Shown here: piece after piece, positions 1-64,000 of the stretch | Position numbering within the stretch: the stretch's first letter is position 1 | Layout: the number at the start of each line of letters is the position of its first letter | Source of the DNA: Verrucomicrobiia bacterium | GTDB taxonomy: Bacteria > Verrucomicrobiota > Verrucomicrobiia > Limisphaerales > UBA11358 | Length of the DNA: 64,000 nt | NCBI GenBank assembly: GCA_031290985.1 | Contig: JARLJW010000092.1 | Span: forward strand, 1-64,000 | Reading direction: 5' to 3' | Program-made: the position numbers and the translations under genes | The notes under the pieces: generated by a model | What the model was told of the DNA's origin: nothing | Databases searched by the model: none | The model's input: only the letters and a program-made list of their open reading frames with translations

Positions 1-1
1 C

Positions 2-112
2 AGTCTCTTCTCGGCAACCAAGCGCAAGGCGCGAGGCTACCGTTCCACAGAGTATCAGACCGCCATGCTCTACTTCGTAGCGGGCAAGTTAGAAATCCCA
101 TATTATAGTTAA
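2..112 (+). mobile_element. 3' end of a transposase gene, cut by the window edge
   Basis: An open frame enters from the left edge and stops at a TAA at 110-112, giving a 36-residue tail that contains KRKARGYRSTEY and ends in KLEIPYYS. A basic KRxARGYR segment close to the C-terminus resembles the tails of ISL3-like DDE transposases, but the piece is too short to assign a family firmly. The frame ends 8 bp from the stop codon of the oppositely oriented nuclease frame, which suggests that the right end of the insertion sequence lies around 113-140 and forms that gene's new 3' end. Confidence 0.5.
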
Positions 113-119
113 CTACCCA

Positions 120-1040
120 TTACAAACGTCGAGGAACCCTATTCTTCCGTTTTTCCAAGATTTGATACAATAAGCGCTGCACATGTTCCTGTGCCACGAT
201 CAAACCTGTTTGGAGCGTGGAGAAAGCAAGTTGAAGCTTCGTGTCGGGCACTAAAGAATTCACTGCGATCAGAACTTCTTGGAGGCTCTTCCAAACCTGC
301 TGGTTAAGCCCGTCAGGCTCATCATCAGAATTCAAATATGATGCGACGGTCGCAACCGTTTTGTCTAATTTTCCGCATAGCTCTCCAATTCTCGCAAAAA
401 AAGCCGATGATTGGGCTAACGCATCAAAGTATTGCGCCAATGGTAGCTCGAAATGTAAGCTTTTTGTATAACGTTCGTCGGCGAGCAATACGGATGCAGC
501 TATGTTCTGCTTGAACCAATCAGCATCCATCGCGGGCGTGTTGAACCAAAACCAGCAACGCCCTTGATGTTCCGGCTTGCTAAGCCTCAGTAACAATTCG
601 TGTTCATCCCATAGAACAAACTCAATTGTCCTTCCACGATCTTCTGCCCATCGCATCCATTTCGCTTGGTAATTTTTCCACTGTTGAGCGGCCGTAATCT
701 CATCAGGTTTTCGCGAATCCGGGAATTTAAATGGGATGCAGAAAAAATATTTCGTCAGTTTGGGGTGCCCTTCGAGCGCTTTCTTCACAGATTCATCGCA
801 TTGCTCCCACCGTTTTTTGCTGATGCCATCCGTGAAATATTTGGCCTGCCAACCCCACTCCTCACCGGTTGGTAGAACCCAATAACATTCAATGCCAGAA
901 TCAGGCCTTCCCTTTGAAAAAAACTTAGAATTTTCTGGCACCATTTCAGAGTGTGCAAATTGGCAGCACAATTCTTCGAAGGCATCCCATTGAGAGCCAT
1001 TCCACTTTCTGATTTCCAACCATGAAACCGGTGGCATCAC
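120..1040 (-). CDS. Mrr-like PD-(D/E)xK nuclease module, probably a truncated defence protein
   Basis: The 306-residue protein begins with a region that fits the PD-(D/E)xK/Mrr fold: GRPDSGIE (D47, E51) followed by WGWQAKYF (Q65, K67), the usual D...(E/Q)xK metal-site pattern. No signal peptide or membrane segment is visible. From what I know of the family, such modules often sit at the N-terminus of much larger NTPase (STAND or AAA type) antiphage proteins. Here the chain ends after a helical stretch with the short tail KNRVPRRL and no NTPase motifs. The stop codon lies 8 bp from a converging transposase end, so truncation by IS insertion is likely (inference). The region looks richer in A+T than the genes downstream. 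It may be inactive or may persist as a stand-alone nuclease. Confidence 0.6.
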   Translation of the reverse strand: MMPPVSWLEIRKWNGSQWDAFEELCCQFAHSEMVPENSKFFSKGRPDSGIECYWVLPTGEEWGWQAKYFTDGISKKRWEQCDESVKKALEGHPKLTKYFFCIPFKFPDSRKPDEITAAQQWKNYQAKWMRWAEDRGRTIEFVLWDEHELLLRLSKPEHQGRCWFWFNTPAMDADWFKQNIAASVLLADERYTKSLHFELPLAQYFDALAQSSAFFARIGELCGKLDKTVATVASYLNSDDEPDGLNQQVWKSLQEVLIAVNSLVPDTKLQLAFSTLQTGLIVAQEHVQRLLYQILEKRKNRVPRRL

Positions 1041-1091
1041 AAAAGGGTACCAACCTCATCCTCCAAAAGAAAGTAATCCCATTTCCCGGCG

Positions 1092-1138
1092 TGTGGCCAT
1101 TTCATGCCTCATGACAGATTCGCAACCCGGCTTATCTT
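1092..1138 (+). promoter_or_regulatory. Promoter with palindromic operator, copy 1
   Basis: TGTGGC (1092-1097), an 8-bp spacer and GCCTCA (1106-1111) form an inverted repeat with one mismatch. ATGACA (1111-1116) fits a -35 box and TATCTT (1133-1138) a -10 box, with a 16-bp gap. The lectin-like gene starts 50 bp downstream at 1189. Two nearly identical modules occur at 5493 and 13072. Confidence 0.6.
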
Positions 1139-1188
1139 TTAGCCAAATCCTGAACACCCGGTCTCATTTTTATTTTGTCAGTTCCATC

Positions 1189-1722
1189 ATGAAATGGAAG
1201 TTGTTCGCCTGCGTGGCGTTGTTCCTCTGCACCGCGTTGCGCGCGTCGGCGGATTCTGCCACCAATTCTCCGCTCGCGTCAGCGCCCAAGTCCTACCAGA
1301 TCCGCAACGTCAAATATGCCGACCTCCTCCGGCCGGAGGACGCCAACAACGCCAATGGCACGCGCCTCGTCCTGTATCCCGCGCAACCGTGGAAGTGCAT
1401 GACCTGGAAACTGCTCCCTGCCGGCGCGGACACGTTTCAGGTGCGGAACCATTTCACGTCCAAAACCTTCGCGGGCAGTTCCACGAACGACGTGGCCCCC
1501 GTCGTGCAGGTGCCGTTCGCCAAGGATGCCGCCGCGCGCCCGGTGTGGCATTTCATCAAATTGAATGACGGCGGCTACGAAATCACCGATCCCAAAACCG
1601 GCCGCGTGTTGACCGCGGAAAAAGAGCGCGGCTCGCCGAAGATCACCCTCGAACCCTGGCACGACCAGCCCGAGCAAAAGTGGGAACTGATCGAGATCGA
1701 CCCCGCTACGCTGACCATGTGA
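1189..1722 (+). CDS. Secreted ricin-type beta-trefoil (lectin-like) protein
   Basis: The 177-residue protein starts at the ATG that gives a clean signal peptide (KWKLFACVALFLCTALRASA); upstream in-frame codons would put a non-signal sequence in front of it. The mature part has the spacing of ricin-type sugar-binding modules: YQIRN near the start, NGTRLVLYP, WKLLPAG, FQVRNHFTSK, YEITDPKTGRVL and a final QKWELIEID, i.e. repeats of the form I-x-N...G..L...W. It probably binds carbohydrate in the periplasm or outside the cell. It lies 31 bp before a GH2 gene and shares the operator-bearing promoter at 1092, so the two are probably co-transcribed, with the lectin holding or concentrating substrate for the enzyme. 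No catalytic motif is visible. Confidence 0.7.
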   Translation: MKWKLFACVALFLCTALRASADSATNSPLASAPKSYQIRNVKYADLLRPEDANNANGTRLVLYPAQPWKCMTWKLLPAGADTFQVRNHFTSKTFAGSSTNDVAPVVQVPFAKDAAARPVWHFIKLNDGGYEITDPKTGRVLTAEKERGSPKITLEPWHDQPEQKWELIEIDPATLTM

Positions 1723-1753
1723 GCGTAATGGCAGCCCGCCAAGAATTGTTTTT

Positions 1754-4700
1754 ATGAAGTTACCCGGATTGTTTGCCGTGTGCGCCGGCCTCGCGCTGTT
1801 CGCCTGCCTTGCGGCATCCACCGCCTCCGCCTGGCAACTGCAAACCGCGCCCATCGTCACCAGTTGGGCGCAACTCGTGGATACCAATAATCCGTTGCCC
1901 GAATATCCGCGTCCCCAGATGGTCCGCACAAACTGGCTCAGTTTGAATGGCCTCTGGCAGTTCCAGGCCGGCGCCACCAACGACCCCGTGCCCACCAACC
2001 AGACGCTCGCCGGCGACATCCTCGTGCCGTACCCGATGGAATCCGCGCTCTCCGGCGTCGCCGAATATCATCTGTTCTCCTGGTATCGCCGCACGTTCAC
2101 CGTGCCGCCTGCGTGGAGCGGGCAGCGCATCCTCCTGCACTTCGATGCCGTCGACTGGCAATCGCAGGTCTACCTCAACGGCCAGAGCGTCGGCATCCAC
2201 AAAGGCGGTTACGACGCCTTCACCTACGACGTCACCCCGTACCTCACCGGCAGCGGCCCGCAGGAATTGATTGTGCGCGTGTACAACGCCGTGGACTTTG
2301 CCGGCGAGCCGCGCGGCAAGCAGACCTTGTTTCAAGGCGGCATCATGTACACGTCTTCCACCGGTATCTGGCAGCCCGTGTGGCTCGAACCCGTCCCCGC
2401 CACCAGCATCAGCGATATCAAACTCATCCCGGACGTCGACAACAGCCGCCTCAACATCTCCGTCGCCATTTCCGGTCCCACCAACGGTGTCATCGTGAAC
2501 GCCATCGCGCGCAGCGGCGGCATCCTCATCAATACCATCGCCGGCGCGCCCGGCTTGACCAATTTTGCGCTGCCCATTCCCAGCCCCAACTTGTGGAGCC
2601 CCACCAATCCGTTCCTGTACGACCTCACCGTCACGCTCTCCAACGCCACGAGCACCATTGATTCCGTCGGCAGCTATTTTGGTATGCGCAAAATCAGCCT
2701 CGCGACGAACGGCAACCAGATCAAGATTTTGCTGAACAACCAGTTTGTCTTCGAGTTCGGCCCGCTCGATCAAGGCTTCTGGCCCGATGGCCTCTACACC
2801 GCGCCCACCGACGACGCGCTTAAGAGCGACATCGAGCAGGAAAAAGCCCTCGGCTTTAACATGGTGCGCAAGCACATCAAGGTCGAACGCCAGCGCTGGT
2901 ATTATTGGGCGGACAAGCTCGGCATCCTCGTCTGGCAGGACATGCCCAGCGTCAATTCCTACACCGGCACGCCGCAGACCATCGACACCAACCAGTTCGA
3001 AACCGAACTCGTGCGCCTGGTGCAAAATCATTGGAACCATCCCGCCATCATCATGTGGGTCGTGTTCAATGAATCCCAGGGCCAGCACGACACCACGCTG
3101 TTGGTGCCCGAAGTCAAAGCCCTCGACCCCTCGCGCCTCGTCAATCAAGCCAGCGGCGGCGACTACTTTGGCGTCGGCGACATCTACGATAATCACAGCT
3201 ACCCCGATCCCGGCGCGCCGACCAGCACCACGCAGGCGAATGTCGATGGCGAATTTGGCGGCATCGGCCTGGGCATCACCAATCACACTTGGGCCGCAGG
3301 GTGGGGCTACGTCGCCGCCGCGAATGGCGATGACCAGGCCGCGAAGTTCGAAGTCTTTTGCGGCGAGCTTGCCGGCGATGTCCAGAACACCGGCTTGAAC
3401 GCCGCTGTCTACACCGAGATCACGGATGTCGAAACGGAATTGAACGGCCTCTACACCTACGACCGCGCCGTGCGCAAACCGGACCTGCGCCGGATGCAGG
3501 CCGCCATTCTCTCCGCGAGCGTGCCGCCCGTCATGACCACCGTGGTGCCCACCTCGCAAAGCGGCGGGCTTACGTGGCAGTACGTCACCAGCGCCCCGGC
3601 CGCCAATTGGTACACGACCGGTTTCGATGCCTCGGCGTGGAGCAGCGGCTCCGCCGGTTTCGGGGCCGGCGATCCGCCGAACACATCCGGCCTCGTCCGC
3701 ACGGCGTGGAATAACTCCGACATCTGGCTCCGCCGCACCGTCAATCCCGGCGCACTCACCACGCAGCAGATCAGCAATCTCGTCTTCTCCGTTTATCACG
3801 ATGAAGACGTGGAGATTTACGTCAACGGCGTGCTTGCCGCCAGCGCCAGCGGTTACACCACGGCGTACACGTACCTGGCGCTGAACGCCGCCGGCCAGGC
3901 CGCCCTCATCCCCAACGCCAGCAACCTGCTCGCCGTGCATTGTCATCAGACGGGCGGGGGACAGTACATCGACGTCGGCCTCTCCGTCCGCAGCAACGCC
4001 ACTGCCGCCTTGCCGTCGCCGCCCGCCGTTCCCGCCAACGTCATCCTCGGTGCCGGCCAGTACGGCGTATCAGTTGGGTGGAGCACCGTGACCAATGCCG
4101 CCACGTACAATCTCAAGCGTTCCACCGTCAGCGGCGGTCCATACACGAACGTCGTTGTCGCGCCGATGAATGCCGGCACCGACAACACGGTCACCAACCG
4201 CACCACCTATTACTATGTTGTATCTGCCGTGAACGCCGCCGGCGAGAGCGCCAACTCCGCCGAGGTCAGCGTCACCACCGCTCCGCCCGTCGTGCCGCCG
4301 CTGCCTCAGTTGACCACCTGGTTCAAGGCCGATGCCATCACCGGCCTCGTCAATGGCGCGGCGGTTTCGCTGTGGCCCGATGCCAGCGGCCAGGGCGACA
4401 ACGCCACGCAGACCACCGCCGGCCAGATGCCCAAGTACGTCACCGGCGCCATCAACGGCCTGCCCGTCGTCCGCTTCAATTCCACCAACCAGACCAGCCT
4501 CGCTTTTCCGCGCACCATCTCCGGCGACTTCACCCTCATCTGCGTTTTCCGGAGCACGCAGGGCCTCAATACCGGCACGCTCTACTTCCAAGGCGCGGGC
4601 CTCGTCAGCGGCGAAGTGTCCGGTGTGGTGAATGATTTCGGCACCTGCCTCTTCGCCGACGGCACCCTCTGCGCCGGCACCGGCAACCCGGATGTCGCCG

Positions 4701-5476
4701 TCAATTCCGGCCCCGGCTTCAACAATGGCGCGCCGCACATCTTCACCTTCACGCGCAAACGCGCCACCGGCGGCATCGCCCTCTACGTCGATGGCGCGCT
4801 CGCCGGCACCACCACCGGCAGCACCGCCTCCTTGACCGCGCCCTCCGCGCTCGTCCTCGGCGCGCAGCAGACGCTCCAGTATTATCTCAATGGCGACATC
4901 GCCGAAGTGAAGATCTACAACGCCGCCCTGGCCGACGCCGACCGCCTCACGGATGAAGGCTCGCTCCGGTGCAAATACAATCTCGGCTCCGGCGTCCTGC
5001 CCCCGGCGCCCGGCGGCCTCCTCGCCGCCGCCGGCAACCGGCGCGTGCAGTTGAGCTGGAACCCCGTCGTCGGCGCCAACAGCTACAACGTTTTTTCCGC
5101 CACGAATTCCGCCGGACCATTCACGGCTTGCGCGGGCGTCCTGACCACGACAAATTTTACCGACCTCAATGCCAGCAATGGCGTCACGAATTATTACCAG
5201 GTCGTGGCCGTGAGCAGTTGCGGTGCGGGTGCCCGTTCGCCCACCGCCGCCGTGCTGCTGCCGTTGCCCATGCTCGGCGTGAATTTTACCGGCGGTTCAC
5301 TGAACCTGAACTGGCCGGCGTGGGCCGATGATTGGAAATTATATAAGGCCACCAACCTCATGCCGCCCATCGCCTGGCAGTTGGTGACCAATGTCGCGAC
5401 CGGCACGAACGGATCATTTATGCTGGGTTTGCCGCAAAGTACGACGGCGCAATTCTACCGGCTAACCAGCCCTTGA
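1754..5476 (+). CDS. GH2-family glycoside hydrolase with FN3, LamG and C-terminal domains
   Basis: The 1240-residue exported enzyme has a signal peptide ending near STASA. Residues about 35-320 form the GH2 jelly roll and Ig-like domains (LSLNGLWQFQAG, SWYRRTFTVP, YLNGQSVGIHKGGYDAF). About 320-590 form the TIM barrel, with the likely acid/base E440 in VVFNESQGQHD and the likely nucleophile E500 in DGEFGG. Family activities include beta-galactosidase, beta-mannosidase and beta-glucuronidase; the sequence alone does not choose between them. About 590-745 is a beta-sandwich module with the signature HCHQTGGGQYIDVG, also found in the proteins at 14049 and 16633. FN3 (about 755-845), LamG (about 850-1070), a second FN3 and a tail ending QFYRLTSP follow. 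The first 745 residues closely resemble the GH2 at 16633, so the two are paralogues. Confidence 0.9.
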   Translation: MKLPGLFAVCAGLALFACLAASTASAWQLQTAPIVTSWAQLVDTNNPLPEYPRPQMVRTNWLSLNGLWQFQAGATNDPVPTNQTLAGDILVPYPMESALSGVAEYHLFSWYRRTFTVPPAWSGQRILLHFDAVDWQSQVYLNGQSVGIHKGGYDAFTYDVTPYLTGSGPQELIVRVYNAVDFAGEPRGKQTLFQGGIMYTSSTGIWQPVWLEPVPATSISDIKLIPDVDNSRLNISVAISGPTNGVIVNAIARSGGILINTIAGAPGLTNFALPIPSPNLWSPTNPFLYDLTVTLSNATSTIDSVGSYFGMRKISLATNGNQIKILLNNQFVFEFGPLDQGFWPDGLYTAPTDDALKSDIEQEKALGFNMVRKHIKVERQRWYYWADKLGILVWQDMPSVNSYTGTPQTIDTNQFETELVRLVQNHWNHPAIIMWVVFNESQGQHDTTLLVPEVKALDPSRLVNQASGGDYFGVGDIYDNHSYPDPGAPTSTTQANVDGEFGGIGLGITNHTWAAGWGYVAAANGDDQAAKFEVFCGELAGDVQNTGLNAAVYTEITDVETELNGLYTYDRAVRKPDLRRMQAAILSASVPPVMTTVVPTSQSGGLTWQYVTSAPAANWYTTGFDASAWSSGSAGFGAGDPPNTSGLVRTAWNNSDIWLRRTVNPGALTTQQISNLVFSVYHDEDVEIYVNGVLAASASGYTTAYTYLALNAAGQAALIPNASNLLAVHCHQTGGGQYIDVGLSVRSNATAALPSPPAVPANVILGAGQYGVSVGWSTVTNAATYNLKRSTVSGGPYTNVVVAPMNAGTDNTVTNRTTYYYVVSAVNAAGESANSAEVSVTTAPPVVPPLPQLTTWFKADAITGLVNGAAVSLWPDASGQGDNATQTTAGQMPKYVTGAINGLPVVRFNSTNQTSLAFPRTISGDFTLICVFRSTQGLNTGTLYFQGAGLVSGEVSGVVNDFGTCLFADGTLCAGTGNPDVAVNSGPGFNNGAPHIFTFTRKRATGGIALYVDGALAGTTTGSTASLTAPSALVLGAQQTLQYYLNGDIAEVKIYNAALADADRLTDEGSLRCKYNLGSGVLPPAPGGLLAAAGNRRVQLSWNPVVGANSYNVFSATNSAGPFTACAGVLTTTNFTDLNASNGVTNYYQVVAVSSCGAGARSPTAAVLLPLPMLGVNFTGGSLNLNWPAWADDWKLYKATNLMPPIAWQLVTNVATGTNGSFMLGLPQSTTAQFYRLTSP

Positions 5477-5492
5477 ACCACGTGTGCTACAT

Positions 5493-5539
5493 TGTGGCCA
5501 TTTCATGCCACATGACACTTTCTGAAACTGATTTAATGT
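5493..5539 (+). promoter_or_regulatory. Promoter with palindromic operator, copy 2
   Basis: TGTGGC (5493-5498) and GCCACA (5507-5512) form perfect 6-bp inverted arms around an 8-bp spacer. ATGACA (5512-5517) fits a -35 box and TAATGT (5534-5539) a -10 box, with a 16-bp gap. The strand-repeat gene starts at 5636, leaving a leader of roughly 90 bases. The operator ends where the -35 box begins, so a bound regulator would either touch or block RNA polymerase. Confidence 0.65.
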
Positions 5540-5635
5540 TATTACCAATATCCCAAAGCCAAAGTTGTCCCCACCCACCCGTGGTATCGACTTGGATCAC
5601 GGATGCCGAACTGTAAATAAAACCAAACAGACCCA

Positions 5636-8600
5636 ATGAAAATCCCCACAACCTCACGACTCGCCCGCATCTCCCAGGCCGGTGTTTTGACGCTGGCCTT
5701 GCTGGCTGCTTCCAGCAGCGCAATCTACGCCACTGACATCACTTGGAGCGGCGGGACGGCGGAATATACCAATGCCACGGACTGGACCGGCGGAGTGGTT
5801 CCCGGCGGCGGCGACAATGCCATCAATGACAACGGCAGCGCGAACGTGGTGCAGATCCTTGGCACGGATCCAACTTGGACCGTGAATGACATCCGGGCCG
5901 CCAATGGGGGCGGCACCACGGGCGCATTTTACCAAAACGGTTCGGCCGTGACTCTCGGCGGCTGGTTCCGCCTCGGGATCGGCGCCGGGGCCACCGGCAC
6001 CTATACCCTGCACAGCGGGAACATCCAGATCAACAACGACCGCCTTAACGTCGGTGAACTGGGCACGGGCATTCTGAACATTGATGGCGGCACGATCACG
6101 GGCCCCAACAACCAGTTCGCGCTGGCGGACGGCCCCACTGGTGCCAGCGGCACGGTCAATCAGACCGGCGGCACGGTCAACTCCGGCGGCGAACTATGGG
6201 TCGGCGCCAATAATGCCGGCTCGGGTGGCAATGGCGCGGTCGGTGTTTACAATTTAAGCGGCGGCGTGTTGAACATCAACAACTGGGTCGCCATCGGCCG
6301 CAATGGCACCACCGGCACCATCAACATGAGCGGCGGCAACTTCAACAAAAACAACAACGGACAATTCCTGGTCGCCACCGGCAACGGCAGCATCGGCACC
6401 TTCATCCAGGGCGGCGGCAACCTCGTCGTGCAAAGCGAATTTCGGGTTCCCGATGGTGGCGACGGCTCGACTTTGGGCACCTACAATATCAGCAACAGTG
6501 CCACCTTGGTGGTCAATAACTGGCTCGCCATCGGTCGCAGCGGCGGCGTGGGTGTCGCCAACATCACCGGTGGTTCCGTCACCAAGACCGGCACCGGTTC
6601 CGACCATCTGGACGTGGGTGCGGGCGGCCCTGGCACGGTCAATCAGACCGGCGGCGCGGTGACCAACCTGACCAGCGATACTTGGATCGGTGAAAACTCT
6701 GCCGGCACTTGGAATCTCAACGGTGGCGTCGATAACTTCGCCGCCGTGCACCTCGCGCAGGTCTCGGGCGGCAGCGGTAAATTGTATTTGAACGGCGGTA
6801 CGTTCATCACCACGGAATTGACCACGGGCAACCCGGCCGCGGGCAGCCAGGTGATCTTCAACGGCGGCACGCTCGTCGCCAGTGCCAGCAACCTGCACTT
6901 CATGCACGACATCACCTTTGCCGGCATCAGTGCCGGTGGCGCGATCATCGATACCGCGGGCAATAATATCACCATCCCGCAGGAGATCGACGACAACGGC
7001 GGCGGCGGCCTCACGAAGAACGGGGCGGGTACGCTCACGCTGACGGGTCCTAATACTTACACCGGCCCGACCGTGGTCAACAACGGAGCGCTGGCGCTCA
7101 CCACCAGTCCCACCGGTCCCACCGGCCAGGGTGATTATACGGTCGCTGGCGGTGCCCAATTGAGTCTCGCCGTCCAAGGTCTCAATGACCAGTTGACCGT
7201 CGGCAACCTCACCTTTGGCAGTGGCGCCCCCGTCCTCAACCTTGATCTGGGAGCCTACGGCAACCCGTCCGTTGGCTCCGGCCCCGTGAACGTGCTCGGC
7301 GCGCTGACGGTCGGCGGCACGGCGATTGTTAATATCGCCGATGCGTTGCCGCAAATCGGCCAGTTTCCGTTGATCCAATTCGCATCCACGACCGGTGCGG
7401 GCAGCTTCGTGCTCGGGAGCTTGCCGCTCGGCGTCGGCGCCTACCTCAGTAATAACGTAAGTTCCGTTGATCTCGTCATCACCAACGTAAACCTGCCGCG
7501 CTGGGAAGGCCTGGCCGGCGGCAATTGGGATGTTAACCTGACCACGAACTGGATCAACATTGGCACGGGCTTGCCCGCCTTCTTCAATAATGGCAACGCG
7601 GTTTTGTTCAATGATCAGGCCCTGGGAACGACCACGGTAAACCTGGTCGCCACCGTCAGTCCCGCCAGTGTGACCTTCAATAATAATAGCGCCGTTTATT
7701 CGCTCGTCGGCTCGGGCAAAATCAGCGGCGCTACCGGCCTCAGCCTGCAAGGCACCGGCACCGCCAACCTCCTCAACACCGGCGGCAACAACTTTACCGG
7801 CCCGGTGGTCATCTCCGGCGGCGTCTTGGCGGTGACCAATCTTGCCAACGGCGGTTCGCCGAGTGCGATTGGTGCCTCTTCCGCTAATCCGACAAATTTG
7901 GTGTTGAATGGCGGTAATCTAACCTACTCCGGGCCGGCCGCGACGATCAATCGCGGCTATCTGACGGAGCAGACGAACAGCTCCCTCACCACCGTGAGCA
8001 ACCTGACCTTGACCGGCACTGCCAACGCCACGCAATTTGGCGGATTGACCAAAACTGGCAACGCCCAGCTCAGCTACCAGGGCATCGGCTCCAATGTCCT
8101 CTCTGGTTCGGGCTCCCTGGGCTACAGCGTGCAGGCCGGCTCGGTTCTGTTTGACGGATCCGGTGGCGGCCAAACCAACCTGGTGCAAAATGGTTTCAAT
8201 GTGGTCGGTGCCGCGGGTGTGGCGTCGGTCATCGTCACCAACGCGACCGTCACCACGACCGGCGATATGAGCCTGGGCAATGTTCCCAGCACCGCGGGAA
8301 CGTTGACCTTGAACAATGGCGCCACGTTGAACGTCGGCTCATGGTTTACGCTCTCCGACTCGGCGGGTTCAACCGGCACCTGCACCTTGAACAGCGGCAG
8401 CACCTTGAACGTAAACAACGGCCGGCTCTTCTTGTGCTCGAACAAGGGCACCTACGACATCCTTAACATCAATGGCGGCACCATCAACAAGTCCGGCGAC
8501 TACTTTGCCGTCGTCAACGGCGGCTGGAATGGCGTCGGCGCCCGCACCGGCGTGGTCAACCAGGTCAGCGGCACGGTCAACAGCTCTTCCGAGTGTTGGA

Positions 8601-10375
8601 TTGGTGACTCCGGCGGTGCCGGGAATGGATCCGTGGGCATCTATAACTTGAGCGGCGGAACCTTGACGGTTAACAACTGGTTCGGCATTGGCCGGGACGG
8701 GTCGACTGGCATCTTTAACATGTCGGGTGGCATTCTCAACAAGGGTGTCGGTGGCGACATGGTGATCGGCCGGGGCGGCAGTTACGGAACCTTTACCATG
8801 ACCGGCGGCACGATCAACAAAGATAACAACAATCCAATCCTCGTGGGTCAGGGTGGCGGCATCGGCGAGTTGGACATCAGCGGCGGCACGCTGAACAGTG
8901 CCGGCGAGTATTGGCTGGGCACGGACAATGGCACCATCGCCACCAACAACATCAGCGGCACGGCGCAAATGAACGTTCACAACTGGGTGACCATTGGTCG
9001 TGCCGGTTTGGGCGTCGTTAATATGTCCAGTGGGCAGTTTAACTCAGACGTCAATCAATTCGTGGTTGGCATTTTTGGCGGAAGCCAGGGCATCTGGAAC
9101 CAATCCGGCGGCGCGTTATACGTCAATCAGGAAATATGGATCGGCCAGGGTGATAATAATGCCCATGGCACCATCAATCTGAGCGGTGGTACCATCACTA
9201 ACACCAGCTGGTTGGCTGTTGGCCGGGAAGGCGGGCATGGCACGCTGAACATTAGCGGCGGCACGATGGTCAAGACCGGTGGTGGGAATATCAGCATCGC
9301 CCACAACGGTGGCGCATCGGGTGATGTGGTCATCAGTGGCACGGGCACGTTCCTCTGCTTGTCCGGTGAAACCTGGGTCGGCGAGAATGCCGCTCCCGGC
9401 ACCTGGACCATGAACGGCGGCACGGCCGTTCTCGGCCTCGTGCATCTCGCTCAAAATGCCGACGCCCAAGGCTTGATGACCCTCAATGCCGGTTCGCTGA
9501 CCGCCAATGAAATTTCCACCGGCAATAACGGCGCTTCCCAACGCGAGTTGGATTTCAATGGCGGCACGCTGGTGGCCGGCGCGGATAATTCCAACTTCAT
9601 CCACGACCTGAGTGCGGCCAACATCAAATCGGGCGGTGCCATCATCAATACCGCGTCACATTCGGTTTCCGTGAATCAAGCCTTGCTGGGTGTGTCCCCT
9701 GACGGCGGACTCACCAAGAACGGCAACGGCACGTTGTATCTGAACGGGGTTAACACCTACACCAACACCACCTTCGCCAACCTCGGCGGCCTCGGCGGCT
9801 CCGGCGTCATCACGTCCCCGTTGATCGTGGCTTCCGGCGCCACCCTGACGCCTGGTGCCGGCGGCATCGGCACCTTCACCGTCAACAACACGGTCACCTT
9901 GGCGGCGGGCAGCTCCACCTTGATGGAAGTGGACAAGACTGCGGGCACCCATGACCTGCTCCAAGGCGCCTCGACCTTGCACTACGGCGGTACGTTGATC
10001 ATCTCCAACCTGAGCGCTGCCTTCGTCGGTGGTGAATCTTACAAGCTGTTCGACGCCACGAACTACACCGGTTCCTTCAGCGCCATCAGCCCGGCGACGC
10101 CCGGTGCCGGCATGACTTGGAACACCAGCCAGCTCGCCGTGAACGGCACCCTCTCCATCAGCGGCGGGGTTCCGGTCATCACCGCCACGGTCTCCGGTGG
10201 CAACCTGAACCTGTCCTGGCCGGTCGCCGGCAGCCATCTGCAGATCCAGACCAACTCGCTGGCCACCGGCCTCAGCACCAACTGGTCGAATGTGCCGAAC
10301 TCCACCACCACGAACGCCGTTTCCATTCCGTTGAACCCGGCCATCCCGGCGGTGTTCCTCCGTTTGGCTCCGTGA
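5636..10375 (+). CDS. Giant secreted protein with autotransporter-associated beta-strand repeats
   Basis: The 1579-residue protein has a signal peptide ending near SSAIYA. Almost the whole chain is built of short glycine/asparagine-rich strand repeats such as YNLSGGVLNINNWVAIGR, FNMSGGILNKG and LNISGGTMVKTG, in two large blocks (DNA about 5990-6900 and 8230-9560) separated by a less regular middle. PATR-type units (LTKNGAGTLTLTGPNTYTG; LTKNGNGTLYLNGVNTYTN) close each block. Such repeats form right-handed beta-helices in autotransporter passengers and adhesins. No C-terminal membrane barrel is present; the chain ends instead in the roughly 70-residue domain shared by several proteins here (NLNLSWPV ... 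FLRLAP). It is probably an extracellular surface or matrix protein. It has its own operator-bearing promoter at 5493 and is followed by a strong hairpin. Confidence 0.8.
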   Translation: MKIPTTSRLARISQAGVLTLALLAASSSAIYATDITWSGGTAEYTNATDWTGGVVPGGGDNAINDNGSANVVQILGTDPTWTVNDIRAANGGGTTGAFYQNGSAVTLGGWFRLGIGAGATGTYTLHSGNIQINNDRLNVGELGTGILNIDGGTITGPNNQFALADGPTGASGTVNQTGGTVNSGGELWVGANNAGSGGNGAVGVYNLSGGVLNINNWVAIGRNGTTGTINMSGGNFNKNNNGQFLVATGNGSIGTFIQGGGNLVVQSEFRVPDGGDGSTLGTYNISNSATLVVNNWLAIGRSGGVGVANITGGSVTKTGTGSDHLDVGAGGPGTVNQTGGAVTNLTSDTWIGENSAGTWNLNGGVDNFAAVHLAQVSGGSGKLYLNGGTFITTELTTGNPAAGSQVIFNGGTLVASASNLHFMHDITFAGISAGGAIIDTAGNNITIPQEIDDNGGGGLTKNGAGTLTLTGPNTYTGPTVVNNGALALTTSPTGPTGQGDYTVAGGAQLSLAVQGLNDQLTVGNLTFGSGAPVLNLDLGAYGNPSVGSGPVNVLGALTVGGTAIVNIADALPQIGQFPLIQFASTTGAGSFVLGSLPLGVGAYLSNNVSSVDLVITNVNLPRWEGLAGGNWDVNLTTNWINIGTGLPAFFNNGNAVLFNDQALGTTTVNLVATVSPASVTFNNNSAVYSLVGSGKISGATGLSLQGTGTANLLNTGGNNFTGPVVISGGVLAVTNLANGGSPSAIGASSANPTNLVLNGGNLTYSGPAATINRGYLTEQTNSSLTTVSNLTLTGTANATQFGGLTKTGNAQLSYQGIGSNVLSGSGSLGYSVQAGSVLFDGSGGGQTNLVQNGFNVVGAAGVASVIVTNATVTTTGDMSLGNVPSTAGTLTLNNGATLNVGSWFTLSDSAGSTGTCTLNSGSTLNVNNGRLFLCSNKGTYDILNINGGTINKSGDYFAVVNGGWNGVGARTGVVNQVSGTVNSSSECWIGDSGGAGNGSVGIYNLSGGTLTVNNWFGIGRDGSTGIFNMSGGILNKGVGGDMVIGRGGSYGTFTMTGGTINKDNNNPILVGQGGGIGELDISGGTLNSAGEYWLGTDNGTIATNNISGTAQMNVHNWVTIGRAGLGVVNMSSGQFNSDVNQFVVGIFGGSQGIWNQSGGALYVNQEIWIGQGDNNAHGTINLSGGTITNTSWLAVGREGGHGTLNISGGTMVKTGGGNISIAHNGGASGDVVISGTGTFLCLSGETWVGENAAPGTWTMNGGTAVLGLVHLAQNADAQGLMTLNAGSLTANEISTGNNGASQRELDFNGGTLVAGADNSNFIHDLSAANIKSGGAIINTASHSVSVNQALLGVSPDGGLTKNGNGTLYLNGVNTYTNTTFANLGGLGGSGVITSPLIVASGATLTPGAGGIGTFTVNNTVTLAAGSSTLMEVDKTAGTHDLLQGASTLHYGGTLIISNLSAAFVGGESYKLFDATNYTGSFSAISPATPGAGMTWNTSQLAVNGTLSISGGVPVITATVSGGNLNLSWPVAGSHLQIQTNSLATGLSTNWSNVPNSTTTNAVSIPLNPAIPAVFLRLAP

Positions 10376-10415
10376 TCGGTGGGAAGCGGAACCTGGTTTT
10401 CGCTTCGTAAATCTG

Positions 10416-10446
10416 GCCCGGTGAGTGCATGGTGCATTCACCGGGC
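10416..10446 (+). terminator. Stem-loop downstream of the strand-repeat gene
   Basis: A 14-bp stem (one G-T wobble) pairs 10416-10429 with 10433-10446 around the 3-base loop TGG. It begins 40 bp after the stop at 10375 and 14 bp before the next start at 10461. There is no clear T-run, so it may end transcription, protect the 3' end, or only attenuate read-through into the GH127-like gene. Confidence 0.55.
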
Positions 10447-10460
10447 TGCTTGATTAAATA

Positions 10461-13040
10461 ATGAACATATTTGTTTCCAGATCCATCCGCCAAGCGGGTT
10501 TCATTTTTATGGGATGGATCGGCTGTTCCGCGCTCACCCTCGCGCAGGGGGTTCCCGCCGCGACCAATCTGCCGCCCACGGCCGTCGTCCCCAATCGCGC
10601 CCCGCTGCTCGCGCCGCCGTTCACCGCCCTGCCGCTGGGCGGCGTCCGCCCCCGCGGCTGGCTACTCACCCAGTGCCAACAGCAGCGCGACGGCCTCACC
10701 GGCAATGCCGAGGCCGTTTATGCCGTCGATATCGGCACCAACAGCGCCTGGCTCGGCGGCACGGGTGACAGTTGGGAGCGCAGCCCCTATTACTACAAAG
10801 GTCTCATCCCCCTGGCCTATGTGCTGAACGACGCCGGCCTCAAACTAAAGGCCCAAAAGTGGATTGATTGGCTGCTCACTCATCAAGGCACGGACGGCTA
10901 TCTGGGGCCCGCCGCGAACAACGACTGGTGGCCGCGCATGCTCGCCACCTATGCCCTGCGCGATTATTACGAAGCCACCGGGGACGCGCGCGTCCCCGCT
11001 GCGTTGAACAATTACTTCCATTACATGCTCGTCCACCTGCCGACCCGCCCGTTGAGCGACTGGGGCAAAGCTCGCGCCGGCGACGAAATGGATGTCGCCC
11101 TCTGGCTCTACAACCGCAATGGCGACACCAATCTGCTCACGCTCGTCAACCTCCTGCACCGGCAGGCCTACGACTGGACTGGCATTTTTACCAGCAACAA
11201 TTTTGATTCGTACGGCACCGACTTTCAGCCCAAGCACAATGTGAACGTCGAGCAGGCGCTCAAGCTGCCCGATGTCTACTACCAGCTTTCCGGCCAGCCC
11301 GCCGACCGCAACGCGCTCGCCCTCGGCTGGGACAACCTGATGCGCGAGCACGGCCTGTCCTGCGGCCTCAACGGCGGCACGGAATTTCTCGCCGGCAACG
11401 CCAGCGTGCAGGGCGTCGAACTCTGTTCCATTGTCGAGGCCATGCTCAGCCTGGAAACCTCCCTGCGCACCACCGGCGACCCGGTGCTGGCCGACCGCCT
11501 GGAAACCATTTCGTTCAACGCGCTGCCCGCCGCGCTCGCCAACCACATCAAGGGCATCCAGTATTTCACGCTGCCCAACAACGTCATCGCCATCAACGGC
11601 GGCCATGGCTACAACCAGGATTATGCCAACGGCTCCGTGCCCGGCCCCAACTCCGGCTTCCCCTGCTGCCGCTATAATTTTCACATGGGCTGGCCCAAGT
11701 ACGTCCAGAATTCCTGGGCCGCCACCGCGGACGGAGGTCTCGCCGCGCTCGCCTATGGCCCGACCGTGGTGAATGCCCTGGTCGGCGGCCAGCCGGTGCA
11801 GATCACCGAGGACACCGGCTATCCGTTTGAAGAACAGTTGCGGCTGCAGATTTCGGTGGCCAGCCCGCTGGCTTTTCCGCTGGCCTTGCGCATTCCCGGC
11901 TGGTGCAGCCACGCCGCCATCACCGTCAACGGTCAGCCCCAAACCGGCGTTCAGCCGGCTTCATTCTTCCGCCTGCAACGGACTTGGACCAACGGCGACA
12001 CGGTCGTCATCAATTTGCCGATGCCCATCCAGACCCAGCCCGGCCCCAGCCGCTCGCTGTCCGTCAATCGCGGCCCGGTGGTTTATTCTTTGAAGATCGG
12101 GGAACAGTGGACGGTCAGCACGCCCGATCCGCTGGGGCTGGGCTTTGATGAATATCAGGTGCGCGCCACGACACCGTGGGCATACGCGCTGCAACTGAAT
12201 CTGACCAATCTCGCGGACTCCCTCGCCTTTACCAATTACGGCACCCCCGCGAATCCGTTTGATCCCGCCCAGCCGTCGGTTGCCTTGACGGCGCAGGCAC
12301 GCCAATTGCCGGAGTGGACGATTGGCTGGCGCGGCACCCATGCCTTCGAGCCGCCCGTGAGCCCCGTGGCTTCCAGCAGTCCGCTCGAGACGGTCACCTT
12401 GGTGCCGTTTGGTTCTCAGCACCTGCGCGTGAGCTGGTTTCCGTATCTGGGCGCGCCGTCCCCGACGGTCGGCTCGTTCACCGACAATTTTGATTCCGGC
12501 TGGAGCCGGCGCTGGACGGTGTTCGGCGGCAATTGGACGGTGCGCAACGGCGTTTTGAACACGGTGCCGGCCTCGGCCAATGGTGCCAAGGCGCTGGCCA
12601 TGGCCACGGCCTTCACTAATTTTACCTACGAGGCGGATGTCTCGGCCGGTTCCGTCGGCGATGCCGGCCTGGTTTTCCGCGCCAGCCAGCCGGATATCGG
12701 CGCGGATGCCTATTGCGGTTATTACGTGGGCCTCAGTCCTTCCGGGGCCAATCTGCAATTGGGCTATGCCAACAACGGCTGGCATTCGCTCACGAATGTG
12801 TCCATGCCTTTCGCGGCGAACACCGCGTATCATCTCAAAGTTTCCGCACAAGGTTCCCGTCTCCGCATCTTTGTTAATGGCGCCGACCTGCCGGCGATTG
12901 ATCTGCGGGACACCACGTTCAGCCGTGGCATGATCGGGGTTCGCACTTATTGCACGGATGGCGACAAGTCGGTCTCCAGTTATGCGAATCCCGCGGCGCA
13001 CGAACTGCCCGTCGCACCGGCGGGCGGTCCGCACGCCTGA
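10461..13040 (+). CDS. GH127-like beta-L-arabinofuranosidase with C-terminal lectin-like domain
   Basis: The 859-residue exported protein has a signal peptide ending near LTLAQ. Residues about 50-620 match the DUF1680/GH127 family, an (alpha/alpha)6 barrel followed by beta-sandwiches (PLGGVRPRGWLL; WERSPYYYKGLIPLAYVL; LALRIPGWC). In characterised GH127 enzymes a zinc ion is held by one Glu and three Cys, one of which is the nucleophile. The matching residues here appear to be E320 and C322 (GVELCSIVEAM) and C402-C403 (FPCCRYN). Families related to GH127 share this core, so the exact sugar (beta-L-arabinofuranose or another) is not certain. About 675-850 (FTDNFDSGW...IGVRTYCTDG) is a concanavalin-like beta-sandwich. 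The gene follows a hairpin by 14 bp and is itself followed by another hairpin at 13055. Confidence 0.85.
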   Translation: MNIFVSRSIRQAGFIFMGWIGCSALTLAQGVPAATNLPPTAVVPNRAPLLAPPFTALPLGGVRPRGWLLTQCQQQRDGLTGNAEAVYAVDIGTNSAWLGGTGDSWERSPYYYKGLIPLAYVLNDAGLKLKAQKWIDWLLTHQGTDGYLGPAANNDWWPRMLATYALRDYYEATGDARVPAALNNYFHYMLVHLPTRPLSDWGKARAGDEMDVALWLYNRNGDTNLLTLVNLLHRQAYDWTGIFTSNNFDSYGTDFQPKHNVNVEQALKLPDVYYQLSGQPADRNALALGWDNLMREHGLSCGLNGGTEFLAGNASVQGVELCSIVEAMLSLETSLRTTGDPVLADRLETISFNALPAALANHIKGIQYFTLPNNVIAINGGHGYNQDYANGSVPGPNSGFPCCRYNFHMGWPKYVQNSWAATADGGLAALAYGPTVVNALVGGQPVQITEDTGYPFEEQLRLQISVASPLAFPLALRIPGWCSHAAITVNGQPQTGVQPASFFRLQRTWTNGDTVVINLPMPIQTQPGPSRSLSVNRGPVVYSLKIGEQWTVSTPDPLGLGFDEYQVRATTPWAYALQLNLTNLADSLAFTNYGTPANPFDPAQPSVALTAQARQLPEWTIGWRGTHAFEPPVSPVASSSPLETVTLVPFGSQHLRVSWFPYLGAPSPTVGSFTDNFDSGWSRRWTVFGGNWTVRNGVLNTVPASANGAKALAMATAFTNFTYEADVSAGSVGDAGLVFRASQPDIGADAYCGYYVGLSPSGANLQLGYANNGWHSLTNVSMPFAANTAYHLKVSAQGSRLRIFVNGADLPAIDLRDTTFSRGMIGVRTYCTDGDKSVSSYANPAAHELPVAPAGGPHA

Positions 13041-13054
13041 TATCGGTTCGAGGG

Positions 13055-13073
13055 CAACGCGCACTTCGCGTTG
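13055..13073 (+). terminator. Short stem-loop after the GH127-like gene
   Basis: CAACGCG (13055-13061) and CGCGTTG (13067-13073) form a perfect 7-bp stem with a 5-base loop, 14 bp after the stop at 13040. There is no T-run. Its right arm overlaps the first two bases of operator copy 3, so termination and re-initiation are closely packed here. Confidence 0.4.
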
Positions 13074-13119
13074 TGGCCAATTCATGCCACATGACAAAAA
13101 CGGGGTTCGGGCCTAGCTT
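13072..13119 (+). promoter_or_regulatory. Promoter with palindromic operator, copy 3
   Basis: TGTGGC (13072-13077) and GCCACA (13086-13091) form perfect inverted arms around an 8-bp spacer. ATGACA (13091-13096) fits a -35 box and TAGCTT (13114-13119) a -10 box, with a 17-bp gap. The pseudopilin frame begins only 13 bp after the -10 box, so the leader would be very short. This promoter probably drives the tightly packed genes from 13132 to 28204. Confidence 0.65.
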
Positions 13120-13131
13120 GCCTTAATTCCT

Positions 13132-14016
13132 GTGAAGAAAATGAATGCAAAATTTGTCAAATCTGCCCACGTCATCCGCCGTGGTGGACCCTGCCGCCGC
13201 GCCTTTACCCTGATCGAGCTGCTGGTGGTCATCGCCATCATCGCCATTCTGGCCGCCATGCTCCTGCCGGCCCTCGCCAAGGCCAAGGCCAAGGCCAAGC
13301 AATCCGCCTGCATCAACAACATGCGGCAGATCGGCTTGTCGCTGGTCATGTATGCGGACAATTACAACCAATATCCCGGCGACTACCGGACGTCGAATCA
13401 TACTTATGTCTGGCAAACCCGTCTGCTGTCCACCATGGGCAATAATCGCGCCGCCTTTTCCTGCCCGGCCGCCCTGTCCCAAAGCTGGTGGGATACCAAT
13501 GTCAATGACAGCTTGGCCGGCCCGGCTGGTTTCATCGTGAAGGGTGAGGACGCCAAGGTCGACAATTTCGCGGTCATGAGCGGCGATTCCGACAGCCAGG
13601 GCAGCCGTTTTTCTCTGGGCTATAATGACTGGGGGGTGAGCCTGAGCGCCACGCCACAACTGGGGTTGGGCGGTGACGTTGATGGCAACTTCAATAAAGG
13701 CCCGGTGAAGGACAGCATGGTGCGCAGCCCCGTGAGCATGATCGCGATCGGGGACTGCCGTTCGGACGGGGTCAAAGGCAGCATCAAGTTCAACGCCAAT
13801 CTGGATCCGACCGATTCCTCCGTACAACGCCCCTGCAACCGGCACAATTTCCGCACCGACCTGCTTTTTTGTGACGGCCACGTCGAGGCTGCCAAGCGGG
13901 ATGATGTGATTGATCCCAGCCTCAACTCTTCATGGCGGCCTCACTGGAACAATGACAATGACGCGCACACGGAAGTCACTTGGACGATTGCAAACACCAC
14001 CGCCTTGGAGCAGTAA
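13132..14016 (+). CDS. Type II secretion/type IV pilin-like pseudopilin, H-X9-DG type
   Basis: The 294-residue protein has a short basic leader, then [18 protein letters not shown] and a lysine-rich helix ([10 protein letters not shown]), the prepilin N-terminal cleavage/methylation signal. The residue before the cleavage point is Ala rather than the usual Gly (RRAFTLIEL). Near the C-terminus, [15 protein letters not shown] fits the H-X9-DG pattern of a pseudopilin group that is abundant in Planctomycetes and Verrucomicrobia. It would be cleaved by prepilin peptidase and join an inner-membrane pseudopilus. The start is GTG at 13132 or ATG at 13141. It is the first gene after operator copy 3 and is 32 bp before the GtaA-like enzyme. 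Two related genes lie at 35193 and 54455, each also beside a hydrolase. Confidence 0.85.
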
Positions 14017-14048
14017 AATTGGTCTTTGGGCTTTGTTAATTTAAATCA

Positions 14049-16628
14049 ATGAATAAAAAATTCGTTTGCCGCCTTGGCGTCGTATTCACCGTGCTCGCGA
14101 CCGGTTTTTCCGCCGTGGCCGCAGAGCCGTTACGCCCCCCCTCCGTGCCCTTGGTGGCGTGCAATCCCTACTTCAGCATCTGGTCGCCCGCCGACAAACT
14201 GACTGATGCCGATACCACGCACTGGACCGGGAAATCCCAGCGCCTCACCAGCCTCATCCGGATTGATGGCAAAACGTTCCGCCTCATGGGCAAGGAACCG
14301 TCCGTCATTCCGGCCCTGCCGCAGACGCAGGTTCAAGTGCTGCCCACGCGCACGATCTATTCCTTCGCCGGCGAGGGCGTGAACGTCACCTTGACCTTCA
14401 TGACGGCCGCTTTGCCGGAAGACCTCGACCTGTTGTCGCGCCCCGTGACCTATCTGACCTGGGATTGCTCCGCCACCGACGGCCAGAAACACGCGGTGGA
14501 AACCTATTTCGATGCGTCCAGTGAACTCGCCGTCAACACGCCCGACCAGGCCGTGGTCTGGTCCGCCGAAAAAAAATCCGGCGTCGCCGCCCTCAAGGTC
14601 GGTTCCCTGGATCAACACGTGCTCGGGCAAAGCGGCGATGACCTGCGCATTGACTGGGGCTATTTGTACGTCGCCGCCGCCGCCGGCCAGAAGGCGCTCC
14701 TCGCGCTGGTGGATCCGGCCGACGGGCGCGCCGCGTTCGCCAAGTCCGGCAGGCTGTCCGCCGCCATCCCGTCATCCGCCCAGGTGAAACAGCCCGCCGC
14801 CGCCGCACCCGTCTCCGCGCTTGTGCTCCATTTTGGCAATGTCGGGGAGCAGCCGGTTTCCCGCTGGCTGATGCTGGCCTATGACGAACTCTATGCGATC
14901 CAGTACATGAAGCAAGATCTCCGGCCCTACTGGCGTCGCCATGGCTGGGAGGCCGCCGACCTGCTGAAGGCCGCCGCGCATGATTACGATTCTTTGAAGC
15001 TGCGCTGTGAAACGTTTGACCGTGAATTGATGGCCGACCTGACCAGTGCCGGGGGTGAAAACTACGCGCAGCTTGGCGCGCTCGCCTACCGTCAATGCTT
15101 CGCCGCCGGGGTCTTCGCGGCCGATGGCAACGGCCAGCCGCTCCAGTTCTGCAAGGAAAACCACTCCAACGGCTGCATCAGCACCTCCGATGTCTTTTAC
15201 CCGATGTCGCCGCAGTTCCTCCTGTTCGGCCCCTCGGTGGCCAAGTCCTTCATCGTGCCGTTCATGAATTACGCGGCGAGCGAGCGCTGGAAATTTCCCT
15301 TCGCCCCGCACGATCTCGGCACCTATCCCAAGGCCAACGGCCAGGTCTATGGCGATGGCGAAAACGGCGTGAACAACCAGATGCCCGTCGAGGAAAGCGG
15401 CAACCTGCTGTGCCTCTTCGCCGCCGTCGGCGAGATGGAAGGCAATGCGAACTTTGCCGGACTTTACTGGAAGCAGCTCGAACAATGGGCCGGTTATCTC
15501 AAGGAAAAAGGTTTCGACCCCGAGAAGCAGCTTTGCACGGATGACTTCGCCGGCCACCTCGCGCACAACGTCAACCTGAGCGCCAAGGCCATCTGCGGCC
15601 TCGGCTCCTTCGCGAAGCTGTGCGAACTGCGCGGCGACCAGGCGAAGGCCGATGAATATTACCAGTTTGCGCGCGCCGCCGCGCAGCGCTGGGTCAAGGA
15701 GGCCGATGACGGCGATCATTTCCGCCTCGCCTTCGACCGCCCCGGAACTTGGAGCCAGAAATACAACCTCGTCTGGGACGGCGTGCTGGGTCTGAACCTG
15801 TTCCCCGCCGAAGTTGTCCGCAAGGAGATGGCTTTCTACAAGCAGAAGCAGAACGCATACGGCCTGCCGCTCGATAACCGTGAGACCTACACCAAGCTCG
15901 ACTGGATCACCTGGACCGCCACGCTCACCCGGGACCGCGCCGATTTCGAGGCCTTGGTCGCGCCCATCATCAACTTTCTGAATCACACGCCCGACCGGTC
16001 CCCGATGACCGACTGGTATCAGACCAAGTCTGCCCGCAAGGTCGGTTTCACCGCGCGCCCCGTCGTGGGCGGGGTGTTCATGCAGATGCTGTATGACAAA
16101 CCGGTCTGGCAAAAATATGCCGCGCGCGACCAGGTCAAGGCCGCCAATTGGGCGCCCATCCCCAAGCCCCCGGTTGTGACCATGGTCATTCCGGCCGCTG
16201 ACCGGGCCCCGGCCAAGTGGCGTTACACCACCACGCAGCCCGGCGCGGATTGGACGAAGGTAAATTTTGACGCCTCCGCCTGGGCGGAAGGCTGGAGCGG
16301 TTTTGGCATGCGCGGCACGCCGGGCGCCTTGCCCAACACCACCTGGAACACCAGCGACATCTGGCTGCGCCGGGACGTGGAGATCGCCCCGGCACAGTTG
16401 AAGAACATCGCGCTGTGGTTTCATCATGACGACGATGCCGAGGTGTACATCAACGGCGTGCTTGCCCTGAATGCCGGCGGATTCGTGGGCCGGTACGATT
16501 ATTTTCCGCTGACGGAGCAGGGCCGGGCCGCGCTCAAGCCCGGAAAGAATGCCATCGCGATCCACTGTCATCAAACCGGTGGCGGGCAGTACGTGGACCT
16601 CGGTTTTGTGGCTGTTAAGCCGAACTAA
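14049..16628 (+). CDS. GtaA-like (DUF5127/DUF4965/DUF1793) six-hairpin enzyme
   Basis: The 859-residue exported protein has a signal peptide ending near FSAVAA. Residues about 25-700 match the glutaminase-A-like architecture: an N-terminal beta domain (RPPSVPLVACNPYFSIWSPA, DTTHWTGKSQRL) and an (alpha/alpha)6 barrel (NHSNGCISTSDVFYPMSP, FPFAPHDLGTYPKANGQVY, NNQMPVEESGNLL). Fungal members are called glutaminases, but many bacterial members sit in glycan loci and may act on sugars, so the activity here is open. Residues about 710-858 are the HCHQTGGGQYVDLG beta-sandwich module also present in both GH2 proteins. It lies between the pseudopilin and the second GH2, with only 4 bp to the latter, which supports an operon and a shared glycan target. 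Confidence 0.8.
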   Translation: MNKKFVCRLGVVFTVLATGFSAVAAEPLRPPSVPLVACNPYFSIWSPADKLTDADTTHWTGKSQRLTSLIRIDGKTFRLMGKEPSVIPALPQTQVQVLPTRTIYSFAGEGVNVTLTFMTAALPEDLDLLSRPVTYLTWDCSATDGQKHAVETYFDASSELAVNTPDQAVVWSAEKKSGVAALKVGSLDQHVLGQSGDDLRIDWGYLYVAAAAGQKALLALVDPADGRAAFAKSGRLSAAIPSSAQVKQPAAAAPVSALVLHFGNVGEQPVSRWLMLAYDELYAIQYMKQDLRPYWRRHGWEAADLLKAAAHDYDSLKLRCETFDRELMADLTSAGGENYAQLGALAYRQCFAAGVFAADGNGQPLQFCKENHSNGCISTSDVFYPMSPQFLLFGPSVAKSFIVPFMNYAASERWKFPFAPHDLGTYPKANGQVYGDGENGVNNQMPVEESGNLLCLFAAVGEMEGNANFAGLYWKQLEQWAGYLKEKGFDPEKQLCTDDFAGHLAHNVNLSAKAICGLGSFAKLCELRGDQAKADEYYQFARAAAQRWVKEADDGDHFRLAFDRPGTWSQKYNLVWDGVLGLNLFPAEVVRKEMAFYKQKQNAYGLPLDNRETYTKLDWITWTATLTRDRADFEALVAPIINFLNHTPDRSPMTDWYQTKSARKVGFTARPVVGGVFMQMLYDKPVWQKYAARDQVKAANWAPIPKPPVVTMVIPAADRAPAKWRYTTTQPGADWTKVNFDASAWAEGWSGFGMRGTPGALPNTTWNTSDIWLRRDVEIAPAQLKNIALWFHHDDDAEVYINGVLALNAGGFVGRYDYFPLTEQGRAALKPGKNAIAIHCHQTGGGQYVDLGFVAVKPN

Positions 16629-16632
16629 AATA

Positions 16633-18927
16633 ATGCGAATCATTTCTCAAGCCGCCGGGCTGATGGCCTTGGCGGCCGTCATTCATTCCCCGCTCAGCGC
16701 TTCCGGGTGGGAACCCAAACAGGCCCCGTTGATGACCAAATGGGCGAAGCTGGTGGATCCGGCCAGCCCGTTGCCGGAGTATCCCCGCCCGCAACTGGTG
16801 CGCAGCGAATGGCTCAGCCTGAACGGCATCTGGCAGTTCCAGGCCGGCGCCGCCGGTGAGGCCGTGCCGGTTGGGCAAAATCTTTCCGGGGAAATCCTCG
16901 TGCCGTTCCCCATGGAATCCGCCCTCTCCGGCGTGATGCAGCATCACGAGCGCTCGTGGTATCGCCGCACGTTCTCCGTGCCGGAAAAATGGGCCGGCCA
17001 GAATATCGTGCTCCACCTTGACGCCGTGGACTTTGAATCCGAAGTGTTCCTCAACGGCAAAAGCGTCGGCCTCCACCAGGGCGGCTATGACCCGGTGAGC
17101 TATGACATCACCCCGTATCTCAGCGGCCCGGGTCCGCAGGAATTGATCGTCCGGGTGTATGACGCCACCGACAACGCCGGCGAACCGCGCGGCAAGCAGA
17201 CGCTCCATCCGCACGGCATCATGTACACGAGCACCAGCGGCATCTGGCAGCCGGTGTGGCTCGAGCCGGTCCCCGCCACCGGCATCGCGGATCTGAAGTT
17301 GGTGCCGGACATCGATGCCGGCGGCCTCAAATTGACCGTCTCTGTTCCCGGGGCGGCGGACGATGTGAAGGTGCAGGCCGTCGCCCGCGCCGGTAAAAAA
17401 GTGGTTGGCAAAATCTCCGGCGCGCCCGGCGCGGAATTGTTTCTGCCGGTGCCGAAGGCCACGCTCTGGTGCCCCACGAATCCGTTTCTCTACGACCTGG
17501 ACGTGACCCTGACCAAGGGCGGCAAGACCATGGATGCCGTGACGAGCTATTTCGGCATGCGCAAGATCAACCTCGGCCAGGTCGATGGCTTCACGAAAAT
17601 CTTGTTGAACAATCAATTCGTCTTCGAATTTGGCCCGCTCGACCAGGGCTTCTGGCCCGACGGCATTTACACCGCCCCCACCGACGATGCGCTCAAGAGC
17701 GACATCCAGCGGGAGAAGGCCGTGGGCTTCAACATGGTCCGCAAACACATCAAGGTGGAACGCGCCCGCTGGTATTATTGGGCGGATAAACTGGGCATTC
17801 TCGTCTGGCAGGACATGCCGAGCTTCAATTCCTACACCGACCGGCCCGCCGCCCCCGATGTTCCCGAATTCAAATCGGAATTGGAACGCCTCGTGCAGAC
17901 GCATTGGAATTCTCCGGCCATCATCATGTGGGTGATCTTCAACGAGAGCCAGGGCCAGCATGACACCGCGTCGCTCGTGCAGGCGGTGAAAAAACTCGAC
18001 CCGTCCCGGCTGGTCAACCAGGCCAGCGGCGGCGGACATTTCGGCGTGGGCGATGTCCTGGATGTCCACAGCTACCCTGACCCGGCTTATCCCGTCAGCG
18101 CGAACCAGGCGGTGGTCTGCGGTGAATTTGGCGGCGTCGGCCTGGCGGTCACCAACCATACCTGGGCCACCGGCTGGGGTTACGTCGATGCCAAAGATGG
18201 CGCCGATTTGGTGGCCAAGTTTGATCATTTCTCCGAGCTGCTTTCCGACTTCGTGCAGAACCACGGCCTCAGCGCCGCCGTCTACACCGAAATAACCGAC
18301 GTGGAAACCGAGTTGAACGGCCTTTACACCTACGACCGCAAGGTGCGCAAGCCCGGCCTCCATGCGATCCAATCCGCCATCGCCGCGTCGTTGGGAAAAT
18401 ATGCGCTGACACCGCTGGTGCCCTCCTCCCGGGCCGACGGCCAGAGCTGGCGTTACACCACCATCATGCCGGCATCGTCCTGGTACACCACCAATTACAG
18501 CGACGGCAGTTGGGCCGTTGGCCTGGGCGGTTTCGGCACCGCCGGCACCCCGGGGGCGGTGGTCCGCACCGTCTGGAACACCAGCGACATCTGGCTGCGC
18601 CGCACTTTTGATCCCGGCCCGCTCACGGCGGAGCAGCTCGGCCGCCTCGCCTTCAGCATCCATCACGATGAAGACGTGGAGGTTTACCTGAACGGCGTGC
18701 CGGTCTACGCCGCGAATGGCTTCGTCGGCAGCTATACGCGGGTTCCATTCACGGAAGCCGGCCGCCGCGCCCTGTTGCCCGGCCGCGAGAATACGCTTGC
18801 CGTCCATTGTCATCAGACCGTCGGCGGACAATATGTCGATGTCGGCATCGACGAGCAGGAGGTCCTGGTCAAGCCGCCGTCGCCGGCGCCGGCGCTGGAT
18901 GCCTTTGAACTCCCGGACACGGAATAA
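16633..18927 (+). CDS. GH2-family glycoside hydrolase, paralogue of the gene at 1754
   Basis: The start at 16633 is the ATG that gives a signal peptide (RIISQAAGLMALAAVIHS); the frame is open further upstream, but that part overlaps the previous gene. The 764-residue enzyme has the GH2 sandwich and Ig domains (LSLNGIWQFQAG, SWYRRTFSVP), a TIM barrel with likely acid/base E438 (IFNESQGQHD) and likely nucleophile E498 (CGEFGG), the same 60-residue spacing as in the paralogue, and an HCHQTVGGQYVDVG module (about 590-745). It lacks the FN3, LamG and F-x-R-L C-terminal parts of the 1754 protein and ends soon after the module. Different tails on near-identical cores suggest different cellular placement with the same or a similar sugar specificity. 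A 117-bp gap follows. Confidence 0.9.
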   Translation: MRIISQAAGLMALAAVIHSPLSASGWEPKQAPLMTKWAKLVDPASPLPEYPRPQLVRSEWLSLNGIWQFQAGAAGEAVPVGQNLSGEILVPFPMESALSGVMQHHERSWYRRTFSVPEKWAGQNIVLHLDAVDFESEVFLNGKSVGLHQGGYDPVSYDITPYLSGPGPQELIVRVYDATDNAGEPRGKQTLHPHGIMYTSTSGIWQPVWLEPVPATGIADLKLVPDIDAGGLKLTVSVPGAADDVKVQAVARAGKKVVGKISGAPGAELFLPVPKATLWCPTNPFLYDLDVTLTKGGKTMDAVTSYFGMRKINLGQVDGFTKILLNNQFVFEFGPLDQGFWPDGIYTAPTDDALKSDIQREKAVGFNMVRKHIKVERARWYYWADKLGILVWQDMPSFNSYTDRPAAPDVPEFKSELERLVQTHWNSPAIIMWVIFNESQGQHDTASLVQAVKKLDPSRLVNQASGGGHFGVGDVLDVHSYPDPAYPVSANQAVVCGEFGGVGLAVTNHTWATGWGYVDAKDGADLVAKFDHFSELLSDFVQNHGLSAAVYTEITDVETELNGLYTYDRKVRKPGLHAIQSAIAASLGKYALTPLVPSSRADGQSWRYTTIMPASSWYTTNYSDGSWAVGLGGFGTAGTPGAVVRTVWNTSDIWLRRTFDPGPLTAEQLGRLAFSIHHDEDVEVYLNGVPVYAANGFVGSYTRVPFTEAGRRALLPGRENTLAVHCHQTVGGQYVDVGIDEQEVLVKPPSPAPALDAFELPDTE

Positions 18928-19044
18928 TTTCGGCCGCCAAGGAGGTGGTTTGGCCCGTTCGATGGCGTTTGGCAATCCGGCACTGGCGTTGCCGCCACCG
19001 TGGGTTGATAAAACTTTGCCACCAAGTTTGAATTATTTGTCGTA

Positions 19045-22000
19045 ATGAAGGTTCGTTTTTGCATGCTGATAATCCTGTGCGTGGCTTTTTCCGGTCACGC
19101 CCAGGGCATCAACTGGCCCGCCAATCAATTGCTGCCCACGTTTTCAACGCCGGCAGCCCTCATTGATTGCATCGATGTCAGCTCCGCCACCCCGGCGGAG
19201 ATTGATTTGTTTTCCTCGCTCGAAGGCATTGTCAACCGCACCCAGCCGCGCATCGCCTGCGTGAACAGCATCGATGGCGAAGGCAAGTTCACCTGGCTCA
19301 ACCTGCATAATCTGCCCTACCTCGTCACCAACGGGTACGGCGCCATCTCCAAGTACCAGACGAACTTGAACGGACTGGTGGTCACGGATCCCAATATGCC
19401 CGACACGCTCAATCTGGCCACCACCATCGCCGGCGTGAGCAACCTGTTGATCTGCGACCCCTCCCTGCTGGTCACGCTCACCAACGCGCCGTACAACCTT
19501 GCGGTCGCCCAGGATTTGCGCGGACGCTTTTCCAACAAGTACCAAGTCTACGGCTATCTTTACACCAACTATTGGCCGCAATGCACCCATCGCATGATCA
19601 CCGGCCTCTACACGAACATTCACGGCGAACTGCGCGATTATGTCGTGGCCACCAAATCCGCGCTGGTCTGGCTGGATCCCGGCACGCTGAATTTTTCCGA
19701 CAAAAGCGCGCTCGCATTGTTTCTCAATGACATGTCCCCCGTGAATGGCATCTACATGGGCTGGTGGCCCAGCGAGGGCAACGGCCTGGGCTGGATCGCG
19801 CAATACGGCATTCCCGTGCTGGCCAGTGATTATTTTCAAAACGCCTCGCTGTTCAGCGGCGTCACGCGCCCCATCAACGTCCCCAACATTCCGCCGCCGC
19901 CGCCGCTCGCCAACAAGATCTACATCTCCCTCATCTTGAGCGATGGCGACAACATCCAGTACATGCAGCACGTCATGAAGATGGACTGGGAAAATCCCGC
20001 CCGCGGCAGCATCCCCATCGGCTGGACCGTTTCGCCGCTCGCCTCCGAGTTCGATCCCGCGATGCTCAATCATTTTTGGAACACGGCCACCACCAATGAC
20101 TGCCTGATCTCCGGGCCGTCCGGTGCCGGCTACGCCCACATTGAAAGCTGGGGCGCCGCCAACCTGTCCGCTTTCGCCCGCGTTTCAGATTCCTATCTGC
20201 AACGCAGCGGCCTGCATGTCATCACGATGTGGGACTCCGTGCCCACCGGCGTGGCGCGCGCCTTCGCCACGAATTGCCAGACCCTGTTTGGCCTGACGGA
20301 TCAAAGCGGCGGGAATTACACGTCCACCAATCTGGGATTGCGCACCTTGGGCCTGGCCGTCTCCTACGCCTCGCTGACCAATGACATCATCACCGGCCTC
20401 AATAACGCCGCGGCCGGCTGGAACGGCACCTCGCCGATGTTCCTCTCGGCCCAGGCGGTCGTCTGGAGCCTCGGGCCGGCCGATTTGCGCAATATCTCCA
20501 CCTATTTTGACACGAACAAATTCGTGTTCGTGCGGCCCGACCATTTGTTCATGCTGTACAACCAGCTTTACGGCAATCCCGTCGCCGTGACCCGCTCGGC
20601 GGCCGGCGCCGGCGCCGCCGGGGCGACCCTGCAAGGCTTCGTCATCCCCAACGCCGGCACGGCCAGCGCGTGGTTCGAGTGGGGGACGAACAACAGTTAC
20701 GGGAGCAAAACCGCCGTGACCAACATTGCCGGAACTTCCGCCGTGTCGGTCAGTGCCGCGGTCGGCGGCCTGTTGCCGCGCGTCACCTACCACTGTCGCG
20801 TCGCCGTCAGCAATGCGCTCGGCGTGGCCTACGGTGCCGATAGGATATTTATCAGCGGCGGCCTGGTGAAGGCGTGGGGCGATGGCGCTGCCGGGCAGAC
20901 CAATGTTCCCGCCGGCTTGACGAATGTCCTGGCCGTCGCCGGCGGGGCCAGCCATGCGCTCGCCTTGAAGAACGACGGCACGGTCGTCGCCTGGGGCAGC
21001 AACGCGTTCAAACAGACCAATGTCCCGCCCGGCCTGGCCAACATCGTCGAAGTTTCCGGCGGGGTTCAACATAGCCTCGCGCTCAATGCGTCCGGACTGG
21101 TCACCGCCTGGGGCGATAATTCTCTGGGCCAGACCAACGTTCCCGCCGGCTTGAGCAATGTCGTCGAGATCGCCGCCGGCGGTTATCACAATCTGGCGTT
21201 GAAATCGGATGGGACCGTGGCCATGTGGGGAGCCAACAATCTGGGCCAGACCAATATGCCGCCGGGCTTGAGCAATGTCGTGGCAATTGCCGCCGGAAAA
21301 AACCACAGCCTCGCCTTAAAAGCCGATGGCACGCTCGTCTCGTGGGGCAGCAACAGTTCGGGCCAGACGAATGTCCCCGCCGGTCTGTCCCAGGTCATCG
21401 GCATCTCGGCGGGTGATATTCATAGTGTCGCTCTCAGGGCGGACGCCATCACCTCTCCCAACCTTTTTGGACCGAACCCCGTTCCCGCTCTCCGGTGGAC
21501 GGCCGATGCACTTTCTGGCGCGGATGGCACATCGGTCAGCAACTGGACGGATGCGATCCGTGGCAAAGTTGCCACGCAAAACTCCGCGGGCAACTGTCCG
21601 ACGCTGTATTCGAATGTTTTCAATGGCCACGGCGCGCTGCGATTCACGAATGCCAGCAGCCAGTATCTGACCGTTGCCGCCGCGGACAGCCCGCTTTCCG
21701 CCGCGGCCGATTTCACGCTGGCCATGGTTTTTAAAACCACCACGCCCGGGCTCACGTCCGGTTTGTTTTATCAAAACACTGGCTTGCTCGGCTGCGAGCA
21801 GCCCTTTGCCGTCGCCGATTGGGCGCTGGCGCTCAATGGCAGCCAGTTGGGTGCGGGTCTCGGCGCGGGCGGCAGCGATTGCAGTTCTGATGTGAGCCTT
21901 TACGGCGGCAGTGTTACGGATGGGCGGACGCATATCGCCATGTACGTCCGCAGCGGTCCGACGGTCCGCCTGTACGTGGATGGTGTCATCGTGGCCGCGC

Positions 22001-23679
22001 AAACGCCGCTCTGCACCGCCGCGCGCGGCACCTACGATTTTCAGATCGGCGCGATGACCACCACGAGCGGCTTTTTTAGCGGCGATATCGCGGAGATACA
22101 AATTTACAACCGCGCATTGAATCTCCCGGAACTTGCCACCGTGAATGGCAATCTGGCCGCCACCTACGGATTGAGCGGTGTGGCCGGCGCGCCGAAAGCC
22201 CGTTGGGTGGCTGACAGCCTCTCCGGCAGCGATGGCACGTCAATCGGTGTTTGGAAGGATGCCTTGAGCCCCCGGACGGCGGCGCAGGCCACCACCGGCA
22301 ACCAGCCCAAACTCTATTCCAATGTCATCAATGGACACAAAGTTTTGCGCTTCGCCAGCGGCAGCAGCCAGTGTCTGACCATCGCCGCCACCAACAGCCC
22401 CATTTCCGCCGCCGGCAGTTTCACGCTGGCATTGGTTTTCAAGACGACCACCGTGGGGAATTCGTCCCCCAATTTCTATTTGAACACCGGCCTGCTCGCC
22501 ACGGAACAATCCGGCGTCGTTGCGGACTGGGCCCTGTGCCTCAACGGTTCCCAGCTCGGCGCCGGCCTTGGTGCCGGCGGCAATGGCTGCGGTTCGGACT
22601 TGAGCCTCTACGGTGGCACCGTGACTGATGGCAATCCGCACATCGCGATGTATGTGCGCTCCGGTGACGCCATCACGCTCTATGTGGACGGCGTCATTGT
22701 AGTCTCCCAAAGCTCGCTCTGTCCGGCGGCGCGGGGCGATTACCCCGTCCAGATCGGCGCGATGGCGCCCGGCCTGTATTTTTTCAATGGTGACATCGCC
22801 GAGATCCAGATGTATGACCGCGCTTTGAGTTCGTTTGAAATCACCCGGGCCAACGAAAATTTGGCGTCCACTTACGGTGTCACCGGCGCGGCGCGGAACC
22901 TGGTCGCCTGGGGCAGCAATGCCAATGGCCAGACGGCCATCCCCGGCGGCTTGACCAACCTGAACCTGGTCGCCAGCGGCAGCGCCGGCAATTTTGCGCT
23001 CAAAAACGGAGGTTCCCTCATTGGCTGGGGCAACAATACCTATGGTCAGACGAATCTGCTGCCGGGCTTGACCAATGTGACGGCGGTCGCCGGCGGTCTG
23101 GGTTTCGTCCTCGCCATCGGCAACCAGTTGCCGCAGGTCAGCGGCGCCACCTTCACCGGCTATATCAATCACGACCTCGCCTTCGCCCTGCCGGGCGTTG
23201 ACCCCGATGGCAATCCATTAAGTTACCGCGTGCTTTCGCTGCCGGCCAACGGTTCGCTCTATCAATCCGCCGGCGGCGCGCGCGGCGCTCCGATCAGCAC
23301 GACCAATACGCAGGTATCCGACCCGGCGGGTCAGCTCATTTTTGCGGCCGTGACGAACGGAACCGGAAACCCGTACGCCAATTTAAGTTTCATCGCCGGC
23401 GATGGCTTTTATAATTCTGGCGCGGCACCGGTAACCTTCAACATCACCACGCCGTCTGTTCCGCAGTTCGGCAGCGCCGCGGGGAATTTTGGCGGCGGAA
23501 ATTACGGCCTCAATTTTTTCGGCAGTTCCAACGCGACGTACAGCGTGTGGGCTTCGACGAATTTATCCGCCTGGGACCGGCTTGGCCCGGCGACGGAAAG
23601 CGCTCCCGGCCAGTACCAATACCTTGATGCAACCACCACCAATTATCCGCAACGGTTCTACCGCGCCAGCGCACCTTGA
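19045..23679 (+). CDS. GxGYxYP-type putative glycoside hydrolase with RCC1-like and LamG repeats
   Basis: The 1544-residue exported protein has a signal peptide ending near SGHAQG. Residues about 20-510 match the GxGYxYP putative glycoside hydrolase family (IDLFSSLEGIVNRTQPRI; ILSDGDNIQYMQH; GPSGAGYAHIESW), where the name-giving motif is degenerate (GAGYAHI). An FN3-like domain follows (about 513-600), then five RCC1-like propeller repeats (about 607-803; KNDGTVVAWGSN, GQTNVPAGLSN), two tandem LamG domains (about 812-1042 and 1049-1280), two more RCC1-like repeats (about 1284-1360), a cadherin-like stretch and a tail ending RFYRASAP. The propeller repeats are thus split by the LamG pair. It is 3 bp before the next gene. 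The substrate is unknown; the repeats probably bind glycan or the cell surface. Confidence 0.75.
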   Translation: MKVRFCMLIILCVAFSGHAQGINWPANQLLPTFSTPAALIDCIDVSSATPAEIDLFSSLEGIVNRTQPRIACVNSIDGEGKFTWLNLHNLPYLVTNGYGAISKYQTNLNGLVVTDPNMPDTLNLATTIAGVSNLLICDPSLLVTLTNAPYNLAVAQDLRGRFSNKYQVYGYLYTNYWPQCTHRMITGLYTNIHGELRDYVVATKSALVWLDPGTLNFSDKSALALFLNDMSPVNGIYMGWWPSEGNGLGWIAQYGIPVLASDYFQNASLFSGVTRPINVPNIPPPPPLANKIYISLILSDGDNIQYMQHVMKMDWENPARGSIPIGWTVSPLASEFDPAMLNHFWNTATTNDCLISGPSGAGYAHIESWGAANLSAFARVSDSYLQRSGLHVITMWDSVPTGVARAFATNCQTLFGLTDQSGGNYTSTNLGLRTLGLAVSYASLTNDIITGLNNAAAGWNGTSPMFLSAQAVVWSLGPADLRNISTYFDTNKFVFVRPDHLFMLYNQLYGNPVAVTRSAAGAGAAGATLQGFVIPNAGTASAWFEWGTNNSYGSKTAVTNIAGTSAVSVSAAVGGLLPRVTYHCRVAVSNALGVAYGADRIFISGGLVKAWGDGAAGQTNVPAGLTNVLAVAGGASHALALKNDGTVVAWGSNAFKQTNVPPGLANIVEVSGGVQHSLALNASGLVTAWGDNSLGQTNVPAGLSNVVEIAAGGYHNLALKSDGTVAMWGANNLGQTNMPPGLSNVVAIAAGKNHSLALKADGTLVSWGSNSSGQTNVPAGLSQVIGISAGDIHSVALRADAITSPNLFGPNPVPALRWTADALSGADGTSVSNWTDAIRGKVATQNSAGNCPTLYSNVFNGHGALRFTNASSQYLTVAAADSPLSAAADFTLAMVFKTTTPGLTSGLFYQNTGLLGCEQPFAVADWALALNGSQLGAGLGAGGSDCSSDVSLYGGSVTDGRTHIAMYVRSGPTVRLYVDGVIVAAQTPLCTAARGTYDFQIGAMTTTSGFFSGDIAEIQIYNRALNLPELATVNGNLAATYGLSGVAGAPKARWVADSLSGSDGTSIGVWKDALSPRTAAQATTGNQPKLYSNVINGHKVLRFASGSSQCLTIAATNSPISAAGSFTLALVFKTTTVGNSSPNFYLNTGLLATEQSGVVADWALCLNGSQLGAGLGAGGNGCGSDLSLYGGTVTDGNPHIAMYVRSGDAITLYVDGVIVVSQSSLCPAARGDYPVQIGAMAPGLYFFNGDIAEIQMYDRALSSFEITRANENLASTYGVTGAARNLVAWGSNANGQTAIPGGLTNLNLVASGSAGNFALKNGGSLIGWGNNTYGQTNLLPGLTNVTAVAGGLGFVLAIGNQLPQVSGATFTGYINHDLAFALPGVDPDGNPLSYRVLSLPANGSLYQSAGGARGAPISTTNTQVSDPAGQLIFAAVTNGTGNPYANLSFIAGDGFYNSGAAPVTFNITTPSVPQFGSAAGNFGGGNYGLNFFGSSNATYSVWASTNLSAWDRLGPATESAPGQYQYLDATTTNYPQRFYRASAP
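20865..21450 (+). repeat. Five in-frame RCC1-like repeats
   Basis: Five consecutive units of roughly 40 codons share NDGTVVAWGSN...QTNVPxGLxN..EI..G..HSLAL. Two further units lie at about 22895-23120, after the LamG pair. The DNA of neighbouring units is similar enough to suggest recent unequal exchange. Confidence 0.7.
21480..22890 (+). repeat. Tandem duplication of a LamG-coding segment
   Basis: Two segments of about 700 bp (about 21480-22170 and 22190-22880) encode closely similar LamG domains. Both contain LNGSQLGAGLGAGG, HIAMYVRSG, LYVDGVIV and FxGDIAEIQ in the same order, indicating duplication inside the gene. Confidence 0.75.
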
Positions 23680-23682
23680 TTC

Positions 23683-25860
23683 ATGAAATTCCGATTCACC
23701 TCCCGGCTTGTTTTGGCGGTCATCGCCTCGGCCATCGCTTGCCCCGCCATCGCCGCCGATGCTACGTGGCCGCTGCTGGACACCAACCAGGTGCTGGAGC
23801 GCACGTGTTTTCAGACCGGCAAACCTTGGAGCGAGAATGGCGACCTGCGTTCGGATGTGGCAATCGTCTACGGCATCGATGCCGGTCTGCCGGAACGCAT
23901 TGCCACTTGGCGTGATCACGGCTACCGCATCCATGTCATGACCGGCGTTGCGTGGGGTGAGTATCAGGATTATCTCTACGGTCGCTTCGACGGCATTAAT
24001 CACGAAGATGAGGCGCAGATGGATCGCAACGGGAACAAGATCGGCCACGGTGGCGATGTCTATTACATGTGCCCCGGGACCAATTACGGAAAATTCCTGT
24101 GCGTGGGCGTCCAGCGCGCCCTGGATGCCGGGGCCGAGGCAATTCATCTCGAAGAACCCGAGTTCTGGGACCGCGCCGGTTATTCCGAAGGCTTCAAGCG
24201 CGAGTGGAAAAGTTATTATCACGAGGACTGGCAGCCGCCCCACAGCTCGGTGGACGCCCGCTGGCGCACCGGCAAGTTGAAATATTTCCTCTACCGTCGT
24301 GCGTTGCAACAGGTCTTCGACTATGTGCAGGCTTACAATCAAAAAACCGGCCGCCACGTCCGTTGCTATGTGCCCACGCACAGCCTGCTCAACTACGCGC
24401 AATGGTGCATCGTCAGCCCCGAATCCAGCCTGGCAAATCTGAAAGGGTGCGATGGCTACATCGCGCAGGTCTGGACCGGCACTTCGCGTGAGCCGAACCG
24501 CTATCAGGGCGAGGTCCGCTCGCGCACGTTTGAAACGGCATTCCTCGAGTACGGTGCCATGCAAAATCTCGTCCGCGCCACGGGCCGTTCCGTCTGGTAT
24601 CTGAACGACCCCATCGAGGACAACCCGGACCATGACTGGACGGATTACCGCCGCAACTGGGAATCAACCCTCGTCGCCTCGTTGTTCCAGCCGGAAGTCA
24701 GCCAGTATGAAGTCGCGCCCTGGCCCGAACGTGTTTTCGGCGGACACTATCCGCGCTCCGCTCCCCCCGACCAGCGCCAGGCCATGCCGCCGGCGTACGC
24801 CACCGAGTTGCAAACCGTCATCAACACGCTCAACGATCTCAAGCAACCGCAGGTGGCCTGGGACTGTGGCACCACCGGCTTTGGCGTGCTCGTGAGCGAT
24901 TCCCTGATGTTCCAGCGCGGCGAACCGACGCCCAGCGATCCGCATCTCGGCAACCTCTATGGCCTTTTGATGCCGTTGCTCAAGCACGGCCTGCCCGTCG
25001 CGCCCGTGCAGTTGGAAACCGTCACCGTGCCGCACGCGCTCGATAAGCAACGCGTCCTTTTCCTGAGCTACGATGGCCAAAAGCCGCTGTCACCGGAAGT
25101 CCACGCGCCCCTTGCCAAATGGGTGAAAAAGGGCGGCGTGCTCGTCTTTTGCGACAAGGATGCCGACCCCTATCTGCAAGTCCGCGACTGGTGGAACAGC
25201 GACGGCAAACATTATTCCACGCCGCGCCAACACCTCTTCGAGGAGCTCGGCCTCAAGGATGATATCGCCGCCGGCGAATTTCATCGCGTGGGCAAGGGCG
25301 GCCTCATCTGGCTGCGCGAGCGTCCCGCGCAATTTTCCATGAGCCCCGCCGGCGCCGATCGCATCGTGGCGGCGGCGAAGCTGGCCGCGCAATCCATCGG
25401 GATGGACTGGCGCGAGAAAAATTATCTGCTGCTGCGCCGCGGCCCCTACGTCATCGCCTCCGGGCTCGACGAATCCATCGCCGGCGAACCCCGTGTTTTA
25501 TCCGGCCGCTATGTGAACCTCTTTGATTCCACTTTGAACGTGCAAACGAACCTTGTGATCACGCCGGGTTCGCGGCAATTCTGCCTCGACCTCAACGCCG
25601 CGCAAAACGGCAAAACCCATCTGCTGGCTTCGGCGTGCAAAGCCGTGCCCCAGGAAAGCAAATCCGGCCAGCTCAGCTTCACCGTGGAAGGTGTCGCCAA
25701 CACCCCGGCCATCGTGCTGCTGGAAACCGCGCAAGCGCCCGCATCGGTCACGCTGGCCGGAAACAAGCTGGACACGTTTGCGTATTCCGCGAAAGAACAT
25801 CTGCTCTGGATTCATTTTGACAACGCTTCCGTTCCCCGTGAATTGTCGGTACAATTCTGA
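23683..25860 (+). CDS. Secreted TIM-barrel protein, putative uncharacterised glycoside hydrolase
   Basis: The 725-residue protein has a signal peptide ending near CPAIAA. I do not recognise a named family. Residues about 40-370 read like a (beta/alpha)8 hydrolase core, with an acidic cluster AIHLEEPEFW (E157, E158, E160) where retaining clan-A enzymes place a catalytic Glu. About 400-560 resemble the glutamine-amidotransferase-like domain that follows the barrel in beta-galactosidase-type enzymes (RVLFLSYDGQKPLSPEVH; KKGGVLVFCD). The last 120 residues look like a beta-sandwich. The order barrel, GATase-like domain, sandwich recalls GH42-type architecture, but overall similarity is not evident. 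It starts 3 bp after the GxGYxYP gene and is followed 16 bp later by the GH92 gene, so it is almost certainly co-transcribed with them. Confidence 0.6.
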   Translation: MKFRFTSRLVLAVIASAIACPAIAADATWPLLDTNQVLERTCFQTGKPWSENGDLRSDVAIVYGIDAGLPERIATWRDHGYRIHVMTGVAWGEYQDYLYGRFDGINHEDEAQMDRNGNKIGHGGDVYYMCPGTNYGKFLCVGVQRALDAGAEAIHLEEPEFWDRAGYSEGFKREWKSYYHEDWQPPHSSVDARWRTGKLKYFLYRRALQQVFDYVQAYNQKTGRHVRCYVPTHSLLNYAQWCIVSPESSLANLKGCDGYIAQVWTGTSREPNRYQGEVRSRTFETAFLEYGAMQNLVRATGRSVWYLNDPIEDNPDHDWTDYRRNWESTLVASLFQPEVSQYEVAPWPERVFGGHYPRSAPPDQRQAMPPAYATELQTVINTLNDLKQPQVAWDCGTTGFGVLVSDSLMFQRGEPTPSDPHLGNLYGLLMPLLKHGLPVAPVQLETVTVPHALDKQRVLFLSYDGQKPLSPEVHAPLAKWVKKGGVLVFCDKDADPYLQVRDWWNSDGKHYSTPRQHLFEELGLKDDIAAGEFHRVGKGGLIWLRERPAQFSMSPAGADRIVAAAKLAAQSIGMDWREKNYLLLRRGPYVIASGLDESIAGEPRVLSGRYVNLFDSTLNVQTNLVITPGSRQFCLDLNAAQNGKTHLLASACKAVPQESKSGQLSFTVEGVANTPAIVLLETAQAPASVTLAGNKLDTFAYSAKEHLLWIHFDNASVPRELSVQF

Positions 25861-25876
25861 TCCTCGTTTAAACTCC

Positions 25877-28204
25877 ATGAAAAAAATCGCCTCGTTACTG
25901 TCACTGTTCGCCGCGGCTGCGGCGCTGGCCGGTTCCAGCCCGGTGCGGCTCATCAATCCCCTGATGGGCACGGATTCCACCGGCGGCTTTTCCCACGGCA
26001 ACGAGTACCCCGCCATCGCGCTGCCGTTCCCGATGAACACCTGGGCGCCGTACACGGAGCCGCAGCGCGACTCGTTTTTTTACCAGTACGCCAGCGACAA
26101 GCTCCGCGGCATCCGGCAGACCCACCAGCCCAGCCCGTGGATCGGCGATTACGCCCAGTTTTCGCTCATGCCCGTCTCCGGCAAGCTCGTTGTGACCGAT
26201 GCAGACCGCGCTTCCGCGTTCAGCCACACCAACGAAACCGTCCAACCGAGTTACTACGGCGTCCAACTCGACACGTGGAACGCCAAGGCCGAAGTTACGC
26301 CGACCGAGCGCGCCGCCCGGTTCCGTTTCACCTTCAATGGCGACGGCGATTCATACGTGATTCTGGATGAATTCGACAAAGGCGCCTCGGTGCAAATCAT
26401 CCCCGCGGAAAACAAGATCACCGGCTTTGTTCGGTATCATTGCGGCGACGTGCCGAACCTCTATTCAAGCAATTATTTCGTGATCGTCTTCGACCGGCCG
26501 TTCACCGCGCACGGGGTCTGGTCCGCCGCCAATGACATCCAGGCTGGGGTTGATAGTCTTTCCTCGGATAAACAACTGGGCGCTTATCTCCAATTCAAAA
26601 CGGACAAAAAACAGGTGGTCGGCTGCAAAGTCGCCTCCTCCTTCATCAGCACGGAGCAGGCCCAGCAAAATCTGGACAAGGAAATCGGCGATGCGAACTT
26701 CGACACCATCCGCAGCCGCGCCGAGGCGCGCTGGAACGAGATGCTCGGCCGCGCCCAGGTCGAGGGCGGATCCGATGAACAGCAGCGCACCTTTTATAGC
26801 TGCCTCTATCGCTGCATCCTTTTCCCGCACAAGTTTTACGAGCTGGACGGGCAGGGGAAGTCCGTCTATTTCAGCCCGTACGACGGCAGGGTGCATGACG
26901 GCGTGCTTTACACCGACAGCGGTTTCTGGGACACCTTCCGCGCCGCGCAGCCGCTCTACAACCTCCTCTATCCCGAAGTCAACGCCGAGATTTTGCAGGG
27001 CGTTGTCAATGCCGGCGCGCAAAGCGGCTGGCTCCCCGCCTGGGCCAGCCCGGGCCATCGCGAGTGCATGGTCGGCAACAACTCCTTCTCGCTGCTGGCG
27101 GATGGCTGGGTGAAAGGCGTCCGCTCCTTCGACCCGAACCAGGCGGTGGATCAAATGATCCATGACGCCAATAACAGCGGCCCCATCTCCACCATCGGTC
27201 GTGATGGCGCTAAATATTTCCGGGACAGCGGCTATCTCCCGTATTCACCGGTGAAGGGTGAAACCAGTTTCCACGAGGCCACCGCAAAGACGCTGGAATT
27301 TGCCTATGATGATTTCTGCCTCGCCAAACTCGCGAACTCGATTGGCCGCCAGGCCGACGCCCGGGTCTTTGCGCGGCGCGCGATGAACTGGACCAATGTC
27401 TTCGACCCTAAAATCGGTTTCGTCCGCGAACGCAAGGTGGATGGCTCGTGGGTGGAACCGTTCTATCCAAACCAATGGGGCGGCGGTTTCACCGAAGGCT
27501 GCTCGTGGCATTGGACGTGGTGCGTGTTTCACGACATCCCCGGCCTGATGCAGGCCATGGGCGGTCAGCCGGCGTTTGCTGACAAGTTGGATGCCGTCTT
27601 TACCGCGCCCACGGACGTGCGCCCCGGCAGCTACGGCGGGATGATCCATGAGATGACGGAAATGGTCGCCGCCGACATGGGCCAATACGCCCACGGCAAC
27701 GAGCCCATCCAGCACATGCTCTATCTCTACGACTACGCCGGCCAGCCGTGGAAGGCGCAATCCCGGATCCGTTGGGCGATGGGCAAGCTCTATGCGCCCA
27801 CCCCGGATGGATATTGTGGCGACGAGGACAACGGTCAGACCTCGGCGTGGTATGTCTTCAGCGCGCTCGGTTTTTATCCGGTTTGCCCCGGCGACGATCA
27901 TTATCTCATCGGGGTGCCGTTGTTTGACCGCGCCACCATCACCACCGGCCAGGGGAAATCCTTTGTCATCACCGCGCAAAACAATGGCCCGCTGAAACCT
28001 TACATCCAGGACGCGACGTTGAACGGCGAAACCTTCAACCGCACCTACCTCAGCCACGACGAACTGTTGCGTGGCGGTGAGCTTGGCTTCCGCATGACCT
28101 CGGCGCCCAATTACAAATGGGCGGTGGGGCCGGACAGTTGTCCGCGTTCCGCCCTTGCCCGCCTCAACGATGAATTGGCAAAAGCTGCGGCAGACAAGAA
28201 GTGA
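25877..28204 (+). CDS. GH92 alpha-mannosidase
   Basis: The start at 25877 gives a signal peptide (KKIASLLSLFAAAAALAG); longer reading would overlap the previous gene. The 775-residue protein spans a full GH92 enzyme: N-terminal sandwich (VRLINPLMGTDSTGGFSHG, EYPAIALPFPM) and (alpha/alpha)6 barrel (SGFWDTFRAAQPLYNLLYP, NPHFE-like EPIQHMLYLYDYAG, GDEDNGQTSAWYVFSALG). GH92 enzymes are calcium-dependent, inverting exo-alpha-mannosidases; the acidic pair D649/D651 probably corresponds to the general base region. Two conserved positions look changed: Q612-H613 where most members have His-His, and Thr where most have Met before SAWYVF. The linkage cleaved (alpha-1,2 or another) cannot be read from the sequence. 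It is the last gene of the tightly packed run starting at 13132. Confidence 0.9.
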   Translation: MKKIASLLSLFAAAAALAGSSPVRLINPLMGTDSTGGFSHGNEYPAIALPFPMNTWAPYTEPQRDSFFYQYASDKLRGIRQTHQPSPWIGDYAQFSLMPVSGKLVVTDADRASAFSHTNETVQPSYYGVQLDTWNAKAEVTPTERAARFRFTFNGDGDSYVILDEFDKGASVQIIPAENKITGFVRYHCGDVPNLYSSNYFVIVFDRPFTAHGVWSAANDIQAGVDSLSSDKQLGAYLQFKTDKKQVVGCKVASSFISTEQAQQNLDKEIGDANFDTIRSRAEARWNEMLGRAQVEGGSDEQQRTFYSCLYRCILFPHKFYELDGQGKSVYFSPYDGRVHDGVLYTDSGFWDTFRAAQPLYNLLYPEVNAEILQGVVNAGAQSGWLPAWASPGHRECMVGNNSFSLLADGWVKGVRSFDPNQAVDQMIHDANNSGPISTIGRDGAKYFRDSGYLPYSPVKGETSFHEATAKTLEFAYDDFCLAKLANSIGRQADARVFARRAMNWTNVFDPKIGFVRERKVDGSWVEPFYPNQWGGGFTEGCSWHWTWCVFHDIPGLMQAMGGQPAFADKLDAVFTAPTDVRPGSYGGMIHEMTEMVAADMGQYAHGNEPIQHMLYLYDYAGQPWKAQSRIRWAMGKLYAPTPDGYCGDEDNGQTSAWYVFSALGFYPVCPGDDHYLIGVPLFDRATITTGQGKSFVITAQNNGPLKPYIQDATLNGETFNRTYLSHDELLRGGELGFRMTSAPNYKWAVGPDSCPRSALARLNDELAKAAADKK

Positions 28205-28326
28205 CGGGCAGGGTGTTGGCGCGGGATAAAGTGCCGCCCGTGCGGTCGACGTCAGCTGACTGAAAGAACCCAGGTTGCGGACGCCAAGGGTGGCGCCAGG
28301 GCGGAAACTAAATCGTTTTCAGCCCC

Positions 28327-31300
28327 ATGCCCCATGCGTCCCCTGGACTTCGAATCCGATGGACTTTGAAGCGCAGCTCAATTAAACCATGTTTCATGCG
28401 GCACGCCAACGCGGTTAAGAAAATCATGGCCCGACCTGTCGGCGCTGATTTTTTTCGGCTTGGTTTCATTCCGCGGTTTTCCGGGCCGGGCTTCGTTCAA
28501 CTGCTGGTCAGTTTGATTTTATTGCCGCTGTGCACCAGTTCGCCGGGTCGCGATTCATCGCAGCTCTCTGAATATCAGACCACCATCTGGCGGGTGGAGG
28601 ACGGCTTGCCGCAAAGCACGGTGACCTGCATTGCACAGTCGGCGGAAGGTTATTTGTGGCTGGGAACCCAAAACGGGCTGGTGCGTTTTGACGGGGTGAA
28701 ATTCCGGGTGTTTGACGAAAATAACACGCCGGCTTTCCAGAACAGCCGGATTGTGCGGCTCCTCTGCGACCAGGAAGGAACGCTCTGGGTGGGCACCGAG
28801 CATGGTCGGCTGGTGCGGTTTCGGGATGGCCAGTTCACCGCCTATGACGTCCCGAGCCGGGGAACCACGCACGATTATGCCCGGGTTTTTTGCGGTGATC
28901 GCGACGGCGCGCTTTGGCAGGTGTCGTGCGAGTGGCAGCTGATCCAGTGGCTGCAGGGTAAATTTACGGTGCTTTCCGACAATTGGAATTTGTCCAGCCC
29001 GTCGGCCCACGCGCTGGCCTGTGATGTGGCGGGGCGAATCTGGGTCGGCACCGACCGCGAACTGGCGGTGTTGAAAGACGGCCAGTTTCAGCCGCAGTGG
29101 GGGCGTACTAACGAGGAGAATTTTCAGGTGGACTTTCTTGCCCCCTGTCGCACGGGCGGGGTCTGGGTCGCGGCCAACGGGCGTCTGCGAAAATTTGATG
29201 CCGGACATTGGACCGTTGATCTCGGAGCTTACGCCTGGACGAACCGGCCCATTTACGATTTGTATGAAGATCATGAGCAACGGCTCTGGGTCGCGACTTT
29301 GGGCGGCGGCTTGTTCCGCTATGATGCCGGCGGCGGGCTGCTGCACCTGACTTCGCAAAGCGGGCTGCCCACTGATTTTGTGCGTTCCGTCATGGAAGAC
29401 CGGGAGGGGAACATTTGGGCGGGAACTGAAGGGGGCGGTTTGTGCCGTTTAAAGCCAGCCCTCTTCCAGACGTATGGCGTGGCGCAGGGCCTGGCCAGTG
29501 ATCAAGTCATGGCCGTGGCGGAAGCGCGGGACGGAGGGATGTGGATTGGCACGGATGGTGACGGGCTGGATCATTGGCAGGATGGTAAAATCCAGCACTA
29601 TGGGCTGCGCGAGGGTTTGGGCAACGGGCATGTATGGTCCGTGTTGCAAGATCGCAGCGGCACGGTTTGGGCCGGGACGTGGGATGGACTTTATAAATGG
29701 CAGGACGGAACTTTCAACGGGCTTTCTGATGGCCAGACCATTGGCTGGCAAGTGCTCGCCATGTACGAGAATCGGGCGGGTGATCTCTGGCTGGGGCAGC
29801 AGGCGTTTGGCGGGATCACCCGGCTGCGAGACGGCGAACGCACCGTCGTCAAAATTCCCGAAACGTCCGCGAATCTGGATGTGCGCACCTTCATCGAAGA
29901 TCATGACACAAATTTATGGGTGGGAACGAGCGAGGACGGCTTGTATCGGCTCCGCGACGGCAACGTGACGCACTTTGGCCGGAAGGATGGTTTGGGCAGC
30001 GACTCAATCTGGTGTTTGTATGTTGATCCAGCGGGAGTGCTGTGGGTGGGCACCTGTCGTGGCGGGCTCAGCCGCTGGGCGGACGGACATTTCACCACTT
30101 GGACCACCCAAAACGGTTTGCTCAATAACGTGATCTGTCAAATCATGGAAGATGCGCAGGGCAACCTGTGGCTGGGATCCTACGGCGGCATTTTTCGAAT
30201 CAATAAACAGGAGTTAAACGCCTCCGCCAGTCGGGCCGGCCAGAAAATACATTGCATCGGGTATAATGCGGAAGACGGGCTCCCCAGTCTTGAATGTCAG
30301 GGCGGCTTCCAGCCTTCCGGGTACAAATCGGCGGATGGACGGCTTTGGTTCCCGACCATCAAAGGCCTGGTGGTGGTCGATCCCGCCAAGGTTCACTCGA
30401 ATGCTTCGCCGCCCAATGTGGTGATCGAAGCGATTCTCGCTGATGGCCTGCTCCAGGCTGCCACCAACAGGTCTGACCGCCTGGGCATCAGTCCGCTGCC
30501 GGAGACCACGATCCCCGCCGGCAACCAGCACCTTGAGTTTCAATATACGGCGTTGAGTTTTGTCGCGCCCAAGGAGGTGCATTTTAAATGCCGGCTGGAA
30601 GGGCTGGAGCAAGACTGGGAAGACACGGGCGCCAAGCGCACGGTCGAATATCGGCATGTCCCGCCGGGGCATTATCAATTCCGGGTGATCGCCGGCAATG
30701 GCGATGGGGTGTGGAATGAGGCGGGGGCCAGCGCGGCCATTGTGGTGCTGCCTTATTTTTGGGAGACCAAATGGTTTCTTGCCGCAAATGCGCTGGCCGG
30801 CCTGGCGCTGGTGGTCTCCATCGCCCGGTACTCGGAAAGACGCTGGATGCAGCGCCGGCTCGAGCGGGTGGAACGCGAGCGCGCCGTCGAGAAAGAGCGC
30901 TCCCGCATCGCCCAGGATATTCACGATGAACTCGGCGCGAATCTGACCGAAATCGCCATGCTGAGCGAGTTCGCCCAGGAACCCACGGCTTCGCCGGCGC
31001 AGGTGCACGCGGACATGCAAAAGATAACCGCCAAGGCCCGCAACCTCACGCAGATGATGGATGAAGTGGTCTGGGCGGTGACCCCGCAAAATGACTCGCT
31101 CGAAAAATTTGTGACGTATACCTGCAGCTTCGCTGAAGAATATCTGCTGACGGCAAAGATCGCCTGTCGTCTGGAGGTTCCGGCCATTCTGCCGGAATTC
31201 ATTTTAAGCTCGGACGTCCGGCATAATCTGTTTCTGACGGTCAAGGAAGCGCTGAACAACGTCGTAAAACATTCCCGGGCCACGGAGGTGCGCATTCAGG

Positions 31301-31551
31301 TTGCCTTGGACTCGGGAAATTTGATCCTCACTGTTCGCGATAACGGCCGGGGCTTCGTGAACCCGCCCGCGCCGGGTCCCGGGCCGGAGATTTCCGGAGG
31401 CGAACAACATGACGGCTTGCAGAACATGCGCCGCCGCCTGGCGAACATTTCCGGGCAACTGGAGCTGGCAAGCCGGCCCGGGAGCACTTGTATTATAATG
31501 GTGCTGCCGCTGGGTGGGGCGACAACCAATATGAGCGCCGGCAACCCTTGA
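28327..31551 (+). CDS. Beta-propeller sensor histidine kinase (Reg_prop/Y_Y_Y/HisKA_3)
   Basis: The protein has up to 1074 residues from the first ATG; starts at 28396 or 28426 are also plausible, because the membrane-targeting segment (FVQLLVSLILLPLC) begins later. Residues about 84-690 contain many two-component propeller repeats (EDGLPQSTVTCIAQ, GYLWLGTQNGLVRFDG, LWVGT.GGL.R). A Y_Y_Y domain (about 741-805), one transmembrane helix (about 811-835), a HisKA_3 region with H866 in QDIHDELGANLTE and an HATPase domain (EALNNVVKHS, DNGRGF, GLQNMRRRL) follow. The propeller and Y_Y_Y parts would lie in the periplasm and sense a glycan product or a binding protein. No receiver domain is fused. The partner is the regulator at 31671. 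A related kinase lies at 46765. Confidence 0.9.
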   Translation: MPHASPGLRIRWTLKRSSIKPCFMRHANAVKKIMARPVGADFFRLGFIPRFSGPGFVQLLVSLILLPLCTSSPGRDSSQLSEYQTTIWRVEDGLPQSTVTCIAQSAEGYLWLGTQNGLVRFDGVKFRVFDENNTPAFQNSRIVRLLCDQEGTLWVGTEHGRLVRFRDGQFTAYDVPSRGTTHDYARVFCGDRDGALWQVSCEWQLIQWLQGKFTVLSDNWNLSSPSAHALACDVAGRIWVGTDRELAVLKDGQFQPQWGRTNEENFQVDFLAPCRTGGVWVAANGRLRKFDAGHWTVDLGAYAWTNRPIYDLYEDHEQRLWVATLGGGLFRYDAGGGLLHLTSQSGLPTDFVRSVMEDREGNIWAGTEGGGLCRLKPALFQTYGVAQGLASDQVMAVAEARDGGMWIGTDGDGLDHWQDGKIQHYGLREGLGNGHVWSVLQDRSGTVWAGTWDGLYKWQDGTFNGLSDGQTIGWQVLAMYENRAGDLWLGQQAFGGITRLRDGERTVVKIPETSANLDVRTFIEDHDTNLWVGTSEDGLYRLRDGNVTHFGRKDGLGSDSIWCLYVDPAGVLWVGTCRGGLSRWADGHFTTWTTQNGLLNNVICQIMEDAQGNLWLGSYGGIFRINKQELNASASRAGQKIHCIGYNAEDGLPSLECQGGFQPSGYKSADGRLWFPTIKGLVVVDPAKVHSNASPPNVVIEAILADGLLQAATNRSDRLGISPLPETTIPAGNQHLEFQYTALSFVAPKEVHFKCRLEGLEQDWEDTGAKRTVEYRHVPPGHYQFRVIAGNGDGVWNEAGASAAIVVLPYFWETKWFLAANALAGLALVVSIARYSERRWMQRRLERVERERAVEKERSRIAQDIHDELGANLTEIAMLSEFAQEPTASPAQVHADMQKITAKARNLTQMMDEVVWAVTPQNDSLEKFVTYTCSFAEEYLLTAKIACRLEVPAILPEFILSSDVRHNLFLTVKEALNNVVKHSRATEVRIQVALDSGNLILTVRDNGRGFVNPPAPGPGPEISGGEQHDGLQNMRRRLANISGQLELASRPGSTCIIMVLPLGGATTNMSAGNP

Positions 31552-31670
31552 AAACCATGATTACGCCGCCCGGTCGGGGCAGGAATATGCCTGTCGTTCA
31601 TTTGGACGACCAGCCCGCCGGCATTTATCATTGGCGCTCGCCGGGTGAAGCAGTATAAACCCTTTGATTT

Positions 31671-32300
31671 GTGTCAATTCTTGTATCGATTGTTGAGGAT
31701 GACGACGGCGTTCGCGCCGGGTTGGTGCGCCTGCTCGAAAAATCCAAGGATTTCCGCCTGCTGGCCCATTACCATAATGCGGAAACGGCCTTGGCGGCCA
31801 TCCCCACGGCGCGGCCGGATATTTTGCTGATGGACATCAATTTGCATGCCATGAACGGCATTGAATGCGTTCAAAAACTGCATGCGTTGGATCCGTCCCT
31901 GCGGGTCATCATGCTCACCGTTTACGAAAACCCCGAACAGATTTTTGATGCCCTGCGGGCGGGCGCCGTTGGTTACCTGCTCAAAAAAAACCTGTCGGAA
32001 AACCTTTTGGAGGCGATCCGGGATGCGCACCAGGGCGGTTCGCCGATGAGCAGCCAGATCGCCCGCAAGGTCGTGCAATTTTTCCAGAGCAGCCGGCCGG
32101 CGAAGGTGGATGATCAATTGTCGGCGCGCGAAGTCGAAGTGCTGACCCTGTTGTCGAAAGGGCATTTGATCAAGGAAATCTCCGATCAGTTGGGCATCAG
32201 CTTTGTGACCGTCCGGACTTACATCCGGCGCATCTACGAAAAGCTGCATGTCCATTCCCGCTCGCAGGCGGTCGCCAAATTTTTCCCGCCCCCCCGTTGA
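31671..32300 (+). CDS. NarL/FixJ-type response regulator
   Basis: The 209-residue protein starts with GTG. It has a receiver domain with the acidic pocket EDDD (residues 9-12), phosphoacceptor D55 in LLMDINLHAMNG, T in MLTVYENPEQ and K in YLLKKNL, followed by a LuxR-type helix-turn-helix (LSAREVEVLTLLSKG, EISDQLGISFVTVRTYIRR, IYEKLHVHSRSQA). It would bind DNA as a dimer after phosphorylation by the kinase encoded 119 bp upstream. Its targets are unknown; candidates are the secreted-protein genes directly downstream and the operator sites at 1092, 5493 and 13072. It resembles the regulator at 50050 in both domains. Confidence 0.9.
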   Translation: MSILVSIVEDDDGVRAGLVRLLEKSKDFRLLAHYHNAETALAAIPTARPDILLMDINLHAMNGIECVQKLHALDPSLRVIMLTVYENPEQIFDALRAGAVGYLLKKNLSENLLEAIRDAHQGGSPMSSQIARKVVQFFQSSRPAKVDDQLSAREVEVLTLLSKGHLIKEISDQLGISFVTVRTYIRRIYEKLHVHSRSQAVAKFFPPPR

Positions 32301-32421
32301 ACTGCGGTTGTAGTGCATTTGGACGGCAAGACAGAATCAGCAAACAAGGTAGAGTCGTTAAAAGCGGATTGGCGCAACCGCCGTTGACGCTCATAACCCT
32401 AAACCCAGAAATTCAGTTCGC

Positions 32422-35115
32422 ATGAAGATCAAGGAAATATATAAAAGCTTGTTGGGAATCGGACTGGTGGCTGCCAGCGGCTTTGGTGTGCAGGCGCAGA
32501 CCAGCGTGGCGAGCACTTTTAAACACATCACGATTGACGGTTCCTTCAGCGATTGGACCGGCGTCCCCGTGGCGTACACCGCCCCGGTTGGGCCGGCCAA
32601 CGCCATACAGTATGAAAATGTTTATATTGCCAACGACCAAAACAACATTTATGTGCGGTTCACGCTGTATTCGCCCCGCGCCAATGCGTTTGCCAATTCG
32701 TACGACAATATCTTCATTGATGGCGACGGCAATTCCGCAACCGGGAACCCGGTGGCCGGCATCGGTTCGGAAATGCTGATCCAATGGGGCGGGGGATATC
32801 AGGAAAAAAACGGCGGGTTCAACGAGGGCGGGATCAACAACCTGGGCTGGTCCATCGCGGCCGACCCGGGCAGCACCGACTTCGAAATCGCCATTTCGCG
32901 CAGCGCCACGTTTGCCTCGGATGGCAGTCCGGTCTTTACGGCCAATACAATCGCCCTCCTGCTGGAAGGCGACAACACCAGCTATGTTAACACGGCCTAC
33001 GCCCCGCCTTCCGGCGGATTGGTCTATACCTTTGCGGATGCCCCCAGCGTCCTGACCACCAATCTGCCGCTGGTCACGCTGGCCGGTTCGTCCTGGCAAG
33101 TGAATGCTTCCGGCACCGATCTGGGGGCCGGCTGGCTGGATCCGGCTTATGATGATTCGCAGTCGCCTTGGAGTCCGGGCAGCGGACTCTTCGGCTATGC
33201 CCCCGCTGCCGGGGCCTATCCCACCATCAATGATCCTTTGACGTCCAGCGGGCAGAACACTTTTTACTTCCGCACGCACTTCACTTGGAACAACCTGCCC
33301 GACAATGTCGCGTTTGTCGTGACCAATTATTTGAGCGATGGCGCGGTCTATTACGTGAACGGCGCGGAAGTCGCGCGGGTGCGGATGCCGGCCGGGACGG
33401 TCGACTACTCCACCAGCGCCAGCGCCACCAATGCGCCGGTGGGCCACCCGGACATTTTTGATGTTCCGGGGGGTGTTTTGCAGATTGGTGACAATATCTT
33501 GGAAGTTGAAACGCATCAGGCGCCGGCCAGCAGCGCGGACATGGTTTTTGGCCTGTCGCTGACGGCCGCCGCGCAATTTCCCATACGCAATGCGGATACC
33601 AACCAGCCGGCTGATCGCTTTGTGGTTGCCGGCAATCCCACCACCTTTTCCGCCAGCCTGATTGCTTCCGGTCCCCTGAATTATCAATGGCTCAAGAACA
33701 GCAGCCCCATTTCGGGAGCCACGAATGCAACCTATACCATTCCGGTCGTGCTCGGCACCGACGCCGGCGCGTATGCGCTGCTGATCAGCAATCCGCTTTC
33801 CACCAACACCACCCGGGGGGCGGTTTTGACCGTAAGCAATCAACCGGTTGCCTTTACTGATCCATCTTTGCCGGCGGACGTCGTGGCCGTGGCCGGCCAG
33901 CCGGTCACGCTCTCGGCATCCGTTGCCGGATCACCCCCGTTGCAGTTTCAGTGGTATCAAGGCAATACGCCTATTGTGGCCGCAACGAATTCGACTTATA
34001 CGATCCCGTTTGCCGTGGTCACTAACGCCGGGACATATCATGTCAATGTCAGTAATCCGGCCAACGCCACCAATGGCCGGCTGGCTTCAGTCGCCATCTT
34101 GCCGGACACGGTGCCGCCGGTGCTGACGCGCATCACGTCTACAAAATCACAGGTGATTCTCAGTTTTTCGAAACCCGTTGACGCGGCAACGGCCGCGGTG
34201 TCCGCCCACTATGGCCTGAGTGGCGGCAACCCGGTGGTCAGCGGGGCGATCAATCCAGCTGATGCCTCGCAGGTGGTTTTGACCACCAGCGGCACCCTCA
34301 ATTTCGGAACGGTTTACACCGTTTCGGTCAATGGGGTGAAAGATTTGTTTGGCAACAATATCGTCATTTCCGGAAGCTTCGCCCGCGCCATTACGATTGA
34401 TGGATCATTTGCCGACTGGGATGGCATGGCGCCGGTCTACAGCGGGCCAAGCGGCAGCGATGGCGCGGCCGATTTTGCCAACATCTACATGTTTAATGAT
34501 GACACCAAATATTATTTTTATGTGACTTTGTGGCATGACATTCCGTCGGCGAGCGGCCAGTTTCCCGCTTATGTAAACATGTTCTTCAACACCGATGGCG
34601 ACCCCTCCACGGGCTATATACCGGGTTCCGTGGGCTCGGAGTTGCTCATTCAAAGCGGCTACAGCTATCAGGAGAAAAACGGCGGTTTTAACGAAGGCAG
34701 CATCAATAACCTCAACTGGACTTGTCTGCCCGCGGCGCCGGGCACGAATTTTGAGTTCAGCGTTTCCCGCCTGGCGACCTTTGCCTCGGATAATTCCCTC
34801 GTGTTTCCGACCAACCAGTTGAGCTATTTGTTCCAAGGCATGACCCCTGGATTTGTCGCCCTCAATCAAGCCCCGGCCAGCGGTCTGATCAGCTATACCA
34901 ATGTGACCACCCCGGCCGTGGCGAGTTTGCCGCTCGGCGGGCTGGCCGTTGCCGGTCTTTCCGCCGGTAAAATTGCCGTGGTTTGGAACTCGCCGGGCAC
35001 GTTGCAGGAATGCGGATCGCTGGCGGGTGGAAGCTGGACGAATCTGCCGGCGGCCGTCAGCCCGTACGTCGTGCCAATTTCCGGCGGCCAGCGCTATTTC
35101 CGGCTGTCGCAATAA
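32422..35115 (+). CDS. Secreted protein with two CBM9/DOMON-like domains and Ig-like domains
   Basis: The 897-residue protein has a signal peptide ending near FGVQAQ. Two CBM9-like sandwiches (about 35-210 and 655-830) share [25 protein letters not shown] and SRxATFASD, so one is a copy of the other. Between them lie a galactose-binding-like module (about 215-390; [28 protein letters not shown]), two Ig-like domains ([40 protein letters not shown]) and a SwmB/Big-like domain ([19 protein letters not shown]). The C-terminal 60 residues end in RYFRLSQ, the tail shared by other exported proteins here. No catalytic motif is visible, so it is probably a carbohydrate-binding or surface scaffold. 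It directly follows the kinase/regulator pair and precedes a pseudopilin. Confidence 0.75.
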
Positions 35116-35125
35116 AATTGGTCCG

Positions 35126-35168
35126 GGCCGGCCGGGTGAAATTTTGGAAACGAAATCACCGGCCGGCC
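35126..35168 (+). terminator. Long GC-rich stem-loop between the CBM9 protein and the pseudopilin
   Basis: GGCCGGCCGG plus TGA (35126-35135 and 35137-35139, with G36 bulged) pairs with TCA plus CCGGCCGGCC (35156-35168), a 13-bp stem with a 16-base loop. It lies 10 bp after the stop at 35115 and 24 bp before the next start. There is no T-run, so it may be a terminator, an mRNA-stabilising hairpin or a REP-like element. Confidence 0.45.
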
Positions 35169-35192
35169 AATCACCAAAGTCAGCCAAGGTTT

Positions 35193-36011
35193 ATGAATAT
35201 GAAAATGCAAAAAATGCGCCGGATCATCCTGCGGGATGAAATCAGGGCGCGCGGCTTCACCCTGATTGAATTGCTGGTGGTCATCGCCATCATCGCGATT
35301 TTGGCGGCCATGCTCCTGCCGGCGCTTTCCGCGGCCAAATTTAAGGCCAAAAACATCGCCTGCATCAACAACCTGAAACAAACCGGCCTGGCGAACACGA
35401 TGTATGTGGGCGATTTCCGGAAGGATTTTCAATATGACACCACCAAAGTCTGGATGGAAAACCTGCTGGCTTATAATTCCAAAGTGCAGAAAATCATTGT
35501 CTGTCCGGTGGCCGACAAACCCACCACCCGGTCCGATTACAGCCTGCTTTACACCTACGGCACGGGCGACATGACCTGGCATTGGGCGCCGACCAGCACC
35601 AACTATGACGGCAGTTATGCCTATAACGGCTGGCTGTATTCTGAAGCCTACAGCGTCACTGATATTCTGGGGACGTCGGATTCATGGAAGTACGGGAGCG
35701 AGAGCCGGATTCTCAATGCGGCCAACGTGCCGGTGCTGACGGACGCGATTTGGACCGATACCTGGCCCAAGGAAAACGAGAAGCCCTCCCTTGACCTCTA
35801 CAAAGGAAACGCAAATCTGGACATGGGGCGCGTCACCATTGCCCGGCACGGTGGGAGACCTCCCGCGCCGATTACCGTTGCCGCTGACTCGGCGATATTC
35901 GGGTCGGTCAACATCGTGTTTTTTGACGGGCATGTCGCCTCGACCAAGCTGACTTCGTTGTGGTCGTTGGACTGGCATGCCGGCTGGGTGGCGCCGGCGG
36001 CCATCCCTTGA
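35193..36011 (+). CDS. Pseudopilin with prepilin N-terminal signal
   Basis: The 272-residue protein starts at the ATG at 35193, which gives a basic leader and the classic cleavage context [20 protein letters not shown]. The lysine-rich helix after it ([20 protein letters not shown]) is shared with the two other pseudopilins. The C-terminal part ends in [11 protein letters not shown], like the DGH end of the H-X9-DG group, but the preceding His ([10 protein letters not shown]) is much further away than nine residues, so this member is divergent. It would be processed by prepilin peptidase and inserted into a pseudopilus. It lies between a carbohydrate-binding protein and a GH114-like enzyme, 68 bp before the latter. 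Confidence 0.85.
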
Positions 36012-36079
36012 TTGATTTTAATTTAAGGCGTTGCCCAAGAGGTGAACCTTTGGGCCGTTGCAACACTGTCAACCATTCC

Positions 36080-39000
36080 ATGTCACATTCCAAAACAACC
36101 AGAACGTCTGGCGGCCGCGGTTCGCTTTGGGCGTCCGTGGCGGGAATGGTGTTTTTGATTGCCACGGCCGCGCCGGCGGGCAACGGCGGTCCGGCGGCCG
36201 GTTTTAATGCCGCGACGCCTTATCTTATCTACTACGGTTCGTGGAACGCCACCCAGGTTGATTTCGCGCGGCTGAACTACAAGCTGGTTATTTTGGATGC
36301 GCATCACGTTACGGCGGCACAAGTGGCGGCCATCCAACGCGGCCCTGACAACATCGCCGGGACGAGCGATGATGTGAAGGTGCTGGGTTATGTTTCCCTG
36401 GGTGAAGACACGCGCACGGGCGGGCCATTCATTGGCGACCGGCTCGGACCGCGGGTTGATCCGCGCAGTTCGGACACGGTTCCGCTGGCCAGCCTCACCA
36501 ATGCGCTGGGACTGCCTTCGCCGGGCGGAACCAACTACGCCTCCTACTACCTCGACACCAAAAGCAGCCCCGACGGGGTGCCGGACACCAATCCCATCTT
36601 TGGCGGATATTACATCAACGCGGGGGCGCCGGCTTGGTGGCCGATTTTGAAAGGCATGGTCATCGCCAATGATGGCAATGCCGGCTTGGACGAGTTGCTG
36701 ACCACGAACGCCGGGAAAAGCCTCAACTGCGACGGCATTTTCATGGACACGATTGATACGTGCGCGCCGAATAGTTTTGGCGCAACCACTTACGAGTGGA
36801 CCGCGCCCGGCATGCGCGACCTGGTTCAGCGCATCAGCACTAATTATCCCGCCAAAATTCTGTTGGCCAACCGCGGGCTGTTTTTTTACAACCCAAACTA
36901 TAAGCAATACGCGTACACCCTCCGGCCTTACGTCAACCTCGTGTTCTTTGAAAGCTATTTCAATGACAGCGGCACCGGCCAGATTTCAGCGTCGTTCTTG
37001 GACAACAAATACGACTGGGCTCCCAAGCTGAACGCCGAAGCCGGCCGGCCGGATGGTTTCAACGTGCTTTCGCTCGATTACAACCAGACGCCCGCATTGC
37101 CTCAGGCCATCGTCAACCAGAGCTATCAGGAGAGTCTGGCCATCCAAGGCTGGATGCATTATCGCACCGACCCGACTTTGACCAGCAGCTTCAACCTCGG
37201 CGATCCCGCCTGGCTCGCCACCAACGCGGATGCTTCGGCGCCCGTCTGGAGCAGCACCGCCGCCCAGTCCTCCAACGCCCCCGCGCCGCGGGTGGGCGTC
37301 CAGGCGGTCGTCGGCGGCAACCAAAGCGTGACGGTCCTTTGGGATGTCGCCAATGATCAGACCCAGCCCGTCCGCTACAATGTGTATTACGCCGCCGTCA
37401 CCAATTTCACGGTCACCTCCGGCCTGAATTTCGCCACGGCCACCAAGCTGGCACACGTCGCCCCCGCGCTGCCGGCCGCCTACGCGGCGGGCACCGGGCC
37501 GGGCATTTATCCTTATGCCTGTACCGTCACCGGGTTGACGAACGGCGTGCAGTATCTGTTTGCCGTGCGGGCCGAGGACAGCGCCACGCCGGTCCATGAG
37601 GATACGAACACCGCCACCCTGCTGGCGGTCCCCGGCACGAACAGCGCCGCCAGTAATTTTCGCAACCTAAACCTCGACGGTGATTTTTCTGACTGGGCTG
37701 GATTACCCTGGGCGTATCAAGGTGCGCCCGATGGCAATCCGGTGAATTTCGTCAAAATCCAGTTTGCCAACGATGCGAGTTATCTCTACGGCCATTTCAT
37801 CCTGGCGTCCAACGCCGCGCCGTTTTCGGATTACAACGCGCATCTTTTCGTGGATCGGGACAGCAACCTTGCCACCGGCTATCAGGCCACGAGCGCCGCG
37901 TTCGGTTCCGAGTGGATGATTGAAAGCGGCTTTGGCTACGACGAGCGCAATGGCAATTTCAACGCCGGGGCGATCGCCAATCTCGGCTGGAATATCGCCC
38001 CCTTGAGCGGAACGGAATTTGAATTCCGGGTGTCGCTGGCCGCGACGTTTCCGGACGGTTCACCGGTTTTTACCAACCGTCCTTTTCGCCTGCTGCTCCA
38101 GGACAACCTGGGCGGCGAAGCCCAGACCGGCACCGGGATTTCCTACCTGCTCGCGCCGGCACCGCCGTCCAGTTACCGGCACATCACCGTGGATGGCAAT
38201 TTAAGTGACTGGTCGGATGTGCCCATCGTGGCCATCGGTCCGACCAACGGGGCCGGGGTGGTTTTTGCCAACGCCTCGGTTGCGAACGACAATGATTACC
38301 TTTACCTGCGTTTTGCCTTGGGCACCAATGCGGCCCCATTTTCTGATTTCAACACGCACCTATTCGTGGACACCGATACCAACGCGTCAACGGGGTACCA
38401 TGCCGCCGCTTTTTCCATCGGCTCCGAATTCATGGTCGAGTCCGGGACCGGTTATGATGAGCGCAACGGCACCTTTGCCAATGGCTCAGTGACGGGGCTC
38501 GATTGGCAGTTGTCGCCGGCCGGCAACGGCACCAATTTTGAGGTGCGCCTCTCGCGGCTCGCCCGCTACGCCGACAATTCGCTGGTGTTCACCAATGCGA
38601 CCGTGCGGATTGTTTTTCAGGACAATCGCGGCTCGGTGATGACGGCCCCGGGCATCCTGTACACCTTTGCCCCGGGCGGGCCGTACGAAGACTGGCGCGC
38701 CGCATATTTTACACCCGCGCAACTGGCCAATCCGGCCGTCAGCGGCGACGGCGTATCGGCGACCGCCGATGGCATTCCCAATCTGGTCAAATACGCGTTC
38801 AATTTGAATCCGCTGGCGGTGAACCATCCGGTGTTGCCGGCGGCGGTCCTGGAAAATGGCGCCGGCACCAATTTCCTGGACCTGCAGTATGTGCAGCGCA
38901 ACCCGCCCGCCGGGGTGTCCTACACCCCCCAAGTTTCCACCAACCTGGTTTCGTGGAGCAGTGATCCCGCTTTTTTTTCCCAGGCCGGTTTGGTGGCGTC

Positions 39001-39094
39001 GAGCAATGACACCTCCGTGGTGACGCTCCGCCTGCAGGGGCCGGTCAATGCCGCGCCGGCGCGTTTCGTCCGCCTGGCCATCCAAAAACAATAA
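36080..39094 (+). CDS. GH114-like (endo-alpha-polygalactosaminidase-type) protein with two CBM9-like domains
   Basis: The start at 36080 gives a signal peptide (SLWASVAGMVFLIATAAPA); the 1004-residue protein follows. Residues about 43-373 match the GH114/TM1410-type TIM barrel (YLIYYGSWN, KVLGYVSLGEDTR, NCDGIFMDTIDTC with D218 and D223, VNLVFFESYFND). Known GH114 enzymes hydrolyse alpha-1,4-linked galactosamine, but many bacterial homologues are unassigned. An FN3-like domain (about 400-520) and two CBM9-like domains (about 523-693 and 697-867) share SEWMIES/SEFMVES, GYDERNG and FSD.N.HLFVD. The C-terminal part ends RFVRLAIQKQ. The CBM9-like domains resemble those of the protein at 32422, implying that both bind the same ligand. 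Confidence 0.75.
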   Translation: MSHSKTTRTSGGRGSLWASVAGMVFLIATAAPAGNGGPAAGFNAATPYLIYYGSWNATQVDFARLNYKLVILDAHHVTAAQVAAIQRGPDNIAGTSDDVKVLGYVSLGEDTRTGGPFIGDRLGPRVDPRSSDTVPLASLTNALGLPSPGGTNYASYYLDTKSSPDGVPDTNPIFGGYYINAGAPAWWPILKGMVIANDGNAGLDELLTTNAGKSLNCDGIFMDTIDTCAPNSFGATTYEWTAPGMRDLVQRISTNYPAKILLANRGLFFYNPNYKQYAYTLRPYVNLVFFESYFNDSGTGQISASFLDNKYDWAPKLNAEAGRPDGFNVLSLDYNQTPALPQAIVNQSYQESLAIQGWMHYRTDPTLTSSFNLGDPAWLATNADASAPVWSSTAAQSSNAPAPRVGVQAVVGGNQSVTVLWDVANDQTQPVRYNVYYAAVTNFTVTSGLNFATATKLAHVAPALPAAYAAGTGPGIYPYACTVTGLTNGVQYLFAVRAEDSATPVHEDTNTATLLAVPGTNSAASNFRNLNLDGDFSDWAGLPWAYQGAPDGNPVNFVKIQFANDASYLYGHFILASNAAPFSDYNAHLFVDRDSNLATGYQATSAAFGSEWMIESGFGYDERNGNFNAGAIANLGWNIAPLSGTEFEFRVSLAATFPDGSPVFTNRPFRLLLQDNLGGEAQTGTGISYLLAPAPPSSYRHITVDGNLSDWSDVPIVAIGPTNGAGVVFANASVANDNDYLYLRFALGTNAAPFSDFNTHLFVDTDTNASTGYHAAAFSIGSEFMVESGTGYDERNGTFANGSVTGLDWQLSPAGNGTNFEVRLSRLARYADNSLVFTNATVRIVFQDNRGSVMTAPGILYTFAPGGPYEDWRAAYFTPAQLANPAVSGDGVSATADGIPNLVKYAFNLNPLAVNHPVLPAAVLENGAGTNFLDLQYVQRNPPAGVSYTPQVSTNLVSWSSDPAFFSQAGLVASSNDTSVVTLRLQGPVNAAPARFVRLAIQKQ

Positions 39095-39128
39095 GCCGCC
39101 AATTACGAATCGAAATCTTTTGAAATTT

Positions 39129-41153
39129 ATGAAATGGGTATTGCCAAGTCTGCTGTTGCTGTGCGCGTTCGTTCCGGCTCGCGCGGATACTTCCGGTGCG
39201 ACGCTGGAGAACCACAACCTTGCCTGGCATTGGCGGCAGGTTGACGGGAAAATCCAGCCCGCGAGCCTGGAGGACAAACTGAACGGCGGGAGCTTGAAAC
39301 TCGGCGGCGAATGTTTTGAACTGCAGCTTGCCGGCGGCAAAATTGTGAAGGCTTCGGATTGCGCGCTGTTGGAACCGCCGAAGCTCGCAGCGCTCGCGCC
39401 GGAGGCGGATTCGCCGGTCGCGGCGAACCGCCTTGGCGGACATCAGCTGGTATTCCGGTTTGTCGACGCGAAAGACCGGCTTACGGCCGACTGGCGGGTG
39501 GTTTTGCGCGACGATGCGACGTACGTCCGGGAACAATTGACCTTGCGGGCCGAAAGTGATGTGCTGGTAAAGGAGGTTACCTTGCTGAACCAACCCCTGC
39601 CCGGCGCGGAAGTCGCCGGCACCGTGGACGGTTCGCCCATCGTTGCCGGTAATTTCTTTCTGGGGTTTGAACACCCCATGGCGCAAAACACCGTGGGCGC
39701 AGACGGCGCGGTCCGTTGCAGTTTTCTGCGCAACGCGGTCCTGCAGAACGGCGAGACGCTGAAGGAGAGCCTGGTATTGGGCACCGCCCAACCCGGCCAG
39801 TTGCGGCGCAGTTTCCTTGCTTATCTGGAACGTGAGCGCACCCATCCTTACCGCACCTTCCTGCATTACAACTCCTGGTTCGACATCGCCTGGGACAAGC
39901 AGAAGTTCAACGAGGCCCAGAGTTTGAACGTGATCGAACAGTTTGGACGCGAACTCGTCACGGCGCGCGGGGTGCGGATGGATTCCTTCCTCTTCGACGA
40001 TGGCTGGGATGACAGCACGACTTTGTGGCAGTTTCATGCGGGTTTTCCCAACGGGTTTGCTCGTTTAAAAACCGCGGCGGCCGCCTACCACAGCGGCATC
40101 GGCGTCTGGATTTCGCCGTTTGGCGGCTATGATGAGGCGCGGCGGCGGCGGCTCGAATTTGGAAGCAAACAGGGTTATGAAACCAATGCCAGCGGATTTT
40201 CCCTGGCGGGCCCCAAATATTACCAGCTCTTCCGCGACATCTGCCGGGAAATGATCCAAAAATACGGGGTCAACCAGTTCAAGTTTGACGGCCTGGCCGC
40301 CGGCACCAAGGCGGGCGAAAACGGGCTGACGCGCGATGGCGATGCCATGTTGCAACTGGTGGCGGATTTGCGCGCCACCGACCCCAATCTGTATATCAAC
40401 CAGACCACCGGCACCTGGCCTTCGCCATTCTGGCTCCTGAACGTCGATTCAACCTGGCGTGGCGGCGACGATCATAATTTTCAAGGCCCGGGCTCGTGGT
40501 GCCAGCAATGGATGACGTATCGCGACGTCCAAACCCATGTGAATGTGGTTAAACGAGCGCCGCTTTATCCGTTAAACTCCCTCATGTTGCATGGTGTGAT
40601 TTACGCCACGAACGCATCTCATCTGCAAGCCATGAGCGATGAAGATTTTGCCGGCCAGGTCCGCGCCTTTTTTGGCACGGGCACGCAATTGCAGGAATTG
40701 TATCTCACGCCCGGCCTGTTGAACCGGCAAAACTGGGATGATCTCGCCGAGGCCGCCAATTGGTCGCGCCGCAATGCCGATGTGCTGGTGGACACGCATT
40801 GGATCGGCGGCGATCCGGCCAAAGGCGAAGTGTATGGCTGGGCCGCGTGGTCCCCGCGGCTGGGCATTGTGACGTTGCGCAATCCAACGGGCAAACCCTT
40901 GTCATTTGCCGCCGATCTGAAAACCTTGTTTGAGCTGCCGCCGGAGGCGACCGGGGTATTCGCCCTTAAAAGCCCATGGAAAATCGACGCGGCTTCAGTC
41001 GCGGAGGAAATATCCACCGTCCAGCCGCACCTGTTCAAGCTTCGCCCGTTTGAAGTTTTAACGCTGGAGGCGAAACCCGTTGCCGGCGGGGACCGGGCGG
41101 CGGACACCGTTTTAGGAGCCTCCGCCACCATTAAACACTCGACCATCCAGTGA
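39129..41153 (+). CDS. GH36-like (clan GH-D) glycosidase
   Basis: The start at 39129 gives a signal peptide (KWVLPSLLLLCAFVPARA). The 674-residue protein has an N-terminal beta-sandwich (about 30-250) and a barrel with the marks of GH36/GH27-type alpha-galactosidases: HYNSWFDIAW, SFLFDDGWDD, GVWISPFGGYDEAR and QFKFDGLA, whose D387 is the expected nucleophile. The acid/base is less certain; D440 (NVDSTWRGGDD) or the following DD pair are candidates. Some databases label relatives as enterotoxin or as GH101-like, and I would not choose a substrate; alpha-galactose or alpha-N-acetylgalactosamine are the best guesses. It starts 34 bp after the GH114-like gene, so both are probably expressed together and may act on galactosamine- or galactose-containing chains. 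Confidence 0.75.
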   Translation: MKWVLPSLLLLCAFVPARADTSGATLENHNLAWHWRQVDGKIQPASLEDKLNGGSLKLGGECFELQLAGGKIVKASDCALLEPPKLAALAPEADSPVAANRLGGHQLVFRFVDAKDRLTADWRVVLRDDATYVREQLTLRAESDVLVKEVTLLNQPLPGAEVAGTVDGSPIVAGNFFLGFEHPMAQNTVGADGAVRCSFLRNAVLQNGETLKESLVLGTAQPGQLRRSFLAYLERERTHPYRTFLHYNSWFDIAWDKQKFNEAQSLNVIEQFGRELVTARGVRMDSFLFDDGWDDSTTLWQFHAGFPNGFARLKTAAAAYHSGIGVWISPFGGYDEARRRRLEFGSKQGYETNASGFSLAGPKYYQLFRDICREMIQKYGVNQFKFDGLAAGTKAGENGLTRDGDAMLQLVADLRATDPNLYINQTTGTWPSPFWLLNVDSTWRGGDDHNFQGPGSWCQQWMTYRDVQTHVNVVKRAPLYPLNSLMLHGVIYATNASHLQAMSDEDFAGQVRAFFGTGTQLQELYLTPGLLNRQNWDDLAEAANWSRRNADVLVDTHWIGGDPAKGEVYGWAAWSPRLGIVTLRNPTGKPLSFAADLKTLFELPPEATGVFALKSPWKIDAASVAEEISTVQPHLFKLRPFEVLTLEAKPVAGGDRAADTVLGASATIKHSTIQ

Positions 41154-41250
41154 ACCGGCAAAGGCCTTTTATGAACGGAAAAGCATCAGCCGCACATTTT
41201 AAACGCCCTGTCAGCAGATAAATCATCAGCCAAAAATAAATATAATTAAT

Positions 41251-42276
41251 ATGCCAAACGTCGCCATCGTCGGATTCGGTTTTATGGGAGCCATGCACCT
41301 GCAGGTGTATGCGCAGATCAAGGGCTCCAAAGTTGTCGCGGTTGTGGATAACCAGCTCGCCAAGGCAAAACGTGATCTCGCGAAGCTTCAGCTCAAAATT
41401 CCGGTGTTTGCCTCCCTCGAGGAAATGCTCGCCGTATGCGCCGTGGACATCATCGACATCTGTCTGCCCACCAAACTGCACACGCCGTTTTTTCTCAAAG
41501 CCATTGCGGCCGGCAAGCACGTTTTCTGCGAGAAGCCGCTGGCCTTGACCGCTGCGGATGGCCGGCGGATCGCCGCTGCGGCCAAAAAATCCGGCGTCTA
41601 TGTTCAAATCGGCCAGTGCATCCGGTTCTGGCCCGAATATCAGGCGCTCGAAGCCTTTGTGAAATCCCGCAAGGCGGGCAAATTGTTGAGCCTCTCCCTG
41701 CAGCGCCGCGCCGGGCGTCCGGGCTATAGCGTGGGCGACTGGTTGAACGACGGCACCCTGTCCGGCGGCGCCGCCTTGGATCTGCACATCCATGACACGG
41801 ACTACGTTCACCATCTGCTCGGCAAACCCGCCGCGGTCACCTCGGCCGGCACGCGTGATAAAACCGGCTGGAGCCATATTTTCACAACCTACCATTTCCC
41901 AGCCGTGGCGGTTACCGCCGAGGGCGGTTGGAATTATCCCGGGAAATGGGGTTTCCAGATGGCGTTCCAGGCGGTTTTCGAACGGGGGGCGGTTGAGTTT
42001 GACAGCGGCGGTTCGCCCACGCTTTGGCTCACCTTGGCCAACGGCAAGAAAGAGCCGATGCCGTTCACGGCGCCGGCGGCCGGTGAATCCACCACGGGCG
42101 CTGGCAACCTGAGCTCGTTGGGGGGCTATTACAATGAAATCGCCACGTTCATCAACTGCATCGAACGCCGTAGTGCGCCCAAAATCGCCACGGTCAGTCA
42201 GGCCGCCGACTCGCTGGCCACCACGCTGGCCGAGATCCAATCGGCCGCCACCGGCCGCACCGTCAAACTCAAATGA
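41251..42276 (+). CDS. Gfo/Idh/MocA-family oxidoreductase
   Basis: The 341-residue cytoplasmic protein begins with a Rossmann fold (VAIVGFGFMGAMH, the GxGxxG loop) and carries the family's EKPLALT motif with catalytic K95. The second half (GGAALDLHIHDTDYVHHLL) holds the Asp/His pair typical of the C-terminal alpha/beta domain. Members oxidise or reduce sugars, inositols or their derivatives with NAD(P). With the isomerase 22 bp downstream and the sugar porter further on, it forms a probable cytoplasmic module for converting an imported sugar. The substrate cannot be read from the sequence. A TATAAT box (41241-41246) lies so close to the ATG that any transcript from it would be nearly leaderless. 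Confidence 0.9.
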   Translation: MPNVAIVGFGFMGAMHLQVYAQIKGSKVVAVVDNQLAKAKRDLAKLQLKIPVFASLEEMLAVCAVDIIDICLPTKLHTPFFLKAIAAGKHVFCEKPLALTAADGRRIAAAAKKSGVYVQIGQCIRFWPEYQALEAFVKSRKAGKLLSLSLQRRAGRPGYSVGDWLNDGTLSGGAALDLHIHDTDYVHHLLGKPAAVTSAGTRDKTGWSHIFTTYHFPAVAVTAEGGWNYPGKWGFQMAFQAVFERGAVEFDSGGSPTLWLTLANGKKEPMPFTAPAAGESTTGAGNLSSLGGYYNEIATFINCIERRSAPKIATVSQAADSLATTLAEIQSAATGRTVKLK

Positions 42277-42298
42277 TAAATCCCGCCTCAAATTACTT

Positions 42299-43159
42299 AT
42301 GAGAAAATCCATCAGCATATGGTCGTTCTATGGCAACTGGAACCTCGGGGAAAAACTGCAACTGGCCAAGAGCGCCGGGTTCACGGGCTTCGAAATTGAT
42401 CTTAGCGAAGACGGGCCGGTCAACCTCAAGAGCACCGCAGCCGATTTGAAGGCGGTGCGCCAGCAGGCTGAAAAGAGCGGGGTGGTGCTGAGCGGACTGG
42501 CCACCGGACTCTACTGGGGCAACAACGCCGGCAGCGCCGTCCCGGCCGTGCGGAAGCAGGCCCTTGAAATTCTAAAAAATCAGATCCGCTGTGCGTCCGC
42601 GCTCGGCATTGACGCAATCCTCGTCGTGCCGGGTTCGGTCGGGGTGGACTTCATTCCCGGCGGCGAAATTGTGCCCTACCACCTCGCCTACGAACGCGCG
42701 CAGGATTTTATCAAGGCCGCCTTGCCGGCGGCGGAGAAGGCCGGGGTTACGCTCTGCATTGAAAATGTCTGGAACAAGTTCCTGCTAAGCCCGCTGGAAA
42801 TGAAGGCATTTATTGATTCCTTTGGCAGTGAACGCGTCGGCTCCTACTTTGATGTCGGCAATGCCCTCGCGACCGGTTATCCGGAACATTGGATCGCCGT
42901 GCTCGGCAACCGCATCAAGCGGGTGCATTTCAAAGATTATCGCCGGGCGGTTGGCACCGTGGACGGCTTCTGCGACCTGCTCTCCGGCGACATCGACTGG
43001 CCGGCGGTGATGCGGGCATTAAATTCCGCCGGTTACGCAGGCTGGGTGGCGGCGGAGATGATTCCGCCGGTGCCCTTCTACAAGCATTGTCCGGAGGTGC
43101 TGATCCACAACACCTCCAAGGCCATGGACGCCATTTTTGCGCTGGGCGGCCAGAAATGA
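42299..43159 (+). CDS. Sugar phosphate isomerase/epimerase (xylose isomerase-like TIM barrel)
   Basis: The start at 42299 begins at RKSISIWSFYGNWNL, the first barrel strand; the frame is open upstream inside the previous gene. The 286-residue protein is a full AP-endonuclease-2/xylose-isomerase-like barrel. Likely metal ligands are the Glu in LCIENVWN, the Asp in SYFDVGNAL, the His in RVHFKDYR and the Glu in VAAEMIPP. Such proteins interconvert keto- and aldo-sugars or epimerise them. It is paired with the Gfo/Idh/MocA enzyme; this pair is common in catabolism of inositol-like and 3-keto sugars, which makes a keto-sugar intermediate plausible (inference). Confidence 0.85.
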   Translation: MRKSISIWSFYGNWNLGEKLQLAKSAGFTGFEIDLSEDGPVNLKSTAADLKAVRQQAEKSGVVLSGLATGLYWGNNAGSAVPAVRKQALEILKNQIRCASALGIDAILVVPGSVGVDFIPGGEIVPYHLAYERAQDFIKAALPAAEKAGVTLCIENVWNKFLLSPLEMKAFIDSFGSERVGSYFDVGNALATGYPEHWIAVLGNRIKRVHFKDYRRAVGTVDGFCDLLSGDIDWPAVMRALNSAGYAGWVAAEMIPPVPFYKHCPEVLIHNTSKAMDAIFALGGQK

Positions 43160-43230
43160 ACTCTTGATCCAACCCGAATGTTCACTGGTGGCACTCAGGA
43201 AACTGGCCGCCGCCGGTTTCAAGGCCACCA

Positions 43231-44448
43231 TTGTTTGATCCCCGGCACACCGTGAACCACCCTCCGGAAAATCCCGAGGTTTCGCAACGCCTGACATCCT
43301 TGGATGCCTACCGCGGCTGGGTGATGCTGTTGATGATGGGCGAGGTGCTGGAGTTTTGGAAAGTGGCTCAAGCGCGACCGGACAGCGGATTCTGGCAATT
43401 CCTCGCCGGCCAGCAAACCCACAGCGAATGGATTGGTTGCACGCTGCACGACCTGATTCAGCCGTCGTTTTCTTTCTTGGTGGGCGTGGCGCTCCCTTTT
43501 TCACTGGCCCGCCGCTCCGCCTCCGGCCAGTCCAGCCGTCGCATGTTATTCCATGCGCTGTGGCGTTCCTTGCTGCTGATTCTGCTGGGAGTTTTTTTGC
43601 GCTCCATCGGCCAGCCGCAAACCAATTGGACATTTGAAGACACCCTGACCCAGATCGGCCTTGGGTATTTTTTCCTGTTTCTGCTGGGCCTCCGGTCAAC
43701 GAGCTGGCAATGGGCCGCGCTATTTTTGATTTTGGGCGGATACTGGGCGGCCTTTGCGCTCTATCCGTCACCGCCGGCAAATTTTGATTTTGCGGCGGTG
43801 GGCGTGGCCCCTGGCTGGCCGCACCAGTTGTCCGGCTTTGGCGCGCATTGGAACAAGAACTCCAATCTCGCCTGGGCGGGCGACACCTGGTTTCTCAACT
43901 TGTTTCCGCGGGCGGCAAAATTTAGTTATAACGAGGGCGGATACGCCACGTTGAGTTTCATCCCCACCTTGGGAACGATGATTCTGGGCTTGCTGGCCGG
44001 CGGCGTGCTGCGCGGCGGCCGGAAACCAGCCGGCAAGCTGGCGTGGCTTTTCGTCGGGGGCGTGGGGCTGCTGCTGGCGGGCTTGATGCTGAACTGGCTG
44101 GGAATTTGTCCGCTGGTCAAACGCATCTGGACCCCAAGCTGGATTTTATTCAGCGGCGGTTGGTGTTTTCTGTTGCTGGCGGCCTTTTATTGGGCGGCCG
44201 ATGTCCGGAAGCTGAAAAGTTGGTTTTTGCCCCTGGTGGTGATCGGCACCAACTCCATTGCCGCCTACTGCCTGGATCATCTCTGTGGCGATTTCATCCA
44301 AGAATCGTTGTCGACGCATCTGGGGATGAATTTCTTTGCGATCTTCGGGCCGGCCTATGCACCCGTTTTTCACGGGGCCTTGACGCTTTTGGTGATGTGG
44401 CTGTTGTTGTTCTGGCTGTATCGCCGGAAGATATTTTTGCGAATCTAA
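43231..44448 (+). CDS. HGSNAT-like membrane acyltransferase (DUF5009/DUF1624 type)
   Basis: The 405-residue protein starts with TTG at 43231, or GTG at 43252. It begins with [17 protein letters not shown], the RxxSLDxxRG signature of heparan-alpha-glucosaminide N-acetyltransferase-like proteins, with a second motif in [19 protein letters not shown]. About ten hydrophobic segments follow. Related eukaryotic enzymes move acetyl groups from acetyl-CoA across a membrane onto glucosamine. In bacteria the role is mostly unproven; in sugar loci it may acetylate, or interact with, a periplasmic sugar. Its place between an isomerase and a sugar porter suggests a link to amino-sugar handling, which would fit the GH114-like neighbour, but this is inference. 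Confidence 0.8.
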
Positions 44449-44498
44449 ACTGAAACGACCGGCCTGAAAACGTCTCCGCGGCGTTCCCAAAACCAATC

Positions 44499-46307
44499 AT
44501 GATGAAACCCTCGAACCTGCCGCCTGCGGCCCGGGATAAAACCAGCTACAATCGCTTTCTGCTGTTGGTCGCGGGCCTCGGCGGTCTGCTGTATGGCGTG
44601 GATGTTGGCATCATTGCCGGCGCGCTGCCCTATTTGGAGGCGACCTTCAAAGACGCGGCCTCCGGGCAGACGCTAAATGCCGGCCAACTTTCCTTCATCG
44701 TGGCCGCGGTGTTGCTCGGCAGCGTCATTTCGACCTTGTTCGCCGGCATTTTGGCGGACTTTTTCGGCCGGAAAAAATTGATGTCCGCCAGCGGCATCCT
44801 GTTTGTGATCAGCATTCCGATGATCGCGCTGGCGCACGGCTACTGGCCGCTGGTTTTTGGCCGGCTCCTCCAAGGCATCAGCGGCGGACTGATTGGCGTG
44901 GTCATTCCGCTCTATCTGGCCGAATGTCTCGGCGCGGCCAATCGCGGCAAGGGAACGGGGGTGTTTCAATGGTTGCTGACGCTCGGAATTGTTGCGGCGG
45001 CCCTGATCGCCATGTATTTCAGCTATCAGGTTGACGCGGTGAAGGCGTTGCACGACCCCCAGAAATTCTTTGCGTTCCAAGATCACGCCTGGCGCAGCAT
45101 CTTCTGGGTGTCCCTGCCGCCGGGAATTCTGTTCGTCCTGGGCAGCTTCCTGGTCGCCGAATCGCCGCGCTGGCTGTTTCGCCGCGGCCGCAAAGACGCC
45201 GCGCTCGCCGCGCTGTTGCGTTCCCGCAGCGACGAACAGGCCGCCCTGGAATTGCGCGAAATGGCGGCCGCCATCGCCGCGGAAAAAGCCAAAACTTCCA
45301 CCGGCGGGAAAATCACGGGCTCCCTGCTGAGTCGTAAATACGTAATTCCATTTGTGCTGGCCTGCGTGATTCTTGCCTGCAACCAGGCCACCGGCGTGAA
45401 CTCCGTGATCGGCTACAACCCGACCATCCTTTTTCAGGCCGGTCTGAGCGATCTGCAATCGCACTGGGGCTATGTGATCCTCACCACGATCAATTTCGTC
45501 TGCACCATTTTGGGCGTGATGCTGGTGGACCGGAAGGGGCGCAAGTTTCTGCTCGCGCTCGGCAGCGGCGGCATCATTGTGTCTTTGCTCGGTGCCGGAC
45601 TGCTGTTCCATGACTCCGAAAAATCCCGCGTGGATGTGAGGGACGCGGTGCAGCGGCTGGCCACCGTCGACCAGAAGGTTGCGCTGACCTTTGATGCGGC
45701 CACGGCCGCCACTCTGCTGGGCGGTCAGGCCGCCGCCGGTTTGGCGCACCCCAAAAATCTCGTGGTGATCTATTCCTACGGTGACTTCCGCGCCGCCACC
45801 GCCGTCAGACGTTCGGATGACCCGGACCAAACGCCCGTTGAAATCACCCGCGCCGGCTGTCTGCCGCCCAACCAGGTGGCGGCCTTCTTTCAGAACCCGT
45901 TTGCGAGCCTGGACGCGGCCAGACAGGCGCCCTTAAAAATTGAAAGCGCGCTTGTCAGCACCGTGCCGTCCGAGAAAAATGGCTGGCTGGTCGCTGGCTG
46001 CATGTTTACGTTCATGGCCTTCTTCGCCTTGGGGCCCGGCGTCTGCGTCTGGCTGGCGCTTTCCGAGTTGATGCCCACGCGCATCCGCTCGAATGGCATG
46101 AGCATCGCGCTGCTCATCAATCAGGCCGTCTCGACCATTATCGCGGCCCTGTTCCTGCCGACCGTTGGCAAATACGGCTACGGCACGCTGTTTTTCGTCT
46201 TTGCCGGTTGCACCATCGTCTATTTTATCACCGCGACATTTTTCCTGCCCGAGACGAAAGGCAAGACCCTCGAAGAAATTGAAGCGTATTTTGAGACGGG
46301 CAAGTGA
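44499..46307 (+). CDS. MFS sugar porter with a large insertion after TM9
   Basis: The 602-residue protein has the sugar-porter signatures: GLLYGVDVGIIAGALPYLE in TM1, DFFGRKK in loop 2-3, AESPRWLFRRGR at the central loop, QATGVNSVIGY in TM7, DRKGRKFLL in loop 8-9 and LPETKGKTLEEIE at the C-terminus. It should import a monosaccharide or a small glycoside by proton symport. It is clearly longer than the usual 460-500 residues: about 120 residues (about 372-492, from HDSEKSRVDV to PSEKNG) are inserted between TM9 and TM10, which would face the periplasm. Eukaryotic class III GLUTs and HMIT also have a long loop 9-10. It is the last gene of the intracellular sugar module. Confidence 0.9.
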   Translation: MMKPSNLPPAARDKTSYNRFLLLVAGLGGLLYGVDVGIIAGALPYLEATFKDAASGQTLNAGQLSFIVAAVLLGSVISTLFAGILADFFGRKKLMSASGILFVISIPMIALAHGYWPLVFGRLLQGISGGLIGVVIPLYLAECLGAANRGKGTGVFQWLLTLGIVAAALIAMYFSYQVDAVKALHDPQKFFAFQDHAWRSIFWVSLPPGILFVLGSFLVAESPRWLFRRGRKDAALAALLRSRSDEQAALELREMAAAIAAEKAKTSTGGKITGSLLSRKYVIPFVLACVILACNQATGVNSVIGYNPTILFQAGLSDLQSHWGYVILTTINFVCTILGVMLVDRKGRKFLLALGSGGIIVSLLGAGLLFHDSEKSRVDVRDAVQRLATVDQKVALTFDAATAATLLGGQAAAGLAHPKNLVVIYSYGDFRAATAVRRSDDPDQTPVEITRAGCLPPNQVAAFFQNPFASLDAARQAPLKIESALVSTVPSEKNGWLVAGCMFTFMAFFALGPGVCVWLALSELMPTRIRSNGMSIALLINQAVSTIIAALFLPTVGKYGYGTLFFVFAGCTIVYFITATFFLPETKGKTLEEIEAYFETGK

Positions 46308-46764
46308 TTCATTTAAACGGGATCAGCTATTTAGGAGGGAAGCCTTGGACGGAAACCGCGCGCGTCATTTCTTGCTCCTCGCAAATCACAACAGTTTCAT
46401 CAATGTGTTCGGCCACCCGGGCGAAGCACGCGAGGACCGCAGGACCGCATATTGCCAGGTTGAACCCATCGCGGATCAGGAGAAATGGAAATTTCGTAAC
46501 CGAACTTCCGGCATTGTTGTTGTGTGGCTAATTTAGCAATGAGACTTTGCGCCCACGGCAAACAGTGTTAAGTGACCGATCTTCATGAGGCAGCGGCAGC
46601 GCAGTCTTCCCTGCAATTTAATCTAGTAATCGGGAAATTATAAGCACTGCCACGGAATATCCGACTCCAGCAAACTTTGACAAAGGGTTTGCGCGGCAAA
46701 AAATGATAACTTGAAAATTAAGGCACTGTCTCGGCTTGTCTTGGCTTGAGGAAAGGTGATTCAT
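46308..46764. other. 457-bp non-coding gap before the second kinase
   Basis: I see no supported gene here. The right half is richer in A+T. A TTGACA box at 46677-46682 is followed by a GATAAC at 46705-46710, but the 22-bp gap is too long for a standard promoter. A strong Shine-Dalgarno-like GAGGAAAGG lies at 46748-46756. The gap separates the sugar-import module from the second kinase/regulator block and probably holds the kinase promoter. Confidence 0.5.
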
Positions 46765-49700
46765 ATGCAAGTTTGGTGGCAAATGCACCTCAACCACGCA
46801 CCCGTGATCAAGATGCTCTTGTGCGTTCTTCCGCTTTTGTTTTTGTCAACCGCCGTGGCCGAAGTTTCCTCCTCGTCGGATGATTATGTGGTGCAAGTGT
46901 GGGACGTGGATTCAGGCTTGCCGCACAGCACGGTGACAGGCGTGGTGCAGACACCGGATGGATACATCTGGATTGGCACCTTGCACGGCGGGCTGGCCCG
47001 CTTTGACGGTTCGCACTTTGTCAATTTCCATCCAGGCAATACGCCACAACTCAGTTCAATTGAAGTTTTTAAGCTGTTGGTGGACGATGATGGAACACTT
47101 TGGATTGGCAGCACAGATGGCAGCGTGGTTTCCTGCCGGAATGGAAAATTTTGCTTTGAATTCTTGGGGGCGAATGCGGCGGCAAGTTGGCTAAGTGGAG
47201 TGGTGTCATTGCCAGGCAGCCCGGTGATCCTTTCGTCCGTATCCGGCTGGCTATTTTCTCGCGTGCCCAACACCGGCACAAATGAATGGAAGACTTTCCA
47301 GACGCCTGATTTCGGGGGCCCGCAGATGCCTAATTTCGGGGGGGATCCGTGTGCCGGGAATGACGGGGCGATTTGGTATCGCACGGCGGCCGGCCATCTG
47401 GCCAAAATCGTGGCGGGCAAGATAATCCCGCTTGAAAATCCGCCGGGGCTGCGCAGTCCCAATGTAAATTCGCTGCGAAAAGATGATTGGGGGCGGATCT
47501 GGGTGGGCACCGACCAGGAGATTGCGGTTTGGGATGGCAATTCGTTCACGGATATGACTCCGACCAACGGGGACCCAAATCTGACGATTCGCGACATCGC
47601 CACCTGCCATGACGGTTCTTTGTGGGTGCGGACCGATGACAAATTAAGAAAATGTTTCAACCGGGAATGGCTGGCTGAAGCGCGGCCGTGGGAAGGCAGC
47701 TTTTCACCGTCAATACGCGCGCTCCGGATGTTTGCCGACAGCAGTGGTGGCGTGTGGGTGATACACTATGGCCAAGGACTCTGGCATGTTGACAGCGCGG
47801 GGCATGTTTCCCGAATTGGCGAGCCGCAGGGGTTGCCCACTGAATTCATCGAGAGTTGGTGCGAAGATCGCGAAGGAAACTTTTGGGTTGGACTGCGTGA
47901 AGGGGGGGTGGCCTGCATTCGTTCGCGGATCTTTCATGTGATTCAGCCAGCGGCCGGTTGGGCGAATAAATCAATCCGCTCAATCTGTGAAGATGCCGAT
48001 GGTGCAATGTGGTTTGGTGTGGCTGGACCGACGGTATCACGCTGGCTTGGCGGCGAGTTTGCCGGTTTCACGCCACCGGCGGAACAGTTCCCAGGTACTG
48101 AGACTGCGGTGCTTCCTGATGGGCCGGGCCGCATGTGGTTTGGCACCGTGCGAAATGGTCTGTGGCTGCTCGAACAAGGCGAATTTAAACGCCCGTTTCC
48201 GTCCGGTGACATTGGAACCGTAGTGCGCTGTTTGTGTCGTGACCATGCTGGTGCATTGTGGATCGGCAGCGAATTTGGTTTGTTCTGCTGGGACAAAGGC
48301 GTGCTCAAACGATTCGGCTCCGCCGATGGCTTGTCTGCCGATTGCTGCGTGTTATCAATTGCGGAAGACAAGGCTGGCGATATCTGGATTGGAACCCAGG
48401 CCGGTGAATTGTGCCGGGGGCATCTGGGGAAATTTCAATTATTTCGTCCAGCGGATTCGCCGGCCGGCCTCGTGAAAACGGATGCTAAAACAGCTCTGCA
48501 TGGTCGGGAATGGTTCTGGACGCTGCATTTTGATGATGAAGGCATGCTCTGGATCGGCACTTTGGGCGGGGGACTTTTACGATTCAATGACGGCCATTTT
48601 ACACGTTTCACGGGCCGGGATGGCCTGCCGAACGAGCACGTCAGCCAAATCTTGGAGGATGATCATGGCCAGCTTTGGCTGGGCACGCGGGCCGGTATTT
48701 CGCGAGTCAGCAAACGTGCATTGACAAGCTTTGCCAACGGGGGCAACGAGCCGATCAATTTTATAACTTACGGCCGAAGTGACGGCCTGCCGACGATTGA
48801 ATGTTCTGGCGGGATCCAGCCGGCCTGCTGGCGAAGCCGTGATGGGCGGCTATGGTTTTCAACCACCAAAGGCCCGGTTTGGGTTAACCCGTCGGGATTG
48901 CGGTTCAACCATGTCCCGCCCCCGGTGCGGCTGGAAGAGGTGTTGCTGGATGGAAACCTTCTCACGAGCGACACTGACTCGTCCGTTCGGCCTGGGCTGC
49001 ACCTGCCCGGCCAAATAAGCATCCCTCCCGGCCGGCATTACCTTGAATTTAAGTTCACCGCGTTGAGTTTCATTTCGCCTGACAAGGTCAAATTTCAGTG
49101 GCGGCTTGGTGGCTTGGAGAAGGATTGGGTCGATGGCGGCAACCGGCGCTCGGTCAGCTATAGTTTTCTTCAGGCGGGCAAGTATCAGTTTGAAGTCCGG
49201 GCTTGTAACAACGATGGCGTCTGGAACCAGATGGAATCCTCGGTGGCACTCATGGTGCTTCCATATTTTTGGGAGACCTGGTGGTTTAAGATTGCCGTGA
49301 CGGGCTTTAGTTTGCTGGTTTGTCTTGGCCTGGTGTTGGGCTGGCAACGCCGGCGATACCGCGTGCGCATGCAGGCCATGGCGCGCCAGCATGAGCTTGA
49401 ACGCGAGCGGACGCGCATTGCCCGCGATATTCACGACCAGATCGGTGCGAACCTGACCAAAATAGGAATGCAGACCTCCATGCTGGAACGCGACGCCAAC
49501 GTGATGGCCGTCAGCCAGCCGCTTGTACAGGGCGTGGCGGAGAGCACGCGCGAAATGGTTCGAACCATGGATGAAATTGTCTGGGCCATCAATCCGCACA
49601 ACGATACTTTGGAAAATTCAATCAATTACCTCATCCAATATACGCGCGGTTTTTTGCGTCCCGCGAACATCCAGTACAAACTGGAGGTGCCGGTGGATTT

Positions 49701-50040
49701 GCCGGATGTGCCGCTGACGGCGGAAATTCGGCACAATCTCTTTATGGCGTTCAAGGAAGGGTTGAACAACGCAGTCAAACATGGCCATCCGCGCCACATC
49801 GTCATCACGCTGGCCCTGGAGGCGCGGCAAATGCAGCTCTCGGTGGAGGACGATGGTTGCGGTTTTGCGCTGGAAACGAACCGGATCGCCGCAGACGGTT
49901 TGGGCAACATGCGGCAACGGCTGGTCGCCGTTGGGGGGCGTTGCGAAATTAAAAGTGCTCCCGGCCAGGGCACCCATGTCATTTTTGAACTGCCGCTGCC
50001 GGCTGCACGTTGCCAGGCTACGCATATTGATGCGTATTGA
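46765..50040 (+). CDS. Second beta-propeller sensor histidine kinase
   Basis: I choose ATG 46765 because AAAGG ends 8 bp before it; the in-frame GTG at 46756 lies inside that ribosome site. The 1091-residue protein has a signal/anchor segment (MLLCVLPLLFLSTAVAE), propeller repeats from about 41 to 712 (DSGLPHSTVTGVVQTPDGYI, WIGTLHGGLARFDG), a Y_Y_Y domain (about 765-832), one membrane helix (about 837-860), H890 in RDIHDQIGANLTK and an HATPase domain (EGLNNAVKHG, DDGCGF, GLGNMRQRL). The layout matches the kinase at 28327, so the two arose from a common ancestor but may sense different products. The regulator starts 9 bp after its stop. The last codons overlap an inverted repeat (50019-50036). 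Confidence 0.9.
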   Translation: MQVWWQMHLNHAPVIKMLLCVLPLLFLSTAVAEVSSSSDDYVVQVWDVDSGLPHSTVTGVVQTPDGYIWIGTLHGGLARFDGSHFVNFHPGNTPQLSSIEVFKLLVDDDGTLWIGSTDGSVVSCRNGKFCFEFLGANAAASWLSGVVSLPGSPVILSSVSGWLFSRVPNTGTNEWKTFQTPDFGGPQMPNFGGDPCAGNDGAIWYRTAAGHLAKIVAGKIIPLENPPGLRSPNVNSLRKDDWGRIWVGTDQEIAVWDGNSFTDMTPTNGDPNLTIRDIATCHDGSLWVRTDDKLRKCFNREWLAEARPWEGSFSPSIRALRMFADSSGGVWVIHYGQGLWHVDSAGHVSRIGEPQGLPTEFIESWCEDREGNFWVGLREGGVACIRSRIFHVIQPAAGWANKSIRSICEDADGAMWFGVAGPTVSRWLGGEFAGFTPPAEQFPGTETAVLPDGPGRMWFGTVRNGLWLLEQGEFKRPFPSGDIGTVVRCLCRDHAGALWIGSEFGLFCWDKGVLKRFGSADGLSADCCVLSIAEDKAGDIWIGTQAGELCRGHLGKFQLFRPADSPAGLVKTDAKTALHGREWFWTLHFDDEGMLWIGTLGGGLLRFNDGHFTRFTGRDGLPNEHVSQILEDDHGQLWLGTRAGISRVSKRALTSFANGGNEPINFITYGRSDGLPTIECSGGIQPACWRSRDGRLWFSTTKGPVWVNPSGLRFNHVPPPVRLEEVLLDGNLLTSDTDSSVRPGLHLPGQISIPPGRHYLEFKFTALSFISPDKVKFQWRLGGLEKDWVDGGNRRSVSYSFLQAGKYQFEVRACNNDGVWNQMESSVALMVLPYFWETWWFKIAVTGFSLLVCLGLVLGWQRRRYRVRMQAMARQHELERERTRIARDIHDQIGANLTKIGMQTSMLERDANVMAVSQPLVQGVAESTREMVRTMDEIVWAINPHNDTLENSINYLIQYTRGFLRPANIQYKLEVPVDLPDVPLTAEIRHNLFMAFKEGLNNAVKHGHPRHIVITLALEARQMQLSVEDDGCGFALETNRIAADGLGNMRQRLVAVGGRCEIKSAPGQGTHVIFELPLPAARCQATHIDAY
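50019..50036 (+). promoter_or_regulatory. Inverted repeat TACGCAT-N4-ATGCGTA, copy 1
   Basis: TACGCAT (50019-50025), ATTG and ATGCGTA (50030-50036) form perfect 7-bp arms. The site lies in the last codons of the kinase gene, 13 bp before the regulator's start. The same arms recur at 50778, and in both copies the sequence continues TTG. It may be an autoregulatory site of the NarL-type regulator. Confidence 0.45.
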
Positions 50041-50049
50041 TTTGCCAGT

Positions 50050-50760
50050 ATGAAGCCTCATTCTAAACGTGTGATCATCGGTGAATTGCCAAATGTTCCC
50101 GCCGTGCCGGCTCGCCCCAGTCAAACACATTCGATTGTCCGCGTGGCGATTGTGGAGGATGATGAATGGCTGCGATCAAGTCTTGTCTCTCAAATCAACG
50201 GCGCCGCCGGGTTTGAGTGCCTCGGTTCCTTCCGTTCGGCAGAATTGGCGCTGCAGCACATTCCCGCTTTGAAACCGGACGTGGTTTTGATGGATATCAA
50301 CCTGCCCGGTTTGGACGGCGTTCAGTGTGTCCGCCAGCTCAAGGAGATTTGCCCGAAGGTTCAATTTCTGATGCTCACGGTTTATGAGGAGAGCGAGCGC
50401 ATTTTCAACTCGCTCCAGGCCGGCGCCCGCGGGTATCTGCTCAAACGCACCGCGATGGAGGAATTGCTCAACGCCATCCTGCAGGTGATGGACGGGGGCA
50501 CGCCGCTGACCGATCATATTGCCCGCAAGATCGTGCATTACTTCAACCAGTTGGGCGAACGGGCCTCCACCCTTGAGTCGCTGTCGCCGCGCGAGACCAA
50601 AGTCTTGGAAGCGCTCGCCCGGGGCTTCAGTTACAAAGAGGCTGCGGATTCGCTGACGTTGAGCATTAATACAATTCGGATGAATGTGCGGCACATTTAC
50701 CATAAGTTGCACGTTCACTCGCGGGCCGAAGCGGTGGCGAAATACCTGGCCCGTCGCTGA
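50050..50760 (+). CDS. NarL/FixJ-type response regulator, partner of the second kinase
   Basis: The 236-residue protein has about 28 extra N-terminal residues, then a receiver domain with the EDDE pocket (residues 36-39), phosphoacceptor D82 in LMDINLPGLDG, T in MLTVYEESER and K in YLLKRTA. The LuxR-type helix-turn-helix follows (LSPRETKVLEALARG, EAADSLTLSINTIRMNVRH, YHKLHVHSRAEAVAKYL). It starts 9 bp after the kinase gene, so the two are translated together. Perfect TACGCAT-N4-ATGCGTA dyads lie on both sides of the gene (50019 and 50778), a likely hint of its binding site; the first three bases TAC and the inverted heptamer layout recall NarL-family sites, though those usually have a 2-bp spacer. 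Confidence 0.9.
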   Translation: MKPHSKRVIIGELPNVPAVPARPSQTHSIVRVAIVEDDEWLRSSLVSQINGAAGFECLGSFRSAELALQHIPALKPDVVLMDINLPGLDGVQCVRQLKEICPKVQFLMLTVYEESERIFNSLQAGARGYLLKRTAMEELLNAILQVMDGGTPLTDHIARKIVHYFNQLGERASTLESLSPRETKVLEALARGFSYKEAADSLTLSINTIRMNVRHIYHKLHVHSRAEAVAKYLARR

Positions 50761-50777
50761 TTCTTCGCTGGCGGCCT

Positions 50778-50797
50778 ATACGCATCATCATGCGTAT
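50778..50797 (+). promoter_or_regulatory. Inverted repeat TACGCAT-N4-ATGCGTA, copy 2
   Basis: ATACGCAT (50778-50785), CATC and ATGCGTAT (50790-50797) form perfect 8-bp arms in the gap after the regulator gene and 153 bp before the next gene at 50951. As a hairpin it could end transcription; as a dyad it could be the regulator's target site for the secreted-protein gene. The repeated sequence, not just the symmetry, favours a binding site. Confidence 0.5.
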
Positions 50798-50950
50798 TGT
50801 TGATTCCACCGAGTCAAGATAGGTTCTTCCACGACCCAACCAAGCATGAGCCGAAAGCTGATTAATAAGTTTGCTTGGGCAGGCAAATGATCGGTTGTCG
50901 GTGCATAGAGTTGCCTGCAAAGGCACGCAAAAGCTAAACCTCCAAAAGTC

Positions 50951-53900
50951 ATGAATGGAATTATAATGAACTCCCCACGCAACCCCCAAATTAAATTTGT
51001 GGCCAGCCTTTTTTTACTGGCCTTGATGCTATGCGTTAGTTCCGCCCCGGCGGCACTGGTCATCACAGGCGACACGGTCAGCAACGCCAGCGGAGCCGTA
51101 CCCCCTTGGACGGTGGCCACCAACAGTCTGATTGCCGGGATGCTTCCAAGCGCCAGTGATACGCCGGGAAATTTTCAGCAAAGCTATGGCCCTTACGGGA
51201 CCATTATTGGCCTTCCCGCACTGACGGATGGCGTGCTGCCTGGGTGCGGCGCGACCTACGGCGGCAGCGCCCAGTATGCCACCTGTGGCTATGATCATGG
51301 CGGAGGCCAGTGGCTGATCTACACGCTGCCGGCTGCCGCTCATGGCTACGACATCACCAACATCACCACGTTTACTACTTGGGGAGACCAGGCCGTTTGC
51401 GGGGAAGCCTATGCCGTTTCTTATTCTACTGCCGATAATCCCACCGCCTTCATATTTTTGGGCAATGTGTATTATCAGCCCAATGGCAGTGGCGGCATGG
51501 CTAATCGGGTGCAGTGTACCGATTCGCTGGGCGGGACGATTGCGCCGAACGCGGCGGCCATCAAATTGGATTTTTTGATGCCCACGTCGGCCCTGGGGGT
51601 CAATGCTTACACTGAAATTACGGTGCAGGGGACGCCGGCGGCGGCGGTGACGGCCGTGGCGATGACCTCCAGCAACATCGACCAGGCTGGCACGTTCGAT
51701 CCCAGTTCCACTTGGCCCGTTGAAAGCCCCAGTCTGATTGCCGGGATGTTGCCCAGTGCCTCCACCGGTAACCCGGCGTTGGGTGGTGGTGCTGGTGGTG
51801 GCGGCTTCCCGGTGCTGACCGATGGGGCTTTGGGACTAACTGGCGACTCTACTACCGTGGCCTCATTGGGGAGTGGCAGTAGTGGGCCGTGCTCATCTCT
51901 GACCTATACGCTCACCAACTCCGCCAACGGAAGCGACCTCACCAACATTGTGGTCTATACCGCTTGGGGGGATTACGGTCGGGACGGGCAGGCTTATAGT
52001 ATTTCGTATTCGACGGTCTCGGCACCGACGACCTTCATTCGCTTGACTGGGGCGGATTTCAATCCCGTGCTGGCTGCAAACAACGATAGTTCGGCCTGCC
52101 GGGTTAGCTTTAGCCCTTCCACCGGGGTGCTGGCCCATAATGTTTACCGGGTGAAATTCGATTTTCCGCAACCCGACAGCCTCGATTATGGCGCTGGATC
52201 CTATCAGGAAATCATCATCCAGGGGACAAACTCGTTGCCGCCACCCGTGCCGCCGTCGCCTTATTTGGTGCAAGACACGGTGCCGGTTTATGCCCAAACC
52301 GTCGTGGGCGATCAGGTTGTCTTCACCGCCGTCTACAGTAATTCGCCACCGGCCAACCAGCAATGGCTGTTTATCAGTGGCGGCGTGACCAACATCATTT
52401 CCGGCGCCACGGGCCCGACGCTCACGCTCAATAATGTGCAGTTGACCAATAGCGGATCCTACACTTTGAAGGCCGTCAATGCGACCAATGGCGCGGCCGC
52501 CCCCTCCTATAGCACATTGGCCACGCTCACTGTCGCGACCAACGGATTGGTGCCGGTCCGCAATATTCTGACCACGGTGTCCAGTCAGACCTCGGACGGC
52601 ACGGGCTTTGTCCCAAGTTGGCCGTTGGCCACGAACAGCCTGTTGGCTGGTTTGGCCACCACCACTGAAGTAGGAGATTTTACACAGTCCGGAGCCAGCA
52701 GCGGAACCGCCGTGTTGACTGATGGCATCATTGGGCCGGTGAGCGCTGACCCCGGCTGGGAATCCCTTTTTACCACGGCTGGCTTAAACTGGAATGGTAC
52801 CGGCGGCCAATCGCTGATTTATACGCTTCCGGCCAACGCTTATGGCTATAACCTCACAAATATAACTGTTTTCAGCGGCTGGGAAAACAACACGCGTGAC
52901 GCACAATCCTATAATGTGTCTTATGCCACCGCGGATAATCCGACGTCATTCATTTCGTTGGGAACCGTTGAAATTAATCCGTCGATGCTCAACTATCCTA
53001 CCGCCAACCGGGTCATGCTGACCGCCGCTACTGGCACCGTCATCGCCCCCAATGTGGCGGCGTTGAGGTTCGACTTTAGTGCTCCATTTGTGGAGAACGG
53101 CTATGCCGGTTATATGGAAATCACGGCGCAAGGGCCGGCTGCCACGACAGTGACCGCCCCGCCCCTTCTCATAATGACGGACACCCAGCCTAATCTTCCC
53201 GCCGCCACCGCTCCCACGTGGACGATTGAAACGAACAGCCTGATTGCAGGGCGATTGCCCAGCAGCGTCGGGCCGGGCAGTTTTACGGCTGATGGCATGG
53301 TAGGGGGGCCGGCCAATCTCACCGATGGAACTTTTGGATCTGCTGACGCGAAGTCGTCGTATGCATCTTGCGGGTATGGAGAATACTCCCCCGGACAGAC
53401 GGCCATACAGTCGCTGACCTACACGCTCACCAATGCGACTCTCACCAATATCGTGGTTTACTCCGGTTGGACGGATTTCGGCCGGCAGGGCCAGTTCTAC
53501 GATGTATATTATTCCACAATATCCGCCCCCACAACCTTTGTGCTGTTGACGAGCATTTGGTTGAATTCACCGTTTGTATTCGGCGGGGCCAATGCCCACC
53601 GGGTGGACATCAGCACCTCGACGGGCGCGGCGCTGGCCACCAATGTCGCCGCCGTGAAGTTTGACTTTGCGCCGCAATCTGACGCCAACATTGACTACGG
53701 CTTTTCGGGCTATGCGGAATTAGTCTTGCAAGGCACCAATCAGCCGGGGGCAGTTGTTCCCGTGCTGCCGACGCTGTCGAATCCGGCTGTCTCCGGTGGC
53801 AGCTTGATCCTGAAGGGCACGGGCGGCACGCCGGCGGGTTACTCCTACACCTGGCTGACCGCGACCAACTTGACCACCCCGTTGACCAATTGGACGGTCA

Positions 53901-53998
53901 GCGTCAGTGGCACGTTGGATGGCGCGGGCAATTTGTCGAACGCCATCCCGATCAATGTCACCAACCCTGCCAGTTTCTTTAAATTGCGCATGCCCTGA
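50951..53998 (+). CDS. Secreted protein with four copies of a ~190-residue repeat domain
   Basis: The 1015-residue protein has a signal peptide (FVASLFLLALMLCVSSAPA). Four units of about 190 residues (about 37-230, 230-425, 533-730, 733-930) share SLIAGxLPS near the start, LTDGxxG, a central IYTLP/TYTLT, YxxTNIxxxxxWxDxxRxGQxYxVxYST, PTxFIxL and a closing AxxFDFxxP...YxEIxxQGT. This looks like a galactose-binding/discoidin-type beta-sandwich, but I cannot name the family. An Ig-like domain (about 430-530) lies in the middle and the tail ends SFFKLRMP. Two more copies of the unit form the N-terminus of the esterase at 56937. It probably binds glycan at the surface. It follows the second kinase/regulator pair and the dyad at 50778, so it is a candidate target of that regulator. 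Confidence 0.7.
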   Translation: MNGIIMNSPRNPQIKFVASLFLLALMLCVSSAPAALVITGDTVSNASGAVPPWTVATNSLIAGMLPSASDTPGNFQQSYGPYGTIIGLPALTDGVLPGCGATYGGSAQYATCGYDHGGGQWLIYTLPAAAHGYDITNITTFTTWGDQAVCGEAYAVSYSTADNPTAFIFLGNVYYQPNGSGGMANRVQCTDSLGGTIAPNAAAIKLDFLMPTSALGVNAYTEITVQGTPAAAVTAVAMTSSNIDQAGTFDPSSTWPVESPSLIAGMLPSASTGNPALGGGAGGGGFPVLTDGALGLTGDSTTVASLGSGSSGPCSSLTYTLTNSANGSDLTNIVVYTAWGDYGRDGQAYSISYSTVSAPTTFIRLTGADFNPVLAANNDSSACRVSFSPSTGVLAHNVYRVKFDFPQPDSLDYGAGSYQEIIIQGTNSLPPPVPPSPYLVQDTVPVYAQTVVGDQVVFTAVYSNSPPANQQWLFISGGVTNIISGATGPTLTLNNVQLTNSGSYTLKAVNATNGAAAPSYSTLATLTVATNGLVPVRNILTTVSSQTSDGTGFVPSWPLATNSLLAGLATTTEVGDFTQSGASSGTAVLTDGIIGPVSADPGWESLFTTAGLNWNGTGGQSLIYTLPANAYGYNLTNITVFSGWENNTRDAQSYNVSYATADNPTSFISLGTVEINPSMLNYPTANRVMLTAATGTVIAPNVAALRFDFSAPFVENGYAGYMEITAQGPAATTVTAPPLLIMTDTQPNLPAATAPTWTIETNSLIAGRLPSSVGPGSFTADGMVGGPANLTDGTFGSADAKSSYASCGYGEYSPGQTAIQSLTYTLTNATLTNIVVYSGWTDFGRQGQFYDVYYSTISAPTTFVLLTSIWLNSPFVFGGANAHRVDISTSTGAALATNVAAVKFDFAPQSDANIDYGFSGYAELVLQGTNQPGAVVPVLPTLSNPAVSGGSLILKGTGGTPAGYSYTWLTATNLTTPLTNWTVSVSGTLDGAGNLSNAIPINVTNPASFFKLRMP

Positions 53999-54028
53999 GG
54001 TGACAGAACCGGGAGAACAAGGCAGCCG

Positions 54029-54052
54029 GCCCGGGGGCTTTTGCCCCCGGGC
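54029..54052 (+). terminator. Strong stem-loop after the four-repeat protein
   Basis: GCCCGGGGGC (54029-54038) and GCCCCCGGGC (54043-54052) form a perfect 10-bp GC stem with a TTTT loop, 31 bp after the stop at 53998. Only a short T-stretch follows (GTTTGG). It probably ends the transcript of the gene at 50951 or protects its 3' end. Confidence 0.65.
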
Positions 54053-54156
54053 GTTTGGCTGGCAGCTCGGCTTTGAAATGTTTGCAAAGTGTGTCATGTA
54101 AACCAGCGTTGGCGGCCGGTTGGAATCAACCTTTGGAAAACTGACAAAACATAATT

Positions 54157-54432
54157 GTGAAATCAAAATATGTCATCATTGAGCGTAATGGGGATGAGGC
54201 CGTGATTGTGTTCTCGCCCTTTCTCCTGCACCAGGACGTGGTGGGAAATCACAAAATAAAATCCGCCGGCTATTGTGAGTTAAGTGTGCATGGACGATGG
54301 ATTGTGAGCGGCGTGTCGCTCACCTTGCAGCTCCACTCCAGGCCCGAAGATGAGGAAATCTTGAACCGGCACTTGTTAAACAAGCGGCCATCGCATTTTG
54401 CCAATCAACCAATAAGCCGGCCGGCAATGTAG
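54157..54432 (+). CDS. Small uncharacterised protein (91 aa)
   Basis: The frame starts with GTG and encodes [20 protein letters not shown], then [40 protein letters not shown] and a tail with [13 protein letters not shown]. The composition is that of a real soluble protein, without signal or membrane segment, and the layout suggests a small beta-rich domain. It resembles no family I can name with certainty; its mention of an N-terminal KYVIIERNG and a central GYCEL suggests a conserved small protein worth searching for. It lies after a terminator and 22 bp before a pseudopilin gene, so it probably shares that transcript and may be an accessory of the secretion or regulation step. Confidence 0.6.
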
Positions 54433-54454
54433 CCATAAAGCAACAAATTACAAA

Positions 54455-55312
54455 ATGAGTATCGTAAATTCAAATAAACCGATGGTTGGGGCAAGGGTCC
54501 GGCCGCAGAAGGCATTTACCTTGATTGAACTATTGGTGGTCATCGCCATCATCGCCATTCTGGCCGCCTTGCTGCTGCCGGCCTTGGCTCAGGCCAAGAA
54601 AAAGGCCACCGGCATGAGCTGCCTTAGTAATTCACGGCAATTGACGCTGGCGGCGCATGTTTATTCCTTGGACAATATTGACGCCATTCCGCCCAATGGA
54701 ACGAACGACCTTATGAGTTGGGTGGGAGGAAATATGCAATTGGATGTGGAAGTCACCAACGTCATCCCCATCCGCAACTCCCGGCTATATCCCATTATTA
54801 AATCGGATGCGGTCTATCATTGTCCGGCGGACAATGGCAGTGTTGTTGATTCTGCTGGTGTGAGTTTGGGTGCGCCCCGGGTGCGCGATTATTCCCAGAG
54901 CGGCATGATGGGCGATAATGTCGCAGCCCGCGGTGACCATCCCGGCATCAAGGAGAACCTCAAGTTCACCTCGATCCGTGACCCCAGTCCGGCGGCCGCC
55001 TTTCTTTATGTGGATGAACAGGCAGATCCCGCTCGTATCACTCAGCAGTATAGCAGCATTGATGACGGTTATTATTACGTTGTGTATAATTACACCGGGC
55101 CAAACTGGGTGAATGTGCCCGCCAGCCGGCATGGTAACTACGCGCAGTTCTCCTATGCCGACGGTCATTCAGGCAAAATGAAGTGGTTGCGGCCCCAAAC
55201 CCAGTATCTGCATGGCCTCGGTCAAACAGCCCCGGCGGGAATGAAAGGCGATCCGGATCTGCAACAAGTGTGGAACGCAACGTATGCCCAGGGCGGCGGA
55301 CCGGCGTGGTAA
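54455..55312 (+). CDS. Pseudopilin, H-X9-DG type
   Basis: The 285-residue protein carries the prepilin signal [20 protein letters not shown] with Ala before the cleavage point, a lysine-containing helix ([20 protein letters not shown]) and a perfect H-X9-DG element near the end ([16 protein letters not shown]). The central part ([24 protein letters not shown]) is typical of the pseudopilins of this group. It would form part of an inner-membrane pseudopilus. The GH30 gene starts within about 50 bp of its stop. This is the third pseudopilin in the window placed directly next to hydrolase genes. Confidence 0.85.
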
Positions 55313-55359
55313 GCGTCGTGATGAGCTTTCTCTTACCCGTATTGCCAGGAAAAAATATC

Positions 55360-56868
55360 GTGAATGATAAAATATCCTCCAACCTGATGAGGGCATTCAT
55401 CAGCGGTCGGTTTTTTATCAATCAGCACCCGCGCTTGGTTTACTTGGCTGCGGCCGTTAGCTTAAGCGGAGTATTGGCGGCGGATGGCGAAGCCACCTCG
55501 CTGAGCAGTTCCCCGCCGGCAAGCTTTCGCACGATTCTGACCGTCAAGGACACCGCCGCACGTTTGACGGAGCAGCCCGTGCTGCCGCTTGGCCGGACGG
55601 CGGACGGCTCCATTGCCACCATCTTTATTGATCCAGCCAGGCAGTTCCAAACGATCGAAGGATTTGGCGGGGCGTTCACCGAGGCGGCGGCGGTTACCTG
55701 GCGCAAAATGGGACCGACCAACCAGCAGGCCATCATCAACGCCTATTTCGATTCCGCCACCGGTCACGGCTACACGCTTTGCCGGACGCATATCAACAGT
55801 TGCGATTTTTCAACCAGCAACTATGCCTACGACGAGGTGGCCGGCGATACGGAGTTGAAGCATTTTTCCATCGCCCGCGACCAGCAGGCATTGTTGCCGA
55901 TGATCCGGGCGGCGCTCGCGGCCAGCAAGACGCCTTTCAAACTCTTCGCCACGCCCTGGAGTCCGCCGGCGTGGATGAAGACCAACGGCGAGATGAACCA
56001 CGGAGGAAAATTAAAACCTGAATATCGCCAGGCGTGGGCCGACTACTTCGTCCGGTATATTCAGGAATATAAAAAGCAGGGCGTAAGCCTCTGGGGCTTG
56101 ACCACGCAAAACGAACCGGAAGCAAACTCGCCTTGGGACAACTGTCTCTATTCGCCGGTGGAACAACGCGATTTCATCCGGGATTATCTGGGGCCCACCC
56201 TGCAGCGGGCGCGCTTGCAAAATGTAAAGATCATGGCGTGGGATCATAACCGCGATGACATGGTGGAATATGCCGACGTGATTTACGCCGATCCGGTGGC
56301 GAGCAGTTTCATCTGGGGCACGGCGTATCATTGGTATTCCGACGGGGCGTTTCAGAACATGGCGTTGCATCACGATGCCTGGCCGGAGAAGCCGCTGCTT
56401 GCGACGGAAGCGTGCCAGGACAATGGCCCGCACATTGGTGAATGGAACCCGGGCGAACGCTATGGCTCGGCCATTATCAGTGATCTGAACCGCTGGTCAT
56501 TGGGCTGGGTGGATTGGAACCTGGTTCTGGACGAACAAGGCGGCCCCAACCACGCGAATAATTTTTGTGGCGCGCCCATCATCGCCGATACCAAGAACGA
56601 CAAGCTGCTGTTTCAAAGCTCTTATTATTACCTGGGACACTTTGCCCGCTACATCCGGCCCGGCGCGAAGCGGATCCTGTGCTCAGCTTCGCAGAACAAC
56701 ATCGAGGCTACGGCCTGCATCAACCCCGATGGAACCGTGGCGGTCGTCGTTCTGAACCGCAGCGATGACGCGGTCCGATATAATTTAAAGAGCCGCCATA
56801 CTGCCACCCCGGTTTCCCTGCCGGCGCATTCCATTGCGACCTATCTGCTCAAGGAACCCGAACTCTAA
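55360..56868 (+). CDS. GH30-family glycoside hydrolase
   Basis: I choose GTG 55360, which has AGGA nine bases upstream; starts at 55321 and 55387 are possible. The 502-residue protein has a basic N-terminus and a signal segment (RLVYLAAAVSLSGVLAADGE). It is a near-complete GH30 enzyme: QTIEGFGGAFTEAAA, YTLCRTHINSCDFS, ATPWSPPAWMK, TTQNEPEAN with acid/base E252, and LLATEACQD with nucleophile E350, followed by the C-terminal beta-sandwich. Known activities include glucosylceramidase, beta-1,6-glucanase, beta-xylosidase and related retaining activities; the NEP/TEAC spacing best fits the glucosylceramidase/beta-1,6-glucanase branch, not the xylanase branch. It is expressed with the pseudopilin upstream. 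Confidence 0.9.
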   Translation: MNDKISSNLMRAFISGRFFINQHPRLVYLAAAVSLSGVLAADGEATSLSSSPPASFRTILTVKDTAARLTEQPVLPLGRTADGSIATIFIDPARQFQTIEGFGGAFTEAAAVTWRKMGPTNQQAIINAYFDSATGHGYTLCRTHINSCDFSTSNYAYDEVAGDTELKHFSIARDQQALLPMIRAALAASKTPFKLFATPWSPPAWMKTNGEMNHGGKLKPEYRQAWADYFVRYIQEYKKQGVSLWGLTTQNEPEANSPWDNCLYSPVEQRDFIRDYLGPTLQRARLQNVKIMAWDHNRDDMVEYADVIYADPVASSFIWGTAYHWYSDGAFQNMALHHDAWPEKPLLATEACQDNGPHIGEWNPGERYGSAIISDLNRWSLGWVDWNLVLDEQGGPNHANNFCGAPIIADTKNDKLLFQSSYYYLGHFARYIRPGAKRILCSASQNNIEATACINPDGTVAVVVLNRSDDAVRYNLKSRHTATPVSLPAHSIATYLLKEPEL

Positions 56869-56936
56869 ATCGTGTGCCGAGCAGGCATATTACATAACAA
56901 CTGAGGAAAGTCGTTCCCACCGATGCCCGCCTTTAA

Positions 56937-59900
56937 ATGAAAATGCGCACCCACTTCATTAAAATTCCATGCCTTCCCAGAATGAAAGTTTTGGCCCGCC
57001 TGTTTTTGACGGCCGTGATGCTCGGCGTTAACTCCGCCTCGGCGGCCCTGATTATTATCACGACCTCAACCAACCAGAGCAGTCCTTTTATACCCAACTG
57101 GCCGGTGGCCACCGACAGCCTGATTGCGGGGATGTCCCCCAGTTCCGTGGGAGCTGGCAGTTTTACGCAAAACTATGGTGGCGGGGCCGGAGGGGGTGTT
57201 GCCAAGCTGACGGATGGAGCATTGGGGCAGGCGAGTGGCGATGCCGGTCCGGATGCTACCTGTGGTTACGATAATGGGGCAGGCGCTTATGTTATCTACA
57301 CGCTGCCGGCCACCCCTAATGGCTATAACATTACCAACATCACTACTTACGCCGGTTGGCAAGATAATGCCCTTGCCGGGCAACAATATGCCGTTTCTTA
57401 TTCCACCCAGGACAATCCCACTTCCTTTGTATTTTTGACCTTTGTCAATTATGCCCCCGCCGGCAGCACCCCAACCGCCAGCCGGGTGGTGCTGGCCGGT
57501 TTCCTGGGCGGGACGATTGCCGCCAACGTGGCCGCCATCAAGTTTGATTTTACCACGCCCCTGGATCTGCCTTACGGGGTGGAAGCTTACGATGAAATTA
57601 CAGTGGAGGGGACGCCGGCGGCGACGCTGACGCCGCAACCCGTGGTGATAACGACCAGCAACCAAAACAGCGGGAGTACGTTTGTTCCCAGTTGGACCGT
57701 CGAAACCGGCAGCCTGATCGCCGGGGTGGCTCCCAGTGTCACGATCGGTGACCCGACCGTAAGCCCCACGGCCGGCACCCCGTTTGCGGGTGCCAGCGCC
57801 CTGACGGACGGGAACTTGGGTGTCACAGGTGATTATTCCAACTGTGCGGCCCTGGGGAGTGGCGGCGGGGCATGTGCATCGCTAATTTATACGCTAACCG
57901 GGTCCACCAACGGATATGACCTCACCAATATCGTGACTTATACCGGCTGGATAGATTATGGCCGGGACGGGCAATTTTACACCGTATCTTATTCTACGGT
58001 CGCGCTGCCAACCATCTATGTTCCTTTGACAACCGTGGAATGCAATGCCTATTTAAATCCACTTGCGACTGCGTCGGCCAACCGGGTGGCCATCACCAGC
58101 AAGAACGGGGTGCTCGCCAAGAATGTTTACCGGCTGAAATTCGATTTCCCGCAAGATAACTCCATTGATTACGGTTTTGGGGCCTATACGGAAATTGTTG
58201 TACAGGGAACGAAGTCAGCACCGTTGCCGGTTACGGTGAGCCTCAATCATTTTCCAAAGCCCATGCAGTTGTATCAACGCAATCTAACCAATGGCCTGGC
58301 CAATGTGTTGGTGGATGGTTCCGTCACCAGCACGGGAGCCACGCAGGTCGTCGTGTCCGTTTTGCGCAACGGCGCTCTCTATACTAACGTGAGCCAGTCG
58401 CTGACCTATGCGAATGGGGTCGCGCCATTCTCAATCACTTCGTCCATCTTGGCGGAACTGGCCAGTTACAGTTTTACGATCTGCGTTGTGCGGGGCGGAA
58501 CCAACTATCTGGTTGTCAGTGCCAATGACGTGGTGGCGGGCGATGCTTTTATGATCAACGGCCAGTCGAATGCCGAGGCGGGCATGCGCAGCGGAAGCGC
58601 CAACGGCAATCAGCATCCTTACTTGCGCTCTTTCGGTACGCGCGACGAGAATGGCGCAACCGTCGGCGCCGATTTGAACTGGCATCTGGCCGAGGGCGAT
58701 GCGGTTACCGGTCCGGGCGCGGTTGGTCAATGGGGCCTGCGTTTGGGCCGCTTGATCATTGACACTTATGGGATTCCCGTGGCCATTATTAATGGGTCGC
58801 ATGGCGGCTGGCCGATCACCTCATTCCAAAGGAATGATGCCAACCCGCAGGACCTGAACACGGACTACGGCCGGACACTGTATCGGGCGACGCAAGCCGG
58901 CTTGCAGAACGGATTGCGCGCCATTCTTTGGTATCAGGGCGAGTCGGACATGAGTGATGCCGACGCCCATGAAAAAGGCTGGACCGCCCTGCACGGCAAC
59001 TGGCTCACCGACTATGCTGCGGTCAGGAAATTCTATGTCTTTCAATTGCATGTCGGCTGCTATGTCTCCCAGTTCGACACCGATTTGCGCAACCGTCAGC
59101 GGCTTCTCGCGGATCACTTCAACGATGTCGAAGTAATGGCCACCTCCGCCGTTGGCACGTATAGTGACGATTGCCACTATCCTTACGTTGGCGGCTACGA
59201 GTTGCACGCGACCAACATCTTCCGCCTGGTCCGGCGCGACCTCTACGCTGCCGCGCCGCAAAATAACATCGAAGCGCCGAACCCATATTATGCCTGCTTC
59301 AGTGCTCCGGCGCACAATCAGATTACCCTGGTCATGCGCAATGCCAATGATACGCTCACTTTTTCCTCCGGGGCCGAGGCTGATTTCCGGCTGGAAGGTT
59401 CATCCGTTGTTGTCACCAGTGGTGCGGCAGTTGGCAACAAGCTGGTCCTCACGTTAAGTGGTGATGCCAGCGCGGCCACCGGTCTCAGCTATGGCGCGCA
59501 TGACGGAGCGCCGGCTCCCACGGTGGTCAATGCCAATGGTGTCGGCTTGCTGGCATTCTACAACCTGCCCATTCAGCCGGGCAATGGTGCATCCGGTGTG
59601 CCGACCAAGGTTGCCAGCCTGGCCATTTCCGCCAATCGCGTTGATATAACTTGGGCGGCCGCCACCAACGTTGCGGAATATTTGATCCGCCGCAATGGCG
59701 TCATCATCGGCCAAACGCCACTTACTGTGTTCAGTGATTCGACCGTCACCTCCGGTCCGGTTTACACCTATGACGTTGCCGCCATCGGCCTGGTTTCCAC
59801 ATCGGCCTGGTCCTCCGTGACGAGCGTGACGACGCTGCCCGACAACGTATTTGCCCTCGTGCCTGAAGCGACGAACTACACGATCCTCTACCGGCTGGAT

Positions 59901-60725
59901 ATCCCGAATGACCTGCGACTTGGCTCGGCTTTGAAGGCCCCCTATGGCGTGGACAACTCAGCGCTAATGACCCAGCCATTTGACCGGGTGGCATATTGCT
60001 TGGAATTGCAAACCAACCCCGGCCAGCCGCTCAACTGGGTTTATGTGTCCTGTGACCCCTTCTCGCGGGATCCGAAACTCCTCGGCGTGCCGGCGGTGGC
60101 TGCGGGCGGGGTATTCCACCAGCCGATTACCAATTTAAACGTGTATGCCAGCGCTGGCACCGGTATCGCCACCGGGTCGGGCTTGGGTGTGGGCAACATC
60201 GAATTTTGGGGTTGGAGTTATACTCAGAATAATGCTTATGGGGTGCCGGGTGCCAGCGACACCGCTTATGACACAGGCGATGCCATTGATGTCAGCGCGT
60301 GCTATGGTTCCATGCAGATTCACCGGGCCGGTCAGACGTTGTTTGCGTATAACTCGTGGGGGGCCTATACGGCCGACAGTGGCTATCCTCTCAGCGGTGA
60401 CGATCTCGGACTCGGCACTCAGGCCACCGGCTCGCCCGACTGGACATTTGCGGCCAATGCTTTCCGCTACAGTTACAAGCGGTTGTATGTGCTCGTCCGT
60501 CCCGTGGCTCCAGCTTTTCTCGGCTATACCCATCAGGGATCACTCCTTCAATTATCGTGGCCGGTCGTCAATGCCGGCTGGCGGCTGCAGGTGCAAAGCA
60601 ATTCTCTTAGTACCGGCCTCAGCACAAACTGGATCATGGTGACCGGATCGAACGTTACAAACCAGGTGACCATGCCCATTGGAAGCACCGCTGGCAGTGT
60701 ATTTTTTCGTCTTATCTATCCCTGA
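56937..60725 (+). CDS. Sialate O-acetylesterase-like (SASA) SGNH hydrolase with discoidin-like repeats
   Basis: The 1262-residue exported protein has a signal peptide (RLFLTAVMLGVNSASA). Two copies of the repeat domain seen at 50951 form residues about 38-427. The catalytic part (about 428-777) is an SGNH esterase of the SASA family: S544 in MINGQSNAE, E669 region WYQGESDMS, and D744/H747 in DDCHYPYVGG, the DxxH pair. It would remove O-acetyl groups from sugars so that glycosidases can act. An FN3 domain (about 888-965), a beta-rich domain of unknown type (about 966-1190; NYTILYRLDIPN, FDRVAYCLELQ) and the common tail ending VFFRLIYP follow. The shared N-terminal repeats tie it to the protein at 50951. 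Confidence 0.85.
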   Translation: MKMRTHFIKIPCLPRMKVLARLFLTAVMLGVNSASAALIIITTSTNQSSPFIPNWPVATDSLIAGMSPSSVGAGSFTQNYGGGAGGGVAKLTDGALGQASGDAGPDATCGYDNGAGAYVIYTLPATPNGYNITNITTYAGWQDNALAGQQYAVSYSTQDNPTSFVFLTFVNYAPAGSTPTASRVVLAGFLGGTIAANVAAIKFDFTTPLDLPYGVEAYDEITVEGTPAATLTPQPVVITTSNQNSGSTFVPSWTVETGSLIAGVAPSVTIGDPTVSPTAGTPFAGASALTDGNLGVTGDYSNCAALGSGGGACASLIYTLTGSTNGYDLTNIVTYTGWIDYGRDGQFYTVSYSTVALPTIYVPLTTVECNAYLNPLATASANRVAITSKNGVLAKNVYRLKFDFPQDNSIDYGFGAYTEIVVQGTKSAPLPVTVSLNHFPKPMQLYQRNLTNGLANVLVDGSVTSTGATQVVVSVLRNGALYTNVSQSLTYANGVAPFSITSSILAELASYSFTICVVRGGTNYLVVSANDVVAGDAFMINGQSNAEAGMRSGSANGNQHPYLRSFGTRDENGATVGADLNWHLAEGDAVTGPGAVGQWGLRLGRLIIDTYGIPVAIINGSHGGWPITSFQRNDANPQDLNTDYGRTLYRATQAGLQNGLRAILWYQGESDMSDADAHEKGWTALHGNWLTDYAAVRKFYVFQLHVGCYVSQFDTDLRNRQRLLADHFNDVEVMATSAVGTYSDDCHYPYVGGYELHATNIFRLVRRDLYAAAPQNNIEAPNPYYACFSAPAHNQITLVMRNANDTLTFSSGAEADFRLEGSSVVVTSGAAVGNKLVLTLSGDASAATGLSYGAHDGAPAPTVVNANGVGLLAFYNLPIQPGNGASGVPTKVASLAISANRVDITWAAATNVAEYLIRRNGVIIGQTPLTVFSDSTVTSGPVYTYDVAAIGLVSTSAWSSVTSVTTLPDNVFALVPEATNYTILYRLDIPNDLRLGSALKAPYGVDNSALMTQPFDRVAYCLELQTNPGQPLNWVYVSCDPFSRDPKLLGVPAVAAGGVFHQPITNLNVYASAGTGIATGSGLGVGNIEFWGWSYTQNNAYGVPGASDTAYDTGDAIDVSACYGSMQIHRAGQTLFAYNSWGAYTADSGYPLSGDDLGLGTQATGSPDWTFAANAFRYSYKRLYVLVRPVAPAFLGYTHQGSLLQLSWPVVNAGWRLQVQSNSLSTGLSTNWIMVTGSNVTNQVTMPIGSTAGSVFFRLIYP

Positions 60726-60791
60726 TGCGTCATGGTGAACAGCAAGATTTTTAACGGCTCGTAATGCGCTTTGGTCTGGAACAATTTTGTT

Positions 60792-63700
60792 ATGAAAAAC
60801 AAATATATGCTGGCCTGTTTGATCGTGTGTTGTTGCGTTGGGTTATTTATCTTGCTGCGGTCGGGCTACGAGGGCAATTCCGGCCACGAAACACATCTGG
60901 CCTCAACCGATTCGCCGAAAATGCCGACCAACCCAATCATGGCGGGCAACCCGGCAAACTCAGCCATTGCGCCGAAAGCCGCCGCCGCTTCCCCGAAACC
61001 CTTGACCGCTGGTGCCATCACCAATGTTCAGGCTCGGCGGGAGTTTGATTTGGCGGTGAATCCTTACGCGGGGGGATTGCGCGAACCTGGCAGGTCCAAG
61101 CGGGAGTGGCCGGCGGACTACCTGAAGCATTTTCAATCAGCCAAGGCGGGTGACCCGGTGAAATTTGAACTCACGGACGGCGTGCCGGCCGAGGGCCGCG
61201 TTAAGATCATTCAGGTTGTGGGCAGCGAGGTAAGCTATGTCTCAGGCGTGTTGACAGCACCGGAGGCGGGCACGTTTTTCTTCCTGACGCCACCGGCTGG
61301 CGGGAAGGCGGGCAAGGCGGTGGGCGTGGTGGAATTTCCGGCAAGCAAGACCGCCTATCGCATTGAACCAACCGGACCCAACGGTGATCCGGAATTATGG
61401 CGGCGGCGGCTGGATGAAGTGATCTGCTTGGACCTGCCGGCCATCGAACCGGTGAAATTGCAGGCGGCCGCCCAGGCGGGGACCAATGAAACGGAAAATA
61501 TCACCCCCGTGCGGCCGGACCTGGTGCCGGCTTACACGCCAAGCTATAACAGCAACATTGTTTCCTTGCAGAGTTATCCCGGTTCACCCGCGGTGTTGCT
61601 GCTGGACTTCGCGGGCGGCTATACCGCGAGCTGGGGCGGCGTCAGCTATGCGCGCCCGCCCGTTGGCAATGACACGATCAAGGATGTCTGGAAGCGGGTG
61701 GCGGAAGATTACCTGCCGTTCAACATCAATGTGACGACTGACTTCAAAGTCTTTCAAGCGGCCCCGGCGGCGAGCCGCCAGCGTTGCTGTTTCACCACCA
61801 CGCCGATTACGGCGGCTGGGGTTGCTTATGAAGGCTCTTGGAACTGGGGCAATGACACGGTTTGCTGGTCCGTCTATTATGTCGGCAAGGCGGCGGCGGA
61901 GGTTGGCGCCCATGAGCCGGGCCACACGCTCGGGTTGAGCCATGAAACGCAGGACATTCCCAATGGCACGAATGCCCCCACGCATAACGAGTATTTTACC
62001 GGTCAGGGTTCAGGCGCCACCGGCTGGTGTCCGATCATGGGGGCGGCCTATTATCAGCCGGTGACCACCTGGGCCCATGGCGAGTATCTGTATGCCGGCA
62101 ACTTGGAGGATCAACTGAACATCATCGCCACCGCAAACAACAATGTCACCTATCGCGTGGACGACACTGGCAGCACCCTGGCGAACGCGCGTTACCTGGA
62201 GATTTATACGAATTATACCGCCTTTGCCGAAGGGGTGATTGAGCAAACCGCCGATACGGACGCCTTTCAATTTACGACCACGGGCGGCGCGGTGAGTTTG
62301 ACCGCCAAGCCGGTGGGCGACTGGGCGGATCTGGCCATGACGGCCACCTTGGCGGATGCGACGGACACGCTGATTGCGAGCAACAATCCGCAGAACGTGC
62401 TTTCGGCCTCCATCGCCACGAACCTGCCGGCGGGAACTTATACCTTCCGGGTGACGGGGGCTGGACGCAACGATCCGCTGACCACGGGTTTTTCGAGCTA
62501 CTCAAGTTTGGGTTATTATTCCATCACGGGCAGCGTGGCCGGGGCGCGGATGCCCACCCGCTTAAGTGTGCCTTCGCTGTCGCCCAACGGCACGGTGGTC
62601 GGCCCGGTGCCGCCCAACGGGAGTGGCACGCTGGCGTATGCGATCGTTGGGGGCAACCCCGGCGGCGCTTTCGCCATCAATAATGGCGGCGTGCTGACCG
62701 TCGCCAATAATTCACCGCTCAACTACAACCAGCTCGTGACCAACGCACAGTATTTTGCGGGGCTGGAAGTATTTGTTAACATCACCAACCAGAGCAATCC
62801 ATTGTTAACGGAAATAAACCGGCGCGTGGTGGTGAGCGTGCTGCCCACGCCGCCCGTATTGATGGGTTTTACCACGAACGTGATGGAACATATCCCGCCG
62901 GGGTTGGCAATCGGTTTTATGAGCGTAAGCAATCTGGGGATGTACACGGATCCCACCTTCAGTATTGTCGCCGGAAACACGAGCGGGATGTTTGCCGTGG
63001 ACAATGGCGGGGTCATCATCACGGCGGGTGATCTGAATGCGGCGGGGCAGCCGGTTTATAACCTGACGGTCGCAATGAACGACAACGGCGTGCCGGTTTC
63101 GATGTCCGCCACCGGGCAGGTGACCATTAATATCGTTGGCAATTCAGCAGTCACCTGGACCGGCTCGGGTGGTAACAACAACTGGAGCAGCAGCGGCAAT
63201 TGGAGCAGCCCGCTTTTGGGCGTGGGACCACGGGTGACGTTCGGGACGGCGGTGCGCCAAGTCAACGCCAATGACGCCGCCTCGTCGCTGACGTGGGCAC
63301 GGTTCACGACGGGCGGCTTCACGATTTCCGGGAACCCGGTGATGCTGCAATCCGGGATCACGAATGCGGGGAACAATACGTGGGGCCTGGCTACGAGCTT
63401 GCATGCGCCGCAAACCTGGTATGCGACCAGCGGGATATTGACCGTCAACGGCCTGGTGGCGAACGACGGGTATGGGCTGAACGCCGGCGGCCCGGGCGGG
63501 CTGGTATTCAACGGCCAAATGTCCGGTTCTGGCGTCCTGACCAAGATCGGAGCGGGAACGTTGGCGCTGGCCAATTCCGGCAATAGCTTTACCGGTGATC
63601 TGGTTGTCTCCAACGGCACGGTGGTGGCAACCGTGGCGACCCCCAATCAAAACCCGACGACCAGCCCTTTTGGCAATCCCCAGGTGGCGCGCACGGTGAC

Positions 63701-64000
63701 TGTGAACAGCGGGTCGACCCTGGCGTTTGGGTTTAATGACATTCTGGGGCGTTCCCAGACGGTGCCGGTGATGTCCATCGTGGTGGATGGCGGCATGGTG
63801 ACGAACACGGGGAATTACATTTGTGTGCTGGGGCCGATCACCTTGAAGAACGGGGCGCTGCTCACCGGCAACGGCGGGAACTCGGCGAGCTACCAAATGT
63901 TCGCGTTGCATGGCAAGGTCACCGTGGCGGGGACGAGCCCTTCGACCATCACCAGCGGACCGGCGGCTAACTCGGGCTATCACTTGTTTGCGCCGACGGT
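60792..64000 (+). CDS. Secreted metzincin metallopeptidase with PPC and autotransporter-type repeats (partial)
   Basis: The frame starts at ATG 60792 and stays open to the window edge (1069 codons seen; 3' end missing). The N-terminus is a short charged segment plus a hydrophobic stretch (LACLIVCCCVGLFILL), i.e. a signal peptide or anchor. A propeptide-like region precedes the peptidase domain (about 240-445), which has HEPGHTLGLSHE (H374, E375, H378, H384), the metzincin zinc motif, and a Met-turn candidate in CPIMGAAYY. A pre-peptidase C-terminal-type domain follows (about 480-575; DTDAFQFTT), then cadherin-like stretches and, from about 785, strand repeats with a PATR unit (LTKIGAGTLALANSGNSFTG). 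It may process surface proteins or glycoproteins. The Pro after HE is unusual, as Val or Ile is more common. Confidence 0.8.
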   Translation, partial: MKNKYMLACLIVCCCVGLFILLRSGYEGNSGHETHLASTDSPKMPTNPIMAGNPANSAIAPKAAAASPKPLTAGAITNVQARREFDLAVNPYAGGLREPGRSKREWPADYLKHFQSAKAGDPVKFELTDGVPAEGRVKIIQVVGSEVSYVSGVLTAPEAGTFFFLTPPAGGKAGKAVGVVEFPASKTAYRIEPTGPNGDPELWRRRLDEVICLDLPAIEPVKLQAAAQAGTNETENITPVRPDLVPAYTPSYNSNIVSLQSYPGSPAVLLLDFAGGYTASWGGVSYARPPVGNDTIKDVWKRVAEDYLPFNINVTTDFKVFQAAPAASRQRCCFTTTPITAAGVAYEGSWNWGNDTVCWSVYYVGKAAAEVGAHEPGHTLGLSHETQDIPNGTNAPTHNEYFTGQGSGATGWCPIMGAAYYQPVTTWAHGEYLYAGNLEDQLNIIATANNNVTYRVDDTGSTLANARYLEIYTNYTAFAEGVIEQTADTDAFQFTTTGGAVSLTAKPVGDWADLAMTATLADATDTLIASNNPQNVLSASIATNLPAGTYTFRVTGAGRNDPLTTGFSSYSSLGYYSITGSVAGARMPTRLSVPSLSPNGTVVGPVPPNGSGTLAYAIVGGNPGGAFAINNGGVLTVANNSPLNYNQLVTNAQYFAGLEVFVNITNQSNPLLTEINRRVVVSVLPTPPVLMGFTTNVMEHIPPGLAIGFMSVSNLGMYTDPTFSIVAGNTSGMFAVDNGGVIITAGDLNAAGQPVYNLTVAMNDNGVPVSMSATGQVTINIVGNSAVTWTGSGGNNNWSSSGNWSSPLLGVGPRVTFGTAVRQVNANDAASSLTWARFTTGGFTISGNPVMLQSGITNAGNNTWGLATSLHAPQTWYATSGILTVNGLVANDGYGLNAGGPGGLVFNGQMSGSGVLTKIGAGTLALANSGNSFTGDLVVSNGTVVATVATPNQNPTTSPFGNPQVARTVTVNSGSTLAFGFNDILGRSQTVPVMSIVVDGGMVTNTGNYICVLGPITLKNGALLTGNGGNSASYQMFALHGKVTVAGTSPSTITSGPAANSGYHLFAPT

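Follow-up and report, generated by a model that had tools for sequence, protein, structure and literature searches.

Response regulators of the NarL/FixJ/LuxR type usually bind inverted-repeat sites of about 16–20 bp, and class II activator sites are usually centred near −43 relative to the transcription start. In Bacteroides HTCS, by comparison, kinase, receiver and AraC-type output reside in one polypeptide. The bacteria considered here belong to an order, probably Limisphaerales, most of whose members have not been cultured; they encode numerous glycoside hydrolases and propeller sensor kinases without known targets. To our knowledge, the operator TGTGGC-N8-GCCACA and a glycan regulon attached to it are not those of NarL, VraR, DevR, RcsB or ComA, and no title or abstract opening listed in searches of an open-access literature subset describes either. 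Analysis of a 64,000-nucleotide stretch of DNA from one such genome (hereafter the window) uncovered this operator joined directly to a promoter. Judged from sequence comparisons, the module very likely serves as regulator-binding site and promoter for a regulon of dispersed glycan-utilisation genes under a sensor kinase/NarL-type regulator pair of the kind encoded on contig C93 of the same genome.

Operator-promoter copies and their downstream genes

The original prediction placed TGTGGC-N8-GCCACA at three sites in the window. Exact matches to TGTGGC-N8-GCCACATGACA occur at 5493 and 13072 (none in 100 shuffles), while the site at 1092, TGTGGCCATTTCATGCCTCATGACA, carries one dyad mismatch and reads TGTGGC-N8-GCCTCA. 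The three operators thus occupy 1092..1111, 5493..5512 and 13072..13091, all on the plus strand, and over 25 bp copies 1 and 2 differ at one position, as do copies 2 and 3, in agreement with the earlier comparison. On the same strand follow the −35 hexamers ATGACA at 1111..1116 (sharing the last base of the dyad), 5512..5517 and 13091..13096, and then TAnnnT boxes at the anticipated 16–17 bp: TATCTT (1133..1138) after a 16-bp spacer in copy 1, a register shared with 60 of 106 copies, TAATGT (5534..5539) after 16 bp in copy 2, and TAGCTT (13114..13119) after 17 bp in copy 3. The dyad alone with three mismatches allowed is not enriched in the window (42 sites against a shuffle mean of 49), so only near-perfect copies are meaningful.

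As first described, each copy lies in a gap 5′ of a gene, and all downstream genes are on the plus strand. Copy 1 precedes a ricin-B-type lectin (1189..1722; Pfam RicinB_lectin_2), the first gene of a unit whose second is a GH2 with a LamG domain (1754..5476). Copy 2 begins 17 bp after a stop codon and precedes a secreted PATR strand-repeat protein (5636..10375), which belongs to the largest cluster of motif-downstream genes across genomes and probably forms one unit with a GH127 beta-L-arabinofuranosidase-like gene (10461..13040). Copy 3, 32 bp after a stop codon, precedes a DUF1559-type pseudopilin (N_methyl; 13132..14016) whose cluster accounts for 10 of 101 motif-downstream genes, itself included. 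This pseudopilin is the first gene of a 15-kb unit that continues with a GtaA/DUF5127/DUF4964 protein (14049..16628), a GH2 (16549..18927), a GxGYxYP putative glycoside hydrolase with RCC1 and LamG (19045..23679), a gene without a Pfam match (23683..25860) and a GH92 alpha-mannosidase (25691..28204).

Distribution and register of the module across genomes

The genome of origin (6.0 Mb, 113 contigs) was searched with the 25-bp pattern at up to three mismatches, which returned seven sites against one for the reversed control: the three window copies, one on contig C93 with one mismatch, and three with three mismatches. The C93 copy, the fourth, lies before galM and lacks an exact TAnnnT at offsets 21–22, although GACAAT is discernible by eye at 22. 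A palindrome-only search yielded what is probably a fifth copy (C43:45246-45265); it lies upstream of a GH76 gene, and its TAnnnT box is at offset 22. The dyad alone at one mismatch gave 26 sites in this genome, each on both strands, against 16 for the reversed pattern, indicating that most are chance or another repeat family. One palindrome, C38:12965 (TGTAGCCATTTCATGCCACA), was rejected as a module member on visual inspection, which revealed no −35/−10 in register, and is still counted among the 106 palindromes described below; it sits just after an ORF that by eye resembles a translation release factor.

The search of related genomes proposed with the original prediction also returned further copies: 73 in 19 of 49 genomes of the genus, against none for the reversed pattern. 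Cut-offs were unequal, at up to two mismatches within the genus and up to one with a tighter pattern in the order, and a single poor match in G017 is probably chance. Among 106 non-redundant palindromes, TAnnnT lies 21–22 bases past the dyad in 60 (25 at 21, 35 at 22), compared with roughly one at most for each background offset, and is missing there in exact form from 46. A second set with unlike flanks gave 18 of 39 (6 and 12; background 0.5 per offset), with 21 lacking it. In 65 of the 106 copies, against a background of about 5, the hexamer starting at the dyad's last base matches TTGACA at four or more of six positions, and TGAC directly follows the dyad in 37 of 39 members of the second set, most of which was retrieved by a pattern that included TGAC. 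The −10 boxes bear little resemblance to TATAAT, with a mean of 2.4/6 at offset 22, where two registers are mixed. A TTGACA-like −35 and a −10 box 16–18 bp after it are both features of sigma-70-type promoters, and the unit is an operator, TGAC as the −35, a 16/17-bp spacer and a −10. No clear conservation was seen upstream of the dyad, whereas the downstream promoter register is fixed. The centre of the dyad (CCAnTTyATG) lacks symmetry, a feature that a simple symmetric dimer leaves unaccounted for, and at some loci (L015, L064 and L072) both strands of one palindrome give near-matches.

Most intergenic copies (83 of 90) point to the next gene, and only 15 of 106 palindromes fall within a predicted ORF, compared with 4574 of 5300 random positions (86%), the reverse of the random scatter into genes that would have spoken against a regulatory role. 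Among the genes downstream, those for secreted glycan enzymes, lectins, adhesin-like proteins and pseudopilins predominate. Together, the genus-wide copies, the fixed −35/−10 register and this downstream theme strongly support the proposal that the promoter module defines a regulon.

A NarL-type regulator clade tracks the module

The fourth copy heads an operon in the order operator-galM-kinase-regulator-GH2, in which kinase and regulator are adjacent but separate ORFs (L141:13355-16675 and 12716-13351, the latter on the minus strand). The kinase contains Reg_prop propellers, Y_Y_Y, HisKA_3 and HATPase domains, and the regulator a receiver and a GerE domain, the putative phospho-acceptor D of its VVLMDINL aligning with the D of LILLDLNM in NarL (1a04). 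Regulators similar to the C93 protein at 283 bits or more were treated as one clade. Within the genus, this clade is present in 17 of the 19 genomes that have the motif, versus 2 of 30 others (Fisher p=4e-9). Outside the genus, with the regulator cut-off set beforehand, it is found in 10 of 12 motif genomes (at most one mismatch) versus 2 of 259 others (p=9e-15); because the genomes are related, these Fisher values overstate independence. Motif genomes of the genus have a copy no more than 8 kb away from 14 of their 17 clade regulators, as against 2 of the 68 non-clade relatives listed (p=2e-11), and by coordinates the same holds for 7 of 10 outside the genus. In G000 (by way of galM), L100 and L128, the operator immediately precedes the kinase operon.

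Exceptions run both ways. The clade occurs without the motif in G015 and G018 (at up to two mismatches, within the genus) and in G073 and G149 (at up to one, outside it), with a palindrome-only search giving one copy with two mismatches in G015. The motif occurs without a clade member in G007, G158 and G261, and in G017 with its single match, and three motif-near regulators (L123, L124, L126) fall outside the final clade.

In a tree of 93 regulators, all 31 clade members are monophyletic (support 0.97). The recognition-helix residues S182, I183, H184, T185, V186, R187, N188, Y189, R191 and R192 do not vary among the 31 members, and position 190 is I in 97% of them, a conservation somewhat inflated by defining membership through similarity; positions 184, 187 and 188 usually differ in the 62 non-clade regulators. 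Helix a9 and the a8-a9 loop determine specificity in the NarL-type family (PMC3246441). The first background regulators were best hits to the window regulator at 31671, a choice that tends to set them apart from the motif-near regulators, but the clade persisted when best hits to the C93 regulator were added. The cognate regulator in this genome is most likely the clade member encoded on C93.

The original prediction had instead proposed testing the window's regulators at 31671..32300 and 50050..50760 (both plus strand); these are NarL-type response regulators and probably the wrong ones. They do lie within the same 64 kb as the promoters and adjoin propeller kinases and glycan genes, and in G016 the kinase closest to the window's 28327 among the scanned loci adjoins a motif copy (L123). 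However, both fall outside the motif-tracking clade, and their recognition helices read SFVTVRTYIRR and SINTIRMNVRH rather than SIHTVRNYIRR; moreover, relatives of 31671 above 60% identity occur in three genomes only (G026, G025 and G008), of which G008 lacks the motif. On tree and helix we reject both as the binding proteins, and consider it quite improbable that the same module answers to either.

Proposed mechanism and alternative readings

In related genomes the motif recurs chiefly before secreted sugar-handling genes and almost always alongside one sensor-regulator pair, and so very probably marks a coordinated glycan-feeding programme. Building on the observed operator, −35 and −10 at fixed spacing, on the downstream genes and on the co-occurrence and neighbourhood of the regulator clade, we propose that the membrane sensor kinase would sense a signal outside the cytoplasm, most probably a glycan fragment, and phosphorylate its NarL/LuxR-type partner. 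A regulator dimer would then bind the 20-bp inverted repeat, whose centre is some 43 bp 5′ of where transcription is expected to start, and help sigma-70 RNA polymerase at the abutting ATGACA and TAnnnT. Predicted targets are the lectin/GH2 pair, the PATR protein/GH127 pair, the 15-kb operon headed by the pseudopilin gene, the GH76 gene and the C93 operon itself, with activation rather than repression as the presumed sign.

That sign is not given by sequence alone: a NarL-type or other protein bound next to the −35 could also hinder polymerase until a signal relieves it. We regard such a repressor operator as unlikely, since the dyad covers neither the −10 nor the start, it is centred at about −43, near where class II activators typically bind, and the degenerate −10 boxes are as expected of activator-dependent promoters. 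Still less probable is a promoter for an alternative sigma factor (sigma-54 type −24/−12, or an ECF −35) in place of an activator site and a sigma-70 promoter. TGGC...TGCC resembles −24/−12 at first sight, but the sigma-54 element is GG-N10-GC and the consensus here is spaced GG-N9-GC; a separate TAnnnT 16–17 bp after the −35, the two-fold symmetry with both-strand near-matches, which indicates a dimer, and the co-occurring NarL-type clade likewise argue against it. As for mobile-element ends, REP-like elements or terminators lacking any regulatory role, the palindromic, dispersed nature of the copies and the stop codons shortly before copies 2 and 3 are the sort of features they would leave, yet we give this reading almost no credence: the promoter register is fixed downstream only, most intergenic copies face the next gene and few palindromes lie in ORFs, neighbouring genes are mostly of one function, and no T-run follows the window copies.

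A named operator, a regulator clade and a target list turn one propeller sensor into a testable regulon, and co-occurrence combined with recognition-helix conservation can match regulator to site in organisms without genetics. More speculatively, and less likely than not, one transferable sensor/NarL-type pair may run a genome-wide programme in several families of the order, linking the binding and degradation of glycans with adhesion and pseudopilus secretion. By extension, each of the many paralogous NarL-type regulators (relatives of 31671 number 4 to 44 per genome), at any rate where a propeller kinase is its partner, may recognise a fused operator-promoter of its own that is dictated by its recognition helix. 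Were this true, sequence could be enough to decode all glycan sensing in these mostly uncultured bacteria.

Comparison with known systems

The C93 regulator shares its receiver and GerE architecture with NarL, VraR, DevR, RcsB and ComA. Its closest PDB sequences, all nearly full-length matches, are DevR (3c3w), VraR (5hev/7ve6/4gvp) and NarL (1a04), with at most 99 bits to any solved NarL-type structure. The sensor part of the kinase (Reg_prop and Y_Y_Y) matches by sequence the sensor structures 4a2l, 3v9f and 3ott, which we take to be Bacteroides HTCS-type sensors, and the kinase adjoins glycoside hydrolase genes as in Bacteroides HTCS glycan utilisation. Unlike in those systems, the kinase is a different protein from the regulator, output runs through a GerE domain, and targets are spread over many contigs rather than confined to one locus. 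With class II activator-dependent sigma-70 promoters the module shares an abutting activator site, a 16–17-bp spacer and a degenerate −10. It differs from them in that, for 65 of the 106 copies, the base that ends the dyad also opens the −35-like hexamer, so that operator and promoter are fused in a nearly fixed register over many loci and genera.

Operator copies in the window and in its own genome

The inverted repeat TGTGGC-N8-GCCACA with its abutting -35 box had originally been predicted as a 25-bp block common to three sites in the window. Two copies, at 5493 and 13072, match this block exactly, and the one at 1092 has one mismatch in the dyad. The predicted promoter layout held in all three copies, where ATGACA begins on the dyad's final base and is followed by a TAnnnT box after 16, 16, and 17 bp. 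These copies lie 5′ of a lectin/GH2 pair (1092), a PATR protein/GH127 pair (5493), and a pseudopilin-led run with GtaA-like, GH2, GxGYxYP, and GH92 genes (13072). Outside the window, a search of the 5.98 Mb genome (113 contigs) found a single other good copy with a -35 box, on contig C93, where it precedes an aldose 1-epimerase gene by 55 bp; a fifth copy, 5′ of a GH76 gene on contig C43, has a poorer -35 box and TAnnnT at offset 22 from the dyad. Two GH2 genes of the window (1754–5476 and 16549–18927), about 15 kb apart, contain DNA stretches that are 71–85% identical. The genome also carries a second dispersed family of near-palindromes, TGCGGCTGGGCTGCGCCACA / TGTGGCGGAGCCCAGCCGCA, with seven copies among the matches listed (contigs C62, C72, C87, C88, and C90). 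This family has no relation to the operator centre and may be a repeat element.

Distribution and anatomy of the module

The pattern TGTGGCNNNNNNATGCCACATGACA was searched with up to two mismatches in the 49 genomes retrieved for the family, which all belong to a single genus; it recovered 73 copies in 19 genomes, and its reversed control none. Less strict searches recovered more, some of it by chance: the palindrome only gave 119 matches in 23 genomes against 8 for the reversed pattern, and freeing all eight central bases gave 97 matches in 26 genomes against 8, among them isolated odd matches where the genome lacks the regulator described below. Across the order, copies with at most one mismatch occur in 28 of 320 genomes, spread over 11 of 118 genera, and the reversed control gave none. 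When 84,980 species genomes were scanned for exact matches, in a set that may leave out records near the window's genome, 56 stretches came back, with record titles naming Verrucomicrobiota or Verrucomicrobia, Verrucomicrobiia, Verrucomicrobiales, Limisphaerales, Limisphaera, Pedosphaera, or Akkermansiaceae, and some just “bacterium”. One matching MAG is titled Methylacidimicrobium fagopyrum (loci L285, L286, and L305), a title that looks wrong.

For the anatomy of the module, 116 oriented palindromes with at most two mismatches were gathered, each with a minimum of 60 bases on its 5′ side and 120 on its 3′ side, and 106 were left once near-identical flanks were removed; the set omits at least one listed copy (G016:C266) and includes a few chance matches from genomes lacking the regulator. 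Of the 106, 25 have TAnnnT at offset 21 and 35 at offset 22, compared with 0–5 (mostly one or none) for every offset between 24 and 69. Positions 21–24 read T (72%), G (84%), A (73%), and C (75%), with no clear conservation 5′ of the dyad in these palindromes. The same spacing appeared in 39 further palindromes, drawn from other genera and from named records and differing in their flanks (TAnnnT at 21 in 6, 22 in 12, and 23 in 3; background 0.5 per offset). The conserved dyad letters are partly set by the search pattern, although bases 7–11 (CCAnTT) are common to the copies despite being left free in the 73-copy search. At L015, L064, and L072, one palindrome is a near-match to the module on both strands, which suggests, for the latter two loci, putative divergent promoters using one common operator.

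In line with the original prediction, most copies lie outside genes: 15 of the 106 fall in predicted ORFs, whereas random positions did so in 4574 of 5300 cases. Of 90 intergenic copies, 83 point toward the next gene. ORFs of 80 codons or more begin within 420 bp of 101 of the 106 (an uncontrolled count). Downstream proteins were clustered by single linkage, which merges proteins with a common repeat or domain, into a PATR-type group with relatives (27 genes, including a GH43 protein, L280), a LamG/GH76-type group (15, including a GH53 protein, L274), GH2 (12), pseudopilins (10), GtaA-like (8), GH127 (5), galM (3), small lipoprotein-like (3), and propeller kinases (2); one gene each grouped with the GH92, lectin, and GxGYxYP proteins of the window, and 13 were singletons, of which some are spurious ORFs beside chance matches. 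Pfam searches of ten representatives further identified GH125 and an MFS transporter, and gave no match for one small protein. The enzyme mix (alpha-mannosidases GH92/GH76/GH125, GH2, GH127, GH43, GH53, and galM) is compatible with a glycan that contains mannan or galactan; naming the exact substrate is a guess.

A regulator clade accompanies the operator

Of 56 larger loci examined in addition to the window (some overlap, and some lack the motif), 17 combine the motif with a NarL-type regulator, usually next to a propeller kinase; one is the C93 locus. Fifteen of these 17 regulators form one clade in a tree of 68 (support 0.99). The window's two regulators (31671 and 50050), which the original prediction had put forward, fall outside it. 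The window itself has two complete pairs of propeller kinase and NarL-type regulator, at 28327–32300 and 46756–50760, which belong to other clades.

Among the matches listed for the C93 regulator in the 49 genomes, 19 genomes scored 283–451 bits (67–100% identity), and the next 266. Clade and motif co-occur: 17 genomes have both, two the motif only (G007 and G017), two the clade only (G015 and G018), and 28 neither (p = 4e-9, ignoring shared descent, as do the p values that follow). The corresponding counts are 11, 1, 1, and 19 for the 32 listed as at least 90% complete (p = 1e-6), and, with the regulator cut-off carried over from the genus, 10, 2 (G158 and G261), 2 (G073 and G149), and 257 for 271 other genomes of the order (p = 9e-15). 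Within the genus, clade regulators of motif genomes lie within 8 kb of a copy in 14 of 17 cases, compared with 2 of 68 for other regulators among the matches listed; a further non-clade regulator near a copy (L126) is beyond those 68. Outside the genus, coordinates place 7 of 10 within 8 kb, at about 50 bp in G265 and G266. The regulator contigs of the three genus exceptions (G010, G012, and G025) and of G015 and G018 are short (3.6–15.2 kb) and contain no copy even at six mismatches. A regulator encoded in a genome from another family (G163:C34:2729-3358, L347) is 92% identical to the C93 protein, while many genus mates are about 70% identical, which points to a probable horizontal transfer of the module along with its sites.

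Proposed mechanism and relation to known systems

On C93 the order is operator-galM-kinase-regulator-GH2, with genes that overlap or nearly touch; an operator heading this operon implies that it would be autoregulated. The sensor part of the kinase matches the solved sensor domains 4a2l, 3v9f, and 3ott. Judged from sequence, the clade regulator is a candidate to bind the operator as a dimer, and its paired kinase would phosphorylate it in response to a ligand. Taking the -10 box to end at -7 would put the centre of the dyad at about -43, close to where class II activators bind.

The clade's 31 members, 19 from the genus and 12 from beyond it, were compared with 62 other regulators, including the window's two; the recognition-helix stretch S182–R192 is invariant over the clade save position 190 (I in 97%). 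H184, R187, and N188 distinguish the clade, with E/A, H, and T prevailing there in the others. R187 and R191 align to lysines in the NarL helix. Helix a9 and the loop before it are said to set specificity in the NarL-type family (PMC3246441), and RcsB contacts bases through K180 and S184 of helix a9 (PMC5829831), residues that we infer to be equivalent to R187 and R191. The open-access literature searched yielded no description of a TGTGGC-N8-GCCACA operator or its regulon; within it, the operator, its pairing with this clade of regulators, and a dispersed regulon of this kind in the order appear to be new, while the component parts of the system are of known kinds.
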